Source: Thalassolituus maritimus
GTDB lineage: Bacteria > Pseudomonadota > Gammaproteobacteria > Pseudomonadales > Oceanobacteraceae
Reading direction: 5' to 3'
DNA: 64,000 nucleotides
NCBI RefSeq assembly: GCF_900156675.1
Contig: NZ_FTOH01000003.1
Location: forward strand, 248,001-312,000
Shown: piece by piece, positions 1 through 64,000 of the stretch
Position numbering within the stretch: the first letter of the stretch is position 1
Layout of the letters: each line of letters begins with the position of its first letter
The notes under the pieces: model-generated
Told to the model about the DNA's origin: nothing
The model's input: only the letters and a program-made list of their open reading frames with translations
Database searches by the model: none
Translations under genes and position numbers: made by a program

Positions 1-955
1 ATGAAGCCCCGAGTGCTTTTAGTAACCCAATTTCAGCCCGGCGCTGAGCAACGCCGATGAGTGTCATATTCATAATTAAAACCCCGGCGACTAACAGGCT
101 GATGGCCGCAATACCGGCGACTGCAAAGGTCATGATTAACAGTACATTATTAAAGGCGCTGAGCAGGCTGTCGGGTGTAACAATCGTAATATCCAGTTGG
201 CCGTCGTGGCGTAGCTTCATTTGCTGCTCAACGGCTGTGGTCATGGCTGGCACAGCATCAATGTTCTCAATCTGAATCATTACCCTGAACAGACCTTCGG
301 TATTAAAAATCTGCATGGCGTTATCTACGGGCAAGATCAGAGCGTTGCTCATATCGAATCCGAAACCCGTTCCCGAGTCAGTGAGTACGCCCGTCACGCG
401 GCAGCGATAATCCGCGACATTTATCCATTGCCCCAGTGCGCGTTTCGGCCCGAATAATTCATCCCTCAGGGTTGCCCCTAAAATACATTCCGAGCGGCTA
501 CGGCTACCTTCGCGAGTGGTAAACGCCTGCCCCTGGCTGAACGCGAGATCACGGATGCTGAAGAAGTCCTGAGTTGTCCCGAGAACTAAACTATCGCGGC
601 TCAACCCTGAAATGCTCAAACGGCTGGTGCCCACAACGATAGGTGCAATACGCTCGACATCGGAAATTCGCATGAGGCTTTGGGCATCTTCAAGCGTGAT
701 ATCACGGGTGCCTTCGCCGGTTAATGGCGGTAGGCCGCCGGTGGTTTCTTTTCGGCCGGGCAGCATGACTAACACATCGTTGCCGAGGCTTGCGAACTCG
801 GCCATCACGAACCGTCGTCCGCCTTCGCCAATGCCGGTCAGCAACACCACTGCCAATACACCAATGGCCATAGCCACTAACTGCATGGTGGTACGAAAAC
901 GCGTTCGTGTCAGTGAGCGCAGGGTAAAGGTGAAGTGATCCTGCAGGCGGATCAT
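1..955 (-). CDS. MacB/FtsX-type ABC transporter permease (3' end outside window)
   Basis: The reverse strand is open from an ATG at 955 to the window edge, giving 318 codons without a stop. The protein begins MIRLQDHFTFTLRS, has one hydrophobic segment near residues 22-42, then a long extracytoplasmic region (about 45-265), and regains a hydrophobic segment near residues 275-300 followed by a QRRAEIGLLKALGAS stretch typical of FtsX-like permeases. This is the MacB_PCD plus FtsX layout, with the last membrane segments cut off by the window. Its ATG overlaps the stop of the upstream ATPase gene by 4 nt (ATGA), so translation is probably coupled. It should form the inner-membrane channel of the exporter encoded with the next two genes. 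The substrate cannot be told from the sequence. Confidence 0.85.
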   Translation of the reverse strand, partial: MIRLQDHFTFTLRSLTRTRFRTTMQLVAMAIGVLAVVLLTGIGEGGRRFVMAEFASLGNDVLVMLPGRKETTGGLPPLTGEGTRDITLEDAQSLMRISDVERIAPIVVGTSRLSISGLSRDSLVLGTTQDFFSIRDLAFSQGQAFTTREGSRSRSECILGATLRDELFGPKRALGQWINVADYRCRVTGVLTDSGTGFGFDMSNALILPVDNAMQIFNTEGLFRVMIQIENIDAVPAMTTAVEQQMKLRHDGQLDITIVTPDSLLSAFNNVLLIMTFAVAGIAAISLLVAGVLIMNMTLIGVAQRRAEIGLLKALGAS

Positions 956-1680
956 AGGGCGGGCTCTTCTGATGAGCTAATGGCGAACGTATCGTCGCTG
1001 ACGATGGCGCCGTCCACCATACGTAAACGTCGCTTTGCGCGCTGGCCGAGTGCCATGTCGTGCGTAACCACCATTAAGGTAACGCCCTGAGCATTTAATT
1101 CTTCCAGCAGCTCAACTACGTCGGCGCCCGAATGAGTATCAAGATTACCGGTAGGTTCGTCGGCGAGCAGCAGCGGTGCCTGCATAATAATGGCGCGGCC
1201 TATCGCCACGCGCTGGCGCTGTCCGCCAGACAACTGCTCTGGTTTATGATCGGCGCGCTCCGTTAACCCTAAGCGTTGAATAACAGGTGCTAAGCGTTTA
1301 CGGCGTTCTGCTGGAGGAATACCTGCCAGCACCATAGGCAGCTCCATATTTTCACGGGCACTCAGGCGCGGTACTAAGTGGTAAGACTGAAACACAAAAC
1401 CAATGTGGTCACGGCGATAACCCGCGCGCGCTTCCTCGCTCATGGGTACGGTGTCTTCGCCCGCGAGCCAGTACTCGCCCTCATCGGGCACATCCAACAG
1501 GCCCAGCATATTCAACAGTGTCGACTTGCCTGAACCAGACGGCCCCATCACTGAAATATATTCGCCTTGCGTAATATCCAGATTGATATCATTGAGCGCA
1601 TGCACTGTCTGATCACCGAGCTGAAAGCGACGATGCACTCCGCGAACTTTAATGGCCCCAGTCTTCATCGCTTCAGTCAT
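952..1680 (-). CDS. ABC transporter ATP-binding protein, MacB/LolD type
   Basis: A 242-residue nucleotide-binding subunit with Walker A GPSGSGKST, Q-loop FVFQSYHLVPRLSA, signature LSGGQRQR, Walker B LLLADEPTGNLD and H-loop VVTHD. This full set indicates an active ATPase of the LolD/MacB exporter class, which powers export or extraction of substrates from the inner membrane. The ATG at 1680 is preferred; a TTG two codons further up (1686) is possible. The gene starts inside the last codons of the fusion-protein gene (stop at 1673) and its stop overlaps the permease start, so all three are one operon. Confidence 0.9.
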   Translation of the reverse strand: MTEAMKTGAIKVRGVHRRFQLGDQTVHALNDINLDITQGEYISVMGPSGSGKSTLLNMLGLLDVPDEGEYWLAGEDTVPMSEEARAGYRRDHIGFVFQSYHLVPRLSARENMELPMVLAGIPPAERRKRLAPVIQRLGLTERADHKPEQLSGGQRQRVAIGRAIIMQAPLLLADEPTGNLDTHSGADVVELLEELNAQGVTLMVVTHDMALGQRAKRRLRMVDGAIVSDDTFAISSSEEPAL

Positions 1681-2824
1681 GGACAATAGTATCCAGAACG
1701 CGCACGGTGCGGCCGTCTGTCAGGTCGCTCTGGCCGGGTTCGTTAATGATCAGATCATCTTCACTCACACCGCTTATGACTTCACTCCAGGTCCAGTTAG
1801 TCAGGCCCAGTTCTACCTGCTGCTTAACGGCGTGACCGTCTTTGGCGAGCATCACATGATCCGTATCGATTAATAGCTCGGTAGGAAGCCGCAGGGTGTT
1901 ATCAGAGGTTGCCGTAATAACCTCGATATCGGCGCTGTAACCAATCAACAGATGGGTGCCGTCAGGGAGTTCGTTGAGGCGTACATCAACATCCACCGTA
2001 CGGGCCTGTTTCTCTTCATCCTGAATATAAGGCGATATACGCGAGACATGGCCATCAAAGGTGCGGTCGCCGAAGGCATCCAACGTAACGCGCACAGGCA
2101 TATCCAGTGCGACCTGAGCCGCATCTACTTCATCAATTGGCGCCTGCACGTAAAAACAATCGGGGTTGATCAGATCAATGGCGGGTGGTGTGGCCACGCC
2201 CGGAGGCGATGGTGTGGCGTATTCACCGATCTCGGCGTTCACCTCAGCAATAATGCCAGCGAAGGGAGCGCGTAACTGGGTTTGCGCAAAACGCGCTTTC
2301 TGCAGATCCAGACTGGCAGACGCCTGAGTAATCAGGGTTTCTTGCTGTTTGCACGAAAGCTCACTGATGGTTGCGGCGGTTTCGGCGCGGTCTAACTGCT
2401 CAGAAGATGCCATCTGGCGTTTATGAAGATCATGAATACGGCGCTCTTCACGCTTATCCGATTGTGCCTGCGTACAGGTAGCCTCGTGCGAAAGCCTGGC
2501 AGTATCCAGCTGGGCCTCTGCAGTCGCCAGAGTGGCACGAATGTCTTCGTTCCAGAGCTCCATCAAAGGCGCGCCAGCTTCAACTTTATCGCCCTGAGCA
2601 ACATAAAGAACACTGACCTGGCCACCAAGAGGTAACGACAAGCGCGAACGCTGGCAAGCCTTAACCGTGCCTGAGCGGGTATTGGCGACACTGGCTTCAA
2701 CTAAGCCGACAGAGGCCTGCGAGACCGTGACATCAAGCGGGCTCTCAGGCCAGTAGCGCACAGCGGCGACACCAGCGCCAATCAATACGATAGGAATCAA
2801 AATTTTAGGAGAGGGGAGACTCAT
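1673..2824 (-). CDS. MacA-like periplasmic membrane-fusion protein (HlyD family)
   Basis: A 383-residue adaptor. The chosen ATG at 2824 has a GAAGG ribosome site 6 nt upstream and gives MSLPSPKILIPIV, one N-terminal membrane anchor (about residues 7-24) and then a periplasmic domain. A lipoyl/barrel segment (GQVSVLYVAQGDKVEAG) is followed by a helical hairpin of about 90 residues rich in Ala, Glu and Gln, and by the second half of the lipoyl domain (LRAPFAGIIAEVNAEIGEY). This is the usual order for RND and ABC adaptor proteins. The open frame runs further upstream, but that part has no adaptor-like sequence. First gene of the operon with the ATPase and permease; together they suggest a MacAB-type exporter. 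No outer-membrane channel gene is visible here. Confidence 0.85.
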   Translation of the reverse strand: MSLPSPKILIPIVLIGAGVAAVRYWPESPLDVTVSQASVGLVEASVANTRSGTVKACQRSRLSLPLGGQVSVLYVAQGDKVEAGAPLMELWNEDIRATLATAEAQLDTARLSHEATCTQAQSDKREERRIHDLHKRQMASSEQLDRAETAATISELSCKQQETLITQASASLDLQKARFAQTQLRAPFAGIIAEVNAEIGEYATPSPPGVATPPAIDLINPDCFYVQAPIDEVDAAQVALDMPVRVTLDAFGDRTFDGHVSRISPYIQDEEKQARTVDVDVRLNELPDGTHLLIGYSADIEVITATSDNTLRLPTELLIDTDHVMLAKDGHAVKQQVELGLTNWTWSEVISGVSEDDLIINEPGQSDLTDGRTVRVLDTIVHD

Positions 2825-3079
2825 AATGGCCTTCAGGGTCAGTGACCGTGGATTTCCGTATACGCCATAACATATAGAGTGGGCGGAGGAAGGGCAATGA
2901 TGTAGGTCAGGGTATATGAAATGAATCGGGAGCTGATATGGCGTCGCCTCAGGCACTTTGCATATAGCGCTAAGGTCGGTATGCTCGGTATATTGAGAGG
3001 AAGCTTGGCACCCAAGCACAGGCGTAATCGCGAGCTAAATAGCCAAGTGTGCTCGTATGTCGGAAGGGAGATCTAAGTT
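2825..3079. other. Intergenic region between exporter operon and accessory patch
   Basis: No convincing gene on either strand. It must hold the promoter for the minus-strand exporter operon and possibly one for the plus-strand accessory genes, but no clear -35/-10 pair could be picked by eye. Confidence 0.4.
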
Positions 3080-3172
3080 ATGGAAGATACTTCAATGCAG
3101 TCACTTAATTACTTCCGGAAATCTCGAGAGAATGTTCTAGGGAAATGCGCAGGCGGACTAATAAGTTGGTAA
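3080..3172 (+). CDS. Possible 30-residue leader peptide or small protein
   Basis: An ATG at 3080 is preceded by a good ribosome site (GGAAGGGAG, 9-nt spacing) and opens a 30-codon frame (MEDTSMQSLNYFRKSREN, then an end in GGLISW). It stops 18 nt before the DUF2806 start. The peptide resembles nothing known to me. The strong ribosome site and position suggest a leader or a coupled small gene, but a short frame like this can occur by chance. Confidence 0.25.
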   Translation: MEDTSMQSLNYFRKSRENVLGKCAGGLISW

Positions 3173-3190
3173 GTAAACAGGGGGAGGGGG

Positions 3191-3487
3191 ATGGATTTTC
3201 CAGGTGAAACGCTTCTCATAAAAATGTGGGAGACGCTCGCTGAAAAGGGTATTGGTTCTTTGTTGGCGCCGTGGCACGAAAAGCGCATGGGTGAAGCGAG
3301 GTCTCAAGTTCGGAAACAAGAGATGCTGGTTATTGCTGAAGCGGAGAGAGAGGCTGAGGCGATAAGGTCTGGTGAAAGAGGTGTTCTAGCCAATAGTGAC
3401 GTTCAGCTTCTTGAGGGGCCAAGAAGATGCCACTCTGTAGCAGGTAGAAAGGAACCTACTATCGATCTATCGATCTATCGAAGCTAG
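3191..3487 (+). CDS. DUF2806-like protein, N-terminal part, broken by frameshift
   Basis: Strong purine-rich ribosome site (GGGGGAGGGGG) directly before ATG 3191. The 98-residue product begins MDFPGETLLIKMWETLAEKG and contains the amphipathic, Glu/Arg-rich helix RKQEMLVIAEAEREAEAIR, which I recognise as the start of DUF2806 proteins (function unknown, normally about 300 residues or more in one chain). The frame ends at a TAG just after an 8-bp tandem repeat (3459-3481). The rest of the family's sequence continues in another frame from about 3482 to 4227. Removing one repeat unit fuses the two frames exactly (residues ...EPTIDLSKLAVAMRNDEF...). The gene is therefore either phase-variable in the OFF state, recently inactivated, or affected by a sequencing error. 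Family assignment is from memory. Confidence 0.6.
   Translation: MDFPGETLLIKMWETLAEKGIGSLLAPWHEKRMGEARSQVRKQEMLVIAEAEREAEAIRSGERGVLANSDVQLLEGPRRCHSVAGRKEPTIDLSIYRS
3459..3481. repeat. 8-bp tandem repeat (CTATCGAT x 2.9) at the DUF2806 frameshift
   Basis: The unit CTATCGAT occurs at 3459-3466 and 3467-3474, and its first seven bases again at 3475-3481. Loss or gain of one 8-bp unit shifts the frame by 2 (or restores it): the N-terminal frame starting at 3191 and the C-terminal frame are offset by exactly 8 nt modulo 3. Such an array is prone to slipped-strand mispairing. Confidence 0.9.
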
Positions 3488-3495
3488 CGGTTGCC

Positions 3496-4227
3496 ATGAG
3501 GAATGATGAGTTTTCAGAATCTCTAAGAAAGGAAAGGAATGTCGCGATGTCGATTCATGTGGCGGAGGACGTTCTTTCGCAAGATGTTCAAGAGCCATCG
3601 GATAGAGATGTGGATGATGATTGGCTTTATTTCTGGCGAGATTATGAAGGCAAAGTTTCAGCTGAGGAATTACAAGAGCTTTGGGGAAGAGTGCTAGCAG
3701 GTGAAGTGAAAAACCCAGGAACATACTCCGTAAGGACATTGGATTTTTTAAAAGTCCTGTCAAGGGAGGAAGCAGAGCTAATAAGTAAAGCGGCGCAATT
3801 TGTTATAGATGGCCGAATATTTAGAGGTAAAGACGAGTTTTTAGAAGAAAGTGGACTGATTCTTCCTCAGATGCTACATCTCCAAGATATAGGTGTGCTT
3901 TCTGGGTTGGAATCCCTTGGCTTTAAAGCTACCTATACGTCTATTAAACCTGATTGCTTTTACTTGGGCTTGGTTGCTAGTAACAGGATATTGCTGATCG
4001 AAGGCGAAGATACAAATAAAGAAGCGGAAGCAGAAGTCTATTTGGTGACTAGCATAGGCCGTGAGGTCTTAAAATTAGCAAGCTTTAAGGTCAATGAGGG
4101 CTACTTAAAGTCAGTTGCCAAGGACTATGTCAAAAAGGGGTTCAAGGTTAGTGTTGCGGATTGGACTTGGGTTTCGGATCGAGAAGGGCGTTACTCTAAT
4201 AGAATCGAAATAACAGATAATGCTTAA
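3496..4227 (+). CDS. DUF2806-like protein, C-terminal part (second half of split gene)
   Basis: Codes for 243 residues from the first ATG in this frame, although that ATG has no ribosome site, so it is probably not an independent start. The sequence has a conserved-looking DDDWLYFWRDYEGKVS - LQELWGRVLAGEV - TYSVRTLDFLKVLS region (about residues 36-85), which I associate with the DUF2806 core, followed by a mixed alpha/beta C-terminal part ending NRIEITDNA. No enzyme motif or membrane segment is seen. Together with 3191-3487 it would make a chain of about 343 residues, as expected for the family. A second unknown gene follows 46 nt downstream on the same strand. Confidence 0.6.
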   Translation: MRNDEFSESLRKERNVAMSIHVAEDVLSQDVQEPSDRDVDDDWLYFWRDYEGKVSAEELQELWGRVLAGEVKNPGTYSVRTLDFLKVLSREEAELISKAAQFVIDGRIFRGKDEFLEESGLILPQMLHLQDIGVLSGLESLGFKATYTSIKPDCFYLGLVASNRILLIEGEDTNKEAEAEVYLVTSIGREVLKLASFKVNEGYLKSVAKDYVKKGFKVSVADWTWVSDREGRYSNRIEITDNA

Positions 4228-4273
4228 CATGGAGAAGTAGTGGGTAGGTTCATTTTCTTGCAGAAGGACTAGA

Positions 4274-5074
4274 TTGATGGGATATGCAGCGTTAACAACA
4301 CCGTCCAGAGCAAAGAGGGCATCACTTTTCTTTGATGAAGTTCATATTGTTGTTGCCGATCCTTGGTGTTCGAAAGCTGATGAGGAAATTCTCAACTCAT
4401 TCTATTTTGAGCCAAATGTTTCTGACTCTGACATGCCTATTACGGTGCTTAAACGTTATCAACAAGGCCTTCATGAAGGAAAATATCGAGAAATGGTTCT
4501 GTCTGACATAGCAATATCTAATAATAGAGTTGTCCCTATTATTGATGTTTTAGCTCTCACTTACCCCAAAGATGATATTAGAAACCTTGGCGTTGGATTC
4601 TGTGCAACGCTTGATAACCTTCCGACAATTGATGAACGATTATTAGAGTGGGAGCAAGCCTTGGAAATACGATCTGACACGGACAGTTTAAAAAGAATTC
4701 GTAGGCTCAGAGGGTGGTTTCTCACCGGGTTAGCAAATATGGGGGTGGATGAGGCCTCAGATGTTCTTTCTTTGGCTATTGAAGATTATGAAAACTCATT
4801 GAAAAAGCATGGTGTTGCTACCGTTATTGGGTGTATGTCAATTTTAGTAAAAAAAGAACAGTTGATTGGCACAGCAAGCGCGACTTTAAGTGCAGGTTAT
4901 TTCGGTGGAGAAGTAATGGCCGCACTCACCGCTAGTGGAATGCTCTTGGCAAATGTTGCTCTATCAATAGCAGAAAAAAAATCTGAACTAATTGAAATAA
5001 AAAATATTGATCCTAATGGTGTAGGTCTTCTTTTGGATATAGAGGAGAAATTATCAATCACAGTGAAAAACTAA
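4274..5074 (+). CDS. Unknown protein, partner of DUF2806 gene
   Basis: A 266-residue protein I do not recognise. It begins MMGYAALTTPSRAKRASLFFDEVHIVV, a charged N-terminal part with an FFDE motif. Its C-terminal third has a roughly 45-residue Gly/Ala-rich hydrophobic stretch (about residues 195-240, GTASATLSAGYFGGEVM and SGMLLANVALS) that could be a buried core or a pair of short membrane-inserting helices, then a charged tail. Codon use is AT-rich compared with the core genes around it. A second ATG one codon on is an alternative start. It lies 46 nt after the DUF2806 gene in the same direction and just before an IS remnant. Co-occurrence suggests a two-gene accessory module, but no function can be assigned. 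Confidence 0.6.
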   Translation: MMGYAALTTPSRAKRASLFFDEVHIVVADPWCSKADEEILNSFYFEPNVSDSDMPITVLKRYQQGLHEGKYREMVLSDIAISNNRVVPIIDVLALTYPKDDIRNLGVGFCATLDNLPTIDERLLEWEQALEIRSDTDSLKRIRRLRGWFLTGLANMGVDEASDVLSLAIEDYENSLKKHGVATVIGCMSILVKKEQLIGTASATLSAGYFGGEVMAALTASGMLLANVALSIAEKKSELIEIKNIDPNGVGLLLDIEEKLSITVKN

Positions 5075-5095
5075 CAATTAAAATAACACAGACGA

Positions 5096-5470
5096 TGATC
5101 TTCCCCCGATAAAACGGACATCAAAGTCAAACTGACGAGGTGTCCAATGCCAAAAATATACTCAGCCAAGAAAGATCTAGCAGTGTTCGAACGAGTTTAA
5201 AGTTAAAGCGGCTCAGCTAAGTCTGATAGAAGGAATTCAGGGGCAGAAACTAGCGAATACTCTCGACATTCATTTATGCTGTCACGATGGCGAAAAGAAT
5301 ACCCTGAAGGCAGGTCGTGGTAGATATGCCTAAAGATTTATCAAAGGGACTCCTAAGAAAGAAAATGAAATCTCGAACATTAAGAATCTTGATGCAGAGA
5401 ACTAGAAGCTCAAACATGAGTTTGATCTACAACGCATTACTTCTGAATGAGAATACCTTCTAGTCATATT
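5096..5470 (+). pseudogene. Decayed IS3-family orfA transposase remnant
   Basis: From an ATG at 5147 the translation gives MPKIYSAKKDLAVFERV, stop, then in a shifted frame EFKVKAAQLSLIEGIQGQKL - NTLDIHSFMLSRWRKEYPEG, and later K-rich segments broken by further stops. This is the helix-turn-helix start of an IS3-type OrfA (EFK...AV...A..L.I....L..W..E pattern) with several frameshifts and stops. A TGATCTTCCCCCGATAAAACGG stretch near 5096 looks like the outer IS end. No orfB or opposite end is visible before the next gene, so the element is truncated and inactive. Confidence 0.6.
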
Positions 5471-5602
5471 CCGAATGGGCAGTACTAAGAAAGTGAGTGA
5501 CAATAAGGGCCAGATTGGATCGCTAAGCAGGGTCTGCTTGATCCTGATTCGGGTCCTGATCGAAGGTTGTTGAACTCACGGTACTCTCAAGGAGGAATGT
5601 AT
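5471..5602. other. Non-coding stretch after IS remnant
   Basis: No gene seen. May contain further decayed IS sequence; it ends in the strong GGAGG ribosome site (5591-5595) of the HNH gene. Confidence 0.4.
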
Positions 5603-6082
5603 ATGCCAACACGTGCAGAGCTGTTAGATGCAATCATTAATGCAAGAGGGTGTCAGTGCCAAAGCCCTAATACCGCCGTTAATATTAGAAATTGTGGCCG
5701 CTTCAGCTGGGTCAGTCGCAGCTGTCTGGATGCAATGGGGCTAGCTCCCGAGCCAAGTCACTGCCCGGTTTGCAATGGCACCGGCCCGTGGCAGCTGGAC
5801 CATATGAACCCATGGCGGCAATATATTGTTACTGTGGGGGCTCCACACGTAGCAGTTGATCCTACACACACTAACTATATGATGCTCAAAAAACTGGGAA
5901 GAGCACTCTATAATGACCCTCAGAATCTGTGGTGGCTTTGTGCATCCTGCAATCGCAAGAAAACGGACTACGTATACGACACGGCGGCTCAGCTAACAGA
6001 TCTGACTAACTCGCAAGTGCCTTCTGGCGTGAAAATGCGCGGCCCCGCAAATTTATGGAAGATTGTCTCGCCTGCGAAATAA
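5603..6082 (+). CDS. HNH endonuclease-type protein with Cys4 zinc motif
   Basis: A 159-residue protein. ATG 5603 is chosen because GGAGG (5591-5595) sits 7 nt upstream; the ATG at 5597 is too close to it and the frame open further upstream is not supported. The centre holds CPVCNGTGPWQLDHMNPW and then NLWWLCASCNRKKTD: two CxxC pairs, the LDH histidine and the N...C..C.R arrangement of HNH nucleases, where the cysteines hold a structural zinc and the LDH region binds the catalytic metal. The N-terminal 60 residues carry extra Cys (GCQCQSP) and an uncharacterised fold. It sits alone between an IS remnant and an SGNH hydrolase gene. Possible roles are restriction, mobile-element or toxin nuclease; no immunity partner is recognisable. 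Confidence 0.7.
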   Translation: MPTRAELLDAIINARGCQCQSPNTAVNIRNCGRFSWVSRSCLDAMGLAPEPSHCPVCNGTGPWQLDHMNPWRQYIVTVGAPHVAVDPTHTNYMMLKKLGRALYNDPQNLWWLCASCNRKKTDYVYDTAAQLTDLTNSQVPSGVKMRGPANLWKIVSPAK

Positions 6083-6150
6083 TAGAGTCTTATTGAATAA
6101 CACTAACTTAGTAGTGGAATTATAAAAACATCAGAAAAGGACAGTAGAAA

Positions 6151-7071
6151 ATGGGAATGATAAAAATTCTCGCGCTGGTATCATTTTTTATGATTCCGTC
6201 TATGAGTGCACAATCACAAAGTGCGTCTGGTCTTCAGATCATAAGGCCTCTGGGTGACTCAATCACGTTTGGCTATAGTAGTGATTTCTCCGCTACGGGA
6301 CAGAACTGTTATAACGCACAGGTATGGTGCCTTTATCCGAATGTAAAGTACGGCGGTAATTTTGGTGGAGGTTATCGAGGTATTCTGACCTGGCTTGCTA
6401 TTAGCGAGAAGAACAGAGTTCTTAAACCCTTCACAACAGTGGGTTTTCAGAGTGGCGGTTCATCAATCCAACAATGGGTGACGAACAGTCAACTACATGA
6501 TGGCTACCCTGGTGCGCGAACTGATCAGCTGGTTCCGTACTCTATGATGTTTATGCCACCGTTCCCTGAAACACCCGTAACTTTCATCCACCTTGGAACG
6601 AATGACATTACTCAAGGGCACCTTGACGACAAGCTGGATCAAAACACGATAGTCGATGCTGCTATAGCTAATCTCTCTACGATCGTGAAAAACGTGGTTA
6701 ACAACACCAAATCAAAAGTTTATTTGGCAAAGATAATCAAGTTTTCTATATCTAAGTATTGCCCAGGCCAAACCACTAGCAAGTGCGCAGATTTCTCTCT
6801 GGCAAACCCGATTGTTGAAGCCTATAACGAAAAAATTGTGAAGGAATTTTCGAGCAACAAGAACGTTACCATAGTAGAAATGGATAATATTCTTGAAGCC
6901 AGCGACTATAGCCCGGATGGGGTTCATCCTGCATTGTCTGGTTACTTTAAAATGGCTTGTAAGTGGGCTGAATCGGCAAATATGTTCTTAGACAATAAGT
7001 CATGTGATGATGTGTCGGTTGCAGATCTTACGTCACTGCCTCCAGTCGCTACCGTGCTACCATATGATTAA
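6151..7071 (+). CDS. Secreted SGNH/GDSL hydrolase
   Basis: A 306-residue protein with a cleavable signal peptide (MGMIKILALVSFFMIPSMSA, cut likely after SMSA or QSQS). The SGNH blocks are in order: IRPLGDSITFGY (block I, nucleophile Ser in GDS), a GG region around YGGNFGGGYRG, HLGTNDITQG (block III Asn) and SPDGVHP (block V, catalytic Asp and His). This matches extracytoplasmic esterases or acyl-hydrolases acting on lipids or acetylated polysaccharides. Several Cys residues (QNCYNAQVWC, YCPGQTTSKC, KSCDD) may form disulphides after export. AAAGGA ribosome site just upstream. It is a single gene 68 nt after the HNH gene, within the accessory patch; the substrate is unknown. Confidence 0.8.
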   Translation: MGMIKILALVSFFMIPSMSAQSQSASGLQIIRPLGDSITFGYSSDFSATGQNCYNAQVWCLYPNVKYGGNFGGGYRGILTWLAISEKNRVLKPFTTVGFQSGGSSIQQWVTNSQLHDGYPGARTDQLVPYSMMFMPPFPETPVTFIHLGTNDITQGHLDDKLDQNTIVDAAIANLSTIVKNVVNNTKSKVYLAKIIKFSISKYCPGQTTSKCADFSLANPIVEAYNEKIVKEFSSNKNVTIVEMDNILEASDYSPDGVHPALSGYFKMACKWAESANMFLDNKSCDDVSVADLTSLPPVATVLPYD

Positions 7072-7120
7072 TTGAACATAAAACAGAGTGCAGAGTCTCT
7101 GCACTCATTGGGGAGTCATA

Positions 7121-7627
7121 TTGAGTATAACCATCCGCAAAGAGCAATCAGGTGACGTAGAAAGTATCCATCGTGTGACGGTTTCTGCATTTCTTGATGC
7201 GCCACATACTGATCATACGGAGCAGTTTATTGTTAAAGCGCTTCGTGATTCGGGCGTGTTATCGATCTCTTTGGTTGCTGAGATCGAAGACAGCGTTGTA
7301 GGGCATGTGGCTCTGTCTCCTGTCACCATTAGCGATGGTTCTGATCACTGGTATGGCCTGGGCCCAATTTCAGTTCACCCCAGCAATCAGGGGCAGGGCG
7401 TTGGCGCGATGCTTATGAATGCAGCAATTGAAGAGCTGAAACGTATCGACGCCAAAGGCTGTGTGTTACTCGGTGATCCCGGTTACTACCATCGTTTTAG
7501 TTTCAAACCTGAAGAGGGTCTGGTACTTCCTGATGTACCTGCGGAGTACTTTCAAGCTCTTTTATTGCAGGGAAGCATCCCTCAAGGCATTGTCGCTTAT
7601 CATGATTCCTTCTCTGCAACGAGTTAA
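7121..7627 (+). CDS. GNAT-family N-acetyltransferase, YhbS-like
   Basis: A 168-residue protein starting at TTG 7121 with a GGGGAG ribosome site at 7110-7115; no in-frame ATG fits better. The acetyl-CoA loop is [21 protein letters not shown] (Q/R-x-x-G-x-G/A as NQGQGVGA), preceded by a beta strand VGHVALSPV and followed by [16 protein letters not shown], which is the arrangement of the YhbS branch. It should transfer an acetyl group from acetyl-CoA to an amine on a small molecule or protein; the target is unknown. 17 nt before the VF530-type gene, in the same direction. Confidence 0.8.
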
Positions 7628-7644
7628 CAGGCCTGGCCATCTTT

Positions 7645-7908
7645 ATGAAAGAACATAACAAGAATGATCCTCTTCACGGAGTGACTCTCGAAGCCATCCT
7701 CAACCAGTTGGTTGATCATTATGGCTGGGAAGGGCTGGCTAGCCGGATCAACATCAACTGCTTCAAATCAGACCCTTCAGTTAAATCGTCGCTGAAGTTT
7801 CTACGGCGTACGCCCTGGGCGCGAACCAAGGTAGAGGATCTGTTTGTTGGCACTTTCCATTTGGACAGTAAGCATTCAGCCAGTAAGCCAAACCCCTGGG
7901 GTAAGTAA
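7645..7908 (+). CDS. VF530 family (DUF2132) small protein
   Basis: An 87-residue protein with the family hallmark [16 protein letters not shown], the [15 protein letters not shown] helix and the [10 protein letters not shown] end. The VF530/DUF2132 family is known from Vibrio fischeri as a small conserved fold; a DNA-binding role has been suggested by annotation only. The C-terminal 20 residues ([11 protein letters not shown]) are extra. Likely co-transcribed with the acetyltransferase gene, as the gap is short. Confidence 0.8.
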
Positions 7909-7936
7909 GTTCGCTGATTAAAAAAGGAATTTGCCG

Positions 7937-8221
7937 ATGGACCTGTTCAGGATACTTCTCTCAATATGTGTTTTTTGTATAAGCGCGTATCTCGCGGTTG
8001 ATTTGTTCGTGTATGGCTTCAGTCTGCCGGTACTGCTTTTCTGTATCGGTGGTTTTGTCCTGGTGCACTTTCTACTTCCTAAGAAGTCATCGGTTGATGA
8101 GGGCTTTTACGAAATTGTCGACCTCGTACTCGATTTACCTTATCGGACAATAGCGACCATCATTCGTAGTATAGGAAGGTTGTTCCGCGATGGAGATGGT
8201 GGGGTCGATCTGGATATCTGA
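7937..8221 (+). CDS. Small inner-membrane protein of unknown function
   Basis: A 94-residue protein from ATG 7937, with AAGGA 8 nt upstream (a TTG two codons earlier is a weaker choice). Two hydrophobic segments, about residues 5-24 and 28-48, end at LLPKKSS; the cytoplasmic tail contains an amphipathic part (YRTIATIIRSIGRLFRD). No family recognised. It ends just before a strong terminator and is probably the last gene of the acetyltransferase/VF530 unit. Confidence 0.65.
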   Translation: MDLFRILLSICVFCISAYLAVDLFVYGFSLPVLLFCIGGFVLVHFLLPKKSSVDEGFYEIVDLVLDLPYRTIATIIRSIGRLFRDGDGGVDLDI

Positions 8222-8244
8222 TGGTATTTTCTGAATTTTGTATG

Positions 8245-8332
8245 GCAGAGACAAAAAAGCCCGCTTATTAAGCGGGCTTTTCGTTTTAGTCACCACGTCA
8301 AATCATCAGAATCTGATACGCTGCATGCTGAT
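8245..8332. repeat. Direct repeat copy A: duplicated terminator plus 3' end of DUF2058 gene
   Basis: About 80 bp matching 9514-9598 with roughly ten differences by eye, including a one-base gap. In copy B the part after the hairpin codes (minus strand) the last residues of the DUF2058 protein; in copy A that coding part is frameshifted and dead. Homology stops near 8332. Confidence 0.75.
8253..8281 (+). terminator. Rho-independent terminator
   Basis: Hairpin AAAGCCCGCTT - ATTA-type loop - AAGCGGGCTTT with flanking A and T runs, 32 nt after the small membrane protein. The same 32-nt sequence recurs at 9518-9546. Confidence 0.8.
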
Positions 8333-8548
8333 AAGTTTACGAAATTGACTGTCAGTTGGTGGTCAATTAGTATTGAAAAAATTTAATACCGAGAGAGATT
8401 TCTATCTCTTTGAGGCCTGAATGTTAATGGAAGTTATCGGGTTTGATGCCTAGATTGCGACTTGAAATGCTTTAATATTGGGCTGGCTTTTTAAGATTTT
8501 AGTCGATTTTTGTTGAATGGGTTTTAAGGAATAAAACTAAGGATTTTT
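8333..8548. other. AT-rich non-coding stretch
   Basis: No gene on either strand. It probably contains the promoter of the paralogue pair that follows; T/A-rich tracts make a -10 guess unsafe. An AAGGA ribosome site closes the stretch at about 8541. Confidence 0.4.
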
Positions 8549-8944
8549 ATGAATGCGGCAATTAAAAGCCTGACTCCGAAGGTTTTGCGGGATTTTGTAC
8601 TTACTGCGATTCTCAGCCGTTGGGAGGGTGATAGGGACTGGGGGAGTGTTGATGTTGAAATTCGCCAGTTTAAGTATCTAGGTATAGGTGAGTCAAATGA
8701 GCCGATTGAGTTTTATTGTCGTATCTATTCCCGAGAGTGGTTTTCATGGCTGTGTGGTTTTTCCATCAAAGATGTTTGTGATGTTATAGCTAGTTACTTG
8801 GAGGATTCGTTAGATTGCCTCAACTTTCGTTGCGAGGCTGTGCGATACGAGATGAGGAAAGTTCCCGGTACTAATGAATACTCGATTGACCTGGAAATTA
8901 AAATAGTAGATTCAGATAACTATACAGGAAATTTAGGGTGGTGA
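8549..8944 (+). CDS. Unknown protein, first of a paralogue pair
   Basis: A 131-residue soluble acidic protein. It has an N-terminal helix (VLRDFVLTAILSRW), a strand EPIEFYCRIYS, a short W-rich turn (REWFSWLCGF), a helix IKDVCDVIASYLEDS and a last beta hairpin (RCEAVRYEMRK - EYSIDLEIKIV), ending in W. The next gene product has the same order of elements (PVTFQVKLKS, FKEFSLPPSEIVACMNAFFSSL, RMARINYEY - AEISMYCLLEN, terminal W), so the two look like diverged duplicates. No family recognised; no signal peptide or membrane segment. AT-rich codon use unlike the core genes. The size and acidic alpha/beta layout resemble polymorphic-toxin immunity proteins, but no toxin is adjacent. Confidence 0.6.
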   Translation: MNAAIKSLTPKVLRDFVLTAILSRWEGDRDWGSVDVEIRQFKYLGIGESNEPIEFYCRIYSREWFSWLCGFSIKDVCDVIASYLEDSLDCLNFRCEAVRYEMRKVPGTNEYSIDLEIKIVDSDNYTGNLGW

Positions 8945-8977
8945 GTTTGGTTACCTCCATTTTACAAGGAGTTGAAA

Positions 8978-9409
8978 ATGTCGACTGAATATTTTGGTGC
9001 GATTAGCGTGGCGTCTATCGAAAATTCTCTTAATAGAATGTTGTCGGAATTTTTGAATGTTGATGTCGATTCGGCAGATTTTTCAGGATTTTTTGTTTCT
9101 CGATTTGGCTTCTCCAGTAGAGATACGGAGCAGTACCCTGTCACTTTTCAGGTGAAACTAAAAAGCTCTGGAGACTTTAAGGAGTTTTCATTACCACCTA
9201 GTGAGATAGTGGCTTGTATGAACGCATTTTTCTCGTCACTTGATGGAGCAGAAGATACAAGGTTCCGGATGGCGAGAATCAATTATGAGTATCCTCAATA
9301 TGAGGGTGATGCGGAAATTTCTATGTATTGCTTACTTGAAAACACTTCAGACGTTGCGGTTAAAAGGAATAGTACTACCCTGACTGATAGCAGTGTTATG
9401 GCATGGTAA
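8978..9409 (+). CDS. Unknown protein, second of a paralogue pair
   Basis: A 143-residue protein; ATG 8978 has AAGGAG 6 nt upstream (a TTG two codons earlier lies inside that site). Its layout mirrors the preceding product: helix (ENSLNRMLSEFL), strand PVTFQVKLKS, strand-turn-helix FKEFSLPPSEIVACMNAFF, strands RFRMARINYEY and AEISMYCLLEN, and a C-terminal Trp. No recognised family. It begins 33 nt after the first paralogue, so the pair is one transcription unit, followed by the terminator at 9518. Confidence 0.6.
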   Translation: MSTEYFGAISVASIENSLNRMLSEFLNVDVDSADFSGFFVSRFGFSSRDTEQYPVTFQVKLKSSGDFKEFSLPPSEIVACMNAFFSSLDGAEDTRFRMARINYEYPQYEGDAEISMYCLLENTSDVAVKRNSTTLTDSSVMAW

Positions 9410-9513
9410 GCGTTAAAGTAGTTTGTTATCAGCTATTTTGATTAAAGATGGTTTTTCCATCTTATTCAGCAGGCACCTCTAATGCAGAATATTTTATCTG
9501 GTGCAGACATGAA

Positions 9514-9598
9514 GCAGAAAAAAGCCCGCTTATTAAGCGGGCTTTTCGTATCCATCACCACATCAGATCATCAGGAATCTGATACGCTGCATACGGAT
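9514..9598. repeat. Direct repeat copy B: terminator plus 3' end of DUF2058 gene
   Basis: Intact partner of the copy at 8245-8332. It contains the functional stop and last 14 or so codons of the DUF2058 gene. Together the copies bracket the two unknown paralogues. Confidence 0.75.
9518..9546. terminator. Bidirectional terminator between paralogue pair and DUF2058
   Basis: A-run, stem AAGCCCGCTT/AAGCGGGCTT and T-run on both strands, placed between convergent genes ending at 9409 (+) and 9555 (-). Identical over 32 nt to the terminator at 8253-8281. Confidence 0.8.
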
Positions 9599-10097
9599 CA
9601 TCTTCATCCATCTGGCCGTCGGTCTGTTCGGCGATCACGATAAAGTGGCCATCGTCGCGCTCACGGATCTTCTCAGCTACTTGTAGTGGAATCACGGCGT
9701 AGCTGTTGCGATGCGCGATGATCGCCAGCTGGCCTTTTGACAGACGGTCCCATACAGCCTGATCAACGTAGAGGCTTTTTACTTTCTTGCCATCAACAAA
9801 CTGATACTTGATGTCGCCTTGTGCAGCGCTGATCAGGTTGTTGTCGACGAGTTGCTGCACCTGAGCTTTGATGGCTTTTTTCTGGGCTTCTTCGTCGCGT
9901 TGTTTGTTCAGTTCTTTGTCGCGGGCGGCTTTTTCTTTACGCGCTTGCTCCGCTTTTTCGCGGGACTCGTCGGCGTTGTTTTCCTGCCCGGTGCGCTTCA
10001 GGTGTTCCTGGCGCTTCTTTTCTTTGTCGTTTTTCTTCTGCTTCTTGGCGTCGGTTAATCCGAGGCCAAGCAGCTGATCCTGAAGTGACTTTGCCAT
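9555..10097 (-). CDS. yaiL: DUF2058 (YaiL family) protein
   Basis: A 180-residue, highly charged protein beginning MAKSLQDQLLGLGLTDAKKQKK, the typical DUF2058 start, followed by a long Lys/Glu/Arg-rich helical part (about residues 18-75) and a compact C-terminal domain (about 85-180, with LVDNNLISAAQGDIKYQF and AIIAHRNSYAVIPLQVAEKI). E. coli YaiL belongs here and has been described only as nucleoprotein-associated; the biochemical role is unknown. It lies 22 nt after purK on the same strand and may be read through from purEK. A damaged second copy of its 3' end lies at 8283-8332. Confidence 0.85.
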   Translation of the reverse strand: MAKSLQDQLLGLGLTDAKKQKKNDKEKKRQEHLKRTGQENNADESREKAEQARKEKAARDKELNKQRDEEAQKKAIKAQVQQLVDNNLISAAQGDIKYQFVDGKKVKSLYVDQAVWDRLSKGQLAIIAHRNSYAVIPLQVAEKIRERDDGHFIVIAEQTDGQMDEDDPYAAYQIPDDLMW

Positions 10098-10119
10098 TAG
10101 TTCGCCTTCCTTCTGCTTT

Positions 10120-11196
10120 TTATTGCTTAGGCGGCCAGATGCCTTCGGGCATCAGGGCGTTCAGTTCTGTGATGGTGGCGTCGCGTTCTGCATCGGTGCT
10201 GCCTGTCACGGTTACGTGGCCGAGCTTACGGGCAGGGCGAGCTTCTTTACCGTAGGAATGACGGTAGGCGTTGTCGATGCCTTCGGCTTTTTCTGCCGGA
10301 GTTTCTTCGCCGATCACGTTGAGCATAGCGACGGAGGCAAACTTAGGCTCGGTCGCGCCGAGGCTTTTGCCTGTGATGGCCAGCATGTGGTTACGGAACT
10401 GAGAGGCTTCGGTGCCTTCAATCGACCAGTGGCCAGAGTTGTGTACGCGTGGTGCTACTTCGTTGCCAACAAGGCCGTCTTCGGTGTCGAACAGCTCAAG
10501 GGTAATGGTGCCGACGTAGTCGAGGCTTTCTGCCAGCTGACGGATATAGCGCTCAGCCTGTTCAGCTTTCTCTTGTGAGAGTGCCGGTGCAGGGTAGAGG
10601 CTGTAACGCAGGATGCCTTCGTGGTGTACGTTTTCGGTCATTGGGAATACAACGATGTTGCCGTCGCGGTCGCGGCTGGCAATAACTGAGGTTTCGCGCT
10701 CGAAAGGTACAAAGGCTTCAGCGATGAGTTCGCGGTTGCCGATGGAGTTCCAGGCCGGTGCTGCATCGTCTGGTGTACGCAGTACGAACTGGCCTTTGCC
10801 ATCGTAACCTTCGGTCGTGGTTTTCATCACGATCGGCAGACCGAGTTCTTGTACCGCTGTATGAACGTCTTCGAGTGAGTTCACGGCACGGAATTCTGCG
10901 GTTGCGATGCCTGCGTTACGCAGTGCATTTTTCTCCAGCAGACGATTCTGGAAGGTTTTCAGGGCGTTCAGGCCTGGGTAGAGCTTGTCGGCGTGTGGCT
11001 CAAGTAAGGTCACGATGTGCGCCGGGATGTTTTCTGTCTCGTACGAGAGGATGTCGACCGAGGCAATAAATGCTTCCAGCGCTTCGTCGGTGTGAGCGCG
11101 CAGGTCGTACAGTGAAACCTCAATATCCTTAAGATCAGTGATACTGGTTTCTAACATCTGGCCAAGCTGGCCGTTACCTAAAATACCTACTTTCAT
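10120..11196 (-). CDS. purK: N5-carboxyaminoimidazole ribonucleotide synthase
   Basis: 358 residues from ATG 11196 (MKVGILGNGQLGQML); the longer open frame upstream has no family similarity. ATP-grasp enzyme: pre-ATP-grasp Rossmann part with GNGQLGQM, ATP-binding loop MKTTTEGYDGKGQF, and metal/ATP residues in NEVAPRVHNSGHW. It joins AIR, bicarbonate and ATP to form N5-CAIR in purine synthesis. purE lies 19 nt upstream on the same strand, so the two steps are made together. Confidence 0.95.
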   Translation of the reverse strand: MKVGILGNGQLGQMLETSITDLKDIEVSLYDLRAHTDEALEAFIASVDILSYETENIPAHIVTLLEPHADKLYPGLNALKTFQNRLLEKNALRNAGIATAEFRAVNSLEDVHTAVQELGLPIVMKTTTEGYDGKGQFVLRTPDDAAPAWNSIGNRELIAEAFVPFERETSVIASRDRDGNIVVFPMTENVHHEGILRYSLYPAPALSQEKAEQAERYIRQLAESLDYVGTITLELFDTEDGLVGNEVAPRVHNSGHWSIEGTEASQFRNHMLAITGKSLGATEPKFASVAMLNVIGEETPAEKAEGIDNAYRHSYGKEARPARKLGHVTVTGSTDAERDATITELNALMPEGIWPPKQ

Positions 11197-11215
11197 CGGG
11201 ATGTCCGTGCTGCGG

Positions 11216-11710
11216 TTATTCAATAATTCGTGGGTCTGGCTGTGATAATACGGTGTTCTTCTGAGTTTCGCGGAACTCATCAACACGCTTCATCAGGTCA
11301 GCGTCTGAGGTGGCCAGAATCTGTGCGGCCAGCAGACCTGCGTTTTTCGCGCCTGCATCACCGATGGCCAGTGTACCAACGGCTACGCCGCCTGGCATCT
11401 GAGCGATGGAGAGCAGTGAGTCAATGCCGTTCAGGGCGCGGGATTTTACCGGTACACCCAATACTGGCAGTGAGGTCTGGGATGCTGCCATGCCCGGCAG
11501 GTGCGCTGCGCCGCCTGCGCCCGCGATGATGACCTTGAGGCCACGCTCGTGTGCGGTTTTTGCGTAGTCAAACAGCAGGTCGGGGGTGCGGTGCGCCGAA
11601 ACGACTTTGACTTCGTAGTCTACGCCCAGCAGGTCCAACATATCGGCTGCGTGCTTCATGGTGGGCCAGTCGCTCTTGGAGCCCATGATAATTCCGACAG
11701 GTACTGTCAT
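11216..11710 (-). CDS. purE: N5-carboxyaminoimidazole ribonucleotide mutase
   Basis: 164 residues from ATG 11710 with GAGGA 8 nt upstream. Class I PurE motifs: [13 protein letters not shown] (phosphate/ribose loop), VVSAHRTPD (catalytic His) and [11 protein letters not shown]. Moves the carboxyl group of N5-CAIR to C4 to give CAIR. First gene of purE-purK; the 160-nt gap to the next upstream gene should hold the promoter, which may be under PurR-type control, though no operator was identified by eye. Confidence 0.95.
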
Positions 11711-11870
11711 GTCTTGTGTCCTCATGTTTGCGGCGTAACTTCGCGCAAGCGTGCAAAGAAAGCGGCGAATTCTACCACAAGGGGGCGGGGATGGGGGAAA
11801 GGTTCAGGCGTTAAGAAGGGGATGCCAGTGCAGAATGACTGCACTGGCAATGACGATAACCGTCAGATGA

Positions 11871-13700
11871 TCAGAGGCTGAGTTCACCTGCGTCGATTTT
11901 CGCTTCGGTATCGCTGGTCAGCTCGGTGTAATCGCTGTCTTTGCCAACGATCACATACACTGGCTCATCGCCCACTTTATCGAGGTGGTAGGCTTCTTTC
12001 TTGAGCTCCACTTTACGATATTTGAAGGTGCCGGTGACTTCCTGCTGCTCGCGCACGCGGATGAATACCGGAATCTCGTAAGCAGGCATCTTCTCACGAA
12101 CGTGCTTAGACAACGCCGCCCAGTCGAACTCTTCCAGAGGGACAGATGGCGTAATGGTTGCCATGCCCGCACGACCATCGGTGTGAGGGATCTGAACACC
12201 GTATACAACGGCGTGCTCGATGCTGTCGAGTTCCATCAGGATGGATTCAACTTCTGTGGTGGCGACGTTTTCGCCTTTCCAGCGGAAGGTATCACCCAGG
12301 CGGTCTGCGAAGGATACGTGCTTGTAACCCTGGTTATTCACCAGGTCACCGGTGTTAAACCAGCAGTCGTCCTTCTTGAAGACGTTGCGCAGCAGTTTGC
12401 TGTTGGTGGCGTCTTCGTCGGTGTAGCCTTCAAACGGTTGCTTGTCGTTCACCTCGGTGATCAGCAGGCCGCTATCGCCTGGTTGCACCGGAATCATAAA
12501 GCCTTTGTCATCACGCAGTGGTGCGTCTTCTTCGATGTCGTACTTAACGATGTTGTACGAAAGAGGGCAGAAACCCGCGGTTTTATCGAGGTTAAAGGCG
12601 TTGGTGAATACCAGATTACACTCGGATGCACCGTAGAACTCATTGATGTGATCAATGTTGAAACGGTTTTTAAACTGCATCCAGATGTCCGGGCGCAGAC
12701 CGTTACCTACACAAACACGGATCTTGTGCTGGGAGTCAGACGGCTTGGCCGGCGCATTCAGCAGGTAGCGGCACAGCTCGCCGATGTAGCAGAAGCCCGT
12801 GGCGTTGTGGTGACGGATGTCGTCCCAGAAACGTGACACTGAGAACTTACGCGCAATCGCCATACAGGCGCCTGACCCCAGAACTGCAGCCATGGATACA
12901 GTCAGTGCGTTGTTGTGGTACAGCGGCAGAGACACATAAAGAATGTCTTTGCTGCTCATGTTCATGGACGCCAGACCCATGCCCGCCAGTGACTTGAACC
13001 AGCGATAGTGGCTCATCACGGAGGCTTTTGGCAGGCCGGTGGTACCGGAGGTGAAAATGTAATAGCACGGCTGGTGCATTTTCACTTTTTTGGTGGAATC
13101 TGGGTTTTTGTCCGACTGGCCTTCGATGGCCGTCAGGATGTTGGTGTAATGCTCAGGGCATGCAGTTTCGCCGGTGTCACGCAGATAGTGCAGTGACTTC
13201 AGCGAAGCGTCATCGAGATCACCTTCGACCGTCTTAACGTTCTCCAGCATCTCTTCCCCAACGATGATCATCTTTGGCTTTACCAACGTCAGGCTGTGCA
13301 GCAGTACGTCGCCACGCTGACTGGTGTTGATCATGGAGGCAATGGCACCGAGCTTGACGATGGCCAGTACAGAAATCAGGGTTTCCGGGCGGTTCTCAAG
13401 AACCACGGCTACCACATCACCGCTGCCGATGCCCTGAGAGGTCAGATAATGCGCGATCTGGTTCGCTTTACGGTTGACCTGATCATAGGTGTAAGTCACA
13501 TCTTCGTAGCGGATAGCGATGTGTTCTGGGCGCTGGCGTGCGTGTTTCTCCAGCAGAAGTCCGATTGATTTCTCTTTCTCAGGTTTGCTGGTTGCCAGCT
13601 CATACACACCTTTCAGCTTGATCGGAATGCTTGTGGCCTGGCTTGCCAATTGCGTCAGAATATTCGGCAGTGAAACCAGTTTTTCATTGTATTGAGTCAT
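11871..13700 (-). CDS. Long-chain acyl-CoA synthetase, FadD6/FATP type
   Basis: A 609-residue AMP-binding enzyme. Motifs: P-loop YYIFTSGTTGLPKASVMSH (about residues 215-233), an FYGASE-type motif (INEFYGASECN), the FNTGDL hinge region (CWFNTGDLVNN), ADRLGDTFRWKGENV and a C-terminal lid ending in a TGTFKYRKVELKKE stretch with the catalytic lysine region. The pattern with FRWKGENVATTEVE is the FATP/FadD6 branch, which activates long or very long fatty acids. It follows the two acyl-CoA dehydrogenase genes on the same strand after a 107-nt gap with a hairpin, so the three likely serve one beta-oxidation pathway. Confidence 0.85.
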   Translation of the reverse strand: MTQYNEKLVSLPNILTQLASQATSIPIKLKGVYELATSKPEKEKSIGLLLEKHARQRPEHIAIRYEDVTYTYDQVNRKANQIAHYLTSQGIGSGDVVAVVLENRPETLISVLAIVKLGAIASMINTSQRGDVLLHSLTLVKPKMIIVGEEMLENVKTVEGDLDDASLKSLHYLRDTGETACPEHYTNILTAIEGQSDKNPDSTKKVKMHQPCYYIFTSGTTGLPKASVMSHYRWFKSLAGMGLASMNMSSKDILYVSLPLYHNNALTVSMAAVLGSGACMAIARKFSVSRFWDDIRHHNATGFCYIGELCRYLLNAPAKPSDSQHKIRVCVGNGLRPDIWMQFKNRFNIDHINEFYGASECNLVFTNAFNLDKTAGFCPLSYNIVKYDIEEDAPLRDDKGFMIPVQPGDSGLLITEVNDKQPFEGYTDEDATNSKLLRNVFKKDDCWFNTGDLVNNQGYKHVSFADRLGDTFRWKGENVATTEVESILMELDSIEHAVVYGVQIPHTDGRAGMATITPSVPLEEFDWAALSKHVREKMPAYEIPVFIRVREQQEVTGTFKYRKVELKKEAYHLDKVGDEPVYVIVGKDSDYTELTSDTEAKIDAGELSL

Positions 13701-13769
13701 ACGGGTAAGAGTCTCGCTCGAAAGTCCGGAGTGCGACGTTACCGGAAAATTATCATTATTAATACAGCA

Positions 13770-13788
13770 ACGGGGCGCCAGGCCCCGT
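13770..13788 (-). terminator. GC-rich hairpin between acyl-CoA dehydrogenase and FadD6-like gene
   Basis: ACGGGGC/GCCCCGT stem with a 5-nt loop, in the 107-nt gap after the dehydrogenase stop. No strong T-run follows, so it may only weaken read-through or protect the mRNA. Confidence 0.35.
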
Positions 13789-13807
13789 GCTTAGTTTGTC
13801 GTACAGA

Positions 13808-15019
13808 TTACTTCAGTTCGGCGGATGACTTGCCGAGCAGGCGACGAGCAACAATCAGTTGCTGGATCTGCTGTGTGCCTTCGAAGATGTCGAGAATCTT
13901 CGAGTCACGTGACCACTTCTCAAGCAGTTCGTCTTCGCCATAACCCAGCATGCCAAGCATCTCGACACAGCCAAGGGTAATTTCGTTCGCAGTACGACCA
14001 GCCTTAGCTTTCGACATGGATGCTTCTTTAGAGTTCGGCATACCGTTGTCGGCCATCCATGCAGCTTTGAGAGTCAGCAGGCGCGCTGCTTCCCATTCTG
14101 CTTCATAGCGATACAGTTTGGCTTCGAGTTGTGAGGCCAGTTTGTAAGGCGTGCGGTAATCGGCTTTTACTTTGAGCTGCTTGAGCAGTTCGCGGGTGCG
14201 GTCGATAGAGGCCTTAGCCACACCAATCGCCATGGCCGCAACGACCGGGCGGGTATTGTCGAAGGTCTGCATGACACCGGCAAAGCCTTTCTCAACGTTA
14301 ACCTCTGGATCACCCAGCAGGTTGCTCACTGGAATGCGGCAATCGGTGAAAGTGATCGCAGCGGTGTCAGACGCTTTAATACCCAGCTTCTTCTCAAGAC
14401 GGACAACTTCCATGCCCGGCGTACCTTTCTCGACGATGAATGACTTAATCGCCGCACGGCCAAGAGAGCGGTCAACGCTCGCCCAGACCACAACGCAGTC
14501 AGCGCGCTCACCTGAGGTGACATAGATTTTTTCACCGTTGATGATGTACTCGTCGCCATCACGAATCGCAGTGGTACGAACGGCTGCAGAGTCAGAACCG
14601 AAACCTGGTTCAGTAATGGCCATCGCTGCCCACTTACCACCGAAACGTGCAAACTGCTCGTCGTCGGCAACTGCTGCAATCGCGGCGTTACCCAGGCCCT
14701 GACGTGGCAATGTCAGAGACAGGCCAACGTCACCCCAGCACAGCTCCGCCAGAGACAGTACTGTCGACATGTTGGTGCCGTTCTGGATGCCTTCTTTCTT
14801 CGGGCCGTTATCCTGCTTCAGTTTGCCAGCACCGGCGCCTTCGCCTGTGGTGCCGTCGTTCATGCCGTCCATGATGGAGGCCAGCATGTCCAGTTCGACT
14901 GGGTAAGCGTGCTCAGAACGGTCGTACTTACGCGATACCGGACGGAAAACACTCGCCGCTACCTGGTGTGCCTGGTTAACAAGGGCACGGAATTTTTTCG
15001 GATTTTCTAAATTAATCAT
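13808..15019 (-). CDS. Acyl-CoA dehydrogenase (complete active-site motif)
   Basis: 403 residues from ATG 15019 with AAGGAGA upstream, overlapping the end of the previous gene's stop region. Typical acyl-CoA dehydrogenase signs: substrate/FAD region AMAITEPGFGSDSAAV, beta domain YIINGEKIYVTSGERAD, helix GYGEDELLEKWSRDSKI and the C-terminal IFEGTQQIQQLIVARR, in which the Glu of EGT is the usual catalytic base. An insert rich in Gly, Asn and Lys (about residues 53-82, GTTGEGAGAGKLKQDNG) lies in the N-terminal helical domain. Oxidises acyl-CoA to 2-enoyl-CoA using FAD, passing electrons to ETF. Paired with the gene at 15032, 12 nt away. Confidence 0.9.
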   Translation of the reverse strand: MINLENPKKFRALVNQAHQVAASVFRPVSRKYDRSEHAYPVELDMLASIMDGMNDGTTGEGAGAGKLKQDNGPKKEGIQNGTNMSTVLSLAELCWGDVGLSLTLPRQGLGNAAIAAVADDEQFARFGGKWAAMAITEPGFGSDSAAVRTTAIRDGDEYIINGEKIYVTSGERADCVVVWASVDRSLGRAAIKSFIVEKGTPGMEVVRLEKKLGIKASDTAAITFTDCRIPVSNLLGDPEVNVEKGFAGVMQTFDNTRPVVAAMAIGVAKASIDRTRELLKQLKVKADYRTPYKLASQLEAKLYRYEAEWEAARLLTLKAAWMADNGMPNSKEASMSKAKAGRTANEITLGCVEMLGMLGYGEDELLEKWSRDSKILDIFEGTQQIQQLIVARRLLGKSSAELK

Positions 15020-15031
15020 CTGTGCTTCTCC

Positions 15032-16333
15032 TTACAGGTGCATGCCGCCGTTGATGCAGGCCAGAACCCGCAGATCACGATACCAGCGCTCAGCTGGGTG
15101 TTCTTTGGTGAAACCATGGCCACCCAGCAGCTGAACTGCGTTGGTGCCGATTTCCATGGCTTTTTCAGAACACAGGATGTGTGCAAGGTAGGCTTCGCGG
15201 TGGAATGGCTTGCCAGCTTCAGCAAGTGCCGCTGCGCGCCAGACCATCAGGCGCATAGATTCGAGTTCGATACCGATATTCGCAACCATAAAGGCTACGG
15301 CCTGACGGTGAGAAATCGGCTCGCCGAAGGCCTCACGCTCATTCACGTATGGAATCAGGTAATCGAGCGCTGCCTGACAGGCACCGATGGCCAGTGCACA
15401 CCAGTGCAGTTGGCCGAGATCCATAAAGGCTTCAAAGTTAAAGCTGTCATCGCCGAGCAGGGCATCCGGGCCGAGCAGTACTTTGTCGAGAGTCAGTGTG
15501 CCCGTTGCGGTAGCGCGCAGGCCCATGGCCGGTGCTGCCTGCCACTGAACGCCTGGTGCATCACCCGGAACAATAAACAGACGGTTACGGCGCTTGTAGC
15601 GCGCTGCCACCAGATACATTGACGCTTCGCCGCCAAATGGTACCAGGCTTTTAACCCCTGAGATGGTGTATCCGGCTTTGGTTTTCTTCGCTTTTGCAGA
15701 CAGTTTTGCCGGATCAAACAGTGGGGCAGGTTCCTGTACCGCAATCGCTGCTTTAACAGGCGTTTCTGCCAGGTATTCAGGCAGGTACTTTTCTTTCTGC
15801 TTCTGGTTGCCCCATTTAACGATGGCATTTGCGACTGCAACGGGGGCCAGTGTGGCGTAGGCCAGTGAGAAGTCGCCCCAGGCGAGTTCTTCAGCAATGA
15901 TGGCGTTGGTGGTCGGGCTGTAGCTCTGAGCCGCGCCGCCCATGCTTTCTGGCACTGAGAAGTAGTTCAGGCCGAGGTCCATGATGTCCTGCAGGTAGGT
16001 TTCCGGCAGTTTCATGTCTTCGTTGGCATCGTGCGCCAGACCGCGGACAACTTCTTCTGCGTATGAACGCACGGTGTCTTTAATCATCTGCTGTTCTTCT
16101 GACAGGGTCAGGTCGAACAGGCCAGCCGTGCTCGGCTCTGGCAGCATTTTAGGATCTTCGGATTTCTTAGCTTTCTTCTTTGCCACCATCTGACCGATGA
16201 CTTCGAAGCCTTTCTTGGTGCCTGCGTAGGCCAGCTTTTCTGCCGGACGGCGGAGCTTGTACTTCTTGGCGAACTCACTGCCAGAAAAGCGTACCGCCAG
16301 ACCTAAGCCCAGCCCCTGAATATCTTTTGCCAT
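15032..16333 (-). CDS. Acyl-CoA dehydrogenase-like protein lacking the usual C-terminal glutamate motif
   Basis: 433 residues from ATG 16333 with AGAGGTG 8 nt upstream. N-terminal extension of about 65 residues, Lys-rich (MVAKKKAKKSE), before the first dehydrogenase helix (FDLTLSEEQQMIKDTV). Core fold is recognisable: YFSVPESMGG, EELAWGDFSLAY, YTISGVKSLVPFGGEA, QLLGGHGFTKEHPAERWYRDL. But the chain ends RVLACINGGMHL, where active members read about IYEGT and continue some 20 residues. The expected Glu is absent and the C-terminus is short. It also lacks the TEPxxGSD consensus (AVQEPAPLFDPA instead). It is probably a partner subunit of, or an inactive companion to, the dehydrogenase encoded 12 nt downstream, though some family members use a Glu elsewhere. 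Confidence 0.8.
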   Translation of the reverse strand: MAKDIQGLGLGLAVRFSGSEFAKKYKLRRPAEKLAYAGTKKGFEVIGQMVAKKKAKKSEDPKMLPEPSTAGLFDLTLSEEQQMIKDTVRSYAEEVVRGLAHDANEDMKLPETYLQDIMDLGLNYFSVPESMGGAAQSYSPTTNAIIAEELAWGDFSLAYATLAPVAVANAIVKWGNQKQKEKYLPEYLAETPVKAAIAVQEPAPLFDPAKLSAKAKKTKAGYTISGVKSLVPFGGEASMYLVAARYKRRNRLFIVPGDAPGVQWQAAPAMGLRATATGTLTLDKVLLGPDALLGDDSFNFEAFMDLGQLHWCALAIGACQAALDYLIPYVNEREAFGEPISHRQAVAFMVANIGIELESMRLMVWRAAALAEAGKPFHREAYLAHILCSEKAMEIGTNAVQLLGGHGFTKEHPAERWYRDLRVLACINGGMHL

Positions 16334-16538
16334 TTTTAACACCTCTTGATGACTCGTTTGAGGAAACACGACAGAGTGAATTTATCCTGTGTCAGCCATT
16401 CTCACATCTTTATTACAGTGGCTGCATTGGCAGCCCTGACCGGACATAACGGGCCGGAATGCCAAAACACAGGGCACGTTTGGGAGTTACGCGGGCACAA
16501 GGTATCATGACCGCAACCAATATCTGCTGAGGATCGAC
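16334..16538. promoter_or_regulatory. Divergent intergenic region (acyl-CoA dehydrogenase / yaaA)
   Basis: 205 nt between divergent genes and therefore must hold promoters in both directions. No clear operator or -35/-10 pair was identified by eye. Confidence 0.4.
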
Positions 16539-17327
16539 ATGCTTACATTGCTTTCACCCGCCAAGACTCTGGATTTTGAGACACCGCCGGTTACGGATCA
16601 GCACAGTCTGCCAGATTATCTGGATGATTCGGCTGAGTTGATCGATGTATTGCGTAAGTATTCTCCGGACGAAATCGGCGCTTTAATGAAGCTGAGCCCT
16701 AAATTGTCTGAGCTGAACGTGCAGCGTTACAGTGACTGGAAGATTCCTTTTCCTGAAGGGGAATCAAAAGCCGCTGTGCTGGCGTTTAAAGGGGACGTTT
16801 ATACCGGCCTCGATGCCGACAACATGAGCAAAGACGACCTGGATTACGCACAGGGTCACCTACGTATTCTTTCAGGTTTGTATGGTTTGCTGCGTCCGCT
16901 GGATCTGATTCTGCCGTATCGCCTTGAGATGGGTACGAAACTTGGCAATGATCGCGGCAAAGATCTTTATGCTTTCTGGGGCGACAAGATCACCGACGCT
17001 CTGAATGAACTCACAGAGCAATCTGGTATCAATACCATCGTGAACCTGGCGTCGAACGAGTACTTTAAGTCGGTGAAGCCGAAGGCGTTAAAAGCAGACC
17101 TGATCACGCCAGTGTTTCGTGATGAGAAAAACGGTAAGTACAAAATTATCAGCTTTTATGCGAAAAAAGCGCGTGGCCTGATGGCGGCGTACCAGATCAC
17201 TCAGCGTATTGATAACCCTGAAGATCTGAAGAAATTTGATGTGGCGGGCTATCGCTTTTCTGAAGAAGAATCGACCGCCACAGAGTGGGTATTTAAACGT
17301 GCAGAGAAGGATGTACCGAATGCGTAA
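16539..17327 (+). CDS. yaaA: Peroxide stress protein YaaA
   Basis: 262 residues, the family length, starting [14 protein letters not shown]. Conserved parts include [57 protein letters not shown] and the C-terminal [13 protein letters not shown]. In E. coli YaaA lowers free intracellular iron during hydrogen peroxide stress and is OxyR-controlled; the fold can bind DNA. The last 8 nt overlap the start of the lipoprotein gene, implying coupled translation. Confidence 0.95.
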
Positions 17328-17916
17328 GAGCGTTCTGACTTTGCTGGCCAGCACTGTGCTGGCCACCGGCCTGACGGGGTGTGTTCTGGCTCCGCAGACC
17401 ATTGAACTGAGCGAGAATTATGAGATCGAGCAGCCCGCTGCATCGGTGTCCCGTGGTGCCTTGATCCGTGTGGTCGACAACCGCGAAGAAATCAGCCCTG
17501 ACGAGCGTCAGTCGCTTGGTAGTCGTGGTGGACGTCTGGCCGAAAACTCTCCTTTGTATGTTCAGGATGAACTGTCGGCAGTGCTGACGCGTCGTCTGCA
17601 GGACAGCATGACGCAGCTCGGGTTCGGCGGTGAAAGCCCGCTTGATCCGGTGAAGCTTGAGCTGGCGGTGAATCGTTTCCGTTACAGCTGTAATGAAGGT
17701 TTTCTGGTCACAGCCTGCAGTGTCAGTATCCGATTCAATATGACGGTACTGGATGGTAATACGACGTTCACTAAGCCGTATGGTCTGAGCGAATCGCGTC
17801 GTGTTGCTGCGGCACCGGTGAAAGAATACAACGAAAAATGGGTAAACGATGTACTCGACCGTCTATGGGAATACATCTTCAGCGACCCAGAGCTACGCGA
17901 ATATCTGGGCGTTTAA
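17320..17916 (+). CDS. YajG-like outer-membrane lipoprotein
   Basis: 198 residues from ATG 17320, which overlaps the yaaA stop by 8 nt. A lipoprotein signal peptide ([21 protein letters not shown]) has a lipobox LTGC. The mature part has [20 protein letters not shown] and two extra Cys ([14 protein letters not shown]), with a C-terminal [20 protein letters not shown]. This pattern of an N-terminal repeat domain plus a terminal helix fits the YajG family (DUF799-like lipoproteins of unknown role). The residue after Cys is Val, not Asp, so outer-membrane sorting is expected. An alternative is a related Lpp-like adhesion lipoprotein. Confidence 0.7.
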
Positions 17917-17949
17917 GCTCATTGCTGAACTGGCAGTTCTACCAATAAA

Positions 17950-17971
17950 AAAGCCCGCATAAGCGGGCTTT
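17950..17971. terminator. Bidirectional terminator
   Basis: Stem AAGCCCGC/GCGGGCTT with ATAA loop, A-run before and T-run after, between convergent lipoprotein (+) and aminotransferase (-) genes. Confidence 0.8.
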
Positions 17972-18004
17972 TCTATGAGCGTTGCTAACTGATTGGTTGA
18001 GCAA

Positions 18005-19186
18005 TTAGCTCAACGCTTTACTCAGTCGGGCTACGGCATCACGCAGAGTATTCATGCTGGTCGCGAACGACAGGCGCATATAACCCGGTGTACCGAAGGC
18101 TGAGCCAGGAACCAGAGCAACGCCTGCATCGCTGAGAAGCTTTTCTGCAAACTCAACGTCGTCCGTAATGCCCAGTTTTTCCATAGCGCCTTTCACGCAA
18201 GGGTAGGCATAGAAAGCACCATCGCCTGGGATACAGGTGATGCCCGGAATACCGTTCAGTGCATCAACGATGTAATCGTGACGCTCTTTAAATGCGGTGA
18301 CCATAGGCGTCACGCAATCACGGCCGCCACGCAGTGCTGCTTCTGCAGCAACCTGAGAGATAGACGCAGGGTTAGACGTACTCTGTGACTGAATTTTCTT
18401 CATCGCGCCGATCAGTTTAGCCGGACCTGCCGCGTAGCCGATGCGCCAGCCAGTCATGCTGTAGGCTTTGGAGACACCGTTCAGAACGATAGTGCGCTCG
18501 TACAGGTCTGGGTTGGCAGTAACGATATTTTCGAAACCAAAGTCAGCCCACCAGATGTACTCGTACATGTCGTCAGTTGCGATCAGTACGTCTGGGTATT
18601 TACGCAGAACGTCGCCAAGAGCAATAAATTCATCTTTGGTATATGCCACACCAGATGGGTTTGATGGGCTGTTCAGTACCACCAGACGGGTTTTGTCTGT
18701 GATGGCCGCGTCCAGCTGCTCTGGGGTAATTTTGAAACGAGTCGATTCATCGGTCTCGATGATGACGGGCTCGCCTTCCGCTATTTTGACCATGTCTGGG
18801 TAAGATACCCAGTAAGGCGCTGGAATCACGACTTCGTCACCTGGGTTGATCAGCGCGAGAGCCATGTTGAAGAAACTCTGCTTACCACCACAGGAAACCA
18901 GAATTTGGTTCGGTTCGTAACTGAGGCCATTGTCTGCTTTCAGCTTGTCGATAATGGCAGACTTGAGACCGGGGGTACCGTCAACGGCTGTGTACTTGGT
19001 GAAGCCCTTATCGATAGCTTCTGCAGCCGCTGCTTTGATGTGGTCCGGAGTATCAAAATCCGGTTCGCCAGCACCGAGCCCGATAATGTCTTTGCCTTCC
19101 GCTCGTAACTCTGCTGCACGGTTGGTCACCGCCAGGGTCGGGGATGGCTTGATCAGTTGAACGCGATCAGACAATTTAAGATCCAA
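18005..19186 (-). CDS. Aspartate aminotransferase, class I (AatA/AspC type)
   Basis: 393 residues from a TTG at 19186, preferred because AGAGGAA lies 6 nt upstream and the homologous start (..LSDRVQLIKPSPTLAVTNRAAEL) begins there; a GTG eight codons up is the alternative. Fold-type I PLP enzyme: GLGAGEPDFDTPDHIK, NSPSNPSGVAY, the PLP-lysine motif NGVSKAYSMTGWRIGYAAG, and the carboxylate Arg in MRLSFA. It interconverts aspartate and oxaloacetate with glutamate and 2-oxoglutarate. Divergent from uvrB, 111 nt apart. Confidence 0.92.
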   Translation of the reverse strand: MDLKLSDRVQLIKPSPTLAVTNRAAELRAEGKDIIGLGAGEPDFDTPDHIKAAAAEAIDKGFTKYTAVDGTPGLKSAIIDKLKADNGLSYEPNQILVSCGGKQSFFNMALALINPGDEVVIPAPYWVSYPDMVKIAEGEPVIIETDESTRFKITPEQLDAAITDKTRLVVLNSPSNPSGVAYTKDEFIALGDVLRKYPDVLIATDDMYEYIWWADFGFENIVTANPDLYERTIVLNGVSKAYSMTGWRIGYAAGPAKLIGAMKKIQSQSTSNPASISQVAAEAALRGGRDCVTPMVTAFKERHDYIVDALNGIPGITCIPGDGAFYAYPCVKGAMEKLGITDDVEFAEKLLSDAGVALVPGSAFGTPGYMRLSFATSMNTLRDAVARLSKALS

Positions 19187-19297
19187 TGTACTTTCCTCTA
19201 GCACGGCCACGATGTGTGCCTAAAAAATAGCGGGCCTCAAAATAGGCCCTAAAACAACGTATAATCTTACTGGATTTAGACGTTAACTGGAATCCTC

Positions 19298-21331
19298 ATG
19301 AGTAAGCCATTCGAGCTGTCATCCAAATATTCGCCCGCCGGCGACCAGCCAAAAGCTATTGATGGCCTTGTGAAAGGCGTCGATGCCGGCCTGCTCAAAC
19401 AAACTTTGCTGGGTGTAACGGGCTCTGGTAAGACCTACACCATGGCCAACGTGATTGCCCGGTGTGGGCGTCCGGCCATCATAATGGCTCACAATAAAAC
19501 ATTAGCAGCGCAGTTGTACGGGGAATTTAAAGAGTTCTTCCCGAATAACTCCGTTGAGTACTTCGTGTCGTACTACGACTACTACCAGCCAGAAGCCTAT
19601 GTCCCGTCGTCTGATACTTTCATTGATAAAGACGCTTCGGTGAACGAGCACATTGAGCAGATGCGTCTGTCTGCGACTAAGGCACTCATGGAGCGCCGCG
19701 ACGCCATTATCGTCTGCACCGTGTCGGCTATTTATGGTCTGGGTGATCCTGATTCTTACCTTAAGATGATGTTGCACCTTGTGCGCGGTGATCAGGTCAA
19801 TCAACGTGACATTCTGCGCAGACTGGCGGAGTTGCAGTACACCCGTAATGACGCAGACTTCCATCGCGGTACGTATCGTGTGCGCGGTGAGGTGATCGAT
19901 ATCTTCCCAGCGGAAAGCGATGATGAAGCCATTCGTGTGGAGTTATTTGATGATGAGGTCGAGCAGTTAAGCACCTTCGATCCACTGACTGGCCAGATCT
20001 ACAGCCGCCTGGCGCGTGTCACTGTGTACCCGAAAACGCACTATGTGACGCCGCGTGAGAAGATCCTGGATGCCATTGAAGGTATTAAGGAAGAGCTGAA
20101 AGAGCGCCTTGAGTACTACCGCAAAGAGAATCTTCTGGTAGAAGCGCAACGACTTGAGCAGCGCACTAAGTACGATCTTGAGATGATGCAGGAACTTGGG
20201 TACTGCTCAGGCATCGAGAACTACTCCCGATATCTGTCGGGGCGCGCAGCAGGCGATGCGCCGCCGACCTTGTTTGATTATATTCCCAACGATGCCTTGG
20301 TATTCGTGGATGAGTCCCACGTGACGATTCCACAGATTGGCGGTATGTACCGGGGTGACCGCTCTCGTAAAGAAACTCTGGTTCAGTTCGGTTTCCGTTT
20401 GCCATCGGCACTGGACAACCGACCTATGCGTTTTGAAGAGTGGGAATCGATTGTGCCGCAGTGCATATTTGTTTCTGCGACGCCGGGGCCGTATGAAAAA
20501 GATCATCAGGACAACGTGGTCGAGCAGGTAGTTCGTCCGACCGGGCTGGTGGACCCTGAAATTGAAATTCGCCCGGCCACCGGTCAGGTGGATGACTCAC
20601 TCCATGAAATCCATCAGCGGGTTGAGAAGGGCGAGCGGATTCTGATTACCGTACTGACGAAGCGGATGGCCGAAGACCTGACCGAGTTCCTGCATGAACA
20701 GCAGGTTCGCGTGCGGTATCTGCACAGTGATATTGATACGGTTGAGCGGGTTGAGATCATTCGCGATCTGCGCTTAGGTGAGTTCGATGTGCTGGTGGGG
20801 ATTAACCTGCTGCGGGAAGGTCTGGATATTCCGGAAGTTTCTCTGGTTGCTATTTTTGATGCCGATAAAGAAGGCTTCCTGCGTTCTGAGCGTTCTCTGA
20901 TTCAGACCATTGGTCGGGCGGCGCGTAACCTGAACGGTAAAGCGATTCTGTACGCCGACCGTGTGACCGACTCAATGCAGCGGGCAATGGACGAAACTGA
21001 ACGCCGTCGTGAGAAGCAGCTCGCCTTTAATGAAGAGCATGGTATTACACCGAAAGGTGTTATGAAATCAGTCGAAGATATTCTTGAGGCTGCTCCGCCT
21101 CCGGGTAAAAAAGGCAAGCAGCGAGGACGTGCTCGTCAGCAGGTGGCAGAGAAAGAAGCAGGCTATTCGGCGGACGACTGGCAGCACCTGAATGCAGCGG
21201 AACTTGGTAAACGTATATCCAAAATTGAGGACGATATGTTTAAAGCTGCGAAGGATCTGAACTTTGAAGAGGCGGCCAAACTGCGTGACCTGCTGCACTC
21301 AATGAAAGAGAAAATGATCCAGAATAGCTGA
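19298..21331 (+). CDS. uvrB: UvrABC system protein B (excinuclease subunit)
   Basis: 677 residues, close to the normal length. Helicase-like motifs: Walker [11 protein letters not shown], the damage-probing beta-hairpin [26 protein letters not shown] (Walker B), [24 protein letters not shown] and [10 protein letters not shown]. The C-terminal UVR domain ([29 protein letters not shown]) contacts UvrC. It loads onto lesions with UvrA and positions UvrC for the incisions of nucleotide excision repair. A monocistronic gene ending at a strong terminator. Confidence 0.98.
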
Positions 21332-21356
21332 GTGGGTTCTTCTCACTGCTTGAATC

Positions 21357-21388
21357 AAAAAGCCCTCTGTCTGTACAGAGGGCTTTTT
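21357..21388. terminator. Bidirectional terminator after uvrB
   Basis: 12-bp stem AAAGCCCTCTGT/ACAGAGGGCTTT with CTGT loop and T-run, between convergent uvrB (+) and MAPEG gene (-). Confidence 0.85.
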
Positions 21389-21414
21389 AGTGCTTAGGCA
21401 AAGGTTGTGCGCTA

Positions 21415-21810
21415 TCAGGCAGTCACGATGCCTGTGAAGATAACAAACAGGGCAACGATACCAGTGTCCCAGACCAGAGTACGGACTACAGGAATGCCCG
21501 CCGCATAGATCACAGGGTAAACAATACGTGCTGCGGCAAACACAATTGAGCCCCAAATGGTCAGGCCGTTTGAAACCTCGGTTTGCGCTGCGACCAGAAC
21601 CAGAGCGACAAAGATGAAACCTGTTTCAATATTGTTGCTGACAATCCGGTTGAAGCGTTGTGCCAGAGGGCTTTCCTCAGCGGGTGCTTCATCACGGTTG
21701 CTCATAAAGTACGATATCCCATACGCTTTCATTGCAATGGTGGCCTGAATTAACAGAACAATCAGGCAAGTCATCGCAAACGTCAGCAGTGACATCATTT
21801 CGGTCGTCAT
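21415..21810 (-). CDS. MAPEG family membrane protein
   Basis: 131 residues with four predicted membrane segments (about 8-30, 60-80, 85-105, 110-130). The MAPEG pattern is seen in FNRIVSNNIETGFIFVAL and ARIVYPVIYAAGIPVVRTLVW. MAPEG proteins are trimeric membrane proteins of glutathione and eicosanoid metabolism; bacterial members are mostly uncharacterised and may act as glutathione transferases or peroxidases. Stands alone, convergent with uvrB. Confidence 0.8.
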   Translation of the reverse strand: MTTEMMSLLTFAMTCLIVLLIQATIAMKAYGISYFMSNRDEAPAEESPLAQRFNRIVSNNIETGFIFVALVLVAAQTEVSNGLTIWGSIVFAAARIVYPVIYAAGIPVVRTLVWDTGIVALFVIFTGIVTA

Positions 21811-21976
21811 TCGGGTTTCTCCTGTAGAAAAATAGTCAAACTTCTATAAAACTAGGCCGCTGTGCTCGTAATGAGGTGACAGTCTGGCGGTAGGTCTCTA
21901 TAAGAGGCGGCTGGATTCAAAAAGGATTCACCAGCGAGTAAAAATATTTCACTGAAAGGGATAAGGAGTTGATTCG

Positions 21977-22528
21977 GTGACTATTAAGGGAATTCAGGAT
22001 GCGGTTATTGAACGTGCTCAGGCGGGTGATGATAAGGCCTTATCTGAGCTGCTGCAGGCAGTTCGTCCGAATGTACATAACTACGCAATGAAGCACTGTG
22101 TGATTAATGACGTCGATGATGCCGTGCAGGAAGTATTGATCACTGTATCGCGCCGCTTGGACAGTCTTAAAATTGTGGCTGCATTGTCATCATGGCTGTT
22201 TACGACAACCCGCCGCGAGTGTCGCAGGTTAGGGCGTGTTGCCTTTGATTTCGACCCGCATGGTGATGGTACCGCCCTGGAGTGGTTGAACACGACGTCA
22301 GAGCAGGATCAATTGATCGACCTGACGCGGGCTATCCGTGATCTCCCCGATATATATCGCGAAGTGCTGCTGATGAAGGATTATGAACAGCTGACTAATC
22401 GTGAAATCGCGGATAAAACAGGGCAGTCAGTCGCGGCAGTTAAGAGCCGTCTGCACCGGGCGAGAACCATGGTCAGAGATCAGCTCTTGCAGGAGACCAG
22501 TAACCTGAGCAACGAAGCCTATCAATAA
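21977..22528 (+). CDS. ECF-type sigma-70 family RNA polymerase sigma factor
   Basis: 183 residues from a GTG at 21977 with AAGGAG 8 nt upstream. Sigma2 region: NDVDDAVQEVLITVSRRLDSL and LSSWLFTTTRREC; sigma4 region: RDLPDIYREVLLMKDYEQLTNREIADKTGQSVAAVKSRLHRARTMVRDQLL, a clear helix-turn-helix. Recruits core RNA polymerase to a set of promoters in response to an unknown signal. No anti-sigma gene is next to it: it is followed by a terminator and a minus-strand carboxylase. It could be controlled at expression level or by a distant partner. Confidence 0.9.
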   Translation: MTIKGIQDAVIERAQAGDDKALSELLQAVRPNVHNYAMKHCVINDVDDAVQEVLITVSRRLDSLKIVAALSSWLFTTTRRECRRLGRVAFDFDPHGDGTALEWLNTTSEQDQLIDLTRAIRDLPDIYREVLLMKDYEQLTNREIADKTGQSVAAVKSRLHRARTMVRDQLLQETSNLSNEAYQ

Positions 22529-22539
22529 AAAGAACACAT

Positions 22540-22567
22540 AAAAAAGCCCGCAATTGCGGGCTTTTTT
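22540..22567. terminator. Bidirectional terminator
   Basis: Stem AAAAAAGCCCGC/GCGGGCTTTTTT with AATT loop between the sigma gene (+) and the carboxylase gene (-); A and T runs serve both directions. Confidence 0.85.
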
Positions 22568-22602
22568 ATTAACTGAGCTGATCACAAGTGTGAGACGAGC
22601 GA

Positions 22603-25600
22603 TCAGGCCTCAGCGACAGGTTTCACAACGAAGAGCAGGTCGCCCTGATTCACTTGCTGACCATCCGTGTTCATAACACGAGTTACCTTAAATTTCTGTT
22701 TAGCCGGATAGAGCTGACTGCCAGCACGGTTAAACTGTTTAAGGCTCAGCGGTGTGAACATTTTCATGGCTTCCATCAGACATAGGGTCTGAGAAACATC
22801 AATTACGTCGCCTTCTTTCACAAAGGCAGGCTCGCTCGGAGATGATGAACCATAGAAAATACTGGTCGACGGTGACAGTACTTTCAGTTCGTCTGAGCCT
22901 TCAATTTTGAGCTGTGAGGCGTCGACGGCATCTGCGTTCATGTCTGCCGCGTCTTCGATATCTTTAATCAGTGCATCGAGATCGATCCGGTCCAGGAATT
23001 TCGGCAGGTAGGTTGTATCGTAAACGCCATCAACAAATACGTTGTCGTCCAGCACGCGCTTGAGAAGCGGGATGTTGGTGCATACGCCGGTGATTTTTAC
23101 TTCATCCAGGTACTTACGCAATTTTGCGATGGTGTCGTTACGGTCTTCGCCATAACAGATGATCTGCGCGACCATGCTGTCGTAGAACGGCGATACCTGT
23201 TTGCCTGCTGCAGCCATCGAAATCAATTCGATGTGGTCGTATTTCGGTAATACACATTCGCGGATCGTTCCTGGTGTTGGAACAAACTCCACGTCATCGC
23301 CTTTGAATACGGCTTTTTCGGCGTTGATACGAACTTCAATGGCGTAGCCTTTGTGATCTGGTTTCAGATCAGCGATATCACCACCTTCCGCAATACGGAA
23401 CTGAGTCGAGACAATGTCGATACCAGAAACCAGTTCGGTCACAGGGTGTTCTACCTGAAGACGGGTGTTCATCTCCATGAAGTAGATCGCCATATTGTCG
23501 AGGTCGAAAATAAACTCAACGGTACCGGCGCCAACATAGTCGACAGCGTCTGCCAGTTTTTCTGCGTAATCGTAAGCACCTTGCTCCAGCTCGCGCGGCA
23601 GCATGGTAGAGCCTGACTCTTCGAAAATTTTCTGGTTATTACGCTGAACGGAGCAGTCACGCAGGCCAAGGATTTTGGTGTTGCCCTGAGAGTCACGCAG
23701 AACCTGAACCTCAATGTGGCGCAGAGACGTCACATATTTCTCGAGGTAAACATCACCATTACCAAAGGCGGCTTTTGCTTCGGTAGAAATCTGGTGGAAC
23801 AGGGCGTGAATGCGGTCTGCTGATTCAACAACCTGAATACCTTTACCACCACCACCGTGTACGGCTTTAAGCAGTACCGGGTAGCCAATTTCATCTGCAA
23901 CGCTCGCGGCATTCGCGGAGCTGGTCAGAATACCGTGAGAGCCGGGGACAACAGGCACGTTAACGCGCATCGCGGTGTTAATGGCGTTCGATTTGTTACC
24001 CATGGTTTCCATTGAGGAGACCGGTGGGCCAACAAAATTAATGTCGTGGTTGCCACAGAGAGCAGCGAACTGGCTGCTTTCTGACAGGAAACCAATCCCC
24101 GGGTGCAGTGCATCAACACCTTCGTGATGCGCAATGCGCAAGACAGACTTCGCGTTGAGATAACTTTCATCCGGTGTGTTACCACCAATACAGACAACGC
24201 GATCCTGTGGCCCAAGCATATCAACAGGTACGGATTCCATATCCGGATCAGACTGGATCAGTACGACTTTAATGTCGTTTTCCTGTGCCTTACGGATCAG
24301 CTTGACAGCGGTACAGCCACGAGCGTGGACCATGACCTTGTCGATCTTACCGTATTTTTTCTGGCTGACTTCGTCTTCGGCGGTCAGTGGTGCCATGCGG
24401 GCCGCAGAGACATAACCTTCAAGGACGCGTTCGAGTACGTCGTTAACGCTGTAGCGTGCCACCGGCATATCCGGGTCAATTTCGCGCAGGCGTTCATCGA
24501 GATCGTCGAAGAATGGGTTCGAAACCAGTCCGTCCATTGAATCTGAAGACACGGATAAATAGTTCGACAGAGTGCAGGTACTTGGCAGGTAACTAGGGAC
24601 AACGATCTGCCCAGCGAACGGCATATTTGTACCTGAGAAATAATAGGTCTGCGCCAGCGGGTGCGTTACGAAACTCGCCTGAGCACCACCAGTACAATCG
24701 CCAAAACCAAAGACCACCAGAGGCAGGTCATTGTCGCGAACAAAGCGGGTAATACGGTCGTTAACAACAGCCATTGAGAAGAGCGCCGCTGCACCTTCTT
24801 TAGTTTGCATGCCGCCGGAGGATACGAAGCAAACGACAGGCAATTGCTGACGTGCACACTCGACCATCAACTTGCAGAATTTCTCGGCACTGGCCATATC
24901 AAACGCGCCAGCCTGGAAATCCAGGTTCGATACCAGCGCACCGACGCGCTGTGTCTTGCCACCGATATTAATATCCGCCAGGCCTGTGATAACACCACAT
25001 GGCTGAATATTATTTTTCAGTGCTTTTTCGATAGAAGAACGGAAACCCGGAAAAGCCACTGGGTCTGCCGACATCAGGTTGGCATTGATCTCTTCGAAGT
25101 TATCAAAGAAACGCTCAATAATGGCCTTCGGTGATGTGCGCTTCTGACGTTTGGTGTCGTCGAGTACGTCCTGAATCAGCAGGTCGTGATAGGCCATGGT
25201 CAGACGGTTCCAGAAATCTTTACGACGACCGATGCTGACTGGGTTGATGCGGCCGTTATAGCTCTTTCCTGATTGCTCTGCGTTGTAGTACTCAGGCAGA
25301 AGCTTCTCGAAAATAAACGTGATCACCACGAAGAGAGTTTCTGACAAACGCGGGAACGCGAGCTTTTTCCATTCTTCGACAGACTTCAGGAATTCACCGC
25401 TCTGCGAACTCTTGATGAAATAGCTGAGCCAGTAATTGAAGGACTCGAGCTCCTTCATGGTGTAGCTTTCGCCTTTGGTCGCTTCCGACAGAGATTTATC
25501 CAACAGTGCTTTCACAGAATCACGAGAAAGCGCACGGTTGTTGTTCGCTTCTTTCGCGACGCTGACCAGGTTATGGATAAAGTTGTCGTAGAGGCTGCCA

Positions 25601-27495
25601 AACACCAGCATGTTCTGGCAAACGTGACGGAATTCTTCGCGCAGTTCGTCATGCAGAATGGCATCCAGAATCGTGATGTCTGGGTTGGCCGGGTTCTGAA
25701 TATTTTCCTGACGGAACTGAATATAAGGCGCTAGCGCTTCTTCAATAATTCTGCGGTTGGCTTCCGTCGCTTGTGTTTCTTCGTTGTTGCACAGAGCTTC
25801 TGAACGTGTCGAGAGCTTCAGTTCGGCACGGATACTTTCTGGCAGTAGTTCGTCTGAAAGAATGGTGTTTAACGCAGTGGCCAGAGACTGACGCAGTGTC
25901 CCTTTTCCTTTTTCGGCGTTGCGTTCGGAGGTCAGCTCCTGACGGGTTTCGTGTGGTAACTGCTCACGAATATAAGCCGCCAGTGGGTGCGGATTGTCTT
26001 CAATAAAATCGGCAACGGCGCTGGCATCGAGAATATCGGACGAGCGCAGCAAAAAGCGGCTCTGGCGATAATCTTCAAGGTAATTAAGCAGGCCCTGGAA
26101 ATTAACCGCGGCATCAGATTTCCAGCGGTTAAACAGGTACAGACCGAAATTAAAGCAGAGGTCCTGCTTTGCTTTCAGGTAGTTATTCTTTGGCTCACCC
26201 AGAAAGAGACGGACGATGGTATTACGGCTTTCGTCACGTTCTTCGTACTTCGCCCAGAAGTTTTTCCAGCTTTTTTGCAGGCCATCGTCGTAAACGATTT
26301 TCTCAGGCGCCTGTAGCCATTTCTGGAACTTACGGTTCTGCTCATTCTGGATGCGTTGCTCCAGCTGACCCGCTGGAATTTCTTTATCCGCAAGGCGGCC
26401 GTAGTTCTCAACCGTGGTGGAGTGAATACGACGACGCAGAGTCAGGTAGCGCGTATAGCGATAGCACAGACCGAAGATGTTGATGTGTTCGGTCGGGCTC
26501 TGAGCAAGGAAGAAATTCGCGTTATTCTCAAGCGTTGACAGTTTTTCTGATGGGTTCAGGAAACGATCAATACTGCGCTTGTAGTGATCCATCAGGTAAG
26601 GGTTGTTGCGCGTAAATTCCTTCGCACCTTCTTCGATGGATTGAATACCACTGGTAATTGCACGCAGCAGATTTGCACGCTTTTCATCGGCATCGGTCGG
26701 TGCGTAATCGATGATGCCATCAATCACGCCGGATTCACGCAGCTGGTAGCCCGACACGCCGACGTATTTTGCACACTCCTGCCATGACAGGTTGTACTTA
26801 CGTGCGATGCTGGCAAGACCCTGCGGCTGAATCGTATTGAAAATACCATCGCGTACTGACAGCAGAATATTGGTTGCGGCCAGAGGAATAGCGCCGCCTG
26901 AGTAACCCGCGCCCCAGATAATACCGATGGTCGGTACATCGTTGTTCACCATTTCGGTGATCAGGTGGCTGATTGAGTGCGCCTGGTTATTGGCATTGGC
27001 CAACTCACCAGCGTCGGCTCCAGGTGTGTCGATAAAGGTGATGATCGGCATCGCACGACTGGCGTAATTCTTTGCCTGTTGTGCCGCACGGTTGTGATGA
27101 ATCGGCCCCCACGCGCCATTGGAGTGGGAGCGGTTCTGGCAGATAAAGCCAACACGGCGAATCTGACCACCGAAATCGAGATCAGCTTCAGCGCAGTACA
27201 GTGGCCCGTCTTCGACTTCTGAGACTACACGAACAACGAGATGCTGAACGATACTCTTTGCGTCAGTGCGCTGAGGATTTTCGCTGGGTGCAACGACGCT
27301 CTGAATGTAGTCGTCGATGTTGAGCTTTCTCAGTCGATCCAGCTCAATAGCGCATTGCTGAGGAGCAATCAGGCCTTTAACTTTGTGATCAACCGCGTTG
27401 TCTTCATACTCGGGAAAAAGCGAGAAGTCCGCCGATAATTTTTCGGCGATCTGAAATAACGGGTCCGTATGATTCGGTAATTCTTGTTGTGTCAT
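22603..27495 (-). CDS. Fused biotin-dependent acyl-CoA carboxylase (CT-alpha, linker, CT-beta, BC, BCCP in one chain)
   Basis: About 1,630 residues from ATG 27495 (GGAA upstream; ATG 27516 and GTG 27546 are alternatives). Domains by approximate residue: 30-300 AccA-like carboxyltransferase (FIDTPGADAGELAN, GIIWGAGYSGGAIPLA, RESGVIDGIIDY); 300-815 a long helical part with no recognised domain; 815-1040 AccD-like carboxyltransferase (LVSNLDFQAGAFDMASAEKF, GFGDCTGGAQASF) without the AccD zinc-ribbon Cys; 1053-1495 biotin carboxylase (ARGCTAVKLIRKAQ, GGGGKGIQVV, EMNTRLQVEHPVTEL); C-terminal biotinyl domain with EAMKM, biotin lysine about 1578. It should carboxylate an acyl-CoA (acetyl- or propionyl-CoA) using ATP and bicarbonate. 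The gene sits downstream of fabB on the same strand, suggesting malonyl-CoA supply, but the substrate is not proven. The order CT-CT-BC-BCCP is unlike eukaryotic ACC (BC-BCCP-CT). Confidence 0.85.
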   Translation of the reverse strand: MTQQELPNHTDPLFQIAEKLSADFSLFPEYEDNAVDHKVKGLIAPQQCAIELDRLRKLNIDDYIQSVVAPSENPQRTDAKSIVQHLVVRVVSEVEDGPLYCAEADLDFGGQIRRVGFICQNRSHSNGAWGPIHHNRAAQQAKNYASRAMPIITFIDTPGADAGELANANNQAHSISHLITEMVNNDVPTIGIIWGAGYSGGAIPLAATNILLSVRDGIFNTIQPQGLASIARKYNLSWQECAKYVGVSGYQLRESGVIDGIIDYAPTDADEKRANLLRAITSGIQSIEEGAKEFTRNNPYLMDHYKRSIDRFLNPSEKLSTLENNANFFLAQSPTEHINIFGLCYRYTRYLTLRRRIHSTTVENYGRLADKEIPAGQLEQRIQNEQNRKFQKWLQAPEKIVYDDGLQKSWKNFWAKYEERDESRNTIVRLFLGEPKNNYLKAKQDLCFNFGLYLFNRWKSDAAVNFQGLLNYLEDYRQSRFLLRSSDILDASAVADFIEDNPHPLAAYIREQLPHETRQELTSERNAEKGKGTLRQSLATALNTILSDELLPESIRAELKLSTRSEALCNNEETQATEANRRIIEEALAPYIQFRQENIQNPANPDITILDAILHDELREEFRHVCQNMLVFGSLYDNFIHNLVSVAKEANNNRALSRDSVKALLDKSLSEATKGESYTMKELESFNYWLSYFIKSSQSGEFLKSVEEWKKLAFPRLSETLFVVITFIFEKLLPEYYNAEQSGKSYNGRINPVSIGRRKDFWNRLTMAYHDLLIQDVLDDTKRQKRTSPKAIIERFFDNFEEINANLMSADPVAFPGFRSSIEKALKNNIQPCGVITGLADINIGGKTQRVGALVSNLDFQAGAFDMASAEKFCKLMVECARQQLPVVCFVSSGGMQTKEGAAALFSMAVVNDRITRFVRDNDLPLVVFGFGDCTGGAQASFVTHPLAQTYYFSGTNMPFAGQIVVPSYLPSTCTLSNYLSVSSDSMDGLVSNPFFDDLDERLREIDPDMPVARYSVNDVLERVLEGYVSAARMAPLTAEDEVSQKKYGKIDKVMVHARGCTAVKLIRKAQENDIKVVLIQSDPDMESVPVDMLGPQDRVVCIGGNTPDESYLNAKSVLRIAHHEGVDALHPGIGFLSESSQFAALCGNHDINFVGPPVSSMETMGNKSNAINTAMRVNVPVVPGSHGILTSSANAASVADEIGYPVLLKAVHGGGGKGIQVVESADRIHALFHQISTEAKAAFGNGDVYLEKYVTSLRHIEVQVLRDSQGNTKILGLRDCSVQRNNQKIFEESGSTMLPRELEQGAYDYAEKLADAVDYVGAGTVEFIFDLDNMAIYFMEMNTRLQVEHPVTELVSGIDIVSTQFRIAEGGDIADLKPDHKGYAIEVRINAEKAVFKGDDVEFVPTPGTIRECVLPKYDHIELISMAAAGKQVSPFYDSMVAQIICYGEDRNDTIAKLRKYLDEVKITGVCTNIPLLKRVLDDNVFVDGVYDTTYLPKFLDRIDLDALIKDIEDAADMNADAVDASQLKIEGSDELKVLSPSTSIFYGSSSPSEPAFVKEGDVIDVSQTLCLMEAMKMFTPLSLKQFNRAGSQLYPAKQKFKVTRVMNTDGQQVNQGDLLFVVKPVAEA

Positions 27496-27635
27496 GCGTT
27501 GTATTCCGTTGGTCATTTTCAGGCGTTTCACTGAACCCGATGTCACTGGGTTACATGCCTGACTTTTTTAGTTTTTATGCCCCATTAAGTAAGCTCCGGT
27601 ATCCCGGATAGAGGTATGCCACGGTGATCCGCTTG

Positions 27636-28847
27636 TTACACCTTTTTAAATACCAGGGTGGCGTTTGTACCACCAAAGCCAAAGCTGTTTGACATGATCG
27701 TCGTCAAACTGGCATCGCGGTTTTCGGTAACAAGCGGCACGTCCGCCGCGCCCGGATCGCGTTCAGTCACGTTCGCGCTTCCGGTGATAAAGCCGTCTTT
27801 CTGCATTAACAGGCAGTAGATAGCTTCCTGAACACCCGCCGCTCCAAGAGAGTGGCCAGTCAGAGATTTGGTTGAGCTGAAAGGGGGCACGTTGCCACTA
27901 AAGGCACGCTTAACAGCGTCAAGCTCGCAAATATCACCCGCTGGCGTACTGGTGCCATGGGTGTTCAGATAATCGATGTTCGGGTTGCCGGCCATTTCCA
28001 GAGCATCGCGCATGCAACGCTCGGCGCCTTCGCCTGAAGGAGCAACCATGTCAGCGCCGTCAGAGGTCGCGCCATAGCCTATGATTTCGGCATAAATCGT
28101 CGCGCCACGTTTGACCGCGTGTTCGTATTCTTCAAGAACGACCATGCCCGCACCGCCGGCAATAACAAAGCCATCGCGAGTCGCATCGTAAGGGCGGGAG
28201 GCCTTGTCCGGGGTGTCGTTGTACTTGGTCGAAAGGGCGCCCATCGCATCAAACTGCATGGTCAGCGTCCAGTGTTCTTCTTCACCGCCGCCAGCGAACA
28301 TAATGTCCTGCTTACCCCACTGGATAAGCTCCATTGCATTACCGATACAATGGGCGCTGGTCGCACACGCGGAGGTAATGGAGTAGTTCACACCACGAAT
28401 AGAAAATGGAGTGGCCAGGTTGGCCGATACGGTGCTGCCCATAGAGCGGGTCACACGGTATGGGCCTACACGACGGATGCCTTTTTCGCGCAGGGTGTCG
28501 ACGGCTTCAACGATGTCGCTGGATGATGCACCGCCAGAACCTGCAATCAGGCCAGTACGCGGGCTGCTGACCATATCTTCGCTGAGGCCTGCATCTGCGA
28601 TGGCTTCTTTCAGAGCAATGTAGGAGTAGGCAGCAGAGTCGCCCATGAAGCGGCGCTGCTTGCGATCGATATGATCATCTGGGTTTATTTGTGGTCTGCC
28701 AGCGATGTGGCTTCTGAAGCCCGCATCTTCGTATTCGGGGATGTAACGGATACCCGATGTCTGGCCTTTAAGGGAGGTCAGTACCTCTTCCTTATTGTTG
28801 CCGATGCAACTAACAATTCCTAACCCAGTGATAACGACGCGGCGCAT
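27636..28847 (-). CDS. fabB: Beta-ketoacyl-ACP synthase I (FabB type)
   Basis: 403 residues from ATG 28847 ([19 protein letters not shown]), the family length. Catalytic Cys in [18 protein letters not shown], His in [11 protein letters not shown] and His in [12 protein letters not shown] form the KAS Cys-His-His triad; the C-terminal [13 protein letters not shown] is the glycine-rich loop. The SCIGN start and [14 protein letters not shown] favour FabB over FabF. It elongates acyl-ACP with malonyl-ACP and is needed for unsaturated fatty acids in FabA/FabB organisms, but fabA is not adjacent here. Co-directional with the fused carboxylase 140 nt downstream. Confidence 0.9.
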
Positions 28848-28998
28848 TACGACTAAACCTTGCCTTCTGTTCTGATACCTTAAACACACGTGGAAGGCTC
28901 ACGGACGCCTCCTCCCACAGAAGCCCATCACTATAAAGCACTGGGCGCCGGGAACAAATCAAAATGTGTGATTTCGGTGGAGAGGGGCCGGATTTGGC

Positions 28999-29757
28999 TC
29001 ACTTGCGCAAAGCAGCGACTGTCTGACGCCAATATGTGGCAAGCGACAGTAGAGCAATGACAGCAGCAGCAACAGTAAGAATGCGGGTGTCGGGGTAGCG
29101 GCTGTCGTGAAATAACATAGTAACGCAGGTGATCGTCATCAGGCCCGCGGCGAAGCGTTCGAGCCCTTTCCCTTGCAGCCACCAGATCTCGTCAACCAGC
29201 TTTTGAGCGATCAGCGCAAAGATGAGGCCTGCGGCAGAACCGACCAGAATATCCAGCGGCCAGTGCGCGCCAACTGCCGCACGGCTGATTGCGGCAACCA
29301 GAGCGATCACGAGAAGCGCAATCGTCCCACTGATGCTTCGCATGTTGAGGGCGAGTAAACCAGCGGTCGCTAATGCAGTGAAGGAATGCCCGGACGGGAA
29401 CGCGTGGTTCTTAACGACGGGGCCGATGACCTTGAAAACGTCGGCATCTAACACGGCAGGTGGACGCGGTATCTCGAGCAGGTTCTTCAGGCCATGAACG
29501 AACAGGGCGCCGATAATCAGCAGTACAAACCCGGAATTGAAAATATGCGGGTAACGGCTGGCCACAATCGCGATCACAGCAACGGCAAACAGGGTGTCTG
29601 CAACAAAGGTCATGTTGGCCCAGAAGGCATCTGGCAGAACGCCCGCGTTAGCGTTGAACCAGAGGAATATTTCCTGATTAGAGCCTTGCGAAGTTACGCC
29701 TGCTGCCAGAACAAGCAGCAGCATGGCGAGACTGATGAGCAGCGTATCTGTCTTCAT
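28999..29757 (-). CDS. PAP2-family membrane phosphatase
   Basis: 252 residues with six hydrophobic segments. The three PAP2 motifs are present: KNLLEIPRPP (K...RP), FPSGHSFTALA (PSGH) and SRAAVGAHWPLDILVG (SR...H...D), so it should be catalytically competent and remove phosphate from a lipid phosphate or diphosphate at the periplasmic face. Its ATG overlaps the stop of the GT39 gene by 4 nt. In that setting it is a candidate for undecaprenyl diphosphate recycling or lipid A dephosphorylation. Confidence 0.85.
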   Translation of the reverse strand: MKTDTLLISLAMLLLVLAAGVTSQGSNQEIFLWFNANAGVLPDAFWANMTFVADTLFAVAVIAIVASRYPHIFNSGFVLLIIGALFVHGLKNLLEIPRPPAVLDADVFKVIGPVVKNHAFPSGHSFTALATAGLLALNMRSISGTIALLVIALVAAISRAAVGAHWPLDILVGSAAGLIFALIAQKLVDEIWWLQGKGLERFAAGLMTITCVTMLFHDSRYPDTRILTVAAAVIALLSLATYWRQTVAALRK

Positions 29758-31316
29758 TCGGTCGCTTCACTTTCCGGTTGGCCGCCGCTGTGGCGAATAA
29801 TCATGATCGGGCCTGACTGATATAAAACATCAAAGGGATGTTCAATGCGTTTCACTCTGTCTTCACGGGCGAAGCCGACTTCGCCTGGTTCCAGACGACG
29901 ACGCTCAGTCCAGGTGTCGAGATAAACGTTAAAGCTTGGCATGTCGATTGATTGCGTGACTACCGGCTCGCCCAGCTCTTTGGCAAACATTGCGGCGTCC
30001 CAAACCGGACGCTGCTGGGTTTCACTGAAGGTCGGGATAAACAGGAACCAAAGCAGAACAGACTGCACGACGCCCGCCATAACCAGGCCAAACCATGGGC
30101 TGAAACGCTTCCAGAAAATCAGAGCCAGCGCCGCGATCGTTCCCAGAGCCGCCAGAATCACAAAATCATTATTAAAGTACTCCGCTGCTCGCTGCGCAGT
30201 GGCGATCTCAATGGGGTTGGTCAGGCGTGCCTCTACAATCGGGATCAGCAGAGGGAAGGCGACCATAAGGCCAAACAGGATCAGTGGGAAAAGGGCGGCC
30301 AGAAGGCGACTCTGTAGCCAGTTACGATAACGTGCCATCAGAATAACCAGAGGTGTTACCCCATAGAGTATGTAGTGCGGCAACTTAGTACTGGCGAGGC
30401 TGAATAAGACAAGTACAACAAGGAACCAGATCCACAGGAAGCGGTTCAGATGGTCGCCGCCTGTCAGTGTGGTTTTGATGGACGGCAGTATGCGCAGCAG
30501 AAGGCCACCAAAAGGGGCGAGCACGAAAGGCAGTACCATAGGGTAAAACAGAAGCCCGCCATCGTGTCCTTCCATGGCGTTATTGAAACGGTTGACGTTG
30601 TGCTTCATAAAGAAGCCGTCGATAAACTCCTGACCATGAATCTGATACGCCGCGATATACCATGGGGCTGCGATCAGCAGGAATATGATCCAGCCGGGAA
30701 TGTAAAAAATCGCGCGCAGGAATTCCTGTCGGTAGCCACTGCTCAGGTAGAACAGACCTCCCGCCATAAACGGAATAGCAACCGCCACTGGGCCTTTGGT
30801 GAGTGTGCCGAGTGCCATGAGTACATAGATCCCAATCAGCAGGCCGCGAGATGGCGCCTGAGAATAGAGATACATGGCCAGCATGGTGGTGGCCAGGATC
30901 ATGTTGAGCAGGCCGTCAGCCGTAGCAACGTGGGTAATGGCATTGATGCCTGCAGCGGTCGCTGCCATAAGCGCGGCGGCAATGGCGGTCTGCTGGTCTG
31001 TTACTTTGCGGGTAAAGGCAAAAATCGCAAGCACCCACAGAATGCCTGCCAGAGCTGATGGCAGTCGGAATACCCAGACATCGGTGCCGAAGGCTGCGAC
31101 AGAGGCGGCCTGGAGCCAGTAAATCAGAATGGGTTTATCGAAACGGATGCGATCATTGAGGTAAGTGGTGATGAAATCACCACGCTCGAACATTCCCCGT
31201 GTCGCTTCGCTGAATGCGCCTTCGTCATGGTCAAACAGCAGGAAGCCGTTGAGGTTCATAGTCATCAGGACGATGACAAACCCCAGCAGCCAGAGAGGCA
31301 GTGCAGTGCGGCTCAT
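29754..31316 (-). CDS. ArnT-like glycosyltransferase (GT39/GT83), multi-pass
   Basis: 520 residues from ATG 31316 (MSRTALPLWLLGFVIV); the open frame upstream of it runs into the previous gene. About 11-12 membrane segments. The first periplasmic loop carries the DHDEGAFSEATRGM acidic motif, where Asp/Glu binds metal or lipid-phosphate sugar in ArnT/PMT enzymes, followed by RFDKPILIYWLQ. It transfers a sugar from undecaprenyl phosphate onto lipid A or protein. It follows the GT2 gene that probably makes its donor, 7 nt away, and overlaps the PAP2 gene. Confidence 0.85.
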   Translation of the reverse strand: MSRTALPLWLLGFVIVLMTMNLNGFLLFDHDEGAFSEATRGMFERGDFITTYLNDRIRFDKPILIYWLQAASVAAFGTDVWVFRLPSALAGILWVLAIFAFTRKVTDQQTAIAAALMAATAAGINAITHVATADGLLNMILATTMLAMYLYSQAPSRGLLIGIYVLMALGTLTKGPVAVAIPFMAGGLFYLSSGYRQEFLRAIFYIPGWIIFLLIAAPWYIAAYQIHGQEFIDGFFMKHNVNRFNNAMEGHDGGLLFYPMVLPFVLAPFGGLLLRILPSIKTTLTGGDHLNRFLWIWFLVVLVLFSLASTKLPHYILYGVTPLVILMARYRNWLQSRLLAALFPLILFGLMVAFPLLIPIVEARLTNPIEIATAQRAAEYFNNDFVILAALGTIAALALIFWKRFSPWFGLVMAGVVQSVLLWFLFIPTFSETQQRPVWDAAMFAKELGEPVVTQSIDMPSFNVYLDTWTERRRLEPGEVGFAREDRVKRIEHPFDVLYQSGPIMIIRHSGGQPESEATE

Positions 31317-31323
31317 AAAGAAA

Positions 31324-32406
31324 TCAACTGGTGGATGAATTCGTTGTCTCGGAAGCGCCCGTGTCGGATGCCTGCGCTGTTGTGTTGGCTTCAGCCCAGT
31401 CGTCTTCACCTGCTGGTACTTCATCGTCTCTGTGGTAGATGACGTACTGTTCGCGTTTCGAAGATTCGAAGTAAGTACGCGAGATCAGCTCTGAGAGTAC
31501 ACCGGTTGTCAGGAACTGCAGCGAAGCAATCAGGAAGACCACAGCAATCAGGAAGAGTGGTCGGCCCCCTATATCTTCGCCCATCGCGAATTTAACAATC
31601 GCGAGGTACACCAGCAGCAAAGAGCTCACAGAGCCGAGCGCCAGGCCGATAGAGCCGAAGAAGTGACCCGGGCGGGCTCGGTAGCGCATAAAGAAGTAGA
31701 CAGACAGCAGATCCAGGATCACCCGGAAAGTACGTGAGATACCGTACTTCGACTCGCCTGCGGTCCGCGCGTTGTGATTAACAACAATTTCACCGATGCG
31801 GCTTGGTGGCACAACCGCAGCTACCCAGGCTGGGATAAAGCGGTGCATTTCACCGTAGAGGCGCACCTGCTTGATAACAGACGACTTGTAGATTTTCAGA
31901 GAGCAGCCGTAGTCATTGATACGCACGCCGGTGATCTTGCCGATCAGGCGATTTGCAATGCGAGATGGAATCTTACGCAGGAACAGGTCGTCCTTACGGT
32001 TTTTACGCCAGCCAGTAAGCAGATCGAGGTCGCGCTCAATCAGGTGGTCGACCATGCGTGGAATATCATTCGGGTCATTCTGCAGGTCACCGTCCAGGGT
32101 AGCGATCAGGTCGCCGCGGGCTTCATCGATGCCCGCCTGCATGGCTGCGGTCTGGCCGAAGTTACGGCGCAGTTCGATCACACGGACATGGCGGCCGTAG
32201 TCGTCGGCTTCGCGTTGCAGGGCCTGAGGCGTGCCGTCAGTCGAGCCGTCGTCGACGACCAGTAGCTCCCACTTACCTTCGTAAGTAGACAGAGCATTAT
32301 GAACCGCTTCCACCATTGGTTTTGCATTTTCTATTTCGTTATACATAGGAATAACGATGGAGAGAGATGGCTTGGCGTTTTTTGCCTCAGTCAAGGGAGA
32401 TACCAC
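31324..32406 (-). CDS. GT2 glycosyltransferase, ArnC/DPM1-like undecaprenyl-phosphate sugar synthase
   Basis: 360 residues starting at a GTG (32406) with no strong ribosome site. N-terminal GT2 domain: SIVIPMYNEIENAKPM, VVDDGSTDGTPQAL (DDG), ATLDGDLQNDPNDIP (DGD metal site), LTGWRKNRKDDLFLRKIPSR, and DYGCSLKIY. Two C-terminal membrane segments (about 235-260 and 270-295) anchor it. The C-terminal tail is acidic and Thr/Ser-rich (AEANTTAQASDTGAS). Makes an undecaprenyl-phosphate-linked sugar on the cytoplasmic side for the GT39 enzyme downstream. Confidence 0.85.
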   Translation of the reverse strand: MVSPLTEAKNAKPSLSIVIPMYNEIENAKPMVEAVHNALSTYEGKWELLVVDDGSTDGTPQALQREADDYGRHVRVIELRRNFGQTAAMQAGIDEARGDLIATLDGDLQNDPNDIPRMVDHLIERDLDLLTGWRKNRKDDLFLRKIPSRIANRLIGKITGVRINDYGCSLKIYKSSVIKQVRLYGEMHRFIPAWVAAVVPPSRIGEIVVNHNARTAGESKYGISRTFRVILDLLSVYFFMRYRARPGHFFGSIGLALGSVSSLLLVYLAIVKFAMGEDIGGRPLFLIAVVFLIASLQFLTTGVLSELISRTYFESSKREQYVIYHRDDEVPAGEDDWAEANTTAQASDTGASETTNSSTS

Positions 32407-32489
32407 GCTTAGTCTTTAGAAAGTCGTGCGCGATGATACCGGAAACTCGTACCCGGTAAAATAACCGCGTCCCTCAGAATTCCGGGACT

Positions 32490-33458
32490 TCAGTGCTTAA
32501 TAACCGAACGCTGAGTTGCAAGCGTCAGTAAGCCAGTAAGGATAAATGTACTGCCGAGCACGAACAGGTGCAGGTTTACGGCTGCTGCGAGAGCTGGACC
32601 GCTCTCAATCCCCCAGGGCAGGAGGCCAGCCAGTACGCCTGCTTCATAGGTGCCTGCGCCTGCTAATCCGTGGATGGGCAATACCGAGCTGAGCTCGCCT
32701 GTCGTCGCACCACTCCAGCTGGCGCTGAGCGTGAGGCCAGTGAAGGCACTGAGTAGCCAGCTGAACACGGCGAGTTTTACCACCCAGTTGATGATGGTCC
32801 AGAGTAGGGCACGGATAAAGGTAAAGGGGTTGTCGGGCAGCGCCGTCATCAGTTCAAGTGCTTTGGCTTTCCAGCCCTCGCCTGATTGCAGATGCTTGCG
32901 GACGGTCTCCTGTAAAATCAGCGCGAGCAGAGGGGCCGCGAGTACCGCGCCTGCCAGTGCGTAGCGGACTTCTGATCCCCAGGGCATCAGGCTTTGCAGG
33001 CTGATAAACGCCAGAGCCAGCAAAACATAAAGGTCGAGCAGTCTTAGCCAGAGCAAAGCAGGACCGGAATGACGGTAAGGAACCTGATACTGCTGTTTCA
33101 TTAATAGCGGGAAGGTTGCTTCACCGCTGCGCATCGGCAGGAGATTGTTAAAAAAGTTATGCAGGACGGTGATTCGTAAGAGTGGGGCAAACTGCCCTTT
33201 GGTGTAGCTGCCGAAGAAATCGTAGAAGCGCAGCGCACGCAGCAGGTAGCTCACCAGCATCAATGACAGTGCAATGCCCAGTTGGCGTGGTTCAATTGCT
33301 TGCCAGCTCTCAGCTATCCTAGCCCATCCATAGTGTGCCTCTACCAGCCAGATAAGACCAAAGAGTAGGGCCGTACCCAGCCAGAATTTCCACGAAGTCA
33401 GCACGAGAAGAAGTGTCCTGTAATGAAGCTGGCGCGTATTCTCTATGTTGAGCACCAT
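32490..33458 (-). CDS. Lysylphosphatidylglycerol synthase TM-domain / YbhN-like flippase protein
   Basis: 322 residues with about eight membrane segments. The family region is LRALRFYDFFGSYTKGQFAPLLRITVLHNFFNNLLPMRSGEATFP, typical of UPF0104/LPG synthase TM proteins. This domain is thought to flip or bind lipids. First gene of the minus-strand operon; GT2, GT39 and PAP2 follow, so it may move a lipid-linked sugar across the inner membrane. Substrate unknown. The start is MVLNIENTRQLHY. Confidence 0.8.
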   Translation of the reverse strand: MVLNIENTRQLHYRTLLLVLTSWKFWLGTALLFGLIWLVEAHYGWARIAESWQAIEPRQLGIALSLMLVSYLLRALRFYDFFGSYTKGQFAPLLRITVLHNFFNNLLPMRSGEATFPLLMKQQYQVPYRHSGPALLWLRLLDLYVLLALAFISLQSLMPWGSEVRYALAGAVLAAPLLALILQETVRKHLQSGEGWKAKALELMTALPDNPFTFIRALLWTIINWVVKLAVFSWLLSAFTGLTLSASWSGATTGELSSVLPIHGLAGAGTYEAGVLAGLLPWGIESGPALAAAVNLHLFVLGSTFILTGLLTLATQRSVIKH

Positions 33459-33585
33459 CGTGGCAATACCGCTTAAAAACCACGTCTGCTATTCGCACCT
33501 GTTGTGCATTGCGCCATTCCGCTACAATCTGGCGATCATAGCGCCTGAAGGGTCAGGCTGACTGCTCGTTGTTGGAGAAATTCAG

Positions 33586-34608
33586 TTGAAAGTTCTGTTG
33601 GTAAAAACATCGTCTCTTGGAGATGTCTTTCATACGCTTCCTGCGGTGCAGGATGCGTTCCGGCAGGTGCCTGATATTGAATTTCACTGGGTGGTTGAAG
33701 AAGGTTTCAGCGAAGTGCCTGAGTGGCATCCAGCAGTCACGCGCGTTATTCCTGTAGCGTGGCGGCGTTGGCGTAAGTCGTTAAAAGATCCGGCCGTGCG
33801 CGCAGAAATGAAAGCCTTCTATCGCTCTATCCGCGAGGAAAAATACGATCTGGTGCTGGATGCCCAGGGCTTGATTAAAAGTGCTGTGTTTACTCGTCTG
33901 GCGCGCGGCACTAAAGCTGGTCTTGACCGCGCGAGCTTGAGAGAACCTTTGGCAGCGCTAGCTTATAAACGTCGCATTCGTGTGCCTAAGGGCCAGCACG
34001 CTATTTTACGGACGCGTCAGTTATTTGCCCGCGCACTGAATTATCGCCTGCCTGAGCAGCTGGCTTACGGTATTGATAAGTCACGGTGGGAACGCCCGGA
34101 TATCGAAGGTGAGTATTGGGTATTTCTTCATGGAACAACTTGGGTAACCAAGCTCTGGCCCGAGACCTATTGGCGTTCGCTGGCTGAACTTGGCGTAGCT
34201 CAGGGGAAGAAAGTGGTCTTGCTCTGGGGCAATGATGAAGAGCGCGAACGGGCAGAGCGTATTGTTGATGGCATTGATGGTGCTCAGGTTCTTCCCCGTA
34301 TGCCGTTGAACGAGGTCAGTGCCTGGCTTGCCTATGCCGAAGGCGTCGTCGGTGTGGATTCTGGTTTGTCTCATCTTGCTGCGGCAATGGAGACAGGCAT
34401 GATCGCTATTTTCGGATCAACCGATGCGACACTGACAGGCGTGCTTGGGCCGCATTGTGAAATCATTAAGAGTGAGCTGGAATGTGCTCCGTGTCGTTCT
34501 AAACAATGCTTGTTGAACGAGCCCGGCGACATCCAGCCGCCATGCTATCGGGAAATTACCCCTCAGCGCGTGAAAGATCAGTTACTGATACAAATCAGCG
34601 AGGCCTGA
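33586..34608 (+). CDS. waaC: Lipopolysaccharide heptosyltransferase I
   Basis: 340 residues from a TTG at 33586 with GGAG 9 nt upstream. GT9 motifs: KTSSLGDVFHTLPAV, VLDAQGLIKSAVFTRLARG, HGTTWVTKLWPETYW, LWGNDEERERAERI and GVVGVDSGLSHLAAAM with the DSGLSH nucleotide-sugar motif. Adds the first heptose to Kdo2-lipid A in the LPS inner core at the cytoplasmic face. Divergent from the flippase/GT2/GT39 operon, so the two loci together form an envelope-sugar region. Confidence 0.95.
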   Translation: MKVLLVKTSSLGDVFHTLPAVQDAFRQVPDIEFHWVVEEGFSEVPEWHPAVTRVIPVAWRRWRKSLKDPAVRAEMKAFYRSIREEKYDLVLDAQGLIKSAVFTRLARGTKAGLDRASLREPLAALAYKRRIRVPKGQHAILRTRQLFARALNYRLPEQLAYGIDKSRWERPDIEGEYWVFLHGTTWVTKLWPETYWRSLAELGVAQGKKVVLLWGNDEERERAERIVDGIDGAQVLPRMPLNEVSAWLAYAEGVVGVDSGLSHLAAAMETGMIAIFGSTDATLTGVLGPHCEIIKSELECAPCRSKQCLLNEPGDIQPPCYREITPQRVKDQLLIQISEA

Positions 34609-34628
34609 AAAAGGCCCCGCTAATTTTT
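34597..34628 (+). terminator. Terminator overlapping the end of waaC
   Basis: Imperfect stem AGCG-A-GGCC / GGCC-C-CGCT, 7-nt A-rich loop and a following T-run; the stem starts inside the last waaC codons. Confidence 0.6.
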
Positions 34629-34649
34629 GTTTTGCTGTCAGCTACTGAT

Positions 34650-35726
34650 TCAGGCGCTACGGGCCTGGCGGCTAGACGGCTCCATTGAGGAGTTCACCTC
34701 ACGGCGACGGAATTCACCCGGCGAGATGCCTGTCCAGGTTTTGAAGCGACGTTGGAAGGAGCGTGGCTCTGTAAAGCCCAGTCGCAGGGCTATGTCGGAC
34801 ACTGACCATTCCTTTGTTGTCAGCCAGTCCTGAGAGAGTTCGAGTCGGAGTTCGTCGAGGATCTGCTGATAAGAAGATTCAGCCTCCAGAAGACGTCGCT
34901 GCAGAGTTCGTTCAGACATGCCCAGCTGGCTGGCGACGCGCTCACGTCGAGGGATCGTCCTCTCCATCATGCTCTGAAGGGTAGAGCGCACCTGAATTAC
35001 AACAGGATCACACTGCTGCAGCTCCTGGTGTTGCTTTTCTGCCTGCTCCTGCAGGGTTTTGAGCAGTGTTGGATCGGGATGGCGAATCGGCAGGTCCATC
35101 AGTGATGCGTCAAACTCCATTACGTTTACTCCTGAATCAAAGATCAGTTCACAGCGGAAGTACTCTTGATATCGTTCAAGTGTCTCCGCCGGTGGGGCTT
35201 TGTGTTCGAAATAGATTCTTATCGGTGCGATATCGTCCCGGCCGGTCACCCAGCGGGCGTATTCCACTGTGGTAGCCAGATATTCATCAATCAGGTGAGG
35301 GCGGACCAGTGGGTCGCGGCAATAACAGTTCCAGCGCACTGAAACTATGTGCTCACCCTCAGCGAGATCTGTTGTGCCCAGGTTGCCGATCAGAGCCTCG
35401 TAACGCGGAACCAGCCGAAAGGCTTCGCCGCCACTCTGACAGTTCATGATCAGATAACCGACCAGACCGAATGCGCCGGGCGCGACATATCTGGCACTTT
35501 TGAAACCAAACTCTGGATCGGCTGCCTTAGTGATCATCCAGCGCATCATGGCTTCGAAATCACAGGCCTCTACTCTGGCCAGGCGATTGTCCAGCACTCC
35601 GTGATTAACAGAGCATGCGTTGAGTACATCGGTAGGCGCTATACCGTAGTCCTGCGCAGTGCGCAGAAACAAACGAACGAACGCCGACGACACTGTGCCG
35701 GGGACATAATTATTATTCTTATTCAT
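34650..35726 (-). CDS. AraC-family transcriptional regulator (Arabinose_bd-type N-terminus)
   Basis: 358 residues from ATG 35726, which has GAAGAG in front; ATG 35738 is the alternative. The N-terminal 200 residues match the OruR/ArgR-like sensor domain (MMRWMITKAADPEFGFKSARY, FGLVGYLIMNCQ). The C-terminal helix-turn-helix domain reads ERVASQLGMSERTLQRRLLEAESSYQQIL and VSDIALRLGFTEPRSFQRRFKTWTGISPGEFRR, the classical double HTH. It lies divergent from glpD across about 200 nt, so it may control glycerol metabolism or itself; this is inferred from position only. Confidence 0.85.
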   Translation of the reverse strand: MNKNNNYVPGTVSSAFVRLFLRTAQDYGIAPTDVLNACSVNHGVLDNRLARVEACDFEAMMRWMITKAADPEFGFKSARYVAPGAFGLVGYLIMNCQSGGEAFRLVPRYEALIGNLGTTDLAEGEHIVSVRWNCYCRDPLVRPHLIDEYLATTVEYARWVTGRDDIAPIRIYFEHKAPPAETLERYQEYFRCELIFDSGVNVMEFDASLMDLPIRHPDPTLLKTLQEQAEKQHQELQQCDPVVIQVRSTLQSMMERTIPRRERVASQLGMSERTLQRRLLEAESSYQQILDELRLELSQDWLTTKEWSVSDIALRLGFTEPRSFQRRFKTWTGISPGEFRRREVNSSMEPSSRQARSA

Positions 35727-35738
35727 AAGCTCTTCCAT

Positions 35739-35933
35739 GTATCTGGAACATTCTGTGTCAGAACCGCACCTAAGGGTCGATCAGCAGAAACATAGGATGA
35801 TCGTTATACTGATTTAACGCTTCGTGTGCGGCAAGCACATGTGTGTTACAGAATGTTAGTGCTCGGTTACATAGTTTCTGGCTCTTTCATTTGAGGCGAG
35901 AGATGGCGCAGAATGCTTAAAAGGGGGAGGTCT
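35739..35933. promoter_or_regulatory. Divergent regulatory region (AraC regulator / glpD)
   Basis: About 195 nt between divergent starts must hold both promoters and likely the AraC operator. The strong AAGGGGGAGG ribosome site of glpD is at 35921-35930. No operator repeat was confirmed by eye. Confidence 0.4.
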
Positions 35934-37571
35934 ATGTCCATAACTGATTGGAAGTCTGGTGGAAGAGAGCAGAGCTGGCGAGCTCTGACAGAGAATACAC
36001 ACTGGGATATTGTCATTGCTGGCGGTGGTGTCACAGGCGCAGGCGTGGCCAGAGAGGCCGCCCGGCGGGGGCTGCGTGTGTTACTCGTTGATCGTCAGGA
36101 CTTTTCCTGGGGGACCTCCAGCCGCTCTTCCAAGATGGTTCACGGTGGGCTTCGTTACATTGCTCAGGGCGATGTCCGGACGACGCTGCATTCGGTTAAA
36201 GAACGCGAGAGACTGATGAAGGAGGCTCCGGGGCTGGTGGACCTGATGCCGTATATGATGCCGCACTATGACGGACGCTTTCCTGGACGTTTTGCTTTCG
36301 GCATGCTGCTCAAGGTTTACGACCTCCTGGCGCGTCGTAAGTATCACACTTTTCATGGGGCCGATTCCGTCCGTGAACGCTACCCCTTCCTTAACCCTGA
36401 TGGGCTGACCGGTGCATCGGAATTTGCAGATGCAGTCACGGACGATAGCCGCCTGGTAATGCGTATTCTCCACGAGGCCCGGCGTGACGGTGCGGAAGTG
36501 CTGAATTATGTCGCCGTTGATCGTACTGAGCAGAATGCAGATGGTGTGACCATTTCGCTGCGAGATACGGTGGGCGGCGCCAGCTGTAAAGTCACCGCCT
36601 CAGTGCTTGTGAATGCGACGGGGGTCTGGGTTAACGAACTACGGGAACAGCTGGGCCAGAGTGCTGATGTGCGACCGGCGAGGGGGAGCCACATTGTGAT
36701 TCCGGCAGAGCGCCTGCCGGTAGATGTCTCCTTTACTATCCTCCATCCTCAGGATCAGCGTCCCATCTTTGTGTATCCATGGGAGGGCCGCACGGTGATC
36801 GGCACTACCGATCTCGATCACCCAAAACCCGATAATGGCGAAGTGGGCATTACCCGTCGCGAGATGGACTATCTGCTTGCCTTGGCAGCGTTCCAGTTTC
36901 CTGAGGCAGGCATTCAGGAGAAGGACGTCATCTCAAGCTGGGCAGGGGTTCGCCCTCTGGTGGCCAGCGGCGCCAAGAACAGTTCAAAAGAGAGTCGTGA
37001 CCACACCGTCTGGAAAGATGGGCGTGTGGTGTCCGTCAGTGGCGGTAAGCTGACGACTTTTCGCCTGATTGCGCTTGATGTTCTCAAAGAAGCACGGGAT
37101 GAGCTGCCAGAGTGTGAGGTCGATAAAAAGGCCCCGGTATTCACGATAACCGATCCGGCCATTGCCTCATTAGCAAGCGAACAGATGGCGCATCGGCTGG
37201 CTGGGTTCTATGGCCGCGATGCGGCTGAGATCATTGGCACTGCGAAAGCACACGGTGGTGCGGAGGATCTGGAGCCTATACCGGGAACTCATACATGCTG
37301 GGCCGAGCTTCGCTGGCAGGCCGCAAGTGAGGCTGTTGTGCATCTGGATGATCTGATGCTCAGGCGCAGCCGTCTTGGCCTTTTGCTTAAAAATGGAGGG
37401 CTTGATCTGTTGCCTGATCTGAAAGAAAGGCTGCAGCCAATGCTTGGCTGGTCTGATGAGCATTGGGCTGCCGAAGTTGAGCGCTATCGTCGGCTGTGGT
37501 CGCAATTCTATTCGCTGCCATCCGTACAGTCTGAGCAGGCTGCAAAGACTTCAGAAGGCGAGATCGCCTGA
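35934..37571 (+). CDS. glpD: Aerobic glycerol-3-phosphate dehydrogenase
   Basis: 545 residues from ATG 35934 (MSITDWKSGGREQSW); the upstream ATG at 35913 is less likely because the ribosome site lies just before 35934. FAD-binding DIVIAGGGVTGAGVAREAARRG, DxxxGTSSRSSKMVHGGLRY, GVRPLVASGAKNSSKESRDH and GGKLTTFR are the family marks. Membrane-associated FAD enzyme that oxidises G3P to dihydroxyacetone phosphate and gives electrons to quinone. Longer than E. coli GlpD (501 residues), with a C-terminal extension of Ala/Glu residues (SEQAAKTSEGE). The end overlaps the convergent EAL-HDOD gene by 21 nt. Confidence 0.93.
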   Translation: MSITDWKSGGREQSWRALTENTHWDIVIAGGGVTGAGVAREAARRGLRVLLVDRQDFSWGTSSRSSKMVHGGLRYIAQGDVRTTLHSVKERERLMKEAPGLVDLMPYMMPHYDGRFPGRFAFGMLLKVYDLLARRKYHTFHGADSVRERYPFLNPDGLTGASEFADAVTDDSRLVMRILHEARRDGAEVLNYVAVDRTEQNADGVTISLRDTVGGASCKVTASVLVNATGVWVNELREQLGQSADVRPARGSHIVIPAERLPVDVSFTILHPQDQRPIFVYPWEGRTVIGTTDLDHPKPDNGEVGITRREMDYLLALAAFQFPEAGIQEKDVISSWAGVRPLVASGAKNSSKESRDHTVWKDGRVVSVSGGKLTTFRLIALDVLKEARDELPECEVDKKAPVFTITDPAIASLASEQMAHRLAGFYGRDAAEIIGTAKAHGGAEDLEPIPGTHTCWAELRWQAASEAVVHLDDLMLRRSRLGLLLKNGGLDLLPDLKERLQPMLGWSDEHWAAEVERYRRLWSQFYSLPSVQSEQAAKTSEGEIA

Positions 37572-38768
37572 TTGCTGTGACACCGTATGGATCGCTTGCT
37601 CAATGCTTGCTTCCAGCTCGCCGGGCGTGACTTCAAGTGACGCCCAGTCGATCGTGTCGGCGGCTCCTTTTTCCCACTGCATCAATGCTTTCAGATGTTG
37701 ACCGTATACCCCCGAGTTTTCGGTAATTGCCTGGGTGAGCTCTTTTGGCAGATTTACGCGGGCGCAGACTTCATCGATGGGCATATCCAACATGGCATCA
37801 AGAAGAGAGAAGAGCCCCAGTGTGAACGCGGTATCCGGCTCCATTGTGTCTGTTCCGGCTGACAGGCTCTGCATCAGGTAACCACGAAACAGGGCCTGTT
37901 GTTGAAGCACTGCCGGTTTGTCGGAGAGCTTGCCCAGGGCGAGTAGATTCGCCCAGTTGCGGATACGGCTTAGCCCAAGTGCGGTTGCTGCTCTCTGAAG
38001 GGTTGTGATAGGGGCTCCGTGATTCACTTGCGGTGAGTTCGCCATCTGTAACAAGCGATAGCTTAACTGAGGGTCGCGGCGGACGGTGTCGACGATATCG
38101 TCGAAATCGGCTTCTTCCTGATTTAATGCGCCTAGCAACTGCATGACCGCAAGGTGAGAGTCAGGTGTTCGTCGCCCGAACAGAATCACAGGCTTTGAGA
38201 AAAAATAGCCTTGAAATAAGTCGTAACCTGCAGCCTTGCAGTGCTCGAATTCTTCGTGAGTTTCTACCTTTTCCGCCAGCCAGAGTAAGCCTTCACGGTG
38301 AAACTTTTTGCGAACCGCGCCAGCATAATCCGGAGAGCCAAGCGCGGGTAGGTCAACCTTGACGATATCTGCGTACTTGAGCCAAGCAGCCTGTGCCTCA
38401 TCACCTGTAAAATCGTCGACAGCGATACGGAAGCCCTGCTGCTTCAGGCGAACAACAGCATTTATGTTCTTTTCGGTTGCCGGGATGTGCTCAAGCAATT
38501 CAATCACCATCTCATCCGGTGATAGTGGTAAATCAACGCTCAGGAAATCCGCTGTAAAGTTAACAAACGCAGGTCGCCCGCCAGTCACGAGGGCCATGCC
38601 GATTTCATGCATGGCGCCTATAACTACCTCTGTCGTGGCACTGTTGCCATGTGCGTCCTGCCAGGCCTCTGTCGCGTCAGGAATGGGGCGGCATAGCAAC
38701 TCGTAGGCATATATCGCTTTGTTGCTATCCAGAATGGGCTGTCGTGCCAGTAATGGGCGGTCTTGCAT
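37551..38768 (-). CDS. EAL-HDOD signalling protein (degenerate EAL)
   Basis: 405 residues from ATG 38768. N-terminal EAL domain (about 1-185): the signature is YELLCR (ELL, not EAL; E23), then VNFTADFL, IELLEHIP, VDDFTGDEAQ, KVDLPALG and LAEKVETHEEFEHCKAAG with FQGYFFSKP. DDFG is changed to DDFT and parts of the metal site are altered, so it may bind c-di-GMP without cleaving it. C-terminal HDOD domain (about 195-390): YRLLQMANSPQ, GLSRIRNWANLLAL. This YuxH/CdgJ-type pair regulates motility or surface behaviour in other Gammaproteobacteria. Convergent with glpD, upstream of cheV in the opposite direction. Confidence 0.85.
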   Translation of the reverse strand: MQDRPLLARQPILDSNKAIYAYELLCRPIPDATEAWQDAHGNSATTEVVIGAMHEIGMALVTGGRPAFVNFTADFLSVDLPLSPDEMVIELLEHIPATEKNINAVVRLKQQGFRIAVDDFTGDEAQAAWLKYADIVKVDLPALGSPDYAGAVRKKFHREGLLWLAEKVETHEEFEHCKAAGYDLFQGYFFSKPVILFGRRTPDSHLAVMQLLGALNQEEADFDDIVDTVRRDPQLSYRLLQMANSPQVNHGAPITTLQRAATALGLSRIRNWANLLALGKLSDKPAVLQQQALFRGYLMQSLSAGTDTMEPDTAFTLGLFSLLDAMLDMPIDEVCARVNLPKELTQAITENSGVYGQHLKALMQWEKGAADTIDWASLEVTPGELEASIEQAIHTVSQQSGDLAF

Positions 38769-38922
38769 GCGTGATCCTGACTGTCTGGTTGAGCCTTTTC
38801 GACATGTGTCGCACCGGAGCGCACGTTTGTCCGGCAATTAAAGTGAGTGTAGCTGGTATTTTGTTCTGCGTTTTGGTGATGCTTGACTACACTTTTCTGA
38901 GTAACGATGTCCGGAGTAGATT

Positions 38923-39870
38923 ATGAGCAACGTACTCAGCAGTGTTGACGCCCGAACCCAGTTAGTTGGGCAGAACAGGCTGGAACTACTGCTGTTCCAT
39001 TTGGGTGGCCAGCAATACTTTGCAATCAATGTGTTCAAGGTGCAGGAGGTTATGCGCCTGCCTGAACTGACCAAAATTCCGGACAGTCACCCCTGTATTC
39101 GCGGCGTCTGTCATGTCAGGGGCCAAACAGTGCCTGTTGTTGACCTCAGGGCGGCCGTGAAAATGGGTCCGATGACAGGGGATACCAGCAACTGCAATAT
39201 CATCGTCACTGAGTACAACATGACGATTCAGGCGTTTCTCGTTGGTGGTGTGGATCGTATTGTGAATATGAACTGGAATGAGATTCTGCCGCCTCCGGGT
39301 GGCGCGGGTCGGCAACACTACCTGACGGCGATTACCCGGATTGACGAGCGCATCGTTGAGATTATCGACGTAGAAAAGGTCCTGGCTGAGATCAGCCCTT
39401 ACGAGCTCGAACTTACAGAGGATGCCTATGACCGTGAGCTGCTTGAGAAAGTGCACGGCAAAGACATCCTGATTGTTGATGACTCGAATGTCGCTCTTGA
39501 GCAGATGAAAAATGTGATTGCGCCTATGGGCCTGAATATTGTTCAGGCGCGTAACGGCCTGGAAGCGTATCAGACTCTGATGCACTGGAAGCAGGAGGGG
39601 CGTGATATCCGCGACCGCCTATTGATGATTATCACAGATGCTGAGATGCCCGAAATGGACGGCTACATGCTGACCACGGAGATTCGTCAGGACCCGGATC
39701 TGAAAGATACCTTTGTGATACTGCATACGTCACTGTCGGGCAACTTCAACAAAGCCATGGTTGAGAAGGTTGGTTGCGATGGATTCCTGTCGAAGTTCAA
39801 ACCCCACAGTCTTGCCGATGAAGTACAGAAACTGATTCGTATGAAAGTCGAGCAAGCCGAAGGACGGTAG
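38923..39870 (+). CDS. cheV: Chemotaxis protein CheV (CheW-receiver fusion)
   Basis: 315 residues. CheW domain about 10-160 (LELLLFHLGGQQYFAINVFKVQEV, IRGVCHVRGQTVPVVDL) and response-regulator receiver about 180-310 (DILIVDDSNVALEQM, ITDAEMPEMDG with phospho-acceptor D239, ILHTSLSGNFNKA, FLSKFKP with the conserved Lys). Couples chemoreceptors to the CheA kinase and can act as a phosphate sink. It stands away from any main che operon but near a CheZ-like gene and an EAL-HDOD gene. Confidence 0.95.
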   Translation: MSNVLSSVDARTQLVGQNRLELLLFHLGGQQYFAINVFKVQEVMRLPELTKIPDSHPCIRGVCHVRGQTVPVVDLRAAVKMGPMTGDTSNCNIIVTEYNMTIQAFLVGGVDRIVNMNWNEILPPPGGAGRQHYLTAITRIDERIVEIIDVEKVLAEISPYELELTEDAYDRELLEKVHGKDILIVDDSNVALEQMKNVIAPMGLNIVQARNGLEAYQTLMHWKQEGRDIRDRLLMIITDAEMPEMDGYMLTTEIRQDPDLKDTFVILHTSLSGNFNKAMVEKVGCDGFLSKFKPHSLADEVQKLIRMKVEQAEGR

Positions 39871-39904
39871 CAGCGTATACCTGCCCGGATTCGCCGTATA
39901 CACT

Positions 39905-39925
39905 AAGGGGCTCTGAGGAGCCCTT
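39905..39925 (+). promoter_or_regulatory. Small hairpin at the MOSC gene ribosome site
   Basis: AAGGGGCTC/GAGCCCTT stem (one G bulged) with a TGAG loop ends directly at the ATG (39926); it includes the GAGGAG ribosome site. It could weaken translation initiation or be a short cheV terminator. Confidence 0.4.
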
Positions 39926-40720
39926 ATGAAAATATCCCGCCTGTTTATCTATCCGGTTAAATCCTGTTCCGGCATCGAAGTTAATTCTCTCAGTTTTGAC
40001 CGCGATGGTCCGGTAGGGGATCGGCGTTTTGTCATTGCCTCGCCCGCGGGTGACTTTATAACCCAGCGGGAAGTACCTGCGATGGCACATATTCAGCCTG
40101 AATTTAATGCTGGAGATCTTGTGCTCACTTATCCGGGGCGAAGTGAAATTCGTGTATCAACAAGGTCGTCAGCGAAGCCACAGCGCGTCCGTATCTGGAG
40201 TGATGAAATAACGGGCGTTGATTGTGGAAACGAGGTCGCTACTTGGCTTTCAGGAATTCTTGCTCGGTCGGCCCGGTTATTTATGCTTCCGGAGCAGAAT
40301 CCCCGTCGTGCGGATACTGAATACGCCCCAGAAGATACTGCTGTCGGATACGCTGATGGATTCCCGCTCCTTGTTGTAACGCAGGAAAGCCTCGATGCAT
40401 TGAGTGAGGCGGCTGAGTTGCCTGTTGATGTCAGGCGTTTTCGGCCAAATGTGGTTGTGGAGGGGGCCGCTTCTGCATTTGTAGAGCGTGGGTGGACTGC
40501 GTTGAACACCGATAATGGAGAGCAGCTGACACTGGTTAAGCCCTGTGAACGTTGTGTTATTCCCACTCGTGATCCGGACACTCTGGAGCGAAGCCCCGAG
40601 GTGATGAGTGCGCTGAAGGCTTTGTGTCGGCTTGATGGGCGGATAATATTCGGTCAGAACGCTTTGTTCACCGGGAAGCGTCTCGGAGTGGGCGAGACGC
40701 TTTTCGCGCAATCAGAATAG
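39926..40720 (+). CDS. MOSC-domain protein, YcbX-like
   Basis: 264 residues. N-terminal MOSC_N barrel (LFIYPVKSCSGIEVNSL, GPVGDRRFVIA, FITQREVPAMAHIQ) and C-terminal MOSC domain (FRPNVVVEGAASAFVERGWTAL, LVKPCERCVIPTRDPDT with the conserved Cys, FGQNALF). In E. coli YcbX reduces N-hydroxylated bases with a molybdenum cofactor; MOSC proteins ligate Moco through the Cys. The end overlaps the convergent CheZ-like gene by 9 nt. Ribosome site GAGGAG. Confidence 0.85.
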   Translation: MKISRLFIYPVKSCSGIEVNSLSFDRDGPVGDRRFVIASPAGDFITQREVPAMAHIQPEFNAGDLVLTYPGRSEIRVSTRSSAKPQRVRIWSDEITGVDCGNEVATWLSGILARSARLFMLPEQNPRRADTEYAPEDTAVGYADGFPLLVVTQESLDALSEAAELPVDVRRFRPNVVVEGAASAFVERGWTALNTDNGEQLTLVKPCERCVIPTRDPDTLERSPEVMSALKALCRLDGRIIFGQNALFTGKRLGVGETLFAQSE

Positions 40721-41287
40721 TTCGATATCGTCATCTGTACCGAAGGAATCATCCATCGGTTTATTAAAGTGGTGGTGGTAGATTTCGAGCGCTTCGGCGA
40801 TTGAACGTCCTGCAAGGATGTGCTCGAACATAATGCGTTCGGCTTCCATGGTGTAGTTCGCTTTAATTTCGCTCTGTAGCTGAACCCATTCTTTTTCGAT
40901 ATACCGGCCCTTGGGATCACTGATCAGATGGCCCATCTTCTCAAGACTCTCACCTACGTGCTCCATGCGTTGGGACAGGCGATCGTAAAACTGAAAAGCG
41001 ACAACGGCTTTGCCTACTTCTGCGTGGATGATTTCAGCGGCGTCTTTGATTTCCTGCGGTGCGTCCGGGTCTACCTTTGCAAAGTGGTCGAGTAGCAGGC
41101 GCGACCTGCTGGCGATTGAGGTGAAGCTATGCGTCAGAGTATCCACAGAGTCGTTACCTTCCTTCATCGAGGTATCGATCTGTGCGACGGCCAGCGCCAG
41201 TAAAGTCAGTGTTTCGCCTATCTGGCTCCAGTTCAGCTGATCGTCCGGGACGGAGCGGCTGAGAGAATGTCGTTCAAGTTGCGCCAT
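40712..41287 (-). CDS. CheZ-like helical protein
   Basis: 191 residues, almost all alpha-helical and rich in Glu, Asp and Gln. The region AVVAFQFYDRLSQRMEHV (about residues 94-111) contains a D102-R-L-S-Q106 pair, the same D-x-x-x-Q spacing as the CheZ active site (D143/Q147 in E. coli). The extreme C-terminus is acidic and ends in an aromatic residue (DDDIELF), like the CheY-binding tail of CheZ (ends in LGF). It lacks the length of full CheZ and overall identity is low. It lies convergent to the MOSC gene and 0.8 kb after cheV. A phosphatase role on CheY or on CheV's receiver is possible but unproven. Confidence 0.6.
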   Translation of the reverse strand: MAQLERHSLSRSVPDDQLNWSQIGETLTLLALAVAQIDTSMKEGNDSVDTLTHSFTSIASRSRLLLDHFAKVDPDAPQEIKDAAEIIHAEVGKAVVAFQFYDRLSQRMEHVGESLEKMGHLISDPKGRYIEKEWVQLQSEIKANYTMEAERIMFEHILAGRSIAEALEIYHHHFNKPMDDSFGTDDDIELF

Positions 41288-41402
41288 GGAGTTCGCATCC
41301 GGAAAAGGTTTGAACTTAGCTTAGTACAAGTACGCGCCGGAGCCAGTCATGACAGTGTAAGTCATGCAATAGTCAGGTTCTGTGTCGTTCTGCTTCTTGC
41401 TT

Positions 41403-42269
41403 TTATTCGCGCTGCTGTAGTCGTAAAAGCAGGGATGACGTGTCTTTATTGCCGTTTCCACCCGATTCGAGCTGTTGGTAATAGCTATCCACAATCTCGG
41501 TGATGGGCAGAGAAACGCCTTCTGCTTTGGCTTCGTGCAGGCAGATTTGCAGATCCTTGTGCATTAGCGAGACAGCGAACCCATGGTCGTAGTCGCCGTC
41601 TATCATGGTTTGGTGGCGGTTGATCAGTTGCCAGCTACTGGCGGCACCTTGCCCGACAAGCTCCATGACCTTCTTTGGATCAAGGCCGCTTTCCTGAGCG
41701 AAGTGGATCCCTTCGGCCAGAGACTGAATCAGTCCGGCGACACAGATCTGATTGACCATCTTGGTCTTCTGGCCACAGCCCGGATCGCCCATGTGCGCAA
41801 TGGCTTTTGTGTATGGTGCTGTGAGATCTACCAGTCGCTCGTAGGCGTTGGAATCACATCCCGCCATAAGTGATAGCTGACCATTCTGAGCACCTTGCTG
41901 ACCGCCTGATACGGGAACATCACAGAAATATACGCCATTCTCTGAGGCTTTGGCGGCCATCCGTTCGGCCAGGCCTGCACTCGTGGTGCTGTGATCGACG
42001 ATCAGCGCACCTGGCTTGAGTTGATTTATTATACCGTTATCTATCAGCCACTCTTCGACGTCTTCATCCCGGCTCACGCAGAGTATGACAGCCTCCGTCT
42101 GCACGGGGAGGGTAGAGGGCGTTGCCAATGCCTGCCCCTGGTTGCTGGCGAGCCACTGGGCAGCCTTGGCAGGGCTGCGGTTTGCTACGGTCAGGGAGTG
42201 GCCTGCGCTAGCGAGGTGCGCAGCCATAGGGGCGCCCATATTGCCAAGGCCGATAAAGAGAATATTCAC
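41403..42269 (-). CDS. NAD(P)-dependent beta-hydroxyacid dehydrogenase (3-hydroxyisobutyrate dehydrogenase family)
   Basis: 288 residues. Rossmann start MNILFIGLGNMGAPMAAHLASAG, substrate site DHSTTSAGLAERMA, VPVSGGQQGAQNGQL, and the catalytic Lys in GQKTKMVNQICVAG. Oxidises or reduces short hydroxy acids such as 3-hydroxyisobutyrate, tartronate semialdehyde or glyoxylate; the exact substrate cannot be told. Its start is about 70 nt downstream of the gltA stop on the same strand, with a terminator between. Confidence 0.85.
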   Translation of the reverse strand: MNILFIGLGNMGAPMAAHLASAGHSLTVANRSPAKAAQWLASNQGQALATPSTLPVQTEAVILCVSRDEDVEEWLIDNGIINQLKPGALIVDHSTTSAGLAERMAAKASENGVYFCDVPVSGGQQGAQNGQLSLMAGCDSNAYERLVDLTAPYTKAIAHMGDPGCGQKTKMVNQICVAGLIQSLAEGIHFAQESGLDPKKVMELVGQGAASSWQLINRHQTMIDGDYDHGFAVSLMHKDLQICLHEAKAEGVSLPITEIVDSYYQQLESGGNGNKDTSSLLLRLQQRE

Positions 42270-42304
42270 TGGGTATCCTTATGTGCAGTTCTTCGAGGCG
42301 AAAA

Positions 42305-42328
42305 AAAAGCCGCTGGTCAGCGGCTTTT
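42305..42328 (-). terminator. gltA terminator
   Basis: Stem AAAAGCCGCT/AGCGGCTTTT with GGTC loop, just after the gltA stop on the minus strand; the A-run on + reads as a T-run on -. Confidence 0.8.
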
Positions 42329-42341
42329 CTTATCCCTGGCG

Positions 42342-43619
42342 TTAGCCTGGGTAGTCACGCTTAGCGTAACCAGTGTACAGCTGACGCGGACGACCGATAC
42401 GGTAGTTGCCGCTGATCATTTCGTTCCAGTGTGCAATCCAGCCCGGAGTACGGCCAGTTGCAAAGATCACAGTGAACATCTCCGTCGGGATGCCGATGGC
42501 TTTCAGGATGATACCCGAGTAGAAGTCAACGTTAGGATACAGACCACGTTTAATGAAGTACTCGTCTTCAGTCGCAATTTTCTCCAGCTTCATCGCGATC
42601 TTCAGCAGTGGATCATCTTCCATGCCGAGTTCAGCCAGAACTTCGTCACAGGTCTGCTTCATGACTTTAGCGCGTGGGTCGAAGTTCTTGTAAACGCGGT
42701 GACCGAAGCCCATCAGACGGAATGGATCTTCTTTGTCTTTCGCTTTTGCAACGAACTTGTCGATGTTCGACTCGTCGCCGATCTCGTTCAGCATGTTCAG
42801 AACGGCTTCGTTTGCACCACCGTGGGCAGGGCCCCAGAGTGCAGCGATACCAGAAGCAATACATGCGAACGGGTTGGCGCCAGTTGAACCAGCCAGACGT
42901 ACGGTTGACGTCGATGCATTCTGTTCGTGGTCAGCGTGCAACAGGAAGATACGGTCCATTGCTTTTGCCAGAACCGGGCTTACTTTCTTCTCTTCACATG
43001 GCGTGTTGAACATCATGTGCAGGAAGTTTTCTGCGTAGCTCAGGTCGTTGCGCGGGTACATGAACGGCTGGCCGATACTGTACTTGTAAACCATTGCAGC
43101 GAGGGTCGGCATTTTCGCGATCAGACGGTGTGCAGATACCATGCGGGAATGCTCGTCATGGATATCCAGTGAATCGTGATAGAACGCAGAGAGCGCACCA
43201 ACGACACCACACATAACAGCCATCGGGTGAGCATCACGTCGGAAGCCGTTGAAGAAATGGCTCAGCTGCTCATGAACCATAGTGTGGTTCTTAATGGTGC
43301 TGACGAATGTTTCTTTTTGCTCTGCATCAGGCAGCTCGCCGTGCAGCAGCAGGTAGCAGGTTTCCAGGTAGTCTGACTTCTCAGCCAGTTGATCAATCGG
43401 GTAACCGCGGTGAAGCAGTACGCCAGCTGCGCCGTCGATGTATGTAATCGCAGATTCGGTTGCTGCGGTTGATACAAAGCCAGGGTCGTATGTAAACAGG
43501 CCTTTGCCAGTCAGACTGCGAACGTCGACGACATCAGGTCCTACGGTGCCTTCGTATACCGGCAGTTCTAATGTTTCTTCTACGCCATCGACTTTCAGTG
43601 TTGCTTTCTTGTCAGCCAT
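42342..43619 (-). CDS. gltA: Citrate synthase, hexameric type II
   Basis: 425 residues. Catalytic regions [27 protein letters not shown] (His) and [16 protein letters not shown] (His), and an Asp in the [15 protein letters not shown] segment region. N-terminal extension ([23 protein letters not shown]) is the mark of the NADH-regulated gammaproteobacterial type. Condenses acetyl-CoA and oxaloacetate to citrate. Divergent from sdhCDAB; strong TTGACA/TATAGT promoter about 170-195 nt upstream. Confidence 0.97.
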
Positions 43620-43786
43620 GAAATGAGGCCTCCTGCTATCTGATTAATACCCCAGAGAACATTGTAAGTTCTCCAACTCTCCCGGTCGCTGTGCTTTTTA
43701 CAGCTGCGAAATTCAGCCTGGTCAGCCAGAATTTCAGCACAGGAGAGAACACTTTTTAAGGTGTTACCCCCAAACAAAGGGGCACA

Positions 43787-43814
43787 ACTATAGATTGTGG
43801 AGCTGGTTTGTCAA
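43787..43814 (-). promoter_or_regulatory. sigma70-type promoter for gltA
   Basis: On the minus strand: TTGACA (revcomp of 43809-43814), 16-nt spacer, TATAGT (revcomp of 43787-43792). Predicted start near 43780, giving a leader of about 160 nt before gltA. Confidence 0.65.
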
Positions 43815-44027
43815 TTGTCGCCAGGGCAATGATAAGTTTCTGGTTCGAGTCAAGTATAGATGGTTCAGATTGTTAACCCGGAGCCTGCGACCAATGTCTG
43901 ACGTTGGAGCCGGGATTTGCTGGTGGTGCGGTTACTGCTAGCATCATCAGGGATACCTCAACCAGTCAACAGTGTAGATATACGGGGTGAAATTGCCGAA
44001 TGCTCTGTCATAAGGCTGTCATGCCAT
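43815..44027. promoter_or_regulatory. Divergent gltA/sdhC control region
   Basis: Part of the 565-nt gap between gltA and sdhC. No gene seen. Activator or repressor sites (such as ArcA or CRP-like) may lie here but none was confirmed by eye. Confidence 0.4.
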
Positions 44028-44056
44028 TTGTAAAACACGGTTACGCTGCTTATAAT
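44028..44056 (+). promoter_or_regulatory. sigma70-type promoter for sdhCDAB
   Basis: TTGTAA (44028-44033), 17-nt spacer, perfect TATAAT (44051-44056). Predicted start near 44063, about 120 nt before the sdhC start. Confidence 0.65.
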
Positions 44057-44184
44057 TTGTCGCGGCGACAAACTTGTGCAAGACTTGTACAGGGAGATCG
44101 TCAACCTTCGTGAGCCTGTGCCCGGGGCCAGTCTGAGTGATTTCGGACAGGAGTTTCGGGCCCATATAAGAGTGTAATAGAGCC

Positions 44185-44559
44185 GTGAATAGCAATAGAC
44201 CTAAAAATCTGGATCTGACTACTATTGAGCTCCCACTTCCTGCCAAGGCGTCCATCCTGCACCGTATTTCTGGCTTTGCTCTGTTTTTTGCAGTGGCCTT
44301 CATGCTCTGTGCACTTGGAGCTTCGCTGGAGTCTGAGCAATCTTTCAATGAGCTGAAAGAAGTAATGAATGGTGGCCTGGCCAAGTTCATCACCTGGGGC
44401 ATTCTGTCTGCTTTGGGTTATCACTTTGTGGCGGGTGTAAAACACCTGTTGATGGATATGGGAATTGGTGAAACCAAAGAAAGCGGTCGTACCGGCGCAA
44501 TCATCACCTTGATTGCCGGTGTCGTAGTGATCGTTCTGGCGGGAGTCTGGGTATGGTAA
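44185..44559 (+). CDS. sdhC: Succinate dehydrogenase cytochrome b556 subunit
   Basis: 124 residues from a GTG at 44185. Begins MNSNRPKNLDLTTIELPLPAKASILHRISGFALFF, the SdhC N-terminus (S...HR.SG), with three membrane segments; heme-ligand His in GYHFVAGVKHLLMDMG. Membrane anchor of complex II, binding heme b and quinone. The stop overlaps the sdhD start by 7 nt. Confidence 0.95.
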   Translation: MNSNRPKNLDLTTIELPLPAKASILHRISGFALFFAVAFMLCALGASLESEQSFNELKEVMNGGLAKFITWGILSALGYHFVAGVKHLLMDMGIGETKESGRTGAIITLIAGVVVIVLAGVWVW

Positions 44560-44903
44560 ACAGTGTTACAAACTTCGGCCGTAGTGGCCTTTACGATTGG
44601 GTGATTCAGCGTCTGTCAGCTGTCATCCTTGCTATTTACACTCTGTTCCTGTTTGGATTCGTAGTCGCTACTCCGGACCTGACTTTTGCTGAGTGGCACG
44701 GTCTTTTTTCTCAGGTGTGGATGAAAGTATTCAGCCTGGCGGCACTGATCTCTATCTGTGCTCACGCCTGGGTTGGTATGTGGACAATTTCCACTGACTA
44801 CATCACCGGGTCGACGTCTCTTCGTTTTATTTTCCAGCTGGTAATGGCAGGTTTCCTGTTCACGTACCTGGTCTGGGGCATCGATATTCTCTGGAGCGTG
44901 TAA
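44553..44903 (+). CDS. sdhD: Succinate dehydrogenase membrane anchor subunit
   Basis: 116 residues, three membrane segments. SdhD motifs: GLYDWVIQRLSAVILAIYTL and ISICAHAWVGMWTISTDY, where the His is the heme ligand and R/D near it form the quinone site. Overlaps sdhC by 7 nt; 3 nt before sdhA. Confidence 0.95.
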   Translation: MVNSVTNFGRSGLYDWVIQRLSAVILAIYTLFLFGFVVATPDLTFAEWHGLFSQVWMKVFSLAALISICAHAWVGMWTISTDYITGSTSLRFIFQLVMAGFLFTYLVWGIDILWSV

Positions 44904-44906
44904 GTC

Positions 44907-46682
44907 ATGAGCAGCAAAATCAGAACTATGTCGTTTGATGCCATCGTAATTGGTGGTGGTGGTGCAGGCATGCGTGCTGCACTGCAGCTGACTGAGTCAG
45001 GTATCAAAACCGCGTGTGTTACTAAAGTATTCCCAACTCGCTCGCACACTGTATCTGCCCAAGGCGGTATCACTTGTGCGATCGCGTCTGCCGATCCGAA
45101 CGATGATTGGCGCTGGCACATGTACGATACCGTTAAGGGTTCCGATTACATCGGCGACCAGGACGCTATCGAATACATGTGTTCCGTAGGCCCTCAGGCG
45201 GTATTCGAGCTTGAGCACATGGGTCTGCCTTTCTCCCGTACTGAAGAAGGCCGTATTTATCAGCGTCCATTCGGTGGCCAGTCGAAAGGTCCTAACGATC
45301 CTACTCAGGCAGCCCGTACCTGTGCAGCTGCTGACCGAACTGGTCACGCGCTTCTGCACGCCCTGTACCAAGGCAACCTGAAAGGCGGTACTACCTTCCT
45401 GAATGAATGGTATGCCGTTGATCTGGTTAAAAATGCTAACGGTCAGGTAGCGGGCGTTATCGCTATCGATATCGAATCTGGCGAAACTGTTTACATCAAA
45501 GCTAAGGCTACTGTACTGGCGACAGGTGGTGCGGGTCGTATCTATCAGTCCACGACCAACGCCCTGATCAACACTGGTGACGGTGTTGGTATGGCGGTTC
45601 GTGCTGGCGTTCCTATGCAAGACATGGAAATGTGGCAGTTCCACCCGACAGGTATTGCGGGTGCTGGTACTCTGGTGACTGAAGGTTGTCGTGGTGAGGG
45701 TGGTTACCTCATCAATAAAGACGGCGAACGTTTCATGGAACGTTATGCACCTAACGCAAAAGACCTTGCTGGTCGTGACGTTGTTGCACGCTCTATGGTT
45801 ATGGAAATCCTTGAAGGCCGCGGTTGTGGTGAAGAAGGCGATCACGTATTCCTGAAGCTGGACCACCTGGGCGAAGAAACCCTGAACGCTAAGCTTCCGG
45901 GTATTCTTGAGCTGTCTCGCACATTTGCGCACGCTGACCCTGTTAAAGAACCAATCCCTGTTGTCCCTACCTGTCACTATATGATGGGTGGTGTTCCAAC
46001 AAACATCGGTGGTCAGGCGCTGACCGTTGATGCGGACGGCAACGACGTTGTTGTTGAAGGTCTCTACGCTGCTGGCGAGATCGCTTGTGTATCTGTACAC
46101 GGTGCGAACCGCCTTGGTGGTAACTCTCTGCTTGACCTGGTTGTATTTGGTCGTGCGGTGGGTCTGCAGGTTGAGCAGAACTTTAAAGATGGTTTCGACT
46201 TTGTTGATCCAACAGAAGAAGACATTGAGCGTGCAATGGCTCGCCTGAATCGTCTGAATACTCAGACTTCTGGTGACAGCGTTGCTGCTGTTCGTGCGGA
46301 TCTTCAGAAAACCATGCAGCTGTACTTCGGTGTATTCCGCGAAGGTCCGAGCATGGAGAAGGGTCTGGAAATGCTCAAAGAAATCGGAGAGCGTGTTAAG
46401 AACACGGTTCTCGACGACAAGAGTAATGCGTTCAATACTGCGCGTATTGAAGCTCTGGAACTGGATAACCTTTACGAAACTGCGTATGCAACTGCGGTTG
46501 CTGCCATTGAACGTAAAGAGTCACGTGGTGCCCACGCCCGTAACGACTTCACCGAGCGTGATGACGAAAACTGGCTGTGTCACTCACTGTACTTCCCGGA
46601 AACCAAGACGATCGGCAAGCGTGCGGTGAACTTCGCGCCTAAGACCGTTGAGGCGTTCCCACCTAAAGTCCGTACCTATTAA
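44907..46682 (+). CDS. sdhA: Succinate dehydrogenase flavoprotein subunit
   Basis: 591 residues. FAD-binding [17 protein letters not shown], covalent-FAD His region [12 protein letters not shown], catalytic [35 protein letters not shown] and [20 protein letters not shown]. Oxidises succinate to fumarate, passing electrons to SdhB. Core gene of the sdhCDAB operon. Confidence 0.98.
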
Positions 46683-46697
46683 GAGGGGAGTGTTGAT

Positions 46698-47408
46698 ATG
46701 TTAGTTAGTGTTTATCGTTACAACCCTGAGAAGGATGAAGCCCCATACATGCAGGATTACGAAATTACCATCCCAGGTGGTAAAGACGTAATGGTGCTGG
46801 ATGTGCTGCACCTGGTTAAGGAACAGGACGTTTCTGTTGCTTACCGCCGCTCATGCCGTGAAGGTGTGTGTGGTTCTGATGGTATGAACATCAATGGTAA
46901 GAATGGTCTGGCGTGTATTACTCCGATTTCTGAAGCGACCAAAGGCAAAATGGACAAGCTGGTTCTGCGCCCGCTGCCAGGCATGCCTGTAATCCGCGAC
47001 CTGGTTATCGACATGTCGCTGTTCTATCAGCAGTATGAGAAGATCAAGCCGTACCTGCATAACGATACTCCGGCGCCAGCTATTGAGCGTCTGCAGTCGC
47101 CAGAAGAGCGTGCGAAGCTCGATGGTCTGTATGAGTGTATCCTGTGTGCATGTTGTTCAACGTCTTGTCCTTCATTCTGGTGGAACCCAGACAAGTTCGT
47201 TGGTCCAGCAGGTCTTCTTCAGGCTTATCGTTTCCTGGCAGACAGCCGAGATACGTCAACTGAAGAGCGATTGGCAGGTTTGAGCGATCCGTTCTCAGTA
47301 TTCCGTTGCCGCGGAATCATGAACTGTGTCAATGTCTGCCCGAAGGGTCTGAACCCAACACGCGCCATTGGACACATCCGTAACATGCTGCTGTCACAGC
47401 AGGTGTAA
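46698..47408 (+). CDS. sdhB: Succinate dehydrogenase iron-sulfur subunit
   Basis: 236 residues. Three cluster regions: CREGVCGSDGMNINGKNGLAC (2Fe-2S), CILCACCSTSCPSFWW (4Fe-4S) and CRGIMNCVNVCPKGLNP (3Fe-4S). Carries electrons from SdhA to quinone. GGGGAG-type ribosome site just before the ATG. Confidence 0.98.
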   Translation: MLVSVYRYNPEKDEAPYMQDYEITIPGGKDVMVLDVLHLVKEQDVSVAYRRSCREGVCGSDGMNINGKNGLACITPISEATKGKMDKLVLRPLPGMPVIRDLVIDMSLFYQQYEKIKPYLHNDTPAPAIERLQSPEERAKLDGLYECILCACCSTSCPSFWWNPDKFVGPAGLLQAYRFLADSRDTSTEERLAGLSDPFSVFRCRGIMNCVNVCPKGLNPTRAIGHIRNMLLSQQV

Positions 47409-47435
47409 CGGTACCACTTCCGACCGGTGGTATGA

Positions 47436-47472
47436 GACGTAAGTCGGGTTGGACATACAACCCGCTTACGTC
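47436..47472 (+). terminator. Stable hairpin between sdhB and sucA
   Basis: Inverted repeat GACGTAAG-t-CGGGTTG / CAACCCGCTTACGTC with a 6-nt loop (one bulge), followed by a weak T-rich stretch. May attenuate read-through from sdh into suc or stabilise the sdh mRNA 3' end. Confidence 0.5.
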
Positions 47473-47675
47473 GACAATTTTATTCGCAATGGAACCCAAA
47501 AAGTCCCATTGTTGACTAAGCTAGTTTACAGTTGAGGGAACCGGGCATCCCGGTGCTACCTCAGAGGCCTTGCGATCTATCCGATCGACCCTCTACTTCG
47601 CCTTGTGCTAGAGTCGGTGCATGCATCTCTGTGGTGGCATTCCCTTGTTCAGAAATTGACACAGGGTGGTCATAC
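47473..47675 (+). promoter_or_regulatory. sdhB-sucA intergenic region
   Basis: About 200 nt with no supported gene; an open frame here extends sucA upstream but lacks family similarity. May contain a separate suc promoter, not identified by eye. Confidence 0.35.
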
Positions 47676-50513
47676 ATGCACGAACTGACAATGGAGCAAC
47701 TATGGAGCACTTCGCAGCTAGCGGGTGGTAATGTTGCTTACATCGAGGAGTTGTTCGAAACCTATCTCCGCGATCCAAACGAAGTGCCCGAAGAGTGGCG
47801 CAACTATTTCGACAAACTCCCTCGCGTTGACGAAAACAGCACCGTCGACACCCCGCATAAGCCCATCCGGGATCAATTTCTACTCATTTCAAAGAATCAG
47901 CGTCGCGCTAAGCCTATGATGTCCGCGCCAGTGAGCAGCGAACACGAGCGCAAGCAGATGAAAGTGCTGCAGCTGATCAACGCGTATCGTGGCCGTGGTC
48001 ACCAGCACGCTAAGCTTGACCCTCTGGCGTTGATGACTCGCGAGACTGTACCTGACCTTGATCTGCATTTTCATGGTCTGACTCGCTCTGATCTAGACAC
48101 AGTGTTTCAGACAGGGAATCTGTTTGTCGGTCAGGATCAGGCAACACTGAAAGAAATCATTGATGCGTTAGAAACCACTTATTGCGGAACGGTGGGTGCT
48201 GAATACATGCACATCGTTAACACCGCAGAGCAGCGCTGGTTCCAGCAGCGTCTCGAAAGCGTCCGCTCTCACCCGAAATACGGTGAAGAAATCAAAATGC
48301 ACCTGCTGGAGCGTCTGACGGCTGCAGAAGGCCTGGAAAAATACCTGGGCTCTCGTTATCCAGGTGTTAAGCGTTTCGGCCTGGAAGGTGGTGAGTCTCT
48401 TATCCCGTTAATGGATGAGCTGATTCAGCGCAGCGGTACTTACGGTGCAAAAGAGATCGTGATCGGTATGGCCCACCGAGGCCGACTGAATACCCTGATT
48501 AACACACTGGGTAAGAAAACCTCAGATCTTTTCGATGAGTTTGATGGTAAAGCAGAATACGAATCTCACGGCGACGTGAAATATCACCAGGGCTTCTCCT
48601 CGAACGTGATGACACCGGGCGGTGAAGTTCACTTGGCTCTGGCATTCAACCCATCTCACCTTGAGATTGTTTCTCCAGTAGTTGAGGGTTCGGTGCGTGC
48701 ACGTCAGGACCGTCGTAGTGACCCTGTAGGTGAAAAGGTGGTTCCTGTCAGTATCCATGGTGACTCAGCATTCGCGGGTCAGGGTGTTGTTATGGAGACA
48801 TTCCAGATGTCTCAGACACGCGCTTACAAAACCGGCGGTACTGTTCACATCGTCATTAACAACCAGGTCGGTTTTACGACTTCTAAGCGTGAAGATACCC
48901 GCTCAACGGAATACTGCACTGACGTGGCAAAAATGGTCGAAGCGCCAATTCTGCACGTGAATGGTGATGACCCTGAAGCCGTTCTTTTCGTTACTCAGCT
49001 GGCCGTTGATTACCGTAACGAGTTCCGTAAAGACGTAGTGATTGACCTTGTCTGCTATCGCCGTCGCGGACACAACGAAGCTGACGAGCCATCAGGTACT
49101 CAGCCGCTGATGTACTCGAAAATTAAGAGCCACCCGACAACCCGTACACTTTACGCGAAGCGTCTGGTTGAAGAGGGCGTCCTGACTGAAGACACCAGTA
49201 AGCAGCTCGAAGAAGAGTACCGACTGGCTCTGGATAATGGTCTTCACGTGGTTAAGTCCTTGGTTAAGGAGCCGAACAAAGAATTGTTCGTCGACTGGAG
49301 TCCGTACCTCGGCCATGAGTGGACGACCAAAGGCGATACTAAGTTTGATATGAAGCAGCTGCAGGAACTCGCGCATCAGCTTCAGGAACCGCCAGAAGGC
49401 TTTGCAGTACAGCGTCAGGTCGGCAAGATTCTTGAGGACCGTCGTAAGATGGCTGCTGGCGCTCTGCCGATCAACTGGGGTTTCGCAGAAACCATGGCGT
49501 ACGCCACTCTGATTAAACAGGGCTACGGAATCCGCCTGACAGGGCAGGACGTTGGTCGCGGTACTTTCTCTCACCGTCATGCCGTGCTGCATAACCAGAA
49601 AGACGCGAGCACTCATGTGCCGCTTCAGCATATTGAAGAAGGTCAGCCGAAGTTCGATATCTACGACTCGCTTCTCTCTGAAGAAGCCGTACTGGCATTT
49701 GAATACGGCTATGCAACCACGACACCAGGGACTCTGGTTATCTGGGAAGCGCAGTTTGGTGACTTTGCCAACGGTGCGCAGGTGGTATTCGACCAGTTTA
49801 TTTCGTCGGGTGAACACAAGTGGGGCCGTCTGTGTGGTCTGACTATGCTGCTGCCACACGGCTACGAAGGCCAGGGCCCAGAGCACTCGTCTGCGCGTCT
49901 TGAACGTTATTTGCAGCTTTGTGCAGAACACAATGTTCAGATCTGTGTGCCTTCAACACCGGCGCAGGTTTACCATATGCTACGTCGTCAGATGATTCGC
50001 CCGCTGCGTAAGCCAATGGTTGTGATGTCGCCTAAGTCGTTACTGCGCCATAAGTTGGCAACCAGTACGCTTGAAGAGCTGGCTGAAGGCCGCTTCCGTA
50101 CTTGTCTCGACGAAATTGATGATATTAATCCGAAAAAAGTCCGCAGAATTTTGCTCTGTTCCGGTAAGGTCTACTACGATTTACTTGAACGCCGCCGCGC
50201 GGAAGAGATCGACGATATTGCGATCATTCGGATTGAGCAGATTTATCCGTTTCCTCATAACTTCCTCGGTAAGATTCTGGAGCCATACAAAGGCGCCAAG
50301 GACATTTACTGGGTACAGGAGGAACCGATGAACATGGGCGCCTGGTACAGCAGCCAGCACCATATGCGCAAAGTCGCGCATGACCTGAATCCAAAATGGC
50401 ATCTTGAGTACGCAGGGCGTGATCACTCTGCGTCTCCAGCTGCTGGTTATATGGCGCTCCATCTGGAGCAACAGGAAAAATTAATCCGTGACGCTCTGGA
50501 TCTCCAGGGCTGA
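47676..50513 (+). CDS. sucA: 2-oxoglutarate dehydrogenase E1 component
   Basis: 945 residues from ATG 47676 with AGGGTGG 7 nt upstream (E. coli SucA has 933). The start [34 protein letters not shown] is the typical SucA N-terminus that docks to E2. Thiamine-diphosphate region [55 protein letters not shown]-terminal [30 protein letters not shown]. Decarboxylates 2-oxoglutarate and loads the succinyl group onto the E2 lipoyl arm. 29 nt before sucB. Confidence 0.97.
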
Positions 50514-50542
50514 CGTATCGCAGGAACTCTAAGGAAAATCGA

Positions 50543-51790
50543 ATGAGCATCGAAATTAAGGCACCCACCTTTCCTGAATCTGTCGCTGATGGCACTGTGG
50601 CAACCTGGCACAAAAAACCGGGTGAACCCATCCAGCGCGACGAGCTTCTGGTGGATATTGAAACGGATAAAGTCGTACTCGAAGTTGTCGCTCCTGCGGA
50701 CGGTTCATTAAAAACCGTTCATAAAGAAGAGGGCGATGTGGTTCTGAGTGACGAAGTGCTGGCAATCTTTGAAGAGGGCGCGGTGGATGCTGCGTCTTCT
50801 TCAGCGCCTGCTGAAACCGAGTCGGCGCCTGCTGAAACTGCAGAAGCATCTGATGATGGTGACATCATCATGAGCCCGGCTGCGCGTAAGCTGGTTGAAG
50901 AAAATGACATTGCTCCGTCAACCATTAAGGCGACTGGCAAAGACGGTCGTGTTACTAAAGAAGATGTCGTTAATCATCTGAAGGGTGGTTCTGCACCGTC
51001 GCCTGCCGCTGCTCCAGAACCAAAAGCAGAAGCGCCTAAGTCGGCACCTGCTGCACTTGCCGCCGCTGCACCTATGGCTGATGAAGGTGACCGCATTGAG
51101 AAACGTGTTCCTATGACTCGTCTCCGTGCAACCATCGCTCGTCGCTTGGTCGAGGCGCAACAGAACGCAGCCATGCTCACGACCTACAACGAAGTGAACA
51201 TGGGCCCGGTTATGGAACTGCGTAAAAAGTACAAAGATACTTTTGAAAAAGCGCACGGTGTGAAACTCGGTTTCATGTCTTTCTTCGTGAAGGCAGCTAC
51301 TGAAGCCCTGAAGCGTTTCCCTGCGGTTAACGCATCTATCGATGGTAACGACATGGTTTACCACGGATATCAGGATATCGGTGTCGCCGTTTCTACTGAA
51401 CGCGGTCTGGTTGTTCCAGTTCTGCGTGATACTGACAGCATGGGTCTGGCGGAAATTGAAAGCACTATTGGTGATTTCGGTAAGCGTGGCCGCGAAGGTA
51501 AGTTGGGCATCAATGATATGCAGGGTGGCACCTTTACCATCACAAATGGTGGTATTTTCGGGTCACTGATGTCGACGCCTATTCTGAATCCTCCTCAAAC
51601 TGCTATTCTGGGAATGCACAAAATTCAGGAACGTCCGATGGCAGTGAATGGTGAAGTTGTTATTCAGCCAATGATGTATCTTGCTCTGTCATACGATCAC
51701 AGAATGATCGATGGCAAAGAAGCAGTACAGTTCCTGGTAACCATTAAAGAGTTGCTCGAAGATCCAGCGCGTCTGTTGCTGGATATCTGA
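50543..51790 (+). CDS. sucB: 2-oxoglutarate dehydrogenase E2, dihydrolipoyl succinyltransferase
   Basis: 415 residues. Lipoyl domain (1-77; [12 protein letters not shown] with the lipoyl Lys), Ala/Pro/Glu-rich linkers, an E3-binding domain at about 108-145 ([22 protein letters not shown]), then the catalytic domain ending [16 protein letters not shown] (His/Asp). Single lipoyl domain. Transfers the succinyl group to CoA and forms the complex core with SucA and Lpd. Confidence 0.97.
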
Positions 51791-51809
51791 TAGGGTCTCG
51801 GAAATTTAA

Positions 51810-53261
<1,452 letters not shown>

Positions 53262-53298
53262 GCTGGTCTATGCACCACAGTGTGCAGGACATAATACT

Positions 53299-53326
53299 AA
53301 AGCCCGGTTTACCGGGCTTTTTTTTT
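53299..53326 (+). terminator. Terminator after lpdA
   Basis: Stem AAAGCCCGGT/ACCGGGCTTT with a long T-run (53317-53326) directly after. It separates sucAB-lpd from sucCD. Confidence 0.85.
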
Positions 53327-53502
53327 GTGGCTTTATTACAACCTGTCTAAACTGTAACAGCGACGGTGGATTGGCCCCTTATTTCTCTAATCAGAAAATC
53401 AGGACTATCTTTTCCACACAAGTTTCTGAAATGGCGGAACCCATACAATGTGTCTCCGTCAGACAAGACCTGAACGTTAAATTGTAAGAACAGGACAAAG
53501 CG
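53327..53502 (+). promoter_or_regulatory. sucC upstream region
   Basis: About 175 nt after a strong terminator with no gene; must carry a sucCD promoter. A purine-rich AAGAACAGGACAAAGCG leads into the sucC ATG. Confidence 0.45.
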
Positions 53503-54669
53503 ATGAACCTACACGAATATCAGGGTAAGCAGCTGTTCGCTCAGTACGGCCTGCCAGTCTCAAAAGGAGTGGCGGCAAAAACAGCGGAAGAGGCAGCTGC
53601 AGCAGCCGACACAATCGGTGGCGACCGTTGGGTCGTAAAAGCACAGGTACATGCGGGTGGTCGCGGTAAGGCCGGTGGTGTGAAACTGGTCAGCTCAAAA
53701 GAAGAGATCAGCGATTTTGCTAATCAGTGGCTGGGTAAAAACCTGGTGACCTATCAGACAGATGAAAACGGCCAGCCGGTTTCTCGCATTCTGGTTGAAT
53801 CCTGCACAGATATTGATCAGGAACTCTACCTCGGTGCCGTTGTTGATCGTTCTTCCCGTCGTGTTGTGTTCATGGCATCGACCGAAGGTGGTGTGGAGAT
53901 TGAGAAAGTCGCACACGAAACACCTGAAAAAATCCTGAAAGCCGAGATTGATCCCTTAGTAGGCGCGCAGCCGTACCAAGGTCGGGACCTGGCCTTTAAA
54001 TTGGGCCTTGAAGGTAAGCAGGTCAGTCAGTTTGTTAAAATCTTCCTTGGTCTGTCTAAGTTATTCCACGAAAAAGATCTCGCTCTGCTGGAAATTAACC
54101 CTCTGGTAGTTACCAATGAGGGCGACCTTCACTGCCTCGATGCGAAAATTAACATCGACAGCAATGCTGTGTATCGGCACAAAGATCTGCAGGAAATGCA
54201 CGATCCTTCTCAGGAAGATGAACGTGAAGCACACGCAGCGAAATTCGAACTTAACTATGTCGCCCTTGATGGCAACATTGGTTGTATGGTGAACGGTGCT
54301 GGTCTGGCGATGGGTACCATGGACATCGTTAAGTTGCACGGTGGCCAGCCTGCGAACTTCCTGGATGTGGGCGGCGGCGCGACGAAAGAACGTGTTGTTG
54401 AAGCATTCAAAATTATTCTCTCCGACGAAAATGTCAGCGCCGTACTGATCAATATTTTCGGCGGTATTGTACGCTGCGACATGATCGCTGAAGGCGTAAT
54501 CGGGGCGGTAAAAGAAGTCGGTGTAAAAGTGCCGGTGGTTGTACGTCTCGAAGGTAACAATGCAGAACTGGGTTCTAAAGTTCTGGCTGAAAGTGGTTTA
54601 AATATTATTGCAGCAACCAGCCTTGCGGATGCTGCAGAGCAAGCGGTTAAAGCTGCGGGGGGCAAATAA
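53503..54669 (+). CDS. sucC: Succinyl-CoA synthetase beta subunit (ADP/GDP-forming)
   Basis: 388 residues, standard length. ATP-grasp fold: [63 protein letters not shown] (metal site) and [24 protein letters not shown]. Works with SucD to make ATP/GTP from succinyl-CoA. Stop overlaps the sucD start by 1 nt. Confidence 0.98.
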
Positions 54670-55541
54670 TGAGTATTTTAATTAATAAAGATACCAAGGT
54701 TATTTGTCAGGGCTTCACTGGCTCTCAAGGTACCTTCCATTCTGAGCAGGCCATTGAATACGGCACAAAGATGGTTGGTGGTGTTACACCGGGTAAAGGT
54801 GGCACTGAGCACCTTGGTCTTCCGGTGTTTAATACTGTCGCTGAGGCGGTTGACGCTACAGGGGCTGAAGCGTCTGTGATTTATGTACCTGCGCCGTTCT
54901 GTAAGGACTCAATCCTTGAGGCGGCAAATGCCGGTATCAAACTGATCGTTTGTATTACTGAAGGCATTCCTACTCTGGATATGCTGGATGCAAAAGTTAA
55001 GTGCGATGAGCTTGGTGTGCAGCTGATCGGTCCGAACTGCCCAGGGGTTATTACTCCGGGAGAATGTAAGATCGGTATTATGCCTGGTCATATTCACCTG
55101 CCAGGCAAAGTGGGTATTGTATCCCGCTCAGGTACTCTGACTTACGAAGCGGTTAAGCAAACCACTGACGAAGGTTTCGGCCAGTCGACCTGTGTTGGTA
55201 TCGGTGGTGACCCGATCCCTGGCTCAAACTTCATTGATATCCTGAAAATGTTCCAGGAAGACCCTGCCACTGAAGCCATCGTAATGATCGGTGAAATTGG
55301 TGGTACCGCCGAAGAAGAGGCGGCAGCTTTCATCAAAGAGAACGTGACCAAGCCTGTGGTTTCTTACATCGCAGGGGTGACTGCACCTCCTGGTAAACGC
55401 ATGGGCCATGCCGGCGCGATTATCTCGGGCGGTAAAGGCACTGCCGACGAGAAATTCGCAGCGCTCAATGATGCTGGTGTAGCAACCTGTAAGAGCCTTG
55501 CTGATATCGGTAAGACACTGAAGGAACTGACTGGCTGGTAA
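54669..55541 (+). CDS. sucD: Succinyl-CoA synthetase alpha subunit
   Basis: 290 residues. CoA-binding [41 protein letters not shown], and the phospho-His region [18 protein letters not shown]. Carries the phosphohistidine intermediate. Overlaps sucC at the TAATG junction; a terminator follows. Confidence 0.98.
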
Positions 55542-55565
55542 GTCTTAGCTGAAGTCAGACGATAT

Positions 55566-55602
55566 AAAAGCCCGCCACTGTTTCAGTCGCGGGCTTTTTT
55601 AT
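55566..55602 (+). terminator. Terminator after sucD
   Basis: Stem AAAAGCCCGC.ACTG / CAGT..GCGGGCTTTT with T-run, 25 nt after sucD. Confidence 0.8.
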
Positions 55603-55689
55603 TTTAAGAGCAACCGCGATTCTATCCCTAAGTCGAATAGGCGCTGTTAGTCGACTTTCGTATTCTGAACGAATACTTGGAGGTGGCTA

Positions 55690-57579
55690 ATGATGTATGA
55701 AACCGATTACCGCGAAGCTCGCGACAATCCAAAGGCGTTCTGGTCTGCACAGGCAGAAAAAGTGCACTGGTTTAAAAAACCAACCAAGGTACTCAGCCAG
55801 GATAAGAATGGAATAGACCGTTGGTTTGCCGATGGTGAATTGAACACCTCTTTTCTGGCACTCGATTATCACGTTCTGAATGGCCGTGGCGATCAGGCTG
55901 CACTTATTTACGACTCGCCTGTTACTGGAAGCAAACGCTCTTATACCTATCGTGAATTAACTGAAGAAGTGGCGCTTTTCGCAGGCGTGCTGGCTGCCCG
56001 GGGCGTAGAAAAGGGAGATCGGGTTGTTATCTATATGCCGATGGTGCCTGAAGCCGCGATTGCTATGCTGGCTTGCGCTCGTCTCGGGGCGGTTCATTCG
56101 GTGGTGTTTGGTGGATTTGCGCCCAACGAATTAGCCGTCCGTATTGATGATGCAACGCCTAAAGTGCTTGTCACGGCCTCCTGCGGAATAGAAGTCGACC
56201 GGATTATCCCTTATAAACCGATTGTGAATGATGCCTTGGCGATGGCAAGTCACCGACCTGATTCCTGTGTGGTACTGCAACGAGAGCAGCATCCTTGTGA
56301 CCTGATTGCTGGTTTTGATCTGGACTGGAAAGAGGCGCTGGCGTCGGCATCTCCGGCGGACTGTGTGCCTGTGTTGTCGACGGACCCCCTGTATGTTCTT
56401 TACACCTCAGGAACTACTGGTAAGCCCAAAGGGGTTGTCCGCGATAATGGCGGTCATGCCGTGGCGATGCGTTATTCCATGGATTCCGTCTATAACATAG
56501 GTCCGGGGGATGTCTTCTGGGCGGCATCGGATGTGGGCTGGGTCGTTGGGCATTCGTATATTGTTTATGCGCCTTTGATTACTGGCTGTACTACGGTCTT
56601 TTATGAAGGCAAGCCGGTTAAAACACCAGACGCTGGAGCCTTCTGGCGGGTGTGTGCTGAATATAAGGTGAAGGCCTTATTTGCTGCACCAACGGCGTTT
56701 CGTGCTGTACGTAAGGAAGACCCGGAGTGTGCTCTTGCCGGACAGTACGACCTCAGCGCATTAACAACCATTTTCATGGCCGGTGAGCGCCTTGATCCAC
56801 CCACTTACGACTGGGTGGTCGGGCACCTGAAACGGCCCGTCGTTGATCATTGGTGGCAGACAGAAACTGGCTGGGCTATTGCGGGAAATCACGTGGGCTA
56901 TGGTCTTGCGGAAACGAAACCGGGCTCGGTAACGCGTCCGTCTCCTGGTTTTAATGTTCACATTCTAGATGGTCACGGCAAGCCTGTGCCTGCCGGTGAG
57001 CAGGGCAGTATTGCCATCAGATTACCTATGCCCCCGGGCTGCTTGCCAACGATCTGGAACAACCACGACCGCTTTGTGGATGGTTATCTGAGTACCTTCG
57101 ATGGCTACTACGTTTCGGGTGATGGCGGTTACATCGATAAGGATGGCTACCTGTTTGTTCAGGGACGCACCGATGACATCATCAATGTCGCAGGCCACCG
57201 CTTGTCGACCGGTGAAATGGAGGAGGTCGTGGCAGGTCATGATGCAATTGCGGAATGCGCTGTGATTGGCCAGGCCAGTGACCTCAAAGGCGAAGAGCCC
57301 CTGGGGCTTCTTCTGTTAAAAGATGGTGTGACGATCGATGAAGCGACTCTGGAGTCCGAAGTCATTCAGCGAGTGCGTGACAACATCGGTGCCGTTGCCA
57401 GTTTCCGTCATGCTGTGGTTGTCCAGCGTCTACCGAAAACCCGCTCAGGGAAGATTCTGCGTAAGGTGTTGCGCAACATCGCTAACAGTGAGGAGTACCA
57501 AACTCCGTCAACTATCGATGATCCGGCGTGTCTTGTCGAAATAGAAGAAGTTTTATCGAAAAAAGGCTTAAGAAAATAA
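55690..57579 (+). CDS. Propionyl-CoA synthetase-like acyl-CoA synthetase (PrpE/ACSS3 type)
   Basis: 629 residues; GGAGG ribosome site 6 nt before ATG 55690 (a second ATG follows directly). ANL enzyme motifs: LYTSGTTGKPKGVVRDNGGHAV, WAASDVGWVVGHSYIVYAPL, WWQTETGWAI, YYVSGDGGYIDKDGYLFVQGRTDDIINVAGHRLSTGEMEE and the acetylatable lysine KTRSGKILRKVLR. The WQTETGWAI and GDGG..D pattern and length fit propionyl- (or short-chain) CoA synthetases of the PrpE branch; acetate is also possible. It lies after the TCA block and its own promoter region, so it may feed short-chain acids into succinyl-CoA metabolism. No prp operon genes are adjacent. Confidence 0.85.
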   Translation: MMYETDYREARDNPKAFWSAQAEKVHWFKKPTKVLSQDKNGIDRWFADGELNTSFLALDYHVLNGRGDQAALIYDSPVTGSKRSYTYRELTEEVALFAGVLAARGVEKGDRVVIYMPMVPEAAIAMLACARLGAVHSVVFGGFAPNELAVRIDDATPKVLVTASCGIEVDRIIPYKPIVNDALAMASHRPDSCVVLQREQHPCDLIAGFDLDWKEALASASPADCVPVLSTDPLYVLYTSGTTGKPKGVVRDNGGHAVAMRYSMDSVYNIGPGDVFWAASDVGWVVGHSYIVYAPLITGCTTVFYEGKPVKTPDAGAFWRVCAEYKVKALFAAPTAFRAVRKEDPECALAGQYDLSALTTIFMAGERLDPPTYDWVVGHLKRPVVDHWWQTETGWAIAGNHVGYGLAETKPGSVTRPSPGFNVHILDGHGKPVPAGEQGSIAIRLPMPPGCLPTIWNNHDRFVDGYLSTFDGYYVSGDGGYIDKDGYLFVQGRTDDIINVAGHRLSTGEMEEVVAGHDAIAECAVIGQASDLKGEEPLGLLLLKDGVTIDEATLESEVIQRVRDNIGAVASFRHAVVVQRLPKTRSGKILRKVLRNIANSEEYQTPSTIDDPACLVEIEEVLSKKGLRK

Positions 57580-57619
57580 AACTTTGAGGAACTGATACGT
57601 GAATGTCGTATCTGAGCTT

Positions 57620-57641
57620 ACGGTTGTTGCAAAACAACCGT
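57620..57641 (+). terminator. Hairpin downstream of PrpE-like gene
   Basis: ACGGTTGTT/AACAACCGT stem with GCAA loop; no good T-run, so probably an extra mRNA hairpin before the true terminator at 57660. Confidence 0.35.
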
Positions 57642-57659
57642 TATGATTGCTCCCCCTCT

Positions 57660-57687
57660 ACGCCGGCCTTCGGGTCGGCGTTTTTTT
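57660..57687 (+). terminator. Terminator between PrpE-like gene and FMN reductase
   Basis: Stem CGCCGGCC/GGTCGGCG with TTCG loop and a T7 run on the plus strand, serving the gene ending at 57579. Confidence 0.8.
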
Positions 57688-57693
57688 ATCCTG

Positions 57694-58173
57694 CTAAATA
57701 ATACCTTCTGACAGAGCGGTTGCGATGGCCTCACCAATCTCACCGACTTCGTCCAGCCATGCTTCCTGCCACGCACCTCTGAGCACCACTGGTTCCTGAA
57801 CCCAGCGCCAGCGTAATCCGGTTGTGATGGTTTGCAGGGCGCGGACAGTGCCTGTGCCGTCGTGGCCTGCACGTACGATGGCTATACAGGGGAGTCCCTG
57901 TTTGTTATCCAGCACCGGGTAATAAACGCGGTCAAACCAGTCCTTCATTGCACCTGACATATAGCTCAGGTTTTCAGGGGTTAATAAGATAACTCCTTCG
58001 GCTTGCATGAGTTCATCGACGCCTGCATCTAACGGTGCTTTGGCGGTGAATGTGAGATTAGCGCCAGCTTTTTCTATGCCAGAAATAAGCCCGTCACGGA
58101 GACGGGCCAGATTTTCAGAGGGGCAGTGCGCAATAATCAGGAGGTTCTTTGTCTGCTTATCAGCGGATTTCAT
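57694..58173 (-). CDS. Flavodoxin/NADPH-dependent FMN reductase-type protein
   Basis: 159 residues. Flavodoxin-like fold: LLIIAHCPSENLARLRDGLISGI (phosphate loop with S/T and the SENLA turn), GVILLTPENLSYMSGAMKDWFDRVYY (the flavin-binding loop and helix) and IAIVRAGHDGTGTVRAL. FMN-dependent NADPH reductase or related electron carrier. Start MKSADKQ. It follows the Usp gene 35 nt upstream on the same strand, so the two may be a stress-linked unit. Confidence 0.75.
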   Translation of the reverse strand: MKSADKQTKNLLIIAHCPSENLARLRDGLISGIEKAGANLTFTAKAPLDAGVDELMQAEGVILLTPENLSYMSGAMKDWFDRVYYPVLDNKQGLPCIAIVRAGHDGTGTVRALQTITTGLRWRWVQEPVVLRGAWQEAWLDEVGEIGEAIATALSEGII

Positions 58174-58208
58174 ATTCTCTCGACTTACGGGGTTACGCGA
58201 TATGTGGG

Positions 58209-59135
58209 CTATTCAATATCAGGATTAACGCCGTCTTTGGGTTTAATGATTAATACATCGCAACTGAGTTTATCGACGAGCGCTTCTGCTGTGTTGCCAA
58301 TCAGGACACCGCTCAGACCTTCGCGACCGACAGTGCCAACGACGACGAGATCGGCTTCAATCTCTGCGGCCACATCCGGCACGACTTGTTCAGCATCACC
58401 TTCAAGTATGTGGACATGATCTTCAGCGACGTTGAACTTTTCGGCCCAGCGAGCTGTTGCCTCTTTATGCTGGTCAGTAATGTAATTCTGAATGTCTTCT
58501 GGTGGAGAAACCTCAGGCACCATGGCGAGGGCGACAGCGACCATAGGGTAAGCGTTTGCAATATGCAGGTCCGTATCAAAGTGATCAGCCAGATGCTCTG
58601 CATAAGACAAAATGTTGTCATTGATAAGAGTGTGCCCTTTGTCTGAGCTGGTGGCATCAATACTGGCGAGTATACGGTTGCGCTTCCAGGCATCGGATGA
58701 TTTAACCATCATGACAGGCGCCGGGCAGTGGCGCATCAGGTTCCAGTCAGTGTGCGAGAACAGCCGATCGATCAGGCCGTGTTTCTGAGTCGACTTAATA
58801 ACCAGGTCAAACTCCGTATCGCGAGCCGATTCAATGGCGGCATCGTGCAGGTGCTTCTGCCAATGAACTTCTGTATTAACGCGCAGGCGTTTGCAGCTAT
58901 CCAGCTCAGTAAGCGAATCCAGCCAGAATTGCGCCTGGCGCAGGAGGGCTTGCTTAACACTACTTGCGGTCGTGTCTGCCAACTGTGAGGCCTGGTCGCC
59001 AAAGCTGTCCCACGCCGAGGTGATTAATGTCAGGTCGGCATCCAGCGCGTTCGCCAGCCAGCAAGCGCGGTGCAGGCCAGGCTGCTCTTCGTCGTGTTTA
59101 TCCAGCACTACCAGAATGTGATTGATATCGAGCAT
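58209..59135 (-). CDS. Tandem universal stress protein (UspE-like)
   Basis: 308 residues made of two Usp domains (about 1-150 and 155-308). First domain starts HILVVLDKHDEEQPGLHRACWLANAL; the second holds the ATP-binding pattern G-x2-G-x9-G near LVVVGTVGREGLSGVLIGNTAE. GAGGAG ribosome site precedes the ATG. Matches the UspE arrangement of two Usp units. Linked in other bacteria to stress and motility; the actual role here is unknown. Confidence 0.85.
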   Translation of the reverse strand: MLDINHILVVLDKHDEEQPGLHRACWLANALDADLTLITSAWDSFGDQASQLADTTASSVKQALLRQAQFWLDSLTELDSCKRLRVNTEVHWQKHLHDAAIESARDTEFDLVIKSTQKHGLIDRLFSHTDWNLMRHCPAPVMMVKSSDAWKRNRILASIDATSSDKGHTLINDNILSYAEHLADHFDTDLHIANAYPMVAVALAMVPEVSPPEDIQNYITDQHKEATARWAEKFNVAEDHVHILEGDAEQVVPDVAAEIEADLVVVGTVGREGLSGVLIGNTAEALVDKLSCDVLIIKPKDGVNPDIE

Positions 59136-59288
59136 GATATTCTCCTCAGCGCCGCAATGGCGTAGTCCGTTCTTCTCTTAGTGAGCATATCGCTTCAGGA
59201 TGTCAGCGTCTTGCTCTGCCTCAAGGTAAGTAGTCTCAAGGTAAATCGCCTCACGGTACGACCCCTATTCGCCGGTCAGGTTCTTACT

Positions 59289-60167
59289 TTAGTCGTCGGC
59301 ACTGGCGTGCAGGAGGTCCATCAGTGCGGTAGCTGCATTGCTTTGCGTTCGATGTTTCAGGAATACAGCGCCAAGCTGTCTGCGAAGACTCGTCCCCGGC
59401 CAGTTGATCACGGTTAAAGCGTCATCATTCACCATCGATGAGGGCAGCACCGACCAGCCCATCCCGACTGAGACAAGCATCTTAATGGTTTCGAGATAGT
59501 TGGTAGGCATGGGTGCCTTTAAACTCAGTCCTTCGGCAGCAAAAACATGGTTAATGAGCTGATAGGTAATAGTATCTGGCTCGGGCAGTATGGCGGGTTC
59601 GGACGACAGATCCTGAAGTGAGATCTGAGGGATACCAGCCAGCCGATGATTGGCTGCACAGACGCACACCATATCGTCCTGCCAGAGTGGGATGGCAGCA
59701 ATGTCACTTTTAGGTGTTTGCTCCAGTGTTGTCAGGGCCAGGTCGACCTGACGTAGTCTCACCGCCTGGTATGCACGCTCAGAGCCCATAAACTGCAGGT
59801 CGAGATCGACATTTGGGTGAGCATGTACAAATTTTCTGAGAACAGGCGGCAGCCGGTGCAGGCCGATATGGTGGCTGGTCGCTAAGGTCAGGCTGCCGCT
59901 GATGTCGCCGGAAATATTCTCCAGTTCAAGTTCTGTGTCTGAGACAAGATCCAGAATATGTTGCGCTCGGGGGAGGAGTGCTTCGCCAGCCTCGGTCAGG
60001 CTGATGGTTCTGTTGTGACGATCAAAAAGAGTGGTGCTTAGCTGCTCTTCCAGTTGCTTGATACGTTTACTGACCGCTGATTGCGTCAGATACAAAGACT
60101 CTGCTGCCGCTGAAAATGACTTTTGCTCAGCGACTGCAATAAACGCCTTTAACGATTGTGTATCCAT
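59289..60167 (-). CDS. LysR-family transcriptional regulator
   Basis: 292 residues. N-terminal winged HTH (MDTQSLKAFIAVAEQKSFSAAAESLYLTQSAVSKRIKQLEEQL) and a C-terminal periplasmic-binding-protein-like effector domain (about 90-290). Divergent from leuC, 156 nt away. In several Gammaproteobacteria a LysR gene sits beside leuCDB and activates it; this is inferred from position. No T-N11-A site was confirmed by eye. Confidence 0.85.
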   Translation of the reverse strand: MDTQSLKAFIAVAEQKSFSAAAESLYLTQSAVSKRIKQLEEQLSTTLFDRHNRTISLTEAGEALLPRAQHILDLVSDTELELENISGDISGSLTLATSHHIGLHRLPPVLRKFVHAHPNVDLDLQFMGSERAYQAVRLRQVDLALTTLEQTPKSDIAAIPLWQDDMVCVCAANHRLAGIPQISLQDLSSEPAILPEPDTITYQLINHVFAAEGLSLKAPMPTNYLETIKMLVSVGMGWSVLPSSMVNDDALTVINWPGTSLRRQLGAVFLKHRTQSNAATALMDLLHASADD

Positions 60168-60323
60168 GTCACACCCCGAAAGAGCTGATACTAAATATTA
60201 GCTGGTATTCCCGGTAGGAATTCAAACTAGAAAAAATATGAATTTCTGTTGTTTATCAGCTCAGGTATCATTCAGCAAGTGATTAATGATGAGAACCTAA
60301 CTAAAGAGATGGGAGTACCGAGC
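60168..60323. promoter_or_regulatory. Divergent leuC/LysR control region
   Basis: 156 nt between divergent genes. GGGAG at 60311-60315 is the leuC ribosome site. The expected LysR operator could not be pinned down. Confidence 0.4.
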
Positions 60324-61742
60324 ATGGCCGGCAAGACTCTTTACGACAAACTCTGGGATCAGCACGTGGTGAAAACCCGTGAAGATGGCACAGCGTTGAT
60401 ATACATCGACCGTCAGCTTCTGCACGAAGTGACGTCTCCACAGGCGTTTGAAGGTCTGCGTATCGCGGGTCGCAAGCCATGGCGCTTAGACGCTAACCTG
60501 GCAACGCCAGACCACAACGTACCAACGACCTCTACCGAGCGCGAATCAGGTATCGAAGGTATTCAGGACCCGGTATCGCGCATTCAGGTGAAAACCTTAG
60601 ATGACAACTGCGATCATTTTGGCATTAACGAATTCAAAATGGCCGACAAGCGTCAGGGCATCGTGCACGTCGTAGGTCCTGAGCAGGGCGCGACGCTGCC
60701 GGGCATGACGGTTGTGTGCGGTGACTCCCATACGGCAACCCACGGCGCGTTCGCTGCACTGGCTCACGGTATCGGTACGTCTGAGGTTGAGCACGTGCTG
60801 GCGACTCAGTGCCTGATTCAGCGCAAAATGAAGAACCTGCTGATTAAGGTCGACGGTGAGCTGGGTAAAGGCATCACGGGTAAAGACGTGGTTCTGCACG
60901 TGATTGGTGTCATCGGTACCGCCGGTGGTAACGGTTGCGCCATGGAGTTCGGTGGTTCTGCTATTCGCTCTATGAGCATGGAAGGCCGTATGACCATGTG
61001 CAACATGGCCATTGAAGCCGGTGCCCGTGTGGGTATGGTAGCGTTTGATGAGATTACTGCTGAATACGTGAAAGGTCGCCCGTTCGCGCCTAAAGCCGAT
61101 CAGTGGGAACAGGCCGTTGCCGCATGGTCTGACCTCAAGTCTGATGACGATGCTGAATTCGACAAAGTCGTTGAGATTCGCGCCGAAGACATCAAGCCTC
61201 AGGTCACCTGGGGTACTTCTCCTGAAATGGTTACCACGGTTGATGGCACTGTACCGACGCTGGAAGACGCGGCTGACGACGTTGAGCGTTCTGGTTTTAA
61301 GCGTGCTTATGAGTACATGGGCCTGACTGCCGGTCAGAAGATCACAGATATTAAGCTGGATCGTGTATTTATTGGTTCGTGCACCAACTCCCGTATCGAA
61401 GACCTGCGCGCCGCCGCTGAAGTAGCGAAAGGCCGTAAAGTTGCTGAGAGCCTGATTCAGGCTTTAGTCGTACCGGGCTCTGGTCTGGTGAAAGAGCAGG
61501 CAGAGAAAGAAGGTCTGGATAAGATCTTTATCGAAGCCGGTTTTGAATGGCGTGAGCCAGGTTGTTCTATGTGTCTGGCGATGAACGCTGACAAACTGGG
61601 CAGCGGTGAGCACTGTGCGTCTACCTCTAACCGTAACTTCGAAGGTCGTCAGGGCTACGGTGGTCGTACGCATCTGGTGAGCCCGGCGATGGCGGCTGCG
61701 GCTGCGATTGCTGGTCACTTCGTTGACGTGCGTGAACTTTAA
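60324..61742 (+). CDS. leuC: 3-isopropylmalate dehydratase large subunit
   Basis: 472 residues from ATG 60324, with GGGAG 8 nt upstream (an open frame upstream is not supported). Starts [16 protein letters not shown]; 4Fe-4S cysteines lie in [16 protein letters not shown] and [11 protein letters not shown], with HTSTSN-type end regions ([26 protein letters not shown]). Aconitase-fold enzyme that isomerises 2- and 3-isopropylmalate in leucine synthesis with LeuD. 14 nt before leuD. Confidence 0.97.
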
Positions 61743-61756
61743 TAGGAGAACATAAG

Positions 61757-62398
61757 ATGAAAGCATTTACTGTACATCAGGGTGTTGTCGCTCCTATGGA
61801 TCGCGCCAACATCGACACCGATATGATCATCCCTAAGCAGTTCCTGAAGTCGATTAAGCGTTCTGGCTTTGGCCCGAACCTGTTTGACGAACTGCGTTAT
61901 CTGGACGAAGGTCAGCCGGATGCGGACAACAGTGGTCGTCCGCTGAATCCTGATTTCGTACTGAACCAGCCACGTTACAGTGGTGCCTCTGTACTGCTCG
62001 CTCGTGAAAACTTTGGTTGTGGCTCCAGCCGTGAGCACGCGCCATGGGCACTGGAAGACTTTGGTTTCCGTGCGATCATTGCGCCGAGCTATGCAGACAT
62101 TTTTTACAACAACAGCTTTAAGAATGGCCTGCTGCCGATTGTTCTGGATGAAGAGACGGTTGATCGTCTGTTTAAAGAGACTGAAGCAAGCGAAGGTTAT
62201 CAGCTGACGGTCGATCTGGAGAACAAGAAGGTAGTTACACCTTCTGGTGAAGAGATCGCCTTTGAGGTGGACGACTTCCGTCGTCACTGTCTGCTGAATG
62301 GTCTGGACGATATTGGTCTGACGTTGCAGGACGCTGACGAAATTCGCGCCTATGAAGAGAAGCGTCGTGCATCGGCACCGTGGTTGTTTGGTGCTTAA
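61757..62398 (+). CDS. leuD: 3-isopropylmalate dehydratase small subunit
   Basis: 213 residues, typical length. Aconitase swivel domain with [19 protein letters not shown], the conserved [15 protein letters not shown] and FKNGLLPI. Pairs with LeuC. The gap to leuB (324 nt) is unusually long and filled with two palindromic repeats. Confidence 0.97.
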
Positions 62399-62406
62399 CC
62401 GCTGCG

Positions 62407-62510
62407 GATTAGTTAATTAGTTGTTCTGTGGCACGCCGTGAATACGTCCCTGTAGGCTCGGGTGCCGCGTCCATGCGGCACACGGCCCCCGAACCAACCA
62501 ATTAACTATC
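62407..62510. repeat. Compound palindrome (REP/MITE-like), unit 1
   Basis: Outer inverted repeat 62407-62423 (GATTAGTTAATTAGTTG) with 62495-62510 (CAACCAATTAACTATC). Inside lies a GTGCCGC-gtccat-GCGGCAC hairpin (62462-62481) and sequence with CGTCCCTGTAGGC and CCGTGAATAC motifs. Likely folds into a multi-stem structure. Confidence 0.7.
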
Positions 62511-62545
62511 CGATATCTACATGTTTAGCCTCCAGTGAGGCTTGA

Positions 62546-62649
62546 GGAATGTTGGCAGGTGCTATTACAGCCCTTTGTGCCATGGATGGCACAAGGGAGC
62601 CCCCAGGGATGGGTTTACGGCGAGCTGTATTAGCACCTGGCAATGTTCC
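62546..62649. repeat. Compound palindrome (REP/MITE-like), unit 2
   Basis: Outer inverted repeat 62546-62571 with 62624-62649 (26 nt each, about five mismatches) enclosing a second palindrome 62571-62597 (CCCTTTGTGCCATggATGGCACAAGGG). Different core from unit 1 but the same nested layout; a CAGGGATGGGTTTACGGCG motif follows the inner stem. Confidence 0.75.
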
Positions 62650-62722
62650 GGATGGGTATTGTGCTGCTGCATCCCTGTGGTGGTATTAAAGAATTGCGAA
62701 GAGAGATTTTGAGGTTTTAGAA

Positions 62723-63808
62723 ATGAGCAAAAACGTACTGATTCTGCCGGGCGATGGTATTGGCCCGGAAATCGTTGCAGAAGCCGTTAAGGTTCTGAAC
62801 GTAGCGAATGAAAAATTCAATCTGGGTCTGGAGCTGGTGGACGGTCTGGTAGGTGGTTCTGCTTACGACGTACACGGCACACCACTGCCAGAAGAGACTA
62901 TGGAAAAAGCCCGCGCAGCAGACGCAATTCTGCTGGGTGCGGTAGGTGGTCCTAAGTGGGATAACCTCGAAGATCGCGAACTGCGCCCTGAAAAAGGTCT
63001 GTTGGGTCTGCGTTCTGGTCTTGAGCTGTTCGGTAACCTGCGTCCGGCAATCCTGTACCCGCAACTGGCGGACGCGTCTTCACTGAAACCTGAAGTGGTT
63101 TCTGGTCTGGATATTCTGATCGTGCGTGAACTGACCGGTGGTATTTACTTCGGTAAGCCACGTGGCATCCGTACTCTGGAAAACGGTGAGCGCGAAGGCT
63201 ACAACACCTACGTTTACAGCGAGTCTGAAATTAAGCGTATCGCTCACGTAGCTTTCCAGTCGGCAATGAAGCGTAACAAGAAACTGTGCTCAGTCGACAA
63301 AGCGAACGTTCTGGAAGTGACCGTGCTATGGCGCGAAATTCTGGAAGAAGTCGGCAAAGAATACCCAGAAGTTGAACTGTCGCACATGTACGTGGACAAC
63401 GCAGCTATGCAGCTGGTACGCGCACCTAAGCAGTTCGACGTGATGGTTACCGGGAACATGTTCGGTGACATCCTGTCAGACGCTGCTGCAATGCTGACTG
63501 GTTCTATCGGCATGCTGCCTTCCGCCTCTCTGGATAAAGACAACAAAGGTATGTACGAGCCATGTCATGGTTCAGCACCTGATATTGCCGGCCAGGGCAT
63601 TGCTAACCCATTGGCAACCATCCTGTCAGCTGCGATGATGTTGCGTTACTCACTGGGTGAAGGCGCGGCTGCAGACGCAATTGAAAAAGCGGTCAGCGAT
63701 GTACTCGATAAAGGTCTGCGTACTGGCGACATCTTCTCTGAAGGTATGCAGAAAGTTTCAACCGCCGAAATGGGCGAAGCAGTGGTAGCTGCTCTGCAGG
63801 AGGTTTAA
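62723..63808 (+). CDS. leuB: 3-isopropylmalate dehydrogenase
   Basis: 361 residues. [25 protein letters not shown] start, the Arg-rich substrate loop ([27 protein letters not shown]), and [32 protein letters not shown] with metal-binding Asp. Oxidises and decarboxylates 3-isopropylmalate with NAD in leucine synthesis. Third gene of leuCDB; the asd ribosome site lies in its last codons. Confidence 0.98.
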
Positions 63809-63812
63809 TTAC

Positions 63813-64000
63813 ATGTCACAGATGAATGTTGGCCTGGTAGGCTGGCGCGGAATGGTCGGCTCAGTCCTGATGCAGCGTATGCAGGACGAGAAAGATTTTG
63901 ACCTGATTAATCCGGTATTTTTCACCACGTCTCAGAAAGGTCTGCCAGCACCGGATTTTGCCGGTAAGGACTGCGGAACTCTGGAAGATGCATTTGATAT
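63813..64000 (+). CDS. asd: Aspartate-semialdehyde dehydrogenase, N-terminal part (cut by window end)
   Basis: ATG 63813 has AGGAGG (63798-63803) 9 nt upstream, in the end of leuB. 62 codons are visible (MSQMNVGLVGWRGMVGSV...), with the NADP-binding GLVGWRGMVGSVLMQRM and FFTTSQKG, matching Asd of the gammaproteobacterial type. Reduces aspartyl phosphate in lysine, threonine and methionine synthesis. An internal ATG at 63822 is a possible alternative start. The gene continues past the window. Confidence 0.9.
   Translation, partial: MSQMNVGLVGWRGMVGSVLMQRMQDEKDFDLINPVFFTTSQKGLPAPDFAGKDCGTLEDAFD

Follow-up and report, generated by a model that had tools for sequence, protein, structure and literature searches.

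Short direct repeats within open reading frames are known points at which the gain or loss of one unit can throw a gene out of frame. The icaC gene of Staphylococcus aureus carries a 4-nt repeat in which gain or loss of a unit switches the gene, and a repeat variant reverted about once per 45,000 divisions (PMC4117637). For Pseudomonas putida, PMC3485313 describes gains and losses of CTGG in lacI as having prevailed among early mutants. The locus described here resembles these hotspots in having a short direct repeat within an ORF, where a change of one unit shifts the frame (PMC3485313, PMC4117637). It differs in that the unit is 8 bp and that the locus is known here from one genome and one length.

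Integrons are another close comparison. In attI1, the leader ORF-11 ends at the recombination core and the first gene follows directly behind that core (PMC8876359). Recombination sites of integrons that lie apart from the integrase have been described as attG sites and CALINs (PMC12444791), pieces of attI in unusual places are known as delta-attI cassettes (PMC12901181), and the role of integrons as stores of anti-phage genes is cited in PMC12444791 from 2025 papers. Within the window (the whole stretch of Thalassolituus maritimus DNA analysed, 64,000 nucleotides), a DUF2806 gene split by a repeat stands directly behind an attI region that is homologous to the region beside a divergent intI elsewhere in the genus. 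Like attI1 as described in PMC8876359, this copy has a leader ORF ending at the core and a gene immediately after it; unlike attI1 it is without intI, its core is degenerate, and a recognizable attC is absent after the gene. Like attG sites, CALINs and delta-attI cassettes, the copies in this genus lie in unexpected places, and like the first two most lie away from an integrase, but they span up to ~290 bp of the attI/intI promoter region and several occupy positions common to more than one species (PMC12444791, PMC12901181). We think it likely that slippage duplicated part of a DUF2806 gene docked at an attI lacking its integrase, that this happened recently, that the full-length protein is not made, and that no selected switch is involved.

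The gene runs in two frames, ORF1 and an open frame for the C-terminal part, which overlap by 37 nt. TRF detects a tandem repeat of CTATCGAT with period 8, 2.9 copies and 100% matches, lying within the overlap at the exact frame break. The preliminary description had put the two halves in different frames with the break at an 8-bp repeat, and the ORF calls and TRF agree with it; its limits for ORF1 also hold, but the C-terminal frame is open from 3448, earlier than the position of about 3482 given there. This array is the longest exact one (periods 4–12) in the 441,432-bp contig and the only one with a matched run of at least 15, and none of five contig-length first-order Markov simulations produced an exact array as long. 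The CTGG repeat of lacI numbers three units. A 16-base stretch of the array region, CTATCGATCTATCGAT, occurs once in the source genome and is absent from the 8 other genus genomes searched. ORF1 encodes 98 aa and has a Shine–Dalgarno-like run, GGGGGAGGGG, just 5′ of its start. Its stop codon lies at 3485–3487, and the first ATG of the C-terminal frame, which would give 243 aa, comes 8 nt after it. The codons for EPTIDLS in the window hold CTATCGA twice, a configuration that would favour duplication by slippage in one step. The source genome is a 3.86-Mb draft in 30 contigs (completeness 99.93%, contamination 0.07%), and the window lies within its 441-kb contig.

Table 1. Features of the split DUF2806 locus and its surroundings, with positions in the window
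Feature	Position	Strand	Evidence
Diverged attI-region copy lacking intI; core GGTAAGT at 3168–3174	3049–3174	+	76% to fuller copy
30-codon leader ORF inside attI, stop within core (ORF-11-like position)	3080–3172	+	ORF kept in 22/23 copies
Shine–Dalgarno-like run GGGGGAGGGG before ORF1	3180–3189	+	Sequence
ORF1, DUF2806 N-terminal piece, 98 aa	3191–3487	+	52.7% to L120 (residues 1–93), 55.8% to L118 (1–77)
C-terminal piece with DUF2806 domain, first ATG 3496 (243 aa)	3448–4227	+	Pfam; 58.6% to L118
CTATCGAT repeat, 2.9 units, frame-break site	3459–3481	+	TRF, contig array count, relatives
266-aa ORF, TTG start, no assigned family; probably second gene of the DUF2806 unit	4274–5074	+	ORF call, profile searches
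Possible truncated attC start (AACTAAC...) that overlaps the 266-aa ORF's stop codon	5069–5091	+	Weak, by eye
Decayed multi-copy sequence, which we read as probably an insertion sequence	5096–5428	+	86% to two genome places, 89% to a third over part

When searched separately, the two pieces hit the same intact relatives, each a single ORF. The nearest are ~340 aa long (339 aa for L061, from the same order as the source) and, with identities all below 60%, they do not include the direct ancestor; identities to ORF1 and to the C-terminal piece are listed in Table 1 for L120 and L118, the latter from the Desulfuromonadaceae. Judged by these alignments, the two pieces are one split gene and not two genes. 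A query of genome contigs with the window protein found 114 relatives, and the best 80 of these were taken. Scans of genome contigs and viral contigs with the C-terminal piece found no close relatives, and phage records held two partial matches to the DUF2806 protein.

When the pieces were aligned separately to 32 intact relatives, several of them close kin of one another, with the frame extrapolated through the linker wherever the two alignments stop short of each other, the window had a surplus of exactly 8 nt against 18, the next commonest offset occurring in 3. Where both pieces reach common residues, the surplus is 8 nt in 11 of 13. The surplus of one unit that had been proposed from the sequence thus holds against the commonest state of intact relatives. 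The other 14 of the 32 give different offsets, which we attribute to a linker that varies in length; together with the kinship among these relatives, this speaks against our preferred explanation. The EPTIDLS motif is present in intact L119. The break site is covered by 35 of 36 named loci and interrupted in none of them. The matched part is open throughout in 33 of the 36, and the other three (L117, L139 and L151, all metagenome-assembled genomes) are interrupted downstream of the break site, by a TGA at about residue 110 in L117, stops from about residue 219 in L139 and a frame change near residues 133–148 in L151.

A set of 30 relatives intact across the join was chosen from L117–L152, leaving out L117, L139, L148, L149, L151 and L152. 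Columns shared by at least 90% of these 30 were taken as conserved, and the window keeps 47 of 50 (12 of 13 before the break and 35 of 37 after it). This suggests either that the break is recent or that both parts are still useful; the recent inactivation offered as one option in the preliminary description fits the first. As to repeat number among relatives, for which a comparison had been called, the 8-bp array is present at the break site in none of the 30, and 7 of them have other short arrays near the site, of at most 2.6 copies.

The C-terminal piece passes the Pfam model PF10987 (DUF2806) at 92.4 bits against a cut-off of 24.5, which upholds the family first named for this gene, and falls under the cut-off of TIGR03899 (76.5 against 155.65). 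On these profile scores the window protein is a DUF2806 protein and is not placed in the TIGR03899 equivalog. Both pieces align to full-length members of the family, from which the window gene differs in being split. Taken by itself, ORF1 gave no hit to Pfam, NCBIfam or PADLOC models at E ≤1, and neither piece matches any PADLOC model at that threshold. The best match by sequence among solved structures has an E-value of 0.012, and a Foldseek search returned 448 matches with none at E ≤0.001, so no solved relative was found. In an AlphaFold2 model of L118 (37 sequences; mean pLDDT 82.8), residues 62–67 and 70–93 form a low-confidence linker, with pLDDT below 50 and probable disorder over 70–93, and a helix is predicted at 94–127. 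The repeat maps to about residues 87–95, the end of this linker, and ATG 3496 maps to residue 100. The frame break is predicted to fall in a disordered linker.

We propose the following course of events. Probably by docking as a cassette, the DUF2806 gene would have taken the first place behind the attI copy beside macA, which lacks an integrase. The codons of its linker motif (T-I-D-L-S), containing an imperfect direct repeat, would then have allowed one slipped-strand event to duplicate 8 bp. The resulting frameshift would end translation after 98 codons and leave the full-length protein absent, and the event may well be recent, nearly all conserved residues being still present on both pieces. 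Back-slippage may take place at a low, hotspot-like rate, by analogy with short repeats elsewhere, which makes reversal by slippage possible.

An alternative is that the locus now yields two polypeptides, an N-terminal helical piece ended by the stop at 3485–3487 and a separate DUF2806 domain restarted at ATG 3496. The restart codon is close enough to the stop to make this conceivable and could give a near-complete C-terminal domain, conserved residues are retained on both sides of the break, the repeat lies at the end of the linker modelled as disordered, and integrons offer a precedent for restart by translational coupling in ORF-11 (PMC8876359). Yet no good Shine–Dalgarno sequence was seen by eye before 3496, the ATG falls inside the predicted helix of L118 rather than ahead of it, and none of the 35 named loci covering the site is split there. 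We consider two working products unlikely, yet a rival to be taken seriously. Joining of the pieces by programmed −1 ribosomal frameshifting, for which their overlap stands in a −1 relation, is scarcely credible: none of the 14 in-phase positions examined holds an X XXY YYZ heptamer, and the intact relatives are single ORFs. It is also very unlikely that the third unit arose in assembly or culture and that the gene of the strain is in frame. The assembly is a draft, and everything else in the DUF2806 gene looks intact, as an artefact would have it. However, a 23-bp array is shorter than a single read of the usual sequencing methods, and the completeness and contamination values are those of a sound genome.

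The split at the repeat was originally read as a possible phase switch, a contingency locus in which the array gains and loses units and the DUF2806 protein is on or off within the population. Several features agree with this. The array is real and sits at the exact break, its 8-bp unit is not a multiple of 3, the rest of the gene is well kept, and icaC is an example (PMC4117637) of a gene switched by gain or loss of short repeat units. Among the features associated with SSR phase variation, a non-triplet tandem repeat within the ORF is present (CTATCGAT x2.9), but the array is not kept at the same site in the 30 relatives and the contig is not rich in arrays. Short-unit arrays number 82 in the 441 kb counted, out of a 3.86-Mb genome, against 85–102 in simulations, hence without excess. 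Moreover, 2.9 units are few, and one allele has been seen, in one genome of the species. A phase-variable locus is accordingly quite unlikely in our estimation, and a phase switch under selection is not supported. Of the original reading, the DUF2806 assignment, the break at the repeat, the surplus of one unit and a probably recent loss stand, and the phase switch does not find support. That the gene has no further breaks would fit a working two-piece gene or a switching gene as well as it fits a fresh duplication. Taken together, the split looks like an ordinary accident, possibly reversible, and not an evolved on/off switch.

The gene that the favoured slippage duplication would have struck lies behind a copy of an integron attI. 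The core of the attI copy departs from the GTTRRRY consensus; GTTA is present at the core in 18 of 23 copies, those that differ being the window copy, L039, L031, L045 and L052. The same macA-side copy is present in two sister species, where the next gene encodes a DUF4062 protein (G001) or GmrSD_N (G008) in place of the DUF2806 protein, and the flanking homology of the window ends at 3181 against the former and at 3103 against the latter. Behind the DUF2806 gene no attC is recognizable by a motif-and-pairing script, which works without a covariance model and makes this weak evidence. Over 2901–14000 the script gave one candidate only, at 12245–12360 inside a host gene, and none with arm pairing. 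The decayed multi-copy sequence occupies the place where an attC would be expected. The 266-aa ORF has no relative in the 92 other genomes, plasmids or fetched loci compared, and Rfam gave 26 matches over window positions 1–20000, none at the gathering score. The DUF2806 gene and the 266-aa ORF probably form one unit that stops at the decayed IS-like sequence and is likely to have arrived as an integron cassette.

Some further observations concern this neighbourhood. Matches to the first bases of the 5096–5428 sequence also lie near attI copies in G008 (C23, C20). A direct repeat of ~80 bp with a terminator-like hairpin (8253–8332 and 9518–9598) flanks two ORFs at 8549–8944 and 8972–9409; at that place G008 and G001 have one copy of the repeat and no block between, and the block looks inserted. 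The block holding a VF530-type DNA-binding protein gene (7645–7908) is kept beside macA in three species, with differing genes around it.

The attI copy of the window is one of many. Counting the window copy, the sequence at 3049–3174 is found in 23 places, spread over 7 of the 9 genomes of the genus. An unbroken intI adjoins two of these copies (G000 C21, G008 C23) and a broken intI a third (G001 C31), each arranged divergently as at an attI. By their upstream flanks the 23 copies sort into 11 positions, one being the intI locus, and 6 of the 11 (5 of them without intI) are common to two to four species, which hold different genes behind them. In G006, a two-gene cassette stands behind the intI–attI junction and closes, by eye, with a typical attC, and attC sites also occur behind attI copies in G001 (L039) and G002 (L046). 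Candidates for attC in L030, L049 and L058 were rejected by eye as chance palindromes. A leader ORF that begins at the same start (GTG in L043) has 26–42 codons in 22 of the 23 copies and 12 codons in L031. Its consensus resembles MEDSS...NLERVSQDK.ARTLISC, the ORF mostly ends at the recombination core, and its variability by codon position (0.149, 0.165 and 0.206) has a mild skew only. Separately, two species were noticed to have the same first gene (110 aa) behind attI copies that occupy different positions (L038, L040; G000 C19, G001 C31), as if it had moved between copies.

Across the family, matches to the attI region at E ≤0.001, some of them short, occur in 17 of 44 genomes and 3 of 8 genera. 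G023 (L214–L221), a single-contig genome, carries a single integrase that passes the cut-off; of its eight attI places, one is beside this integrase and seven are solo. By motif search, attC-like sites stand behind the intI-locus copy and one further copy of the eight; that six of the seven solo copies have none speaks for relics or for a type of site that the script misses. No report of dispersed, solitary or multiple attI copies was found in the open-licence literature within the wordings searched; DUF2806 is named in two papers of that literature.

Ten proteins behind nine attI copies were compared with PADLOC models, and seven match at 1e-10 or better, a share biased towards defence by hand-picking of the larger or defence-like proteins. 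The seven are Hachiman HamA, HamB, two GmrSD_N, PDC-S19, PDC-S32 (AbiJ_NTD4) and an OLD/AriA-type ATPase; of the remaining three, the L043 protein matches weakly, a DUF3800 protein barely and a DUF4062 protein not at all. For the DUF2806 relatives, 131 of 147 neighbours were scanned; among the 16 omitted were the five at L146, short ORFs and the N-terminal portion of the L117 gene itself. The neighbours include no constant partner, in that no Pfam family occurs in more than 3 of the 131; PADLOC at 1e-10 marks some of them as defence genes, with at most 2 members per family. This company suggests that the DUF2806 gene may be a defence-type accessory gene. One relative, in Luteimonas sp. BDR2-5 (L178), lies within an array of five attC-like sites.

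These observations make us lean, by a little, towards a reading in which, in this bacterial family, one integrase serves many attI sites scattered over the chromosome and the DUF2806 gene is one docked gene that slippage has just turned off. The reading builds on copies of up to ~290 bp of the attI/intI promoter region and on the leader ORF kept in the genus, and under it the shared positions would hold different, often defence-type genes. The dispersed attI copies are a more interesting lead than the split gene. The split itself illustrates that, when ordinary codons give rise to a non-triplet repeat, an accessory gene can be inactivated in a single, possibly reversible step. If one integrase does serve many attI copies, each docked gene could be first behind a promoter and not deep in a silent array, which would be a different way of running an integron as a store of accessory and defence genes.
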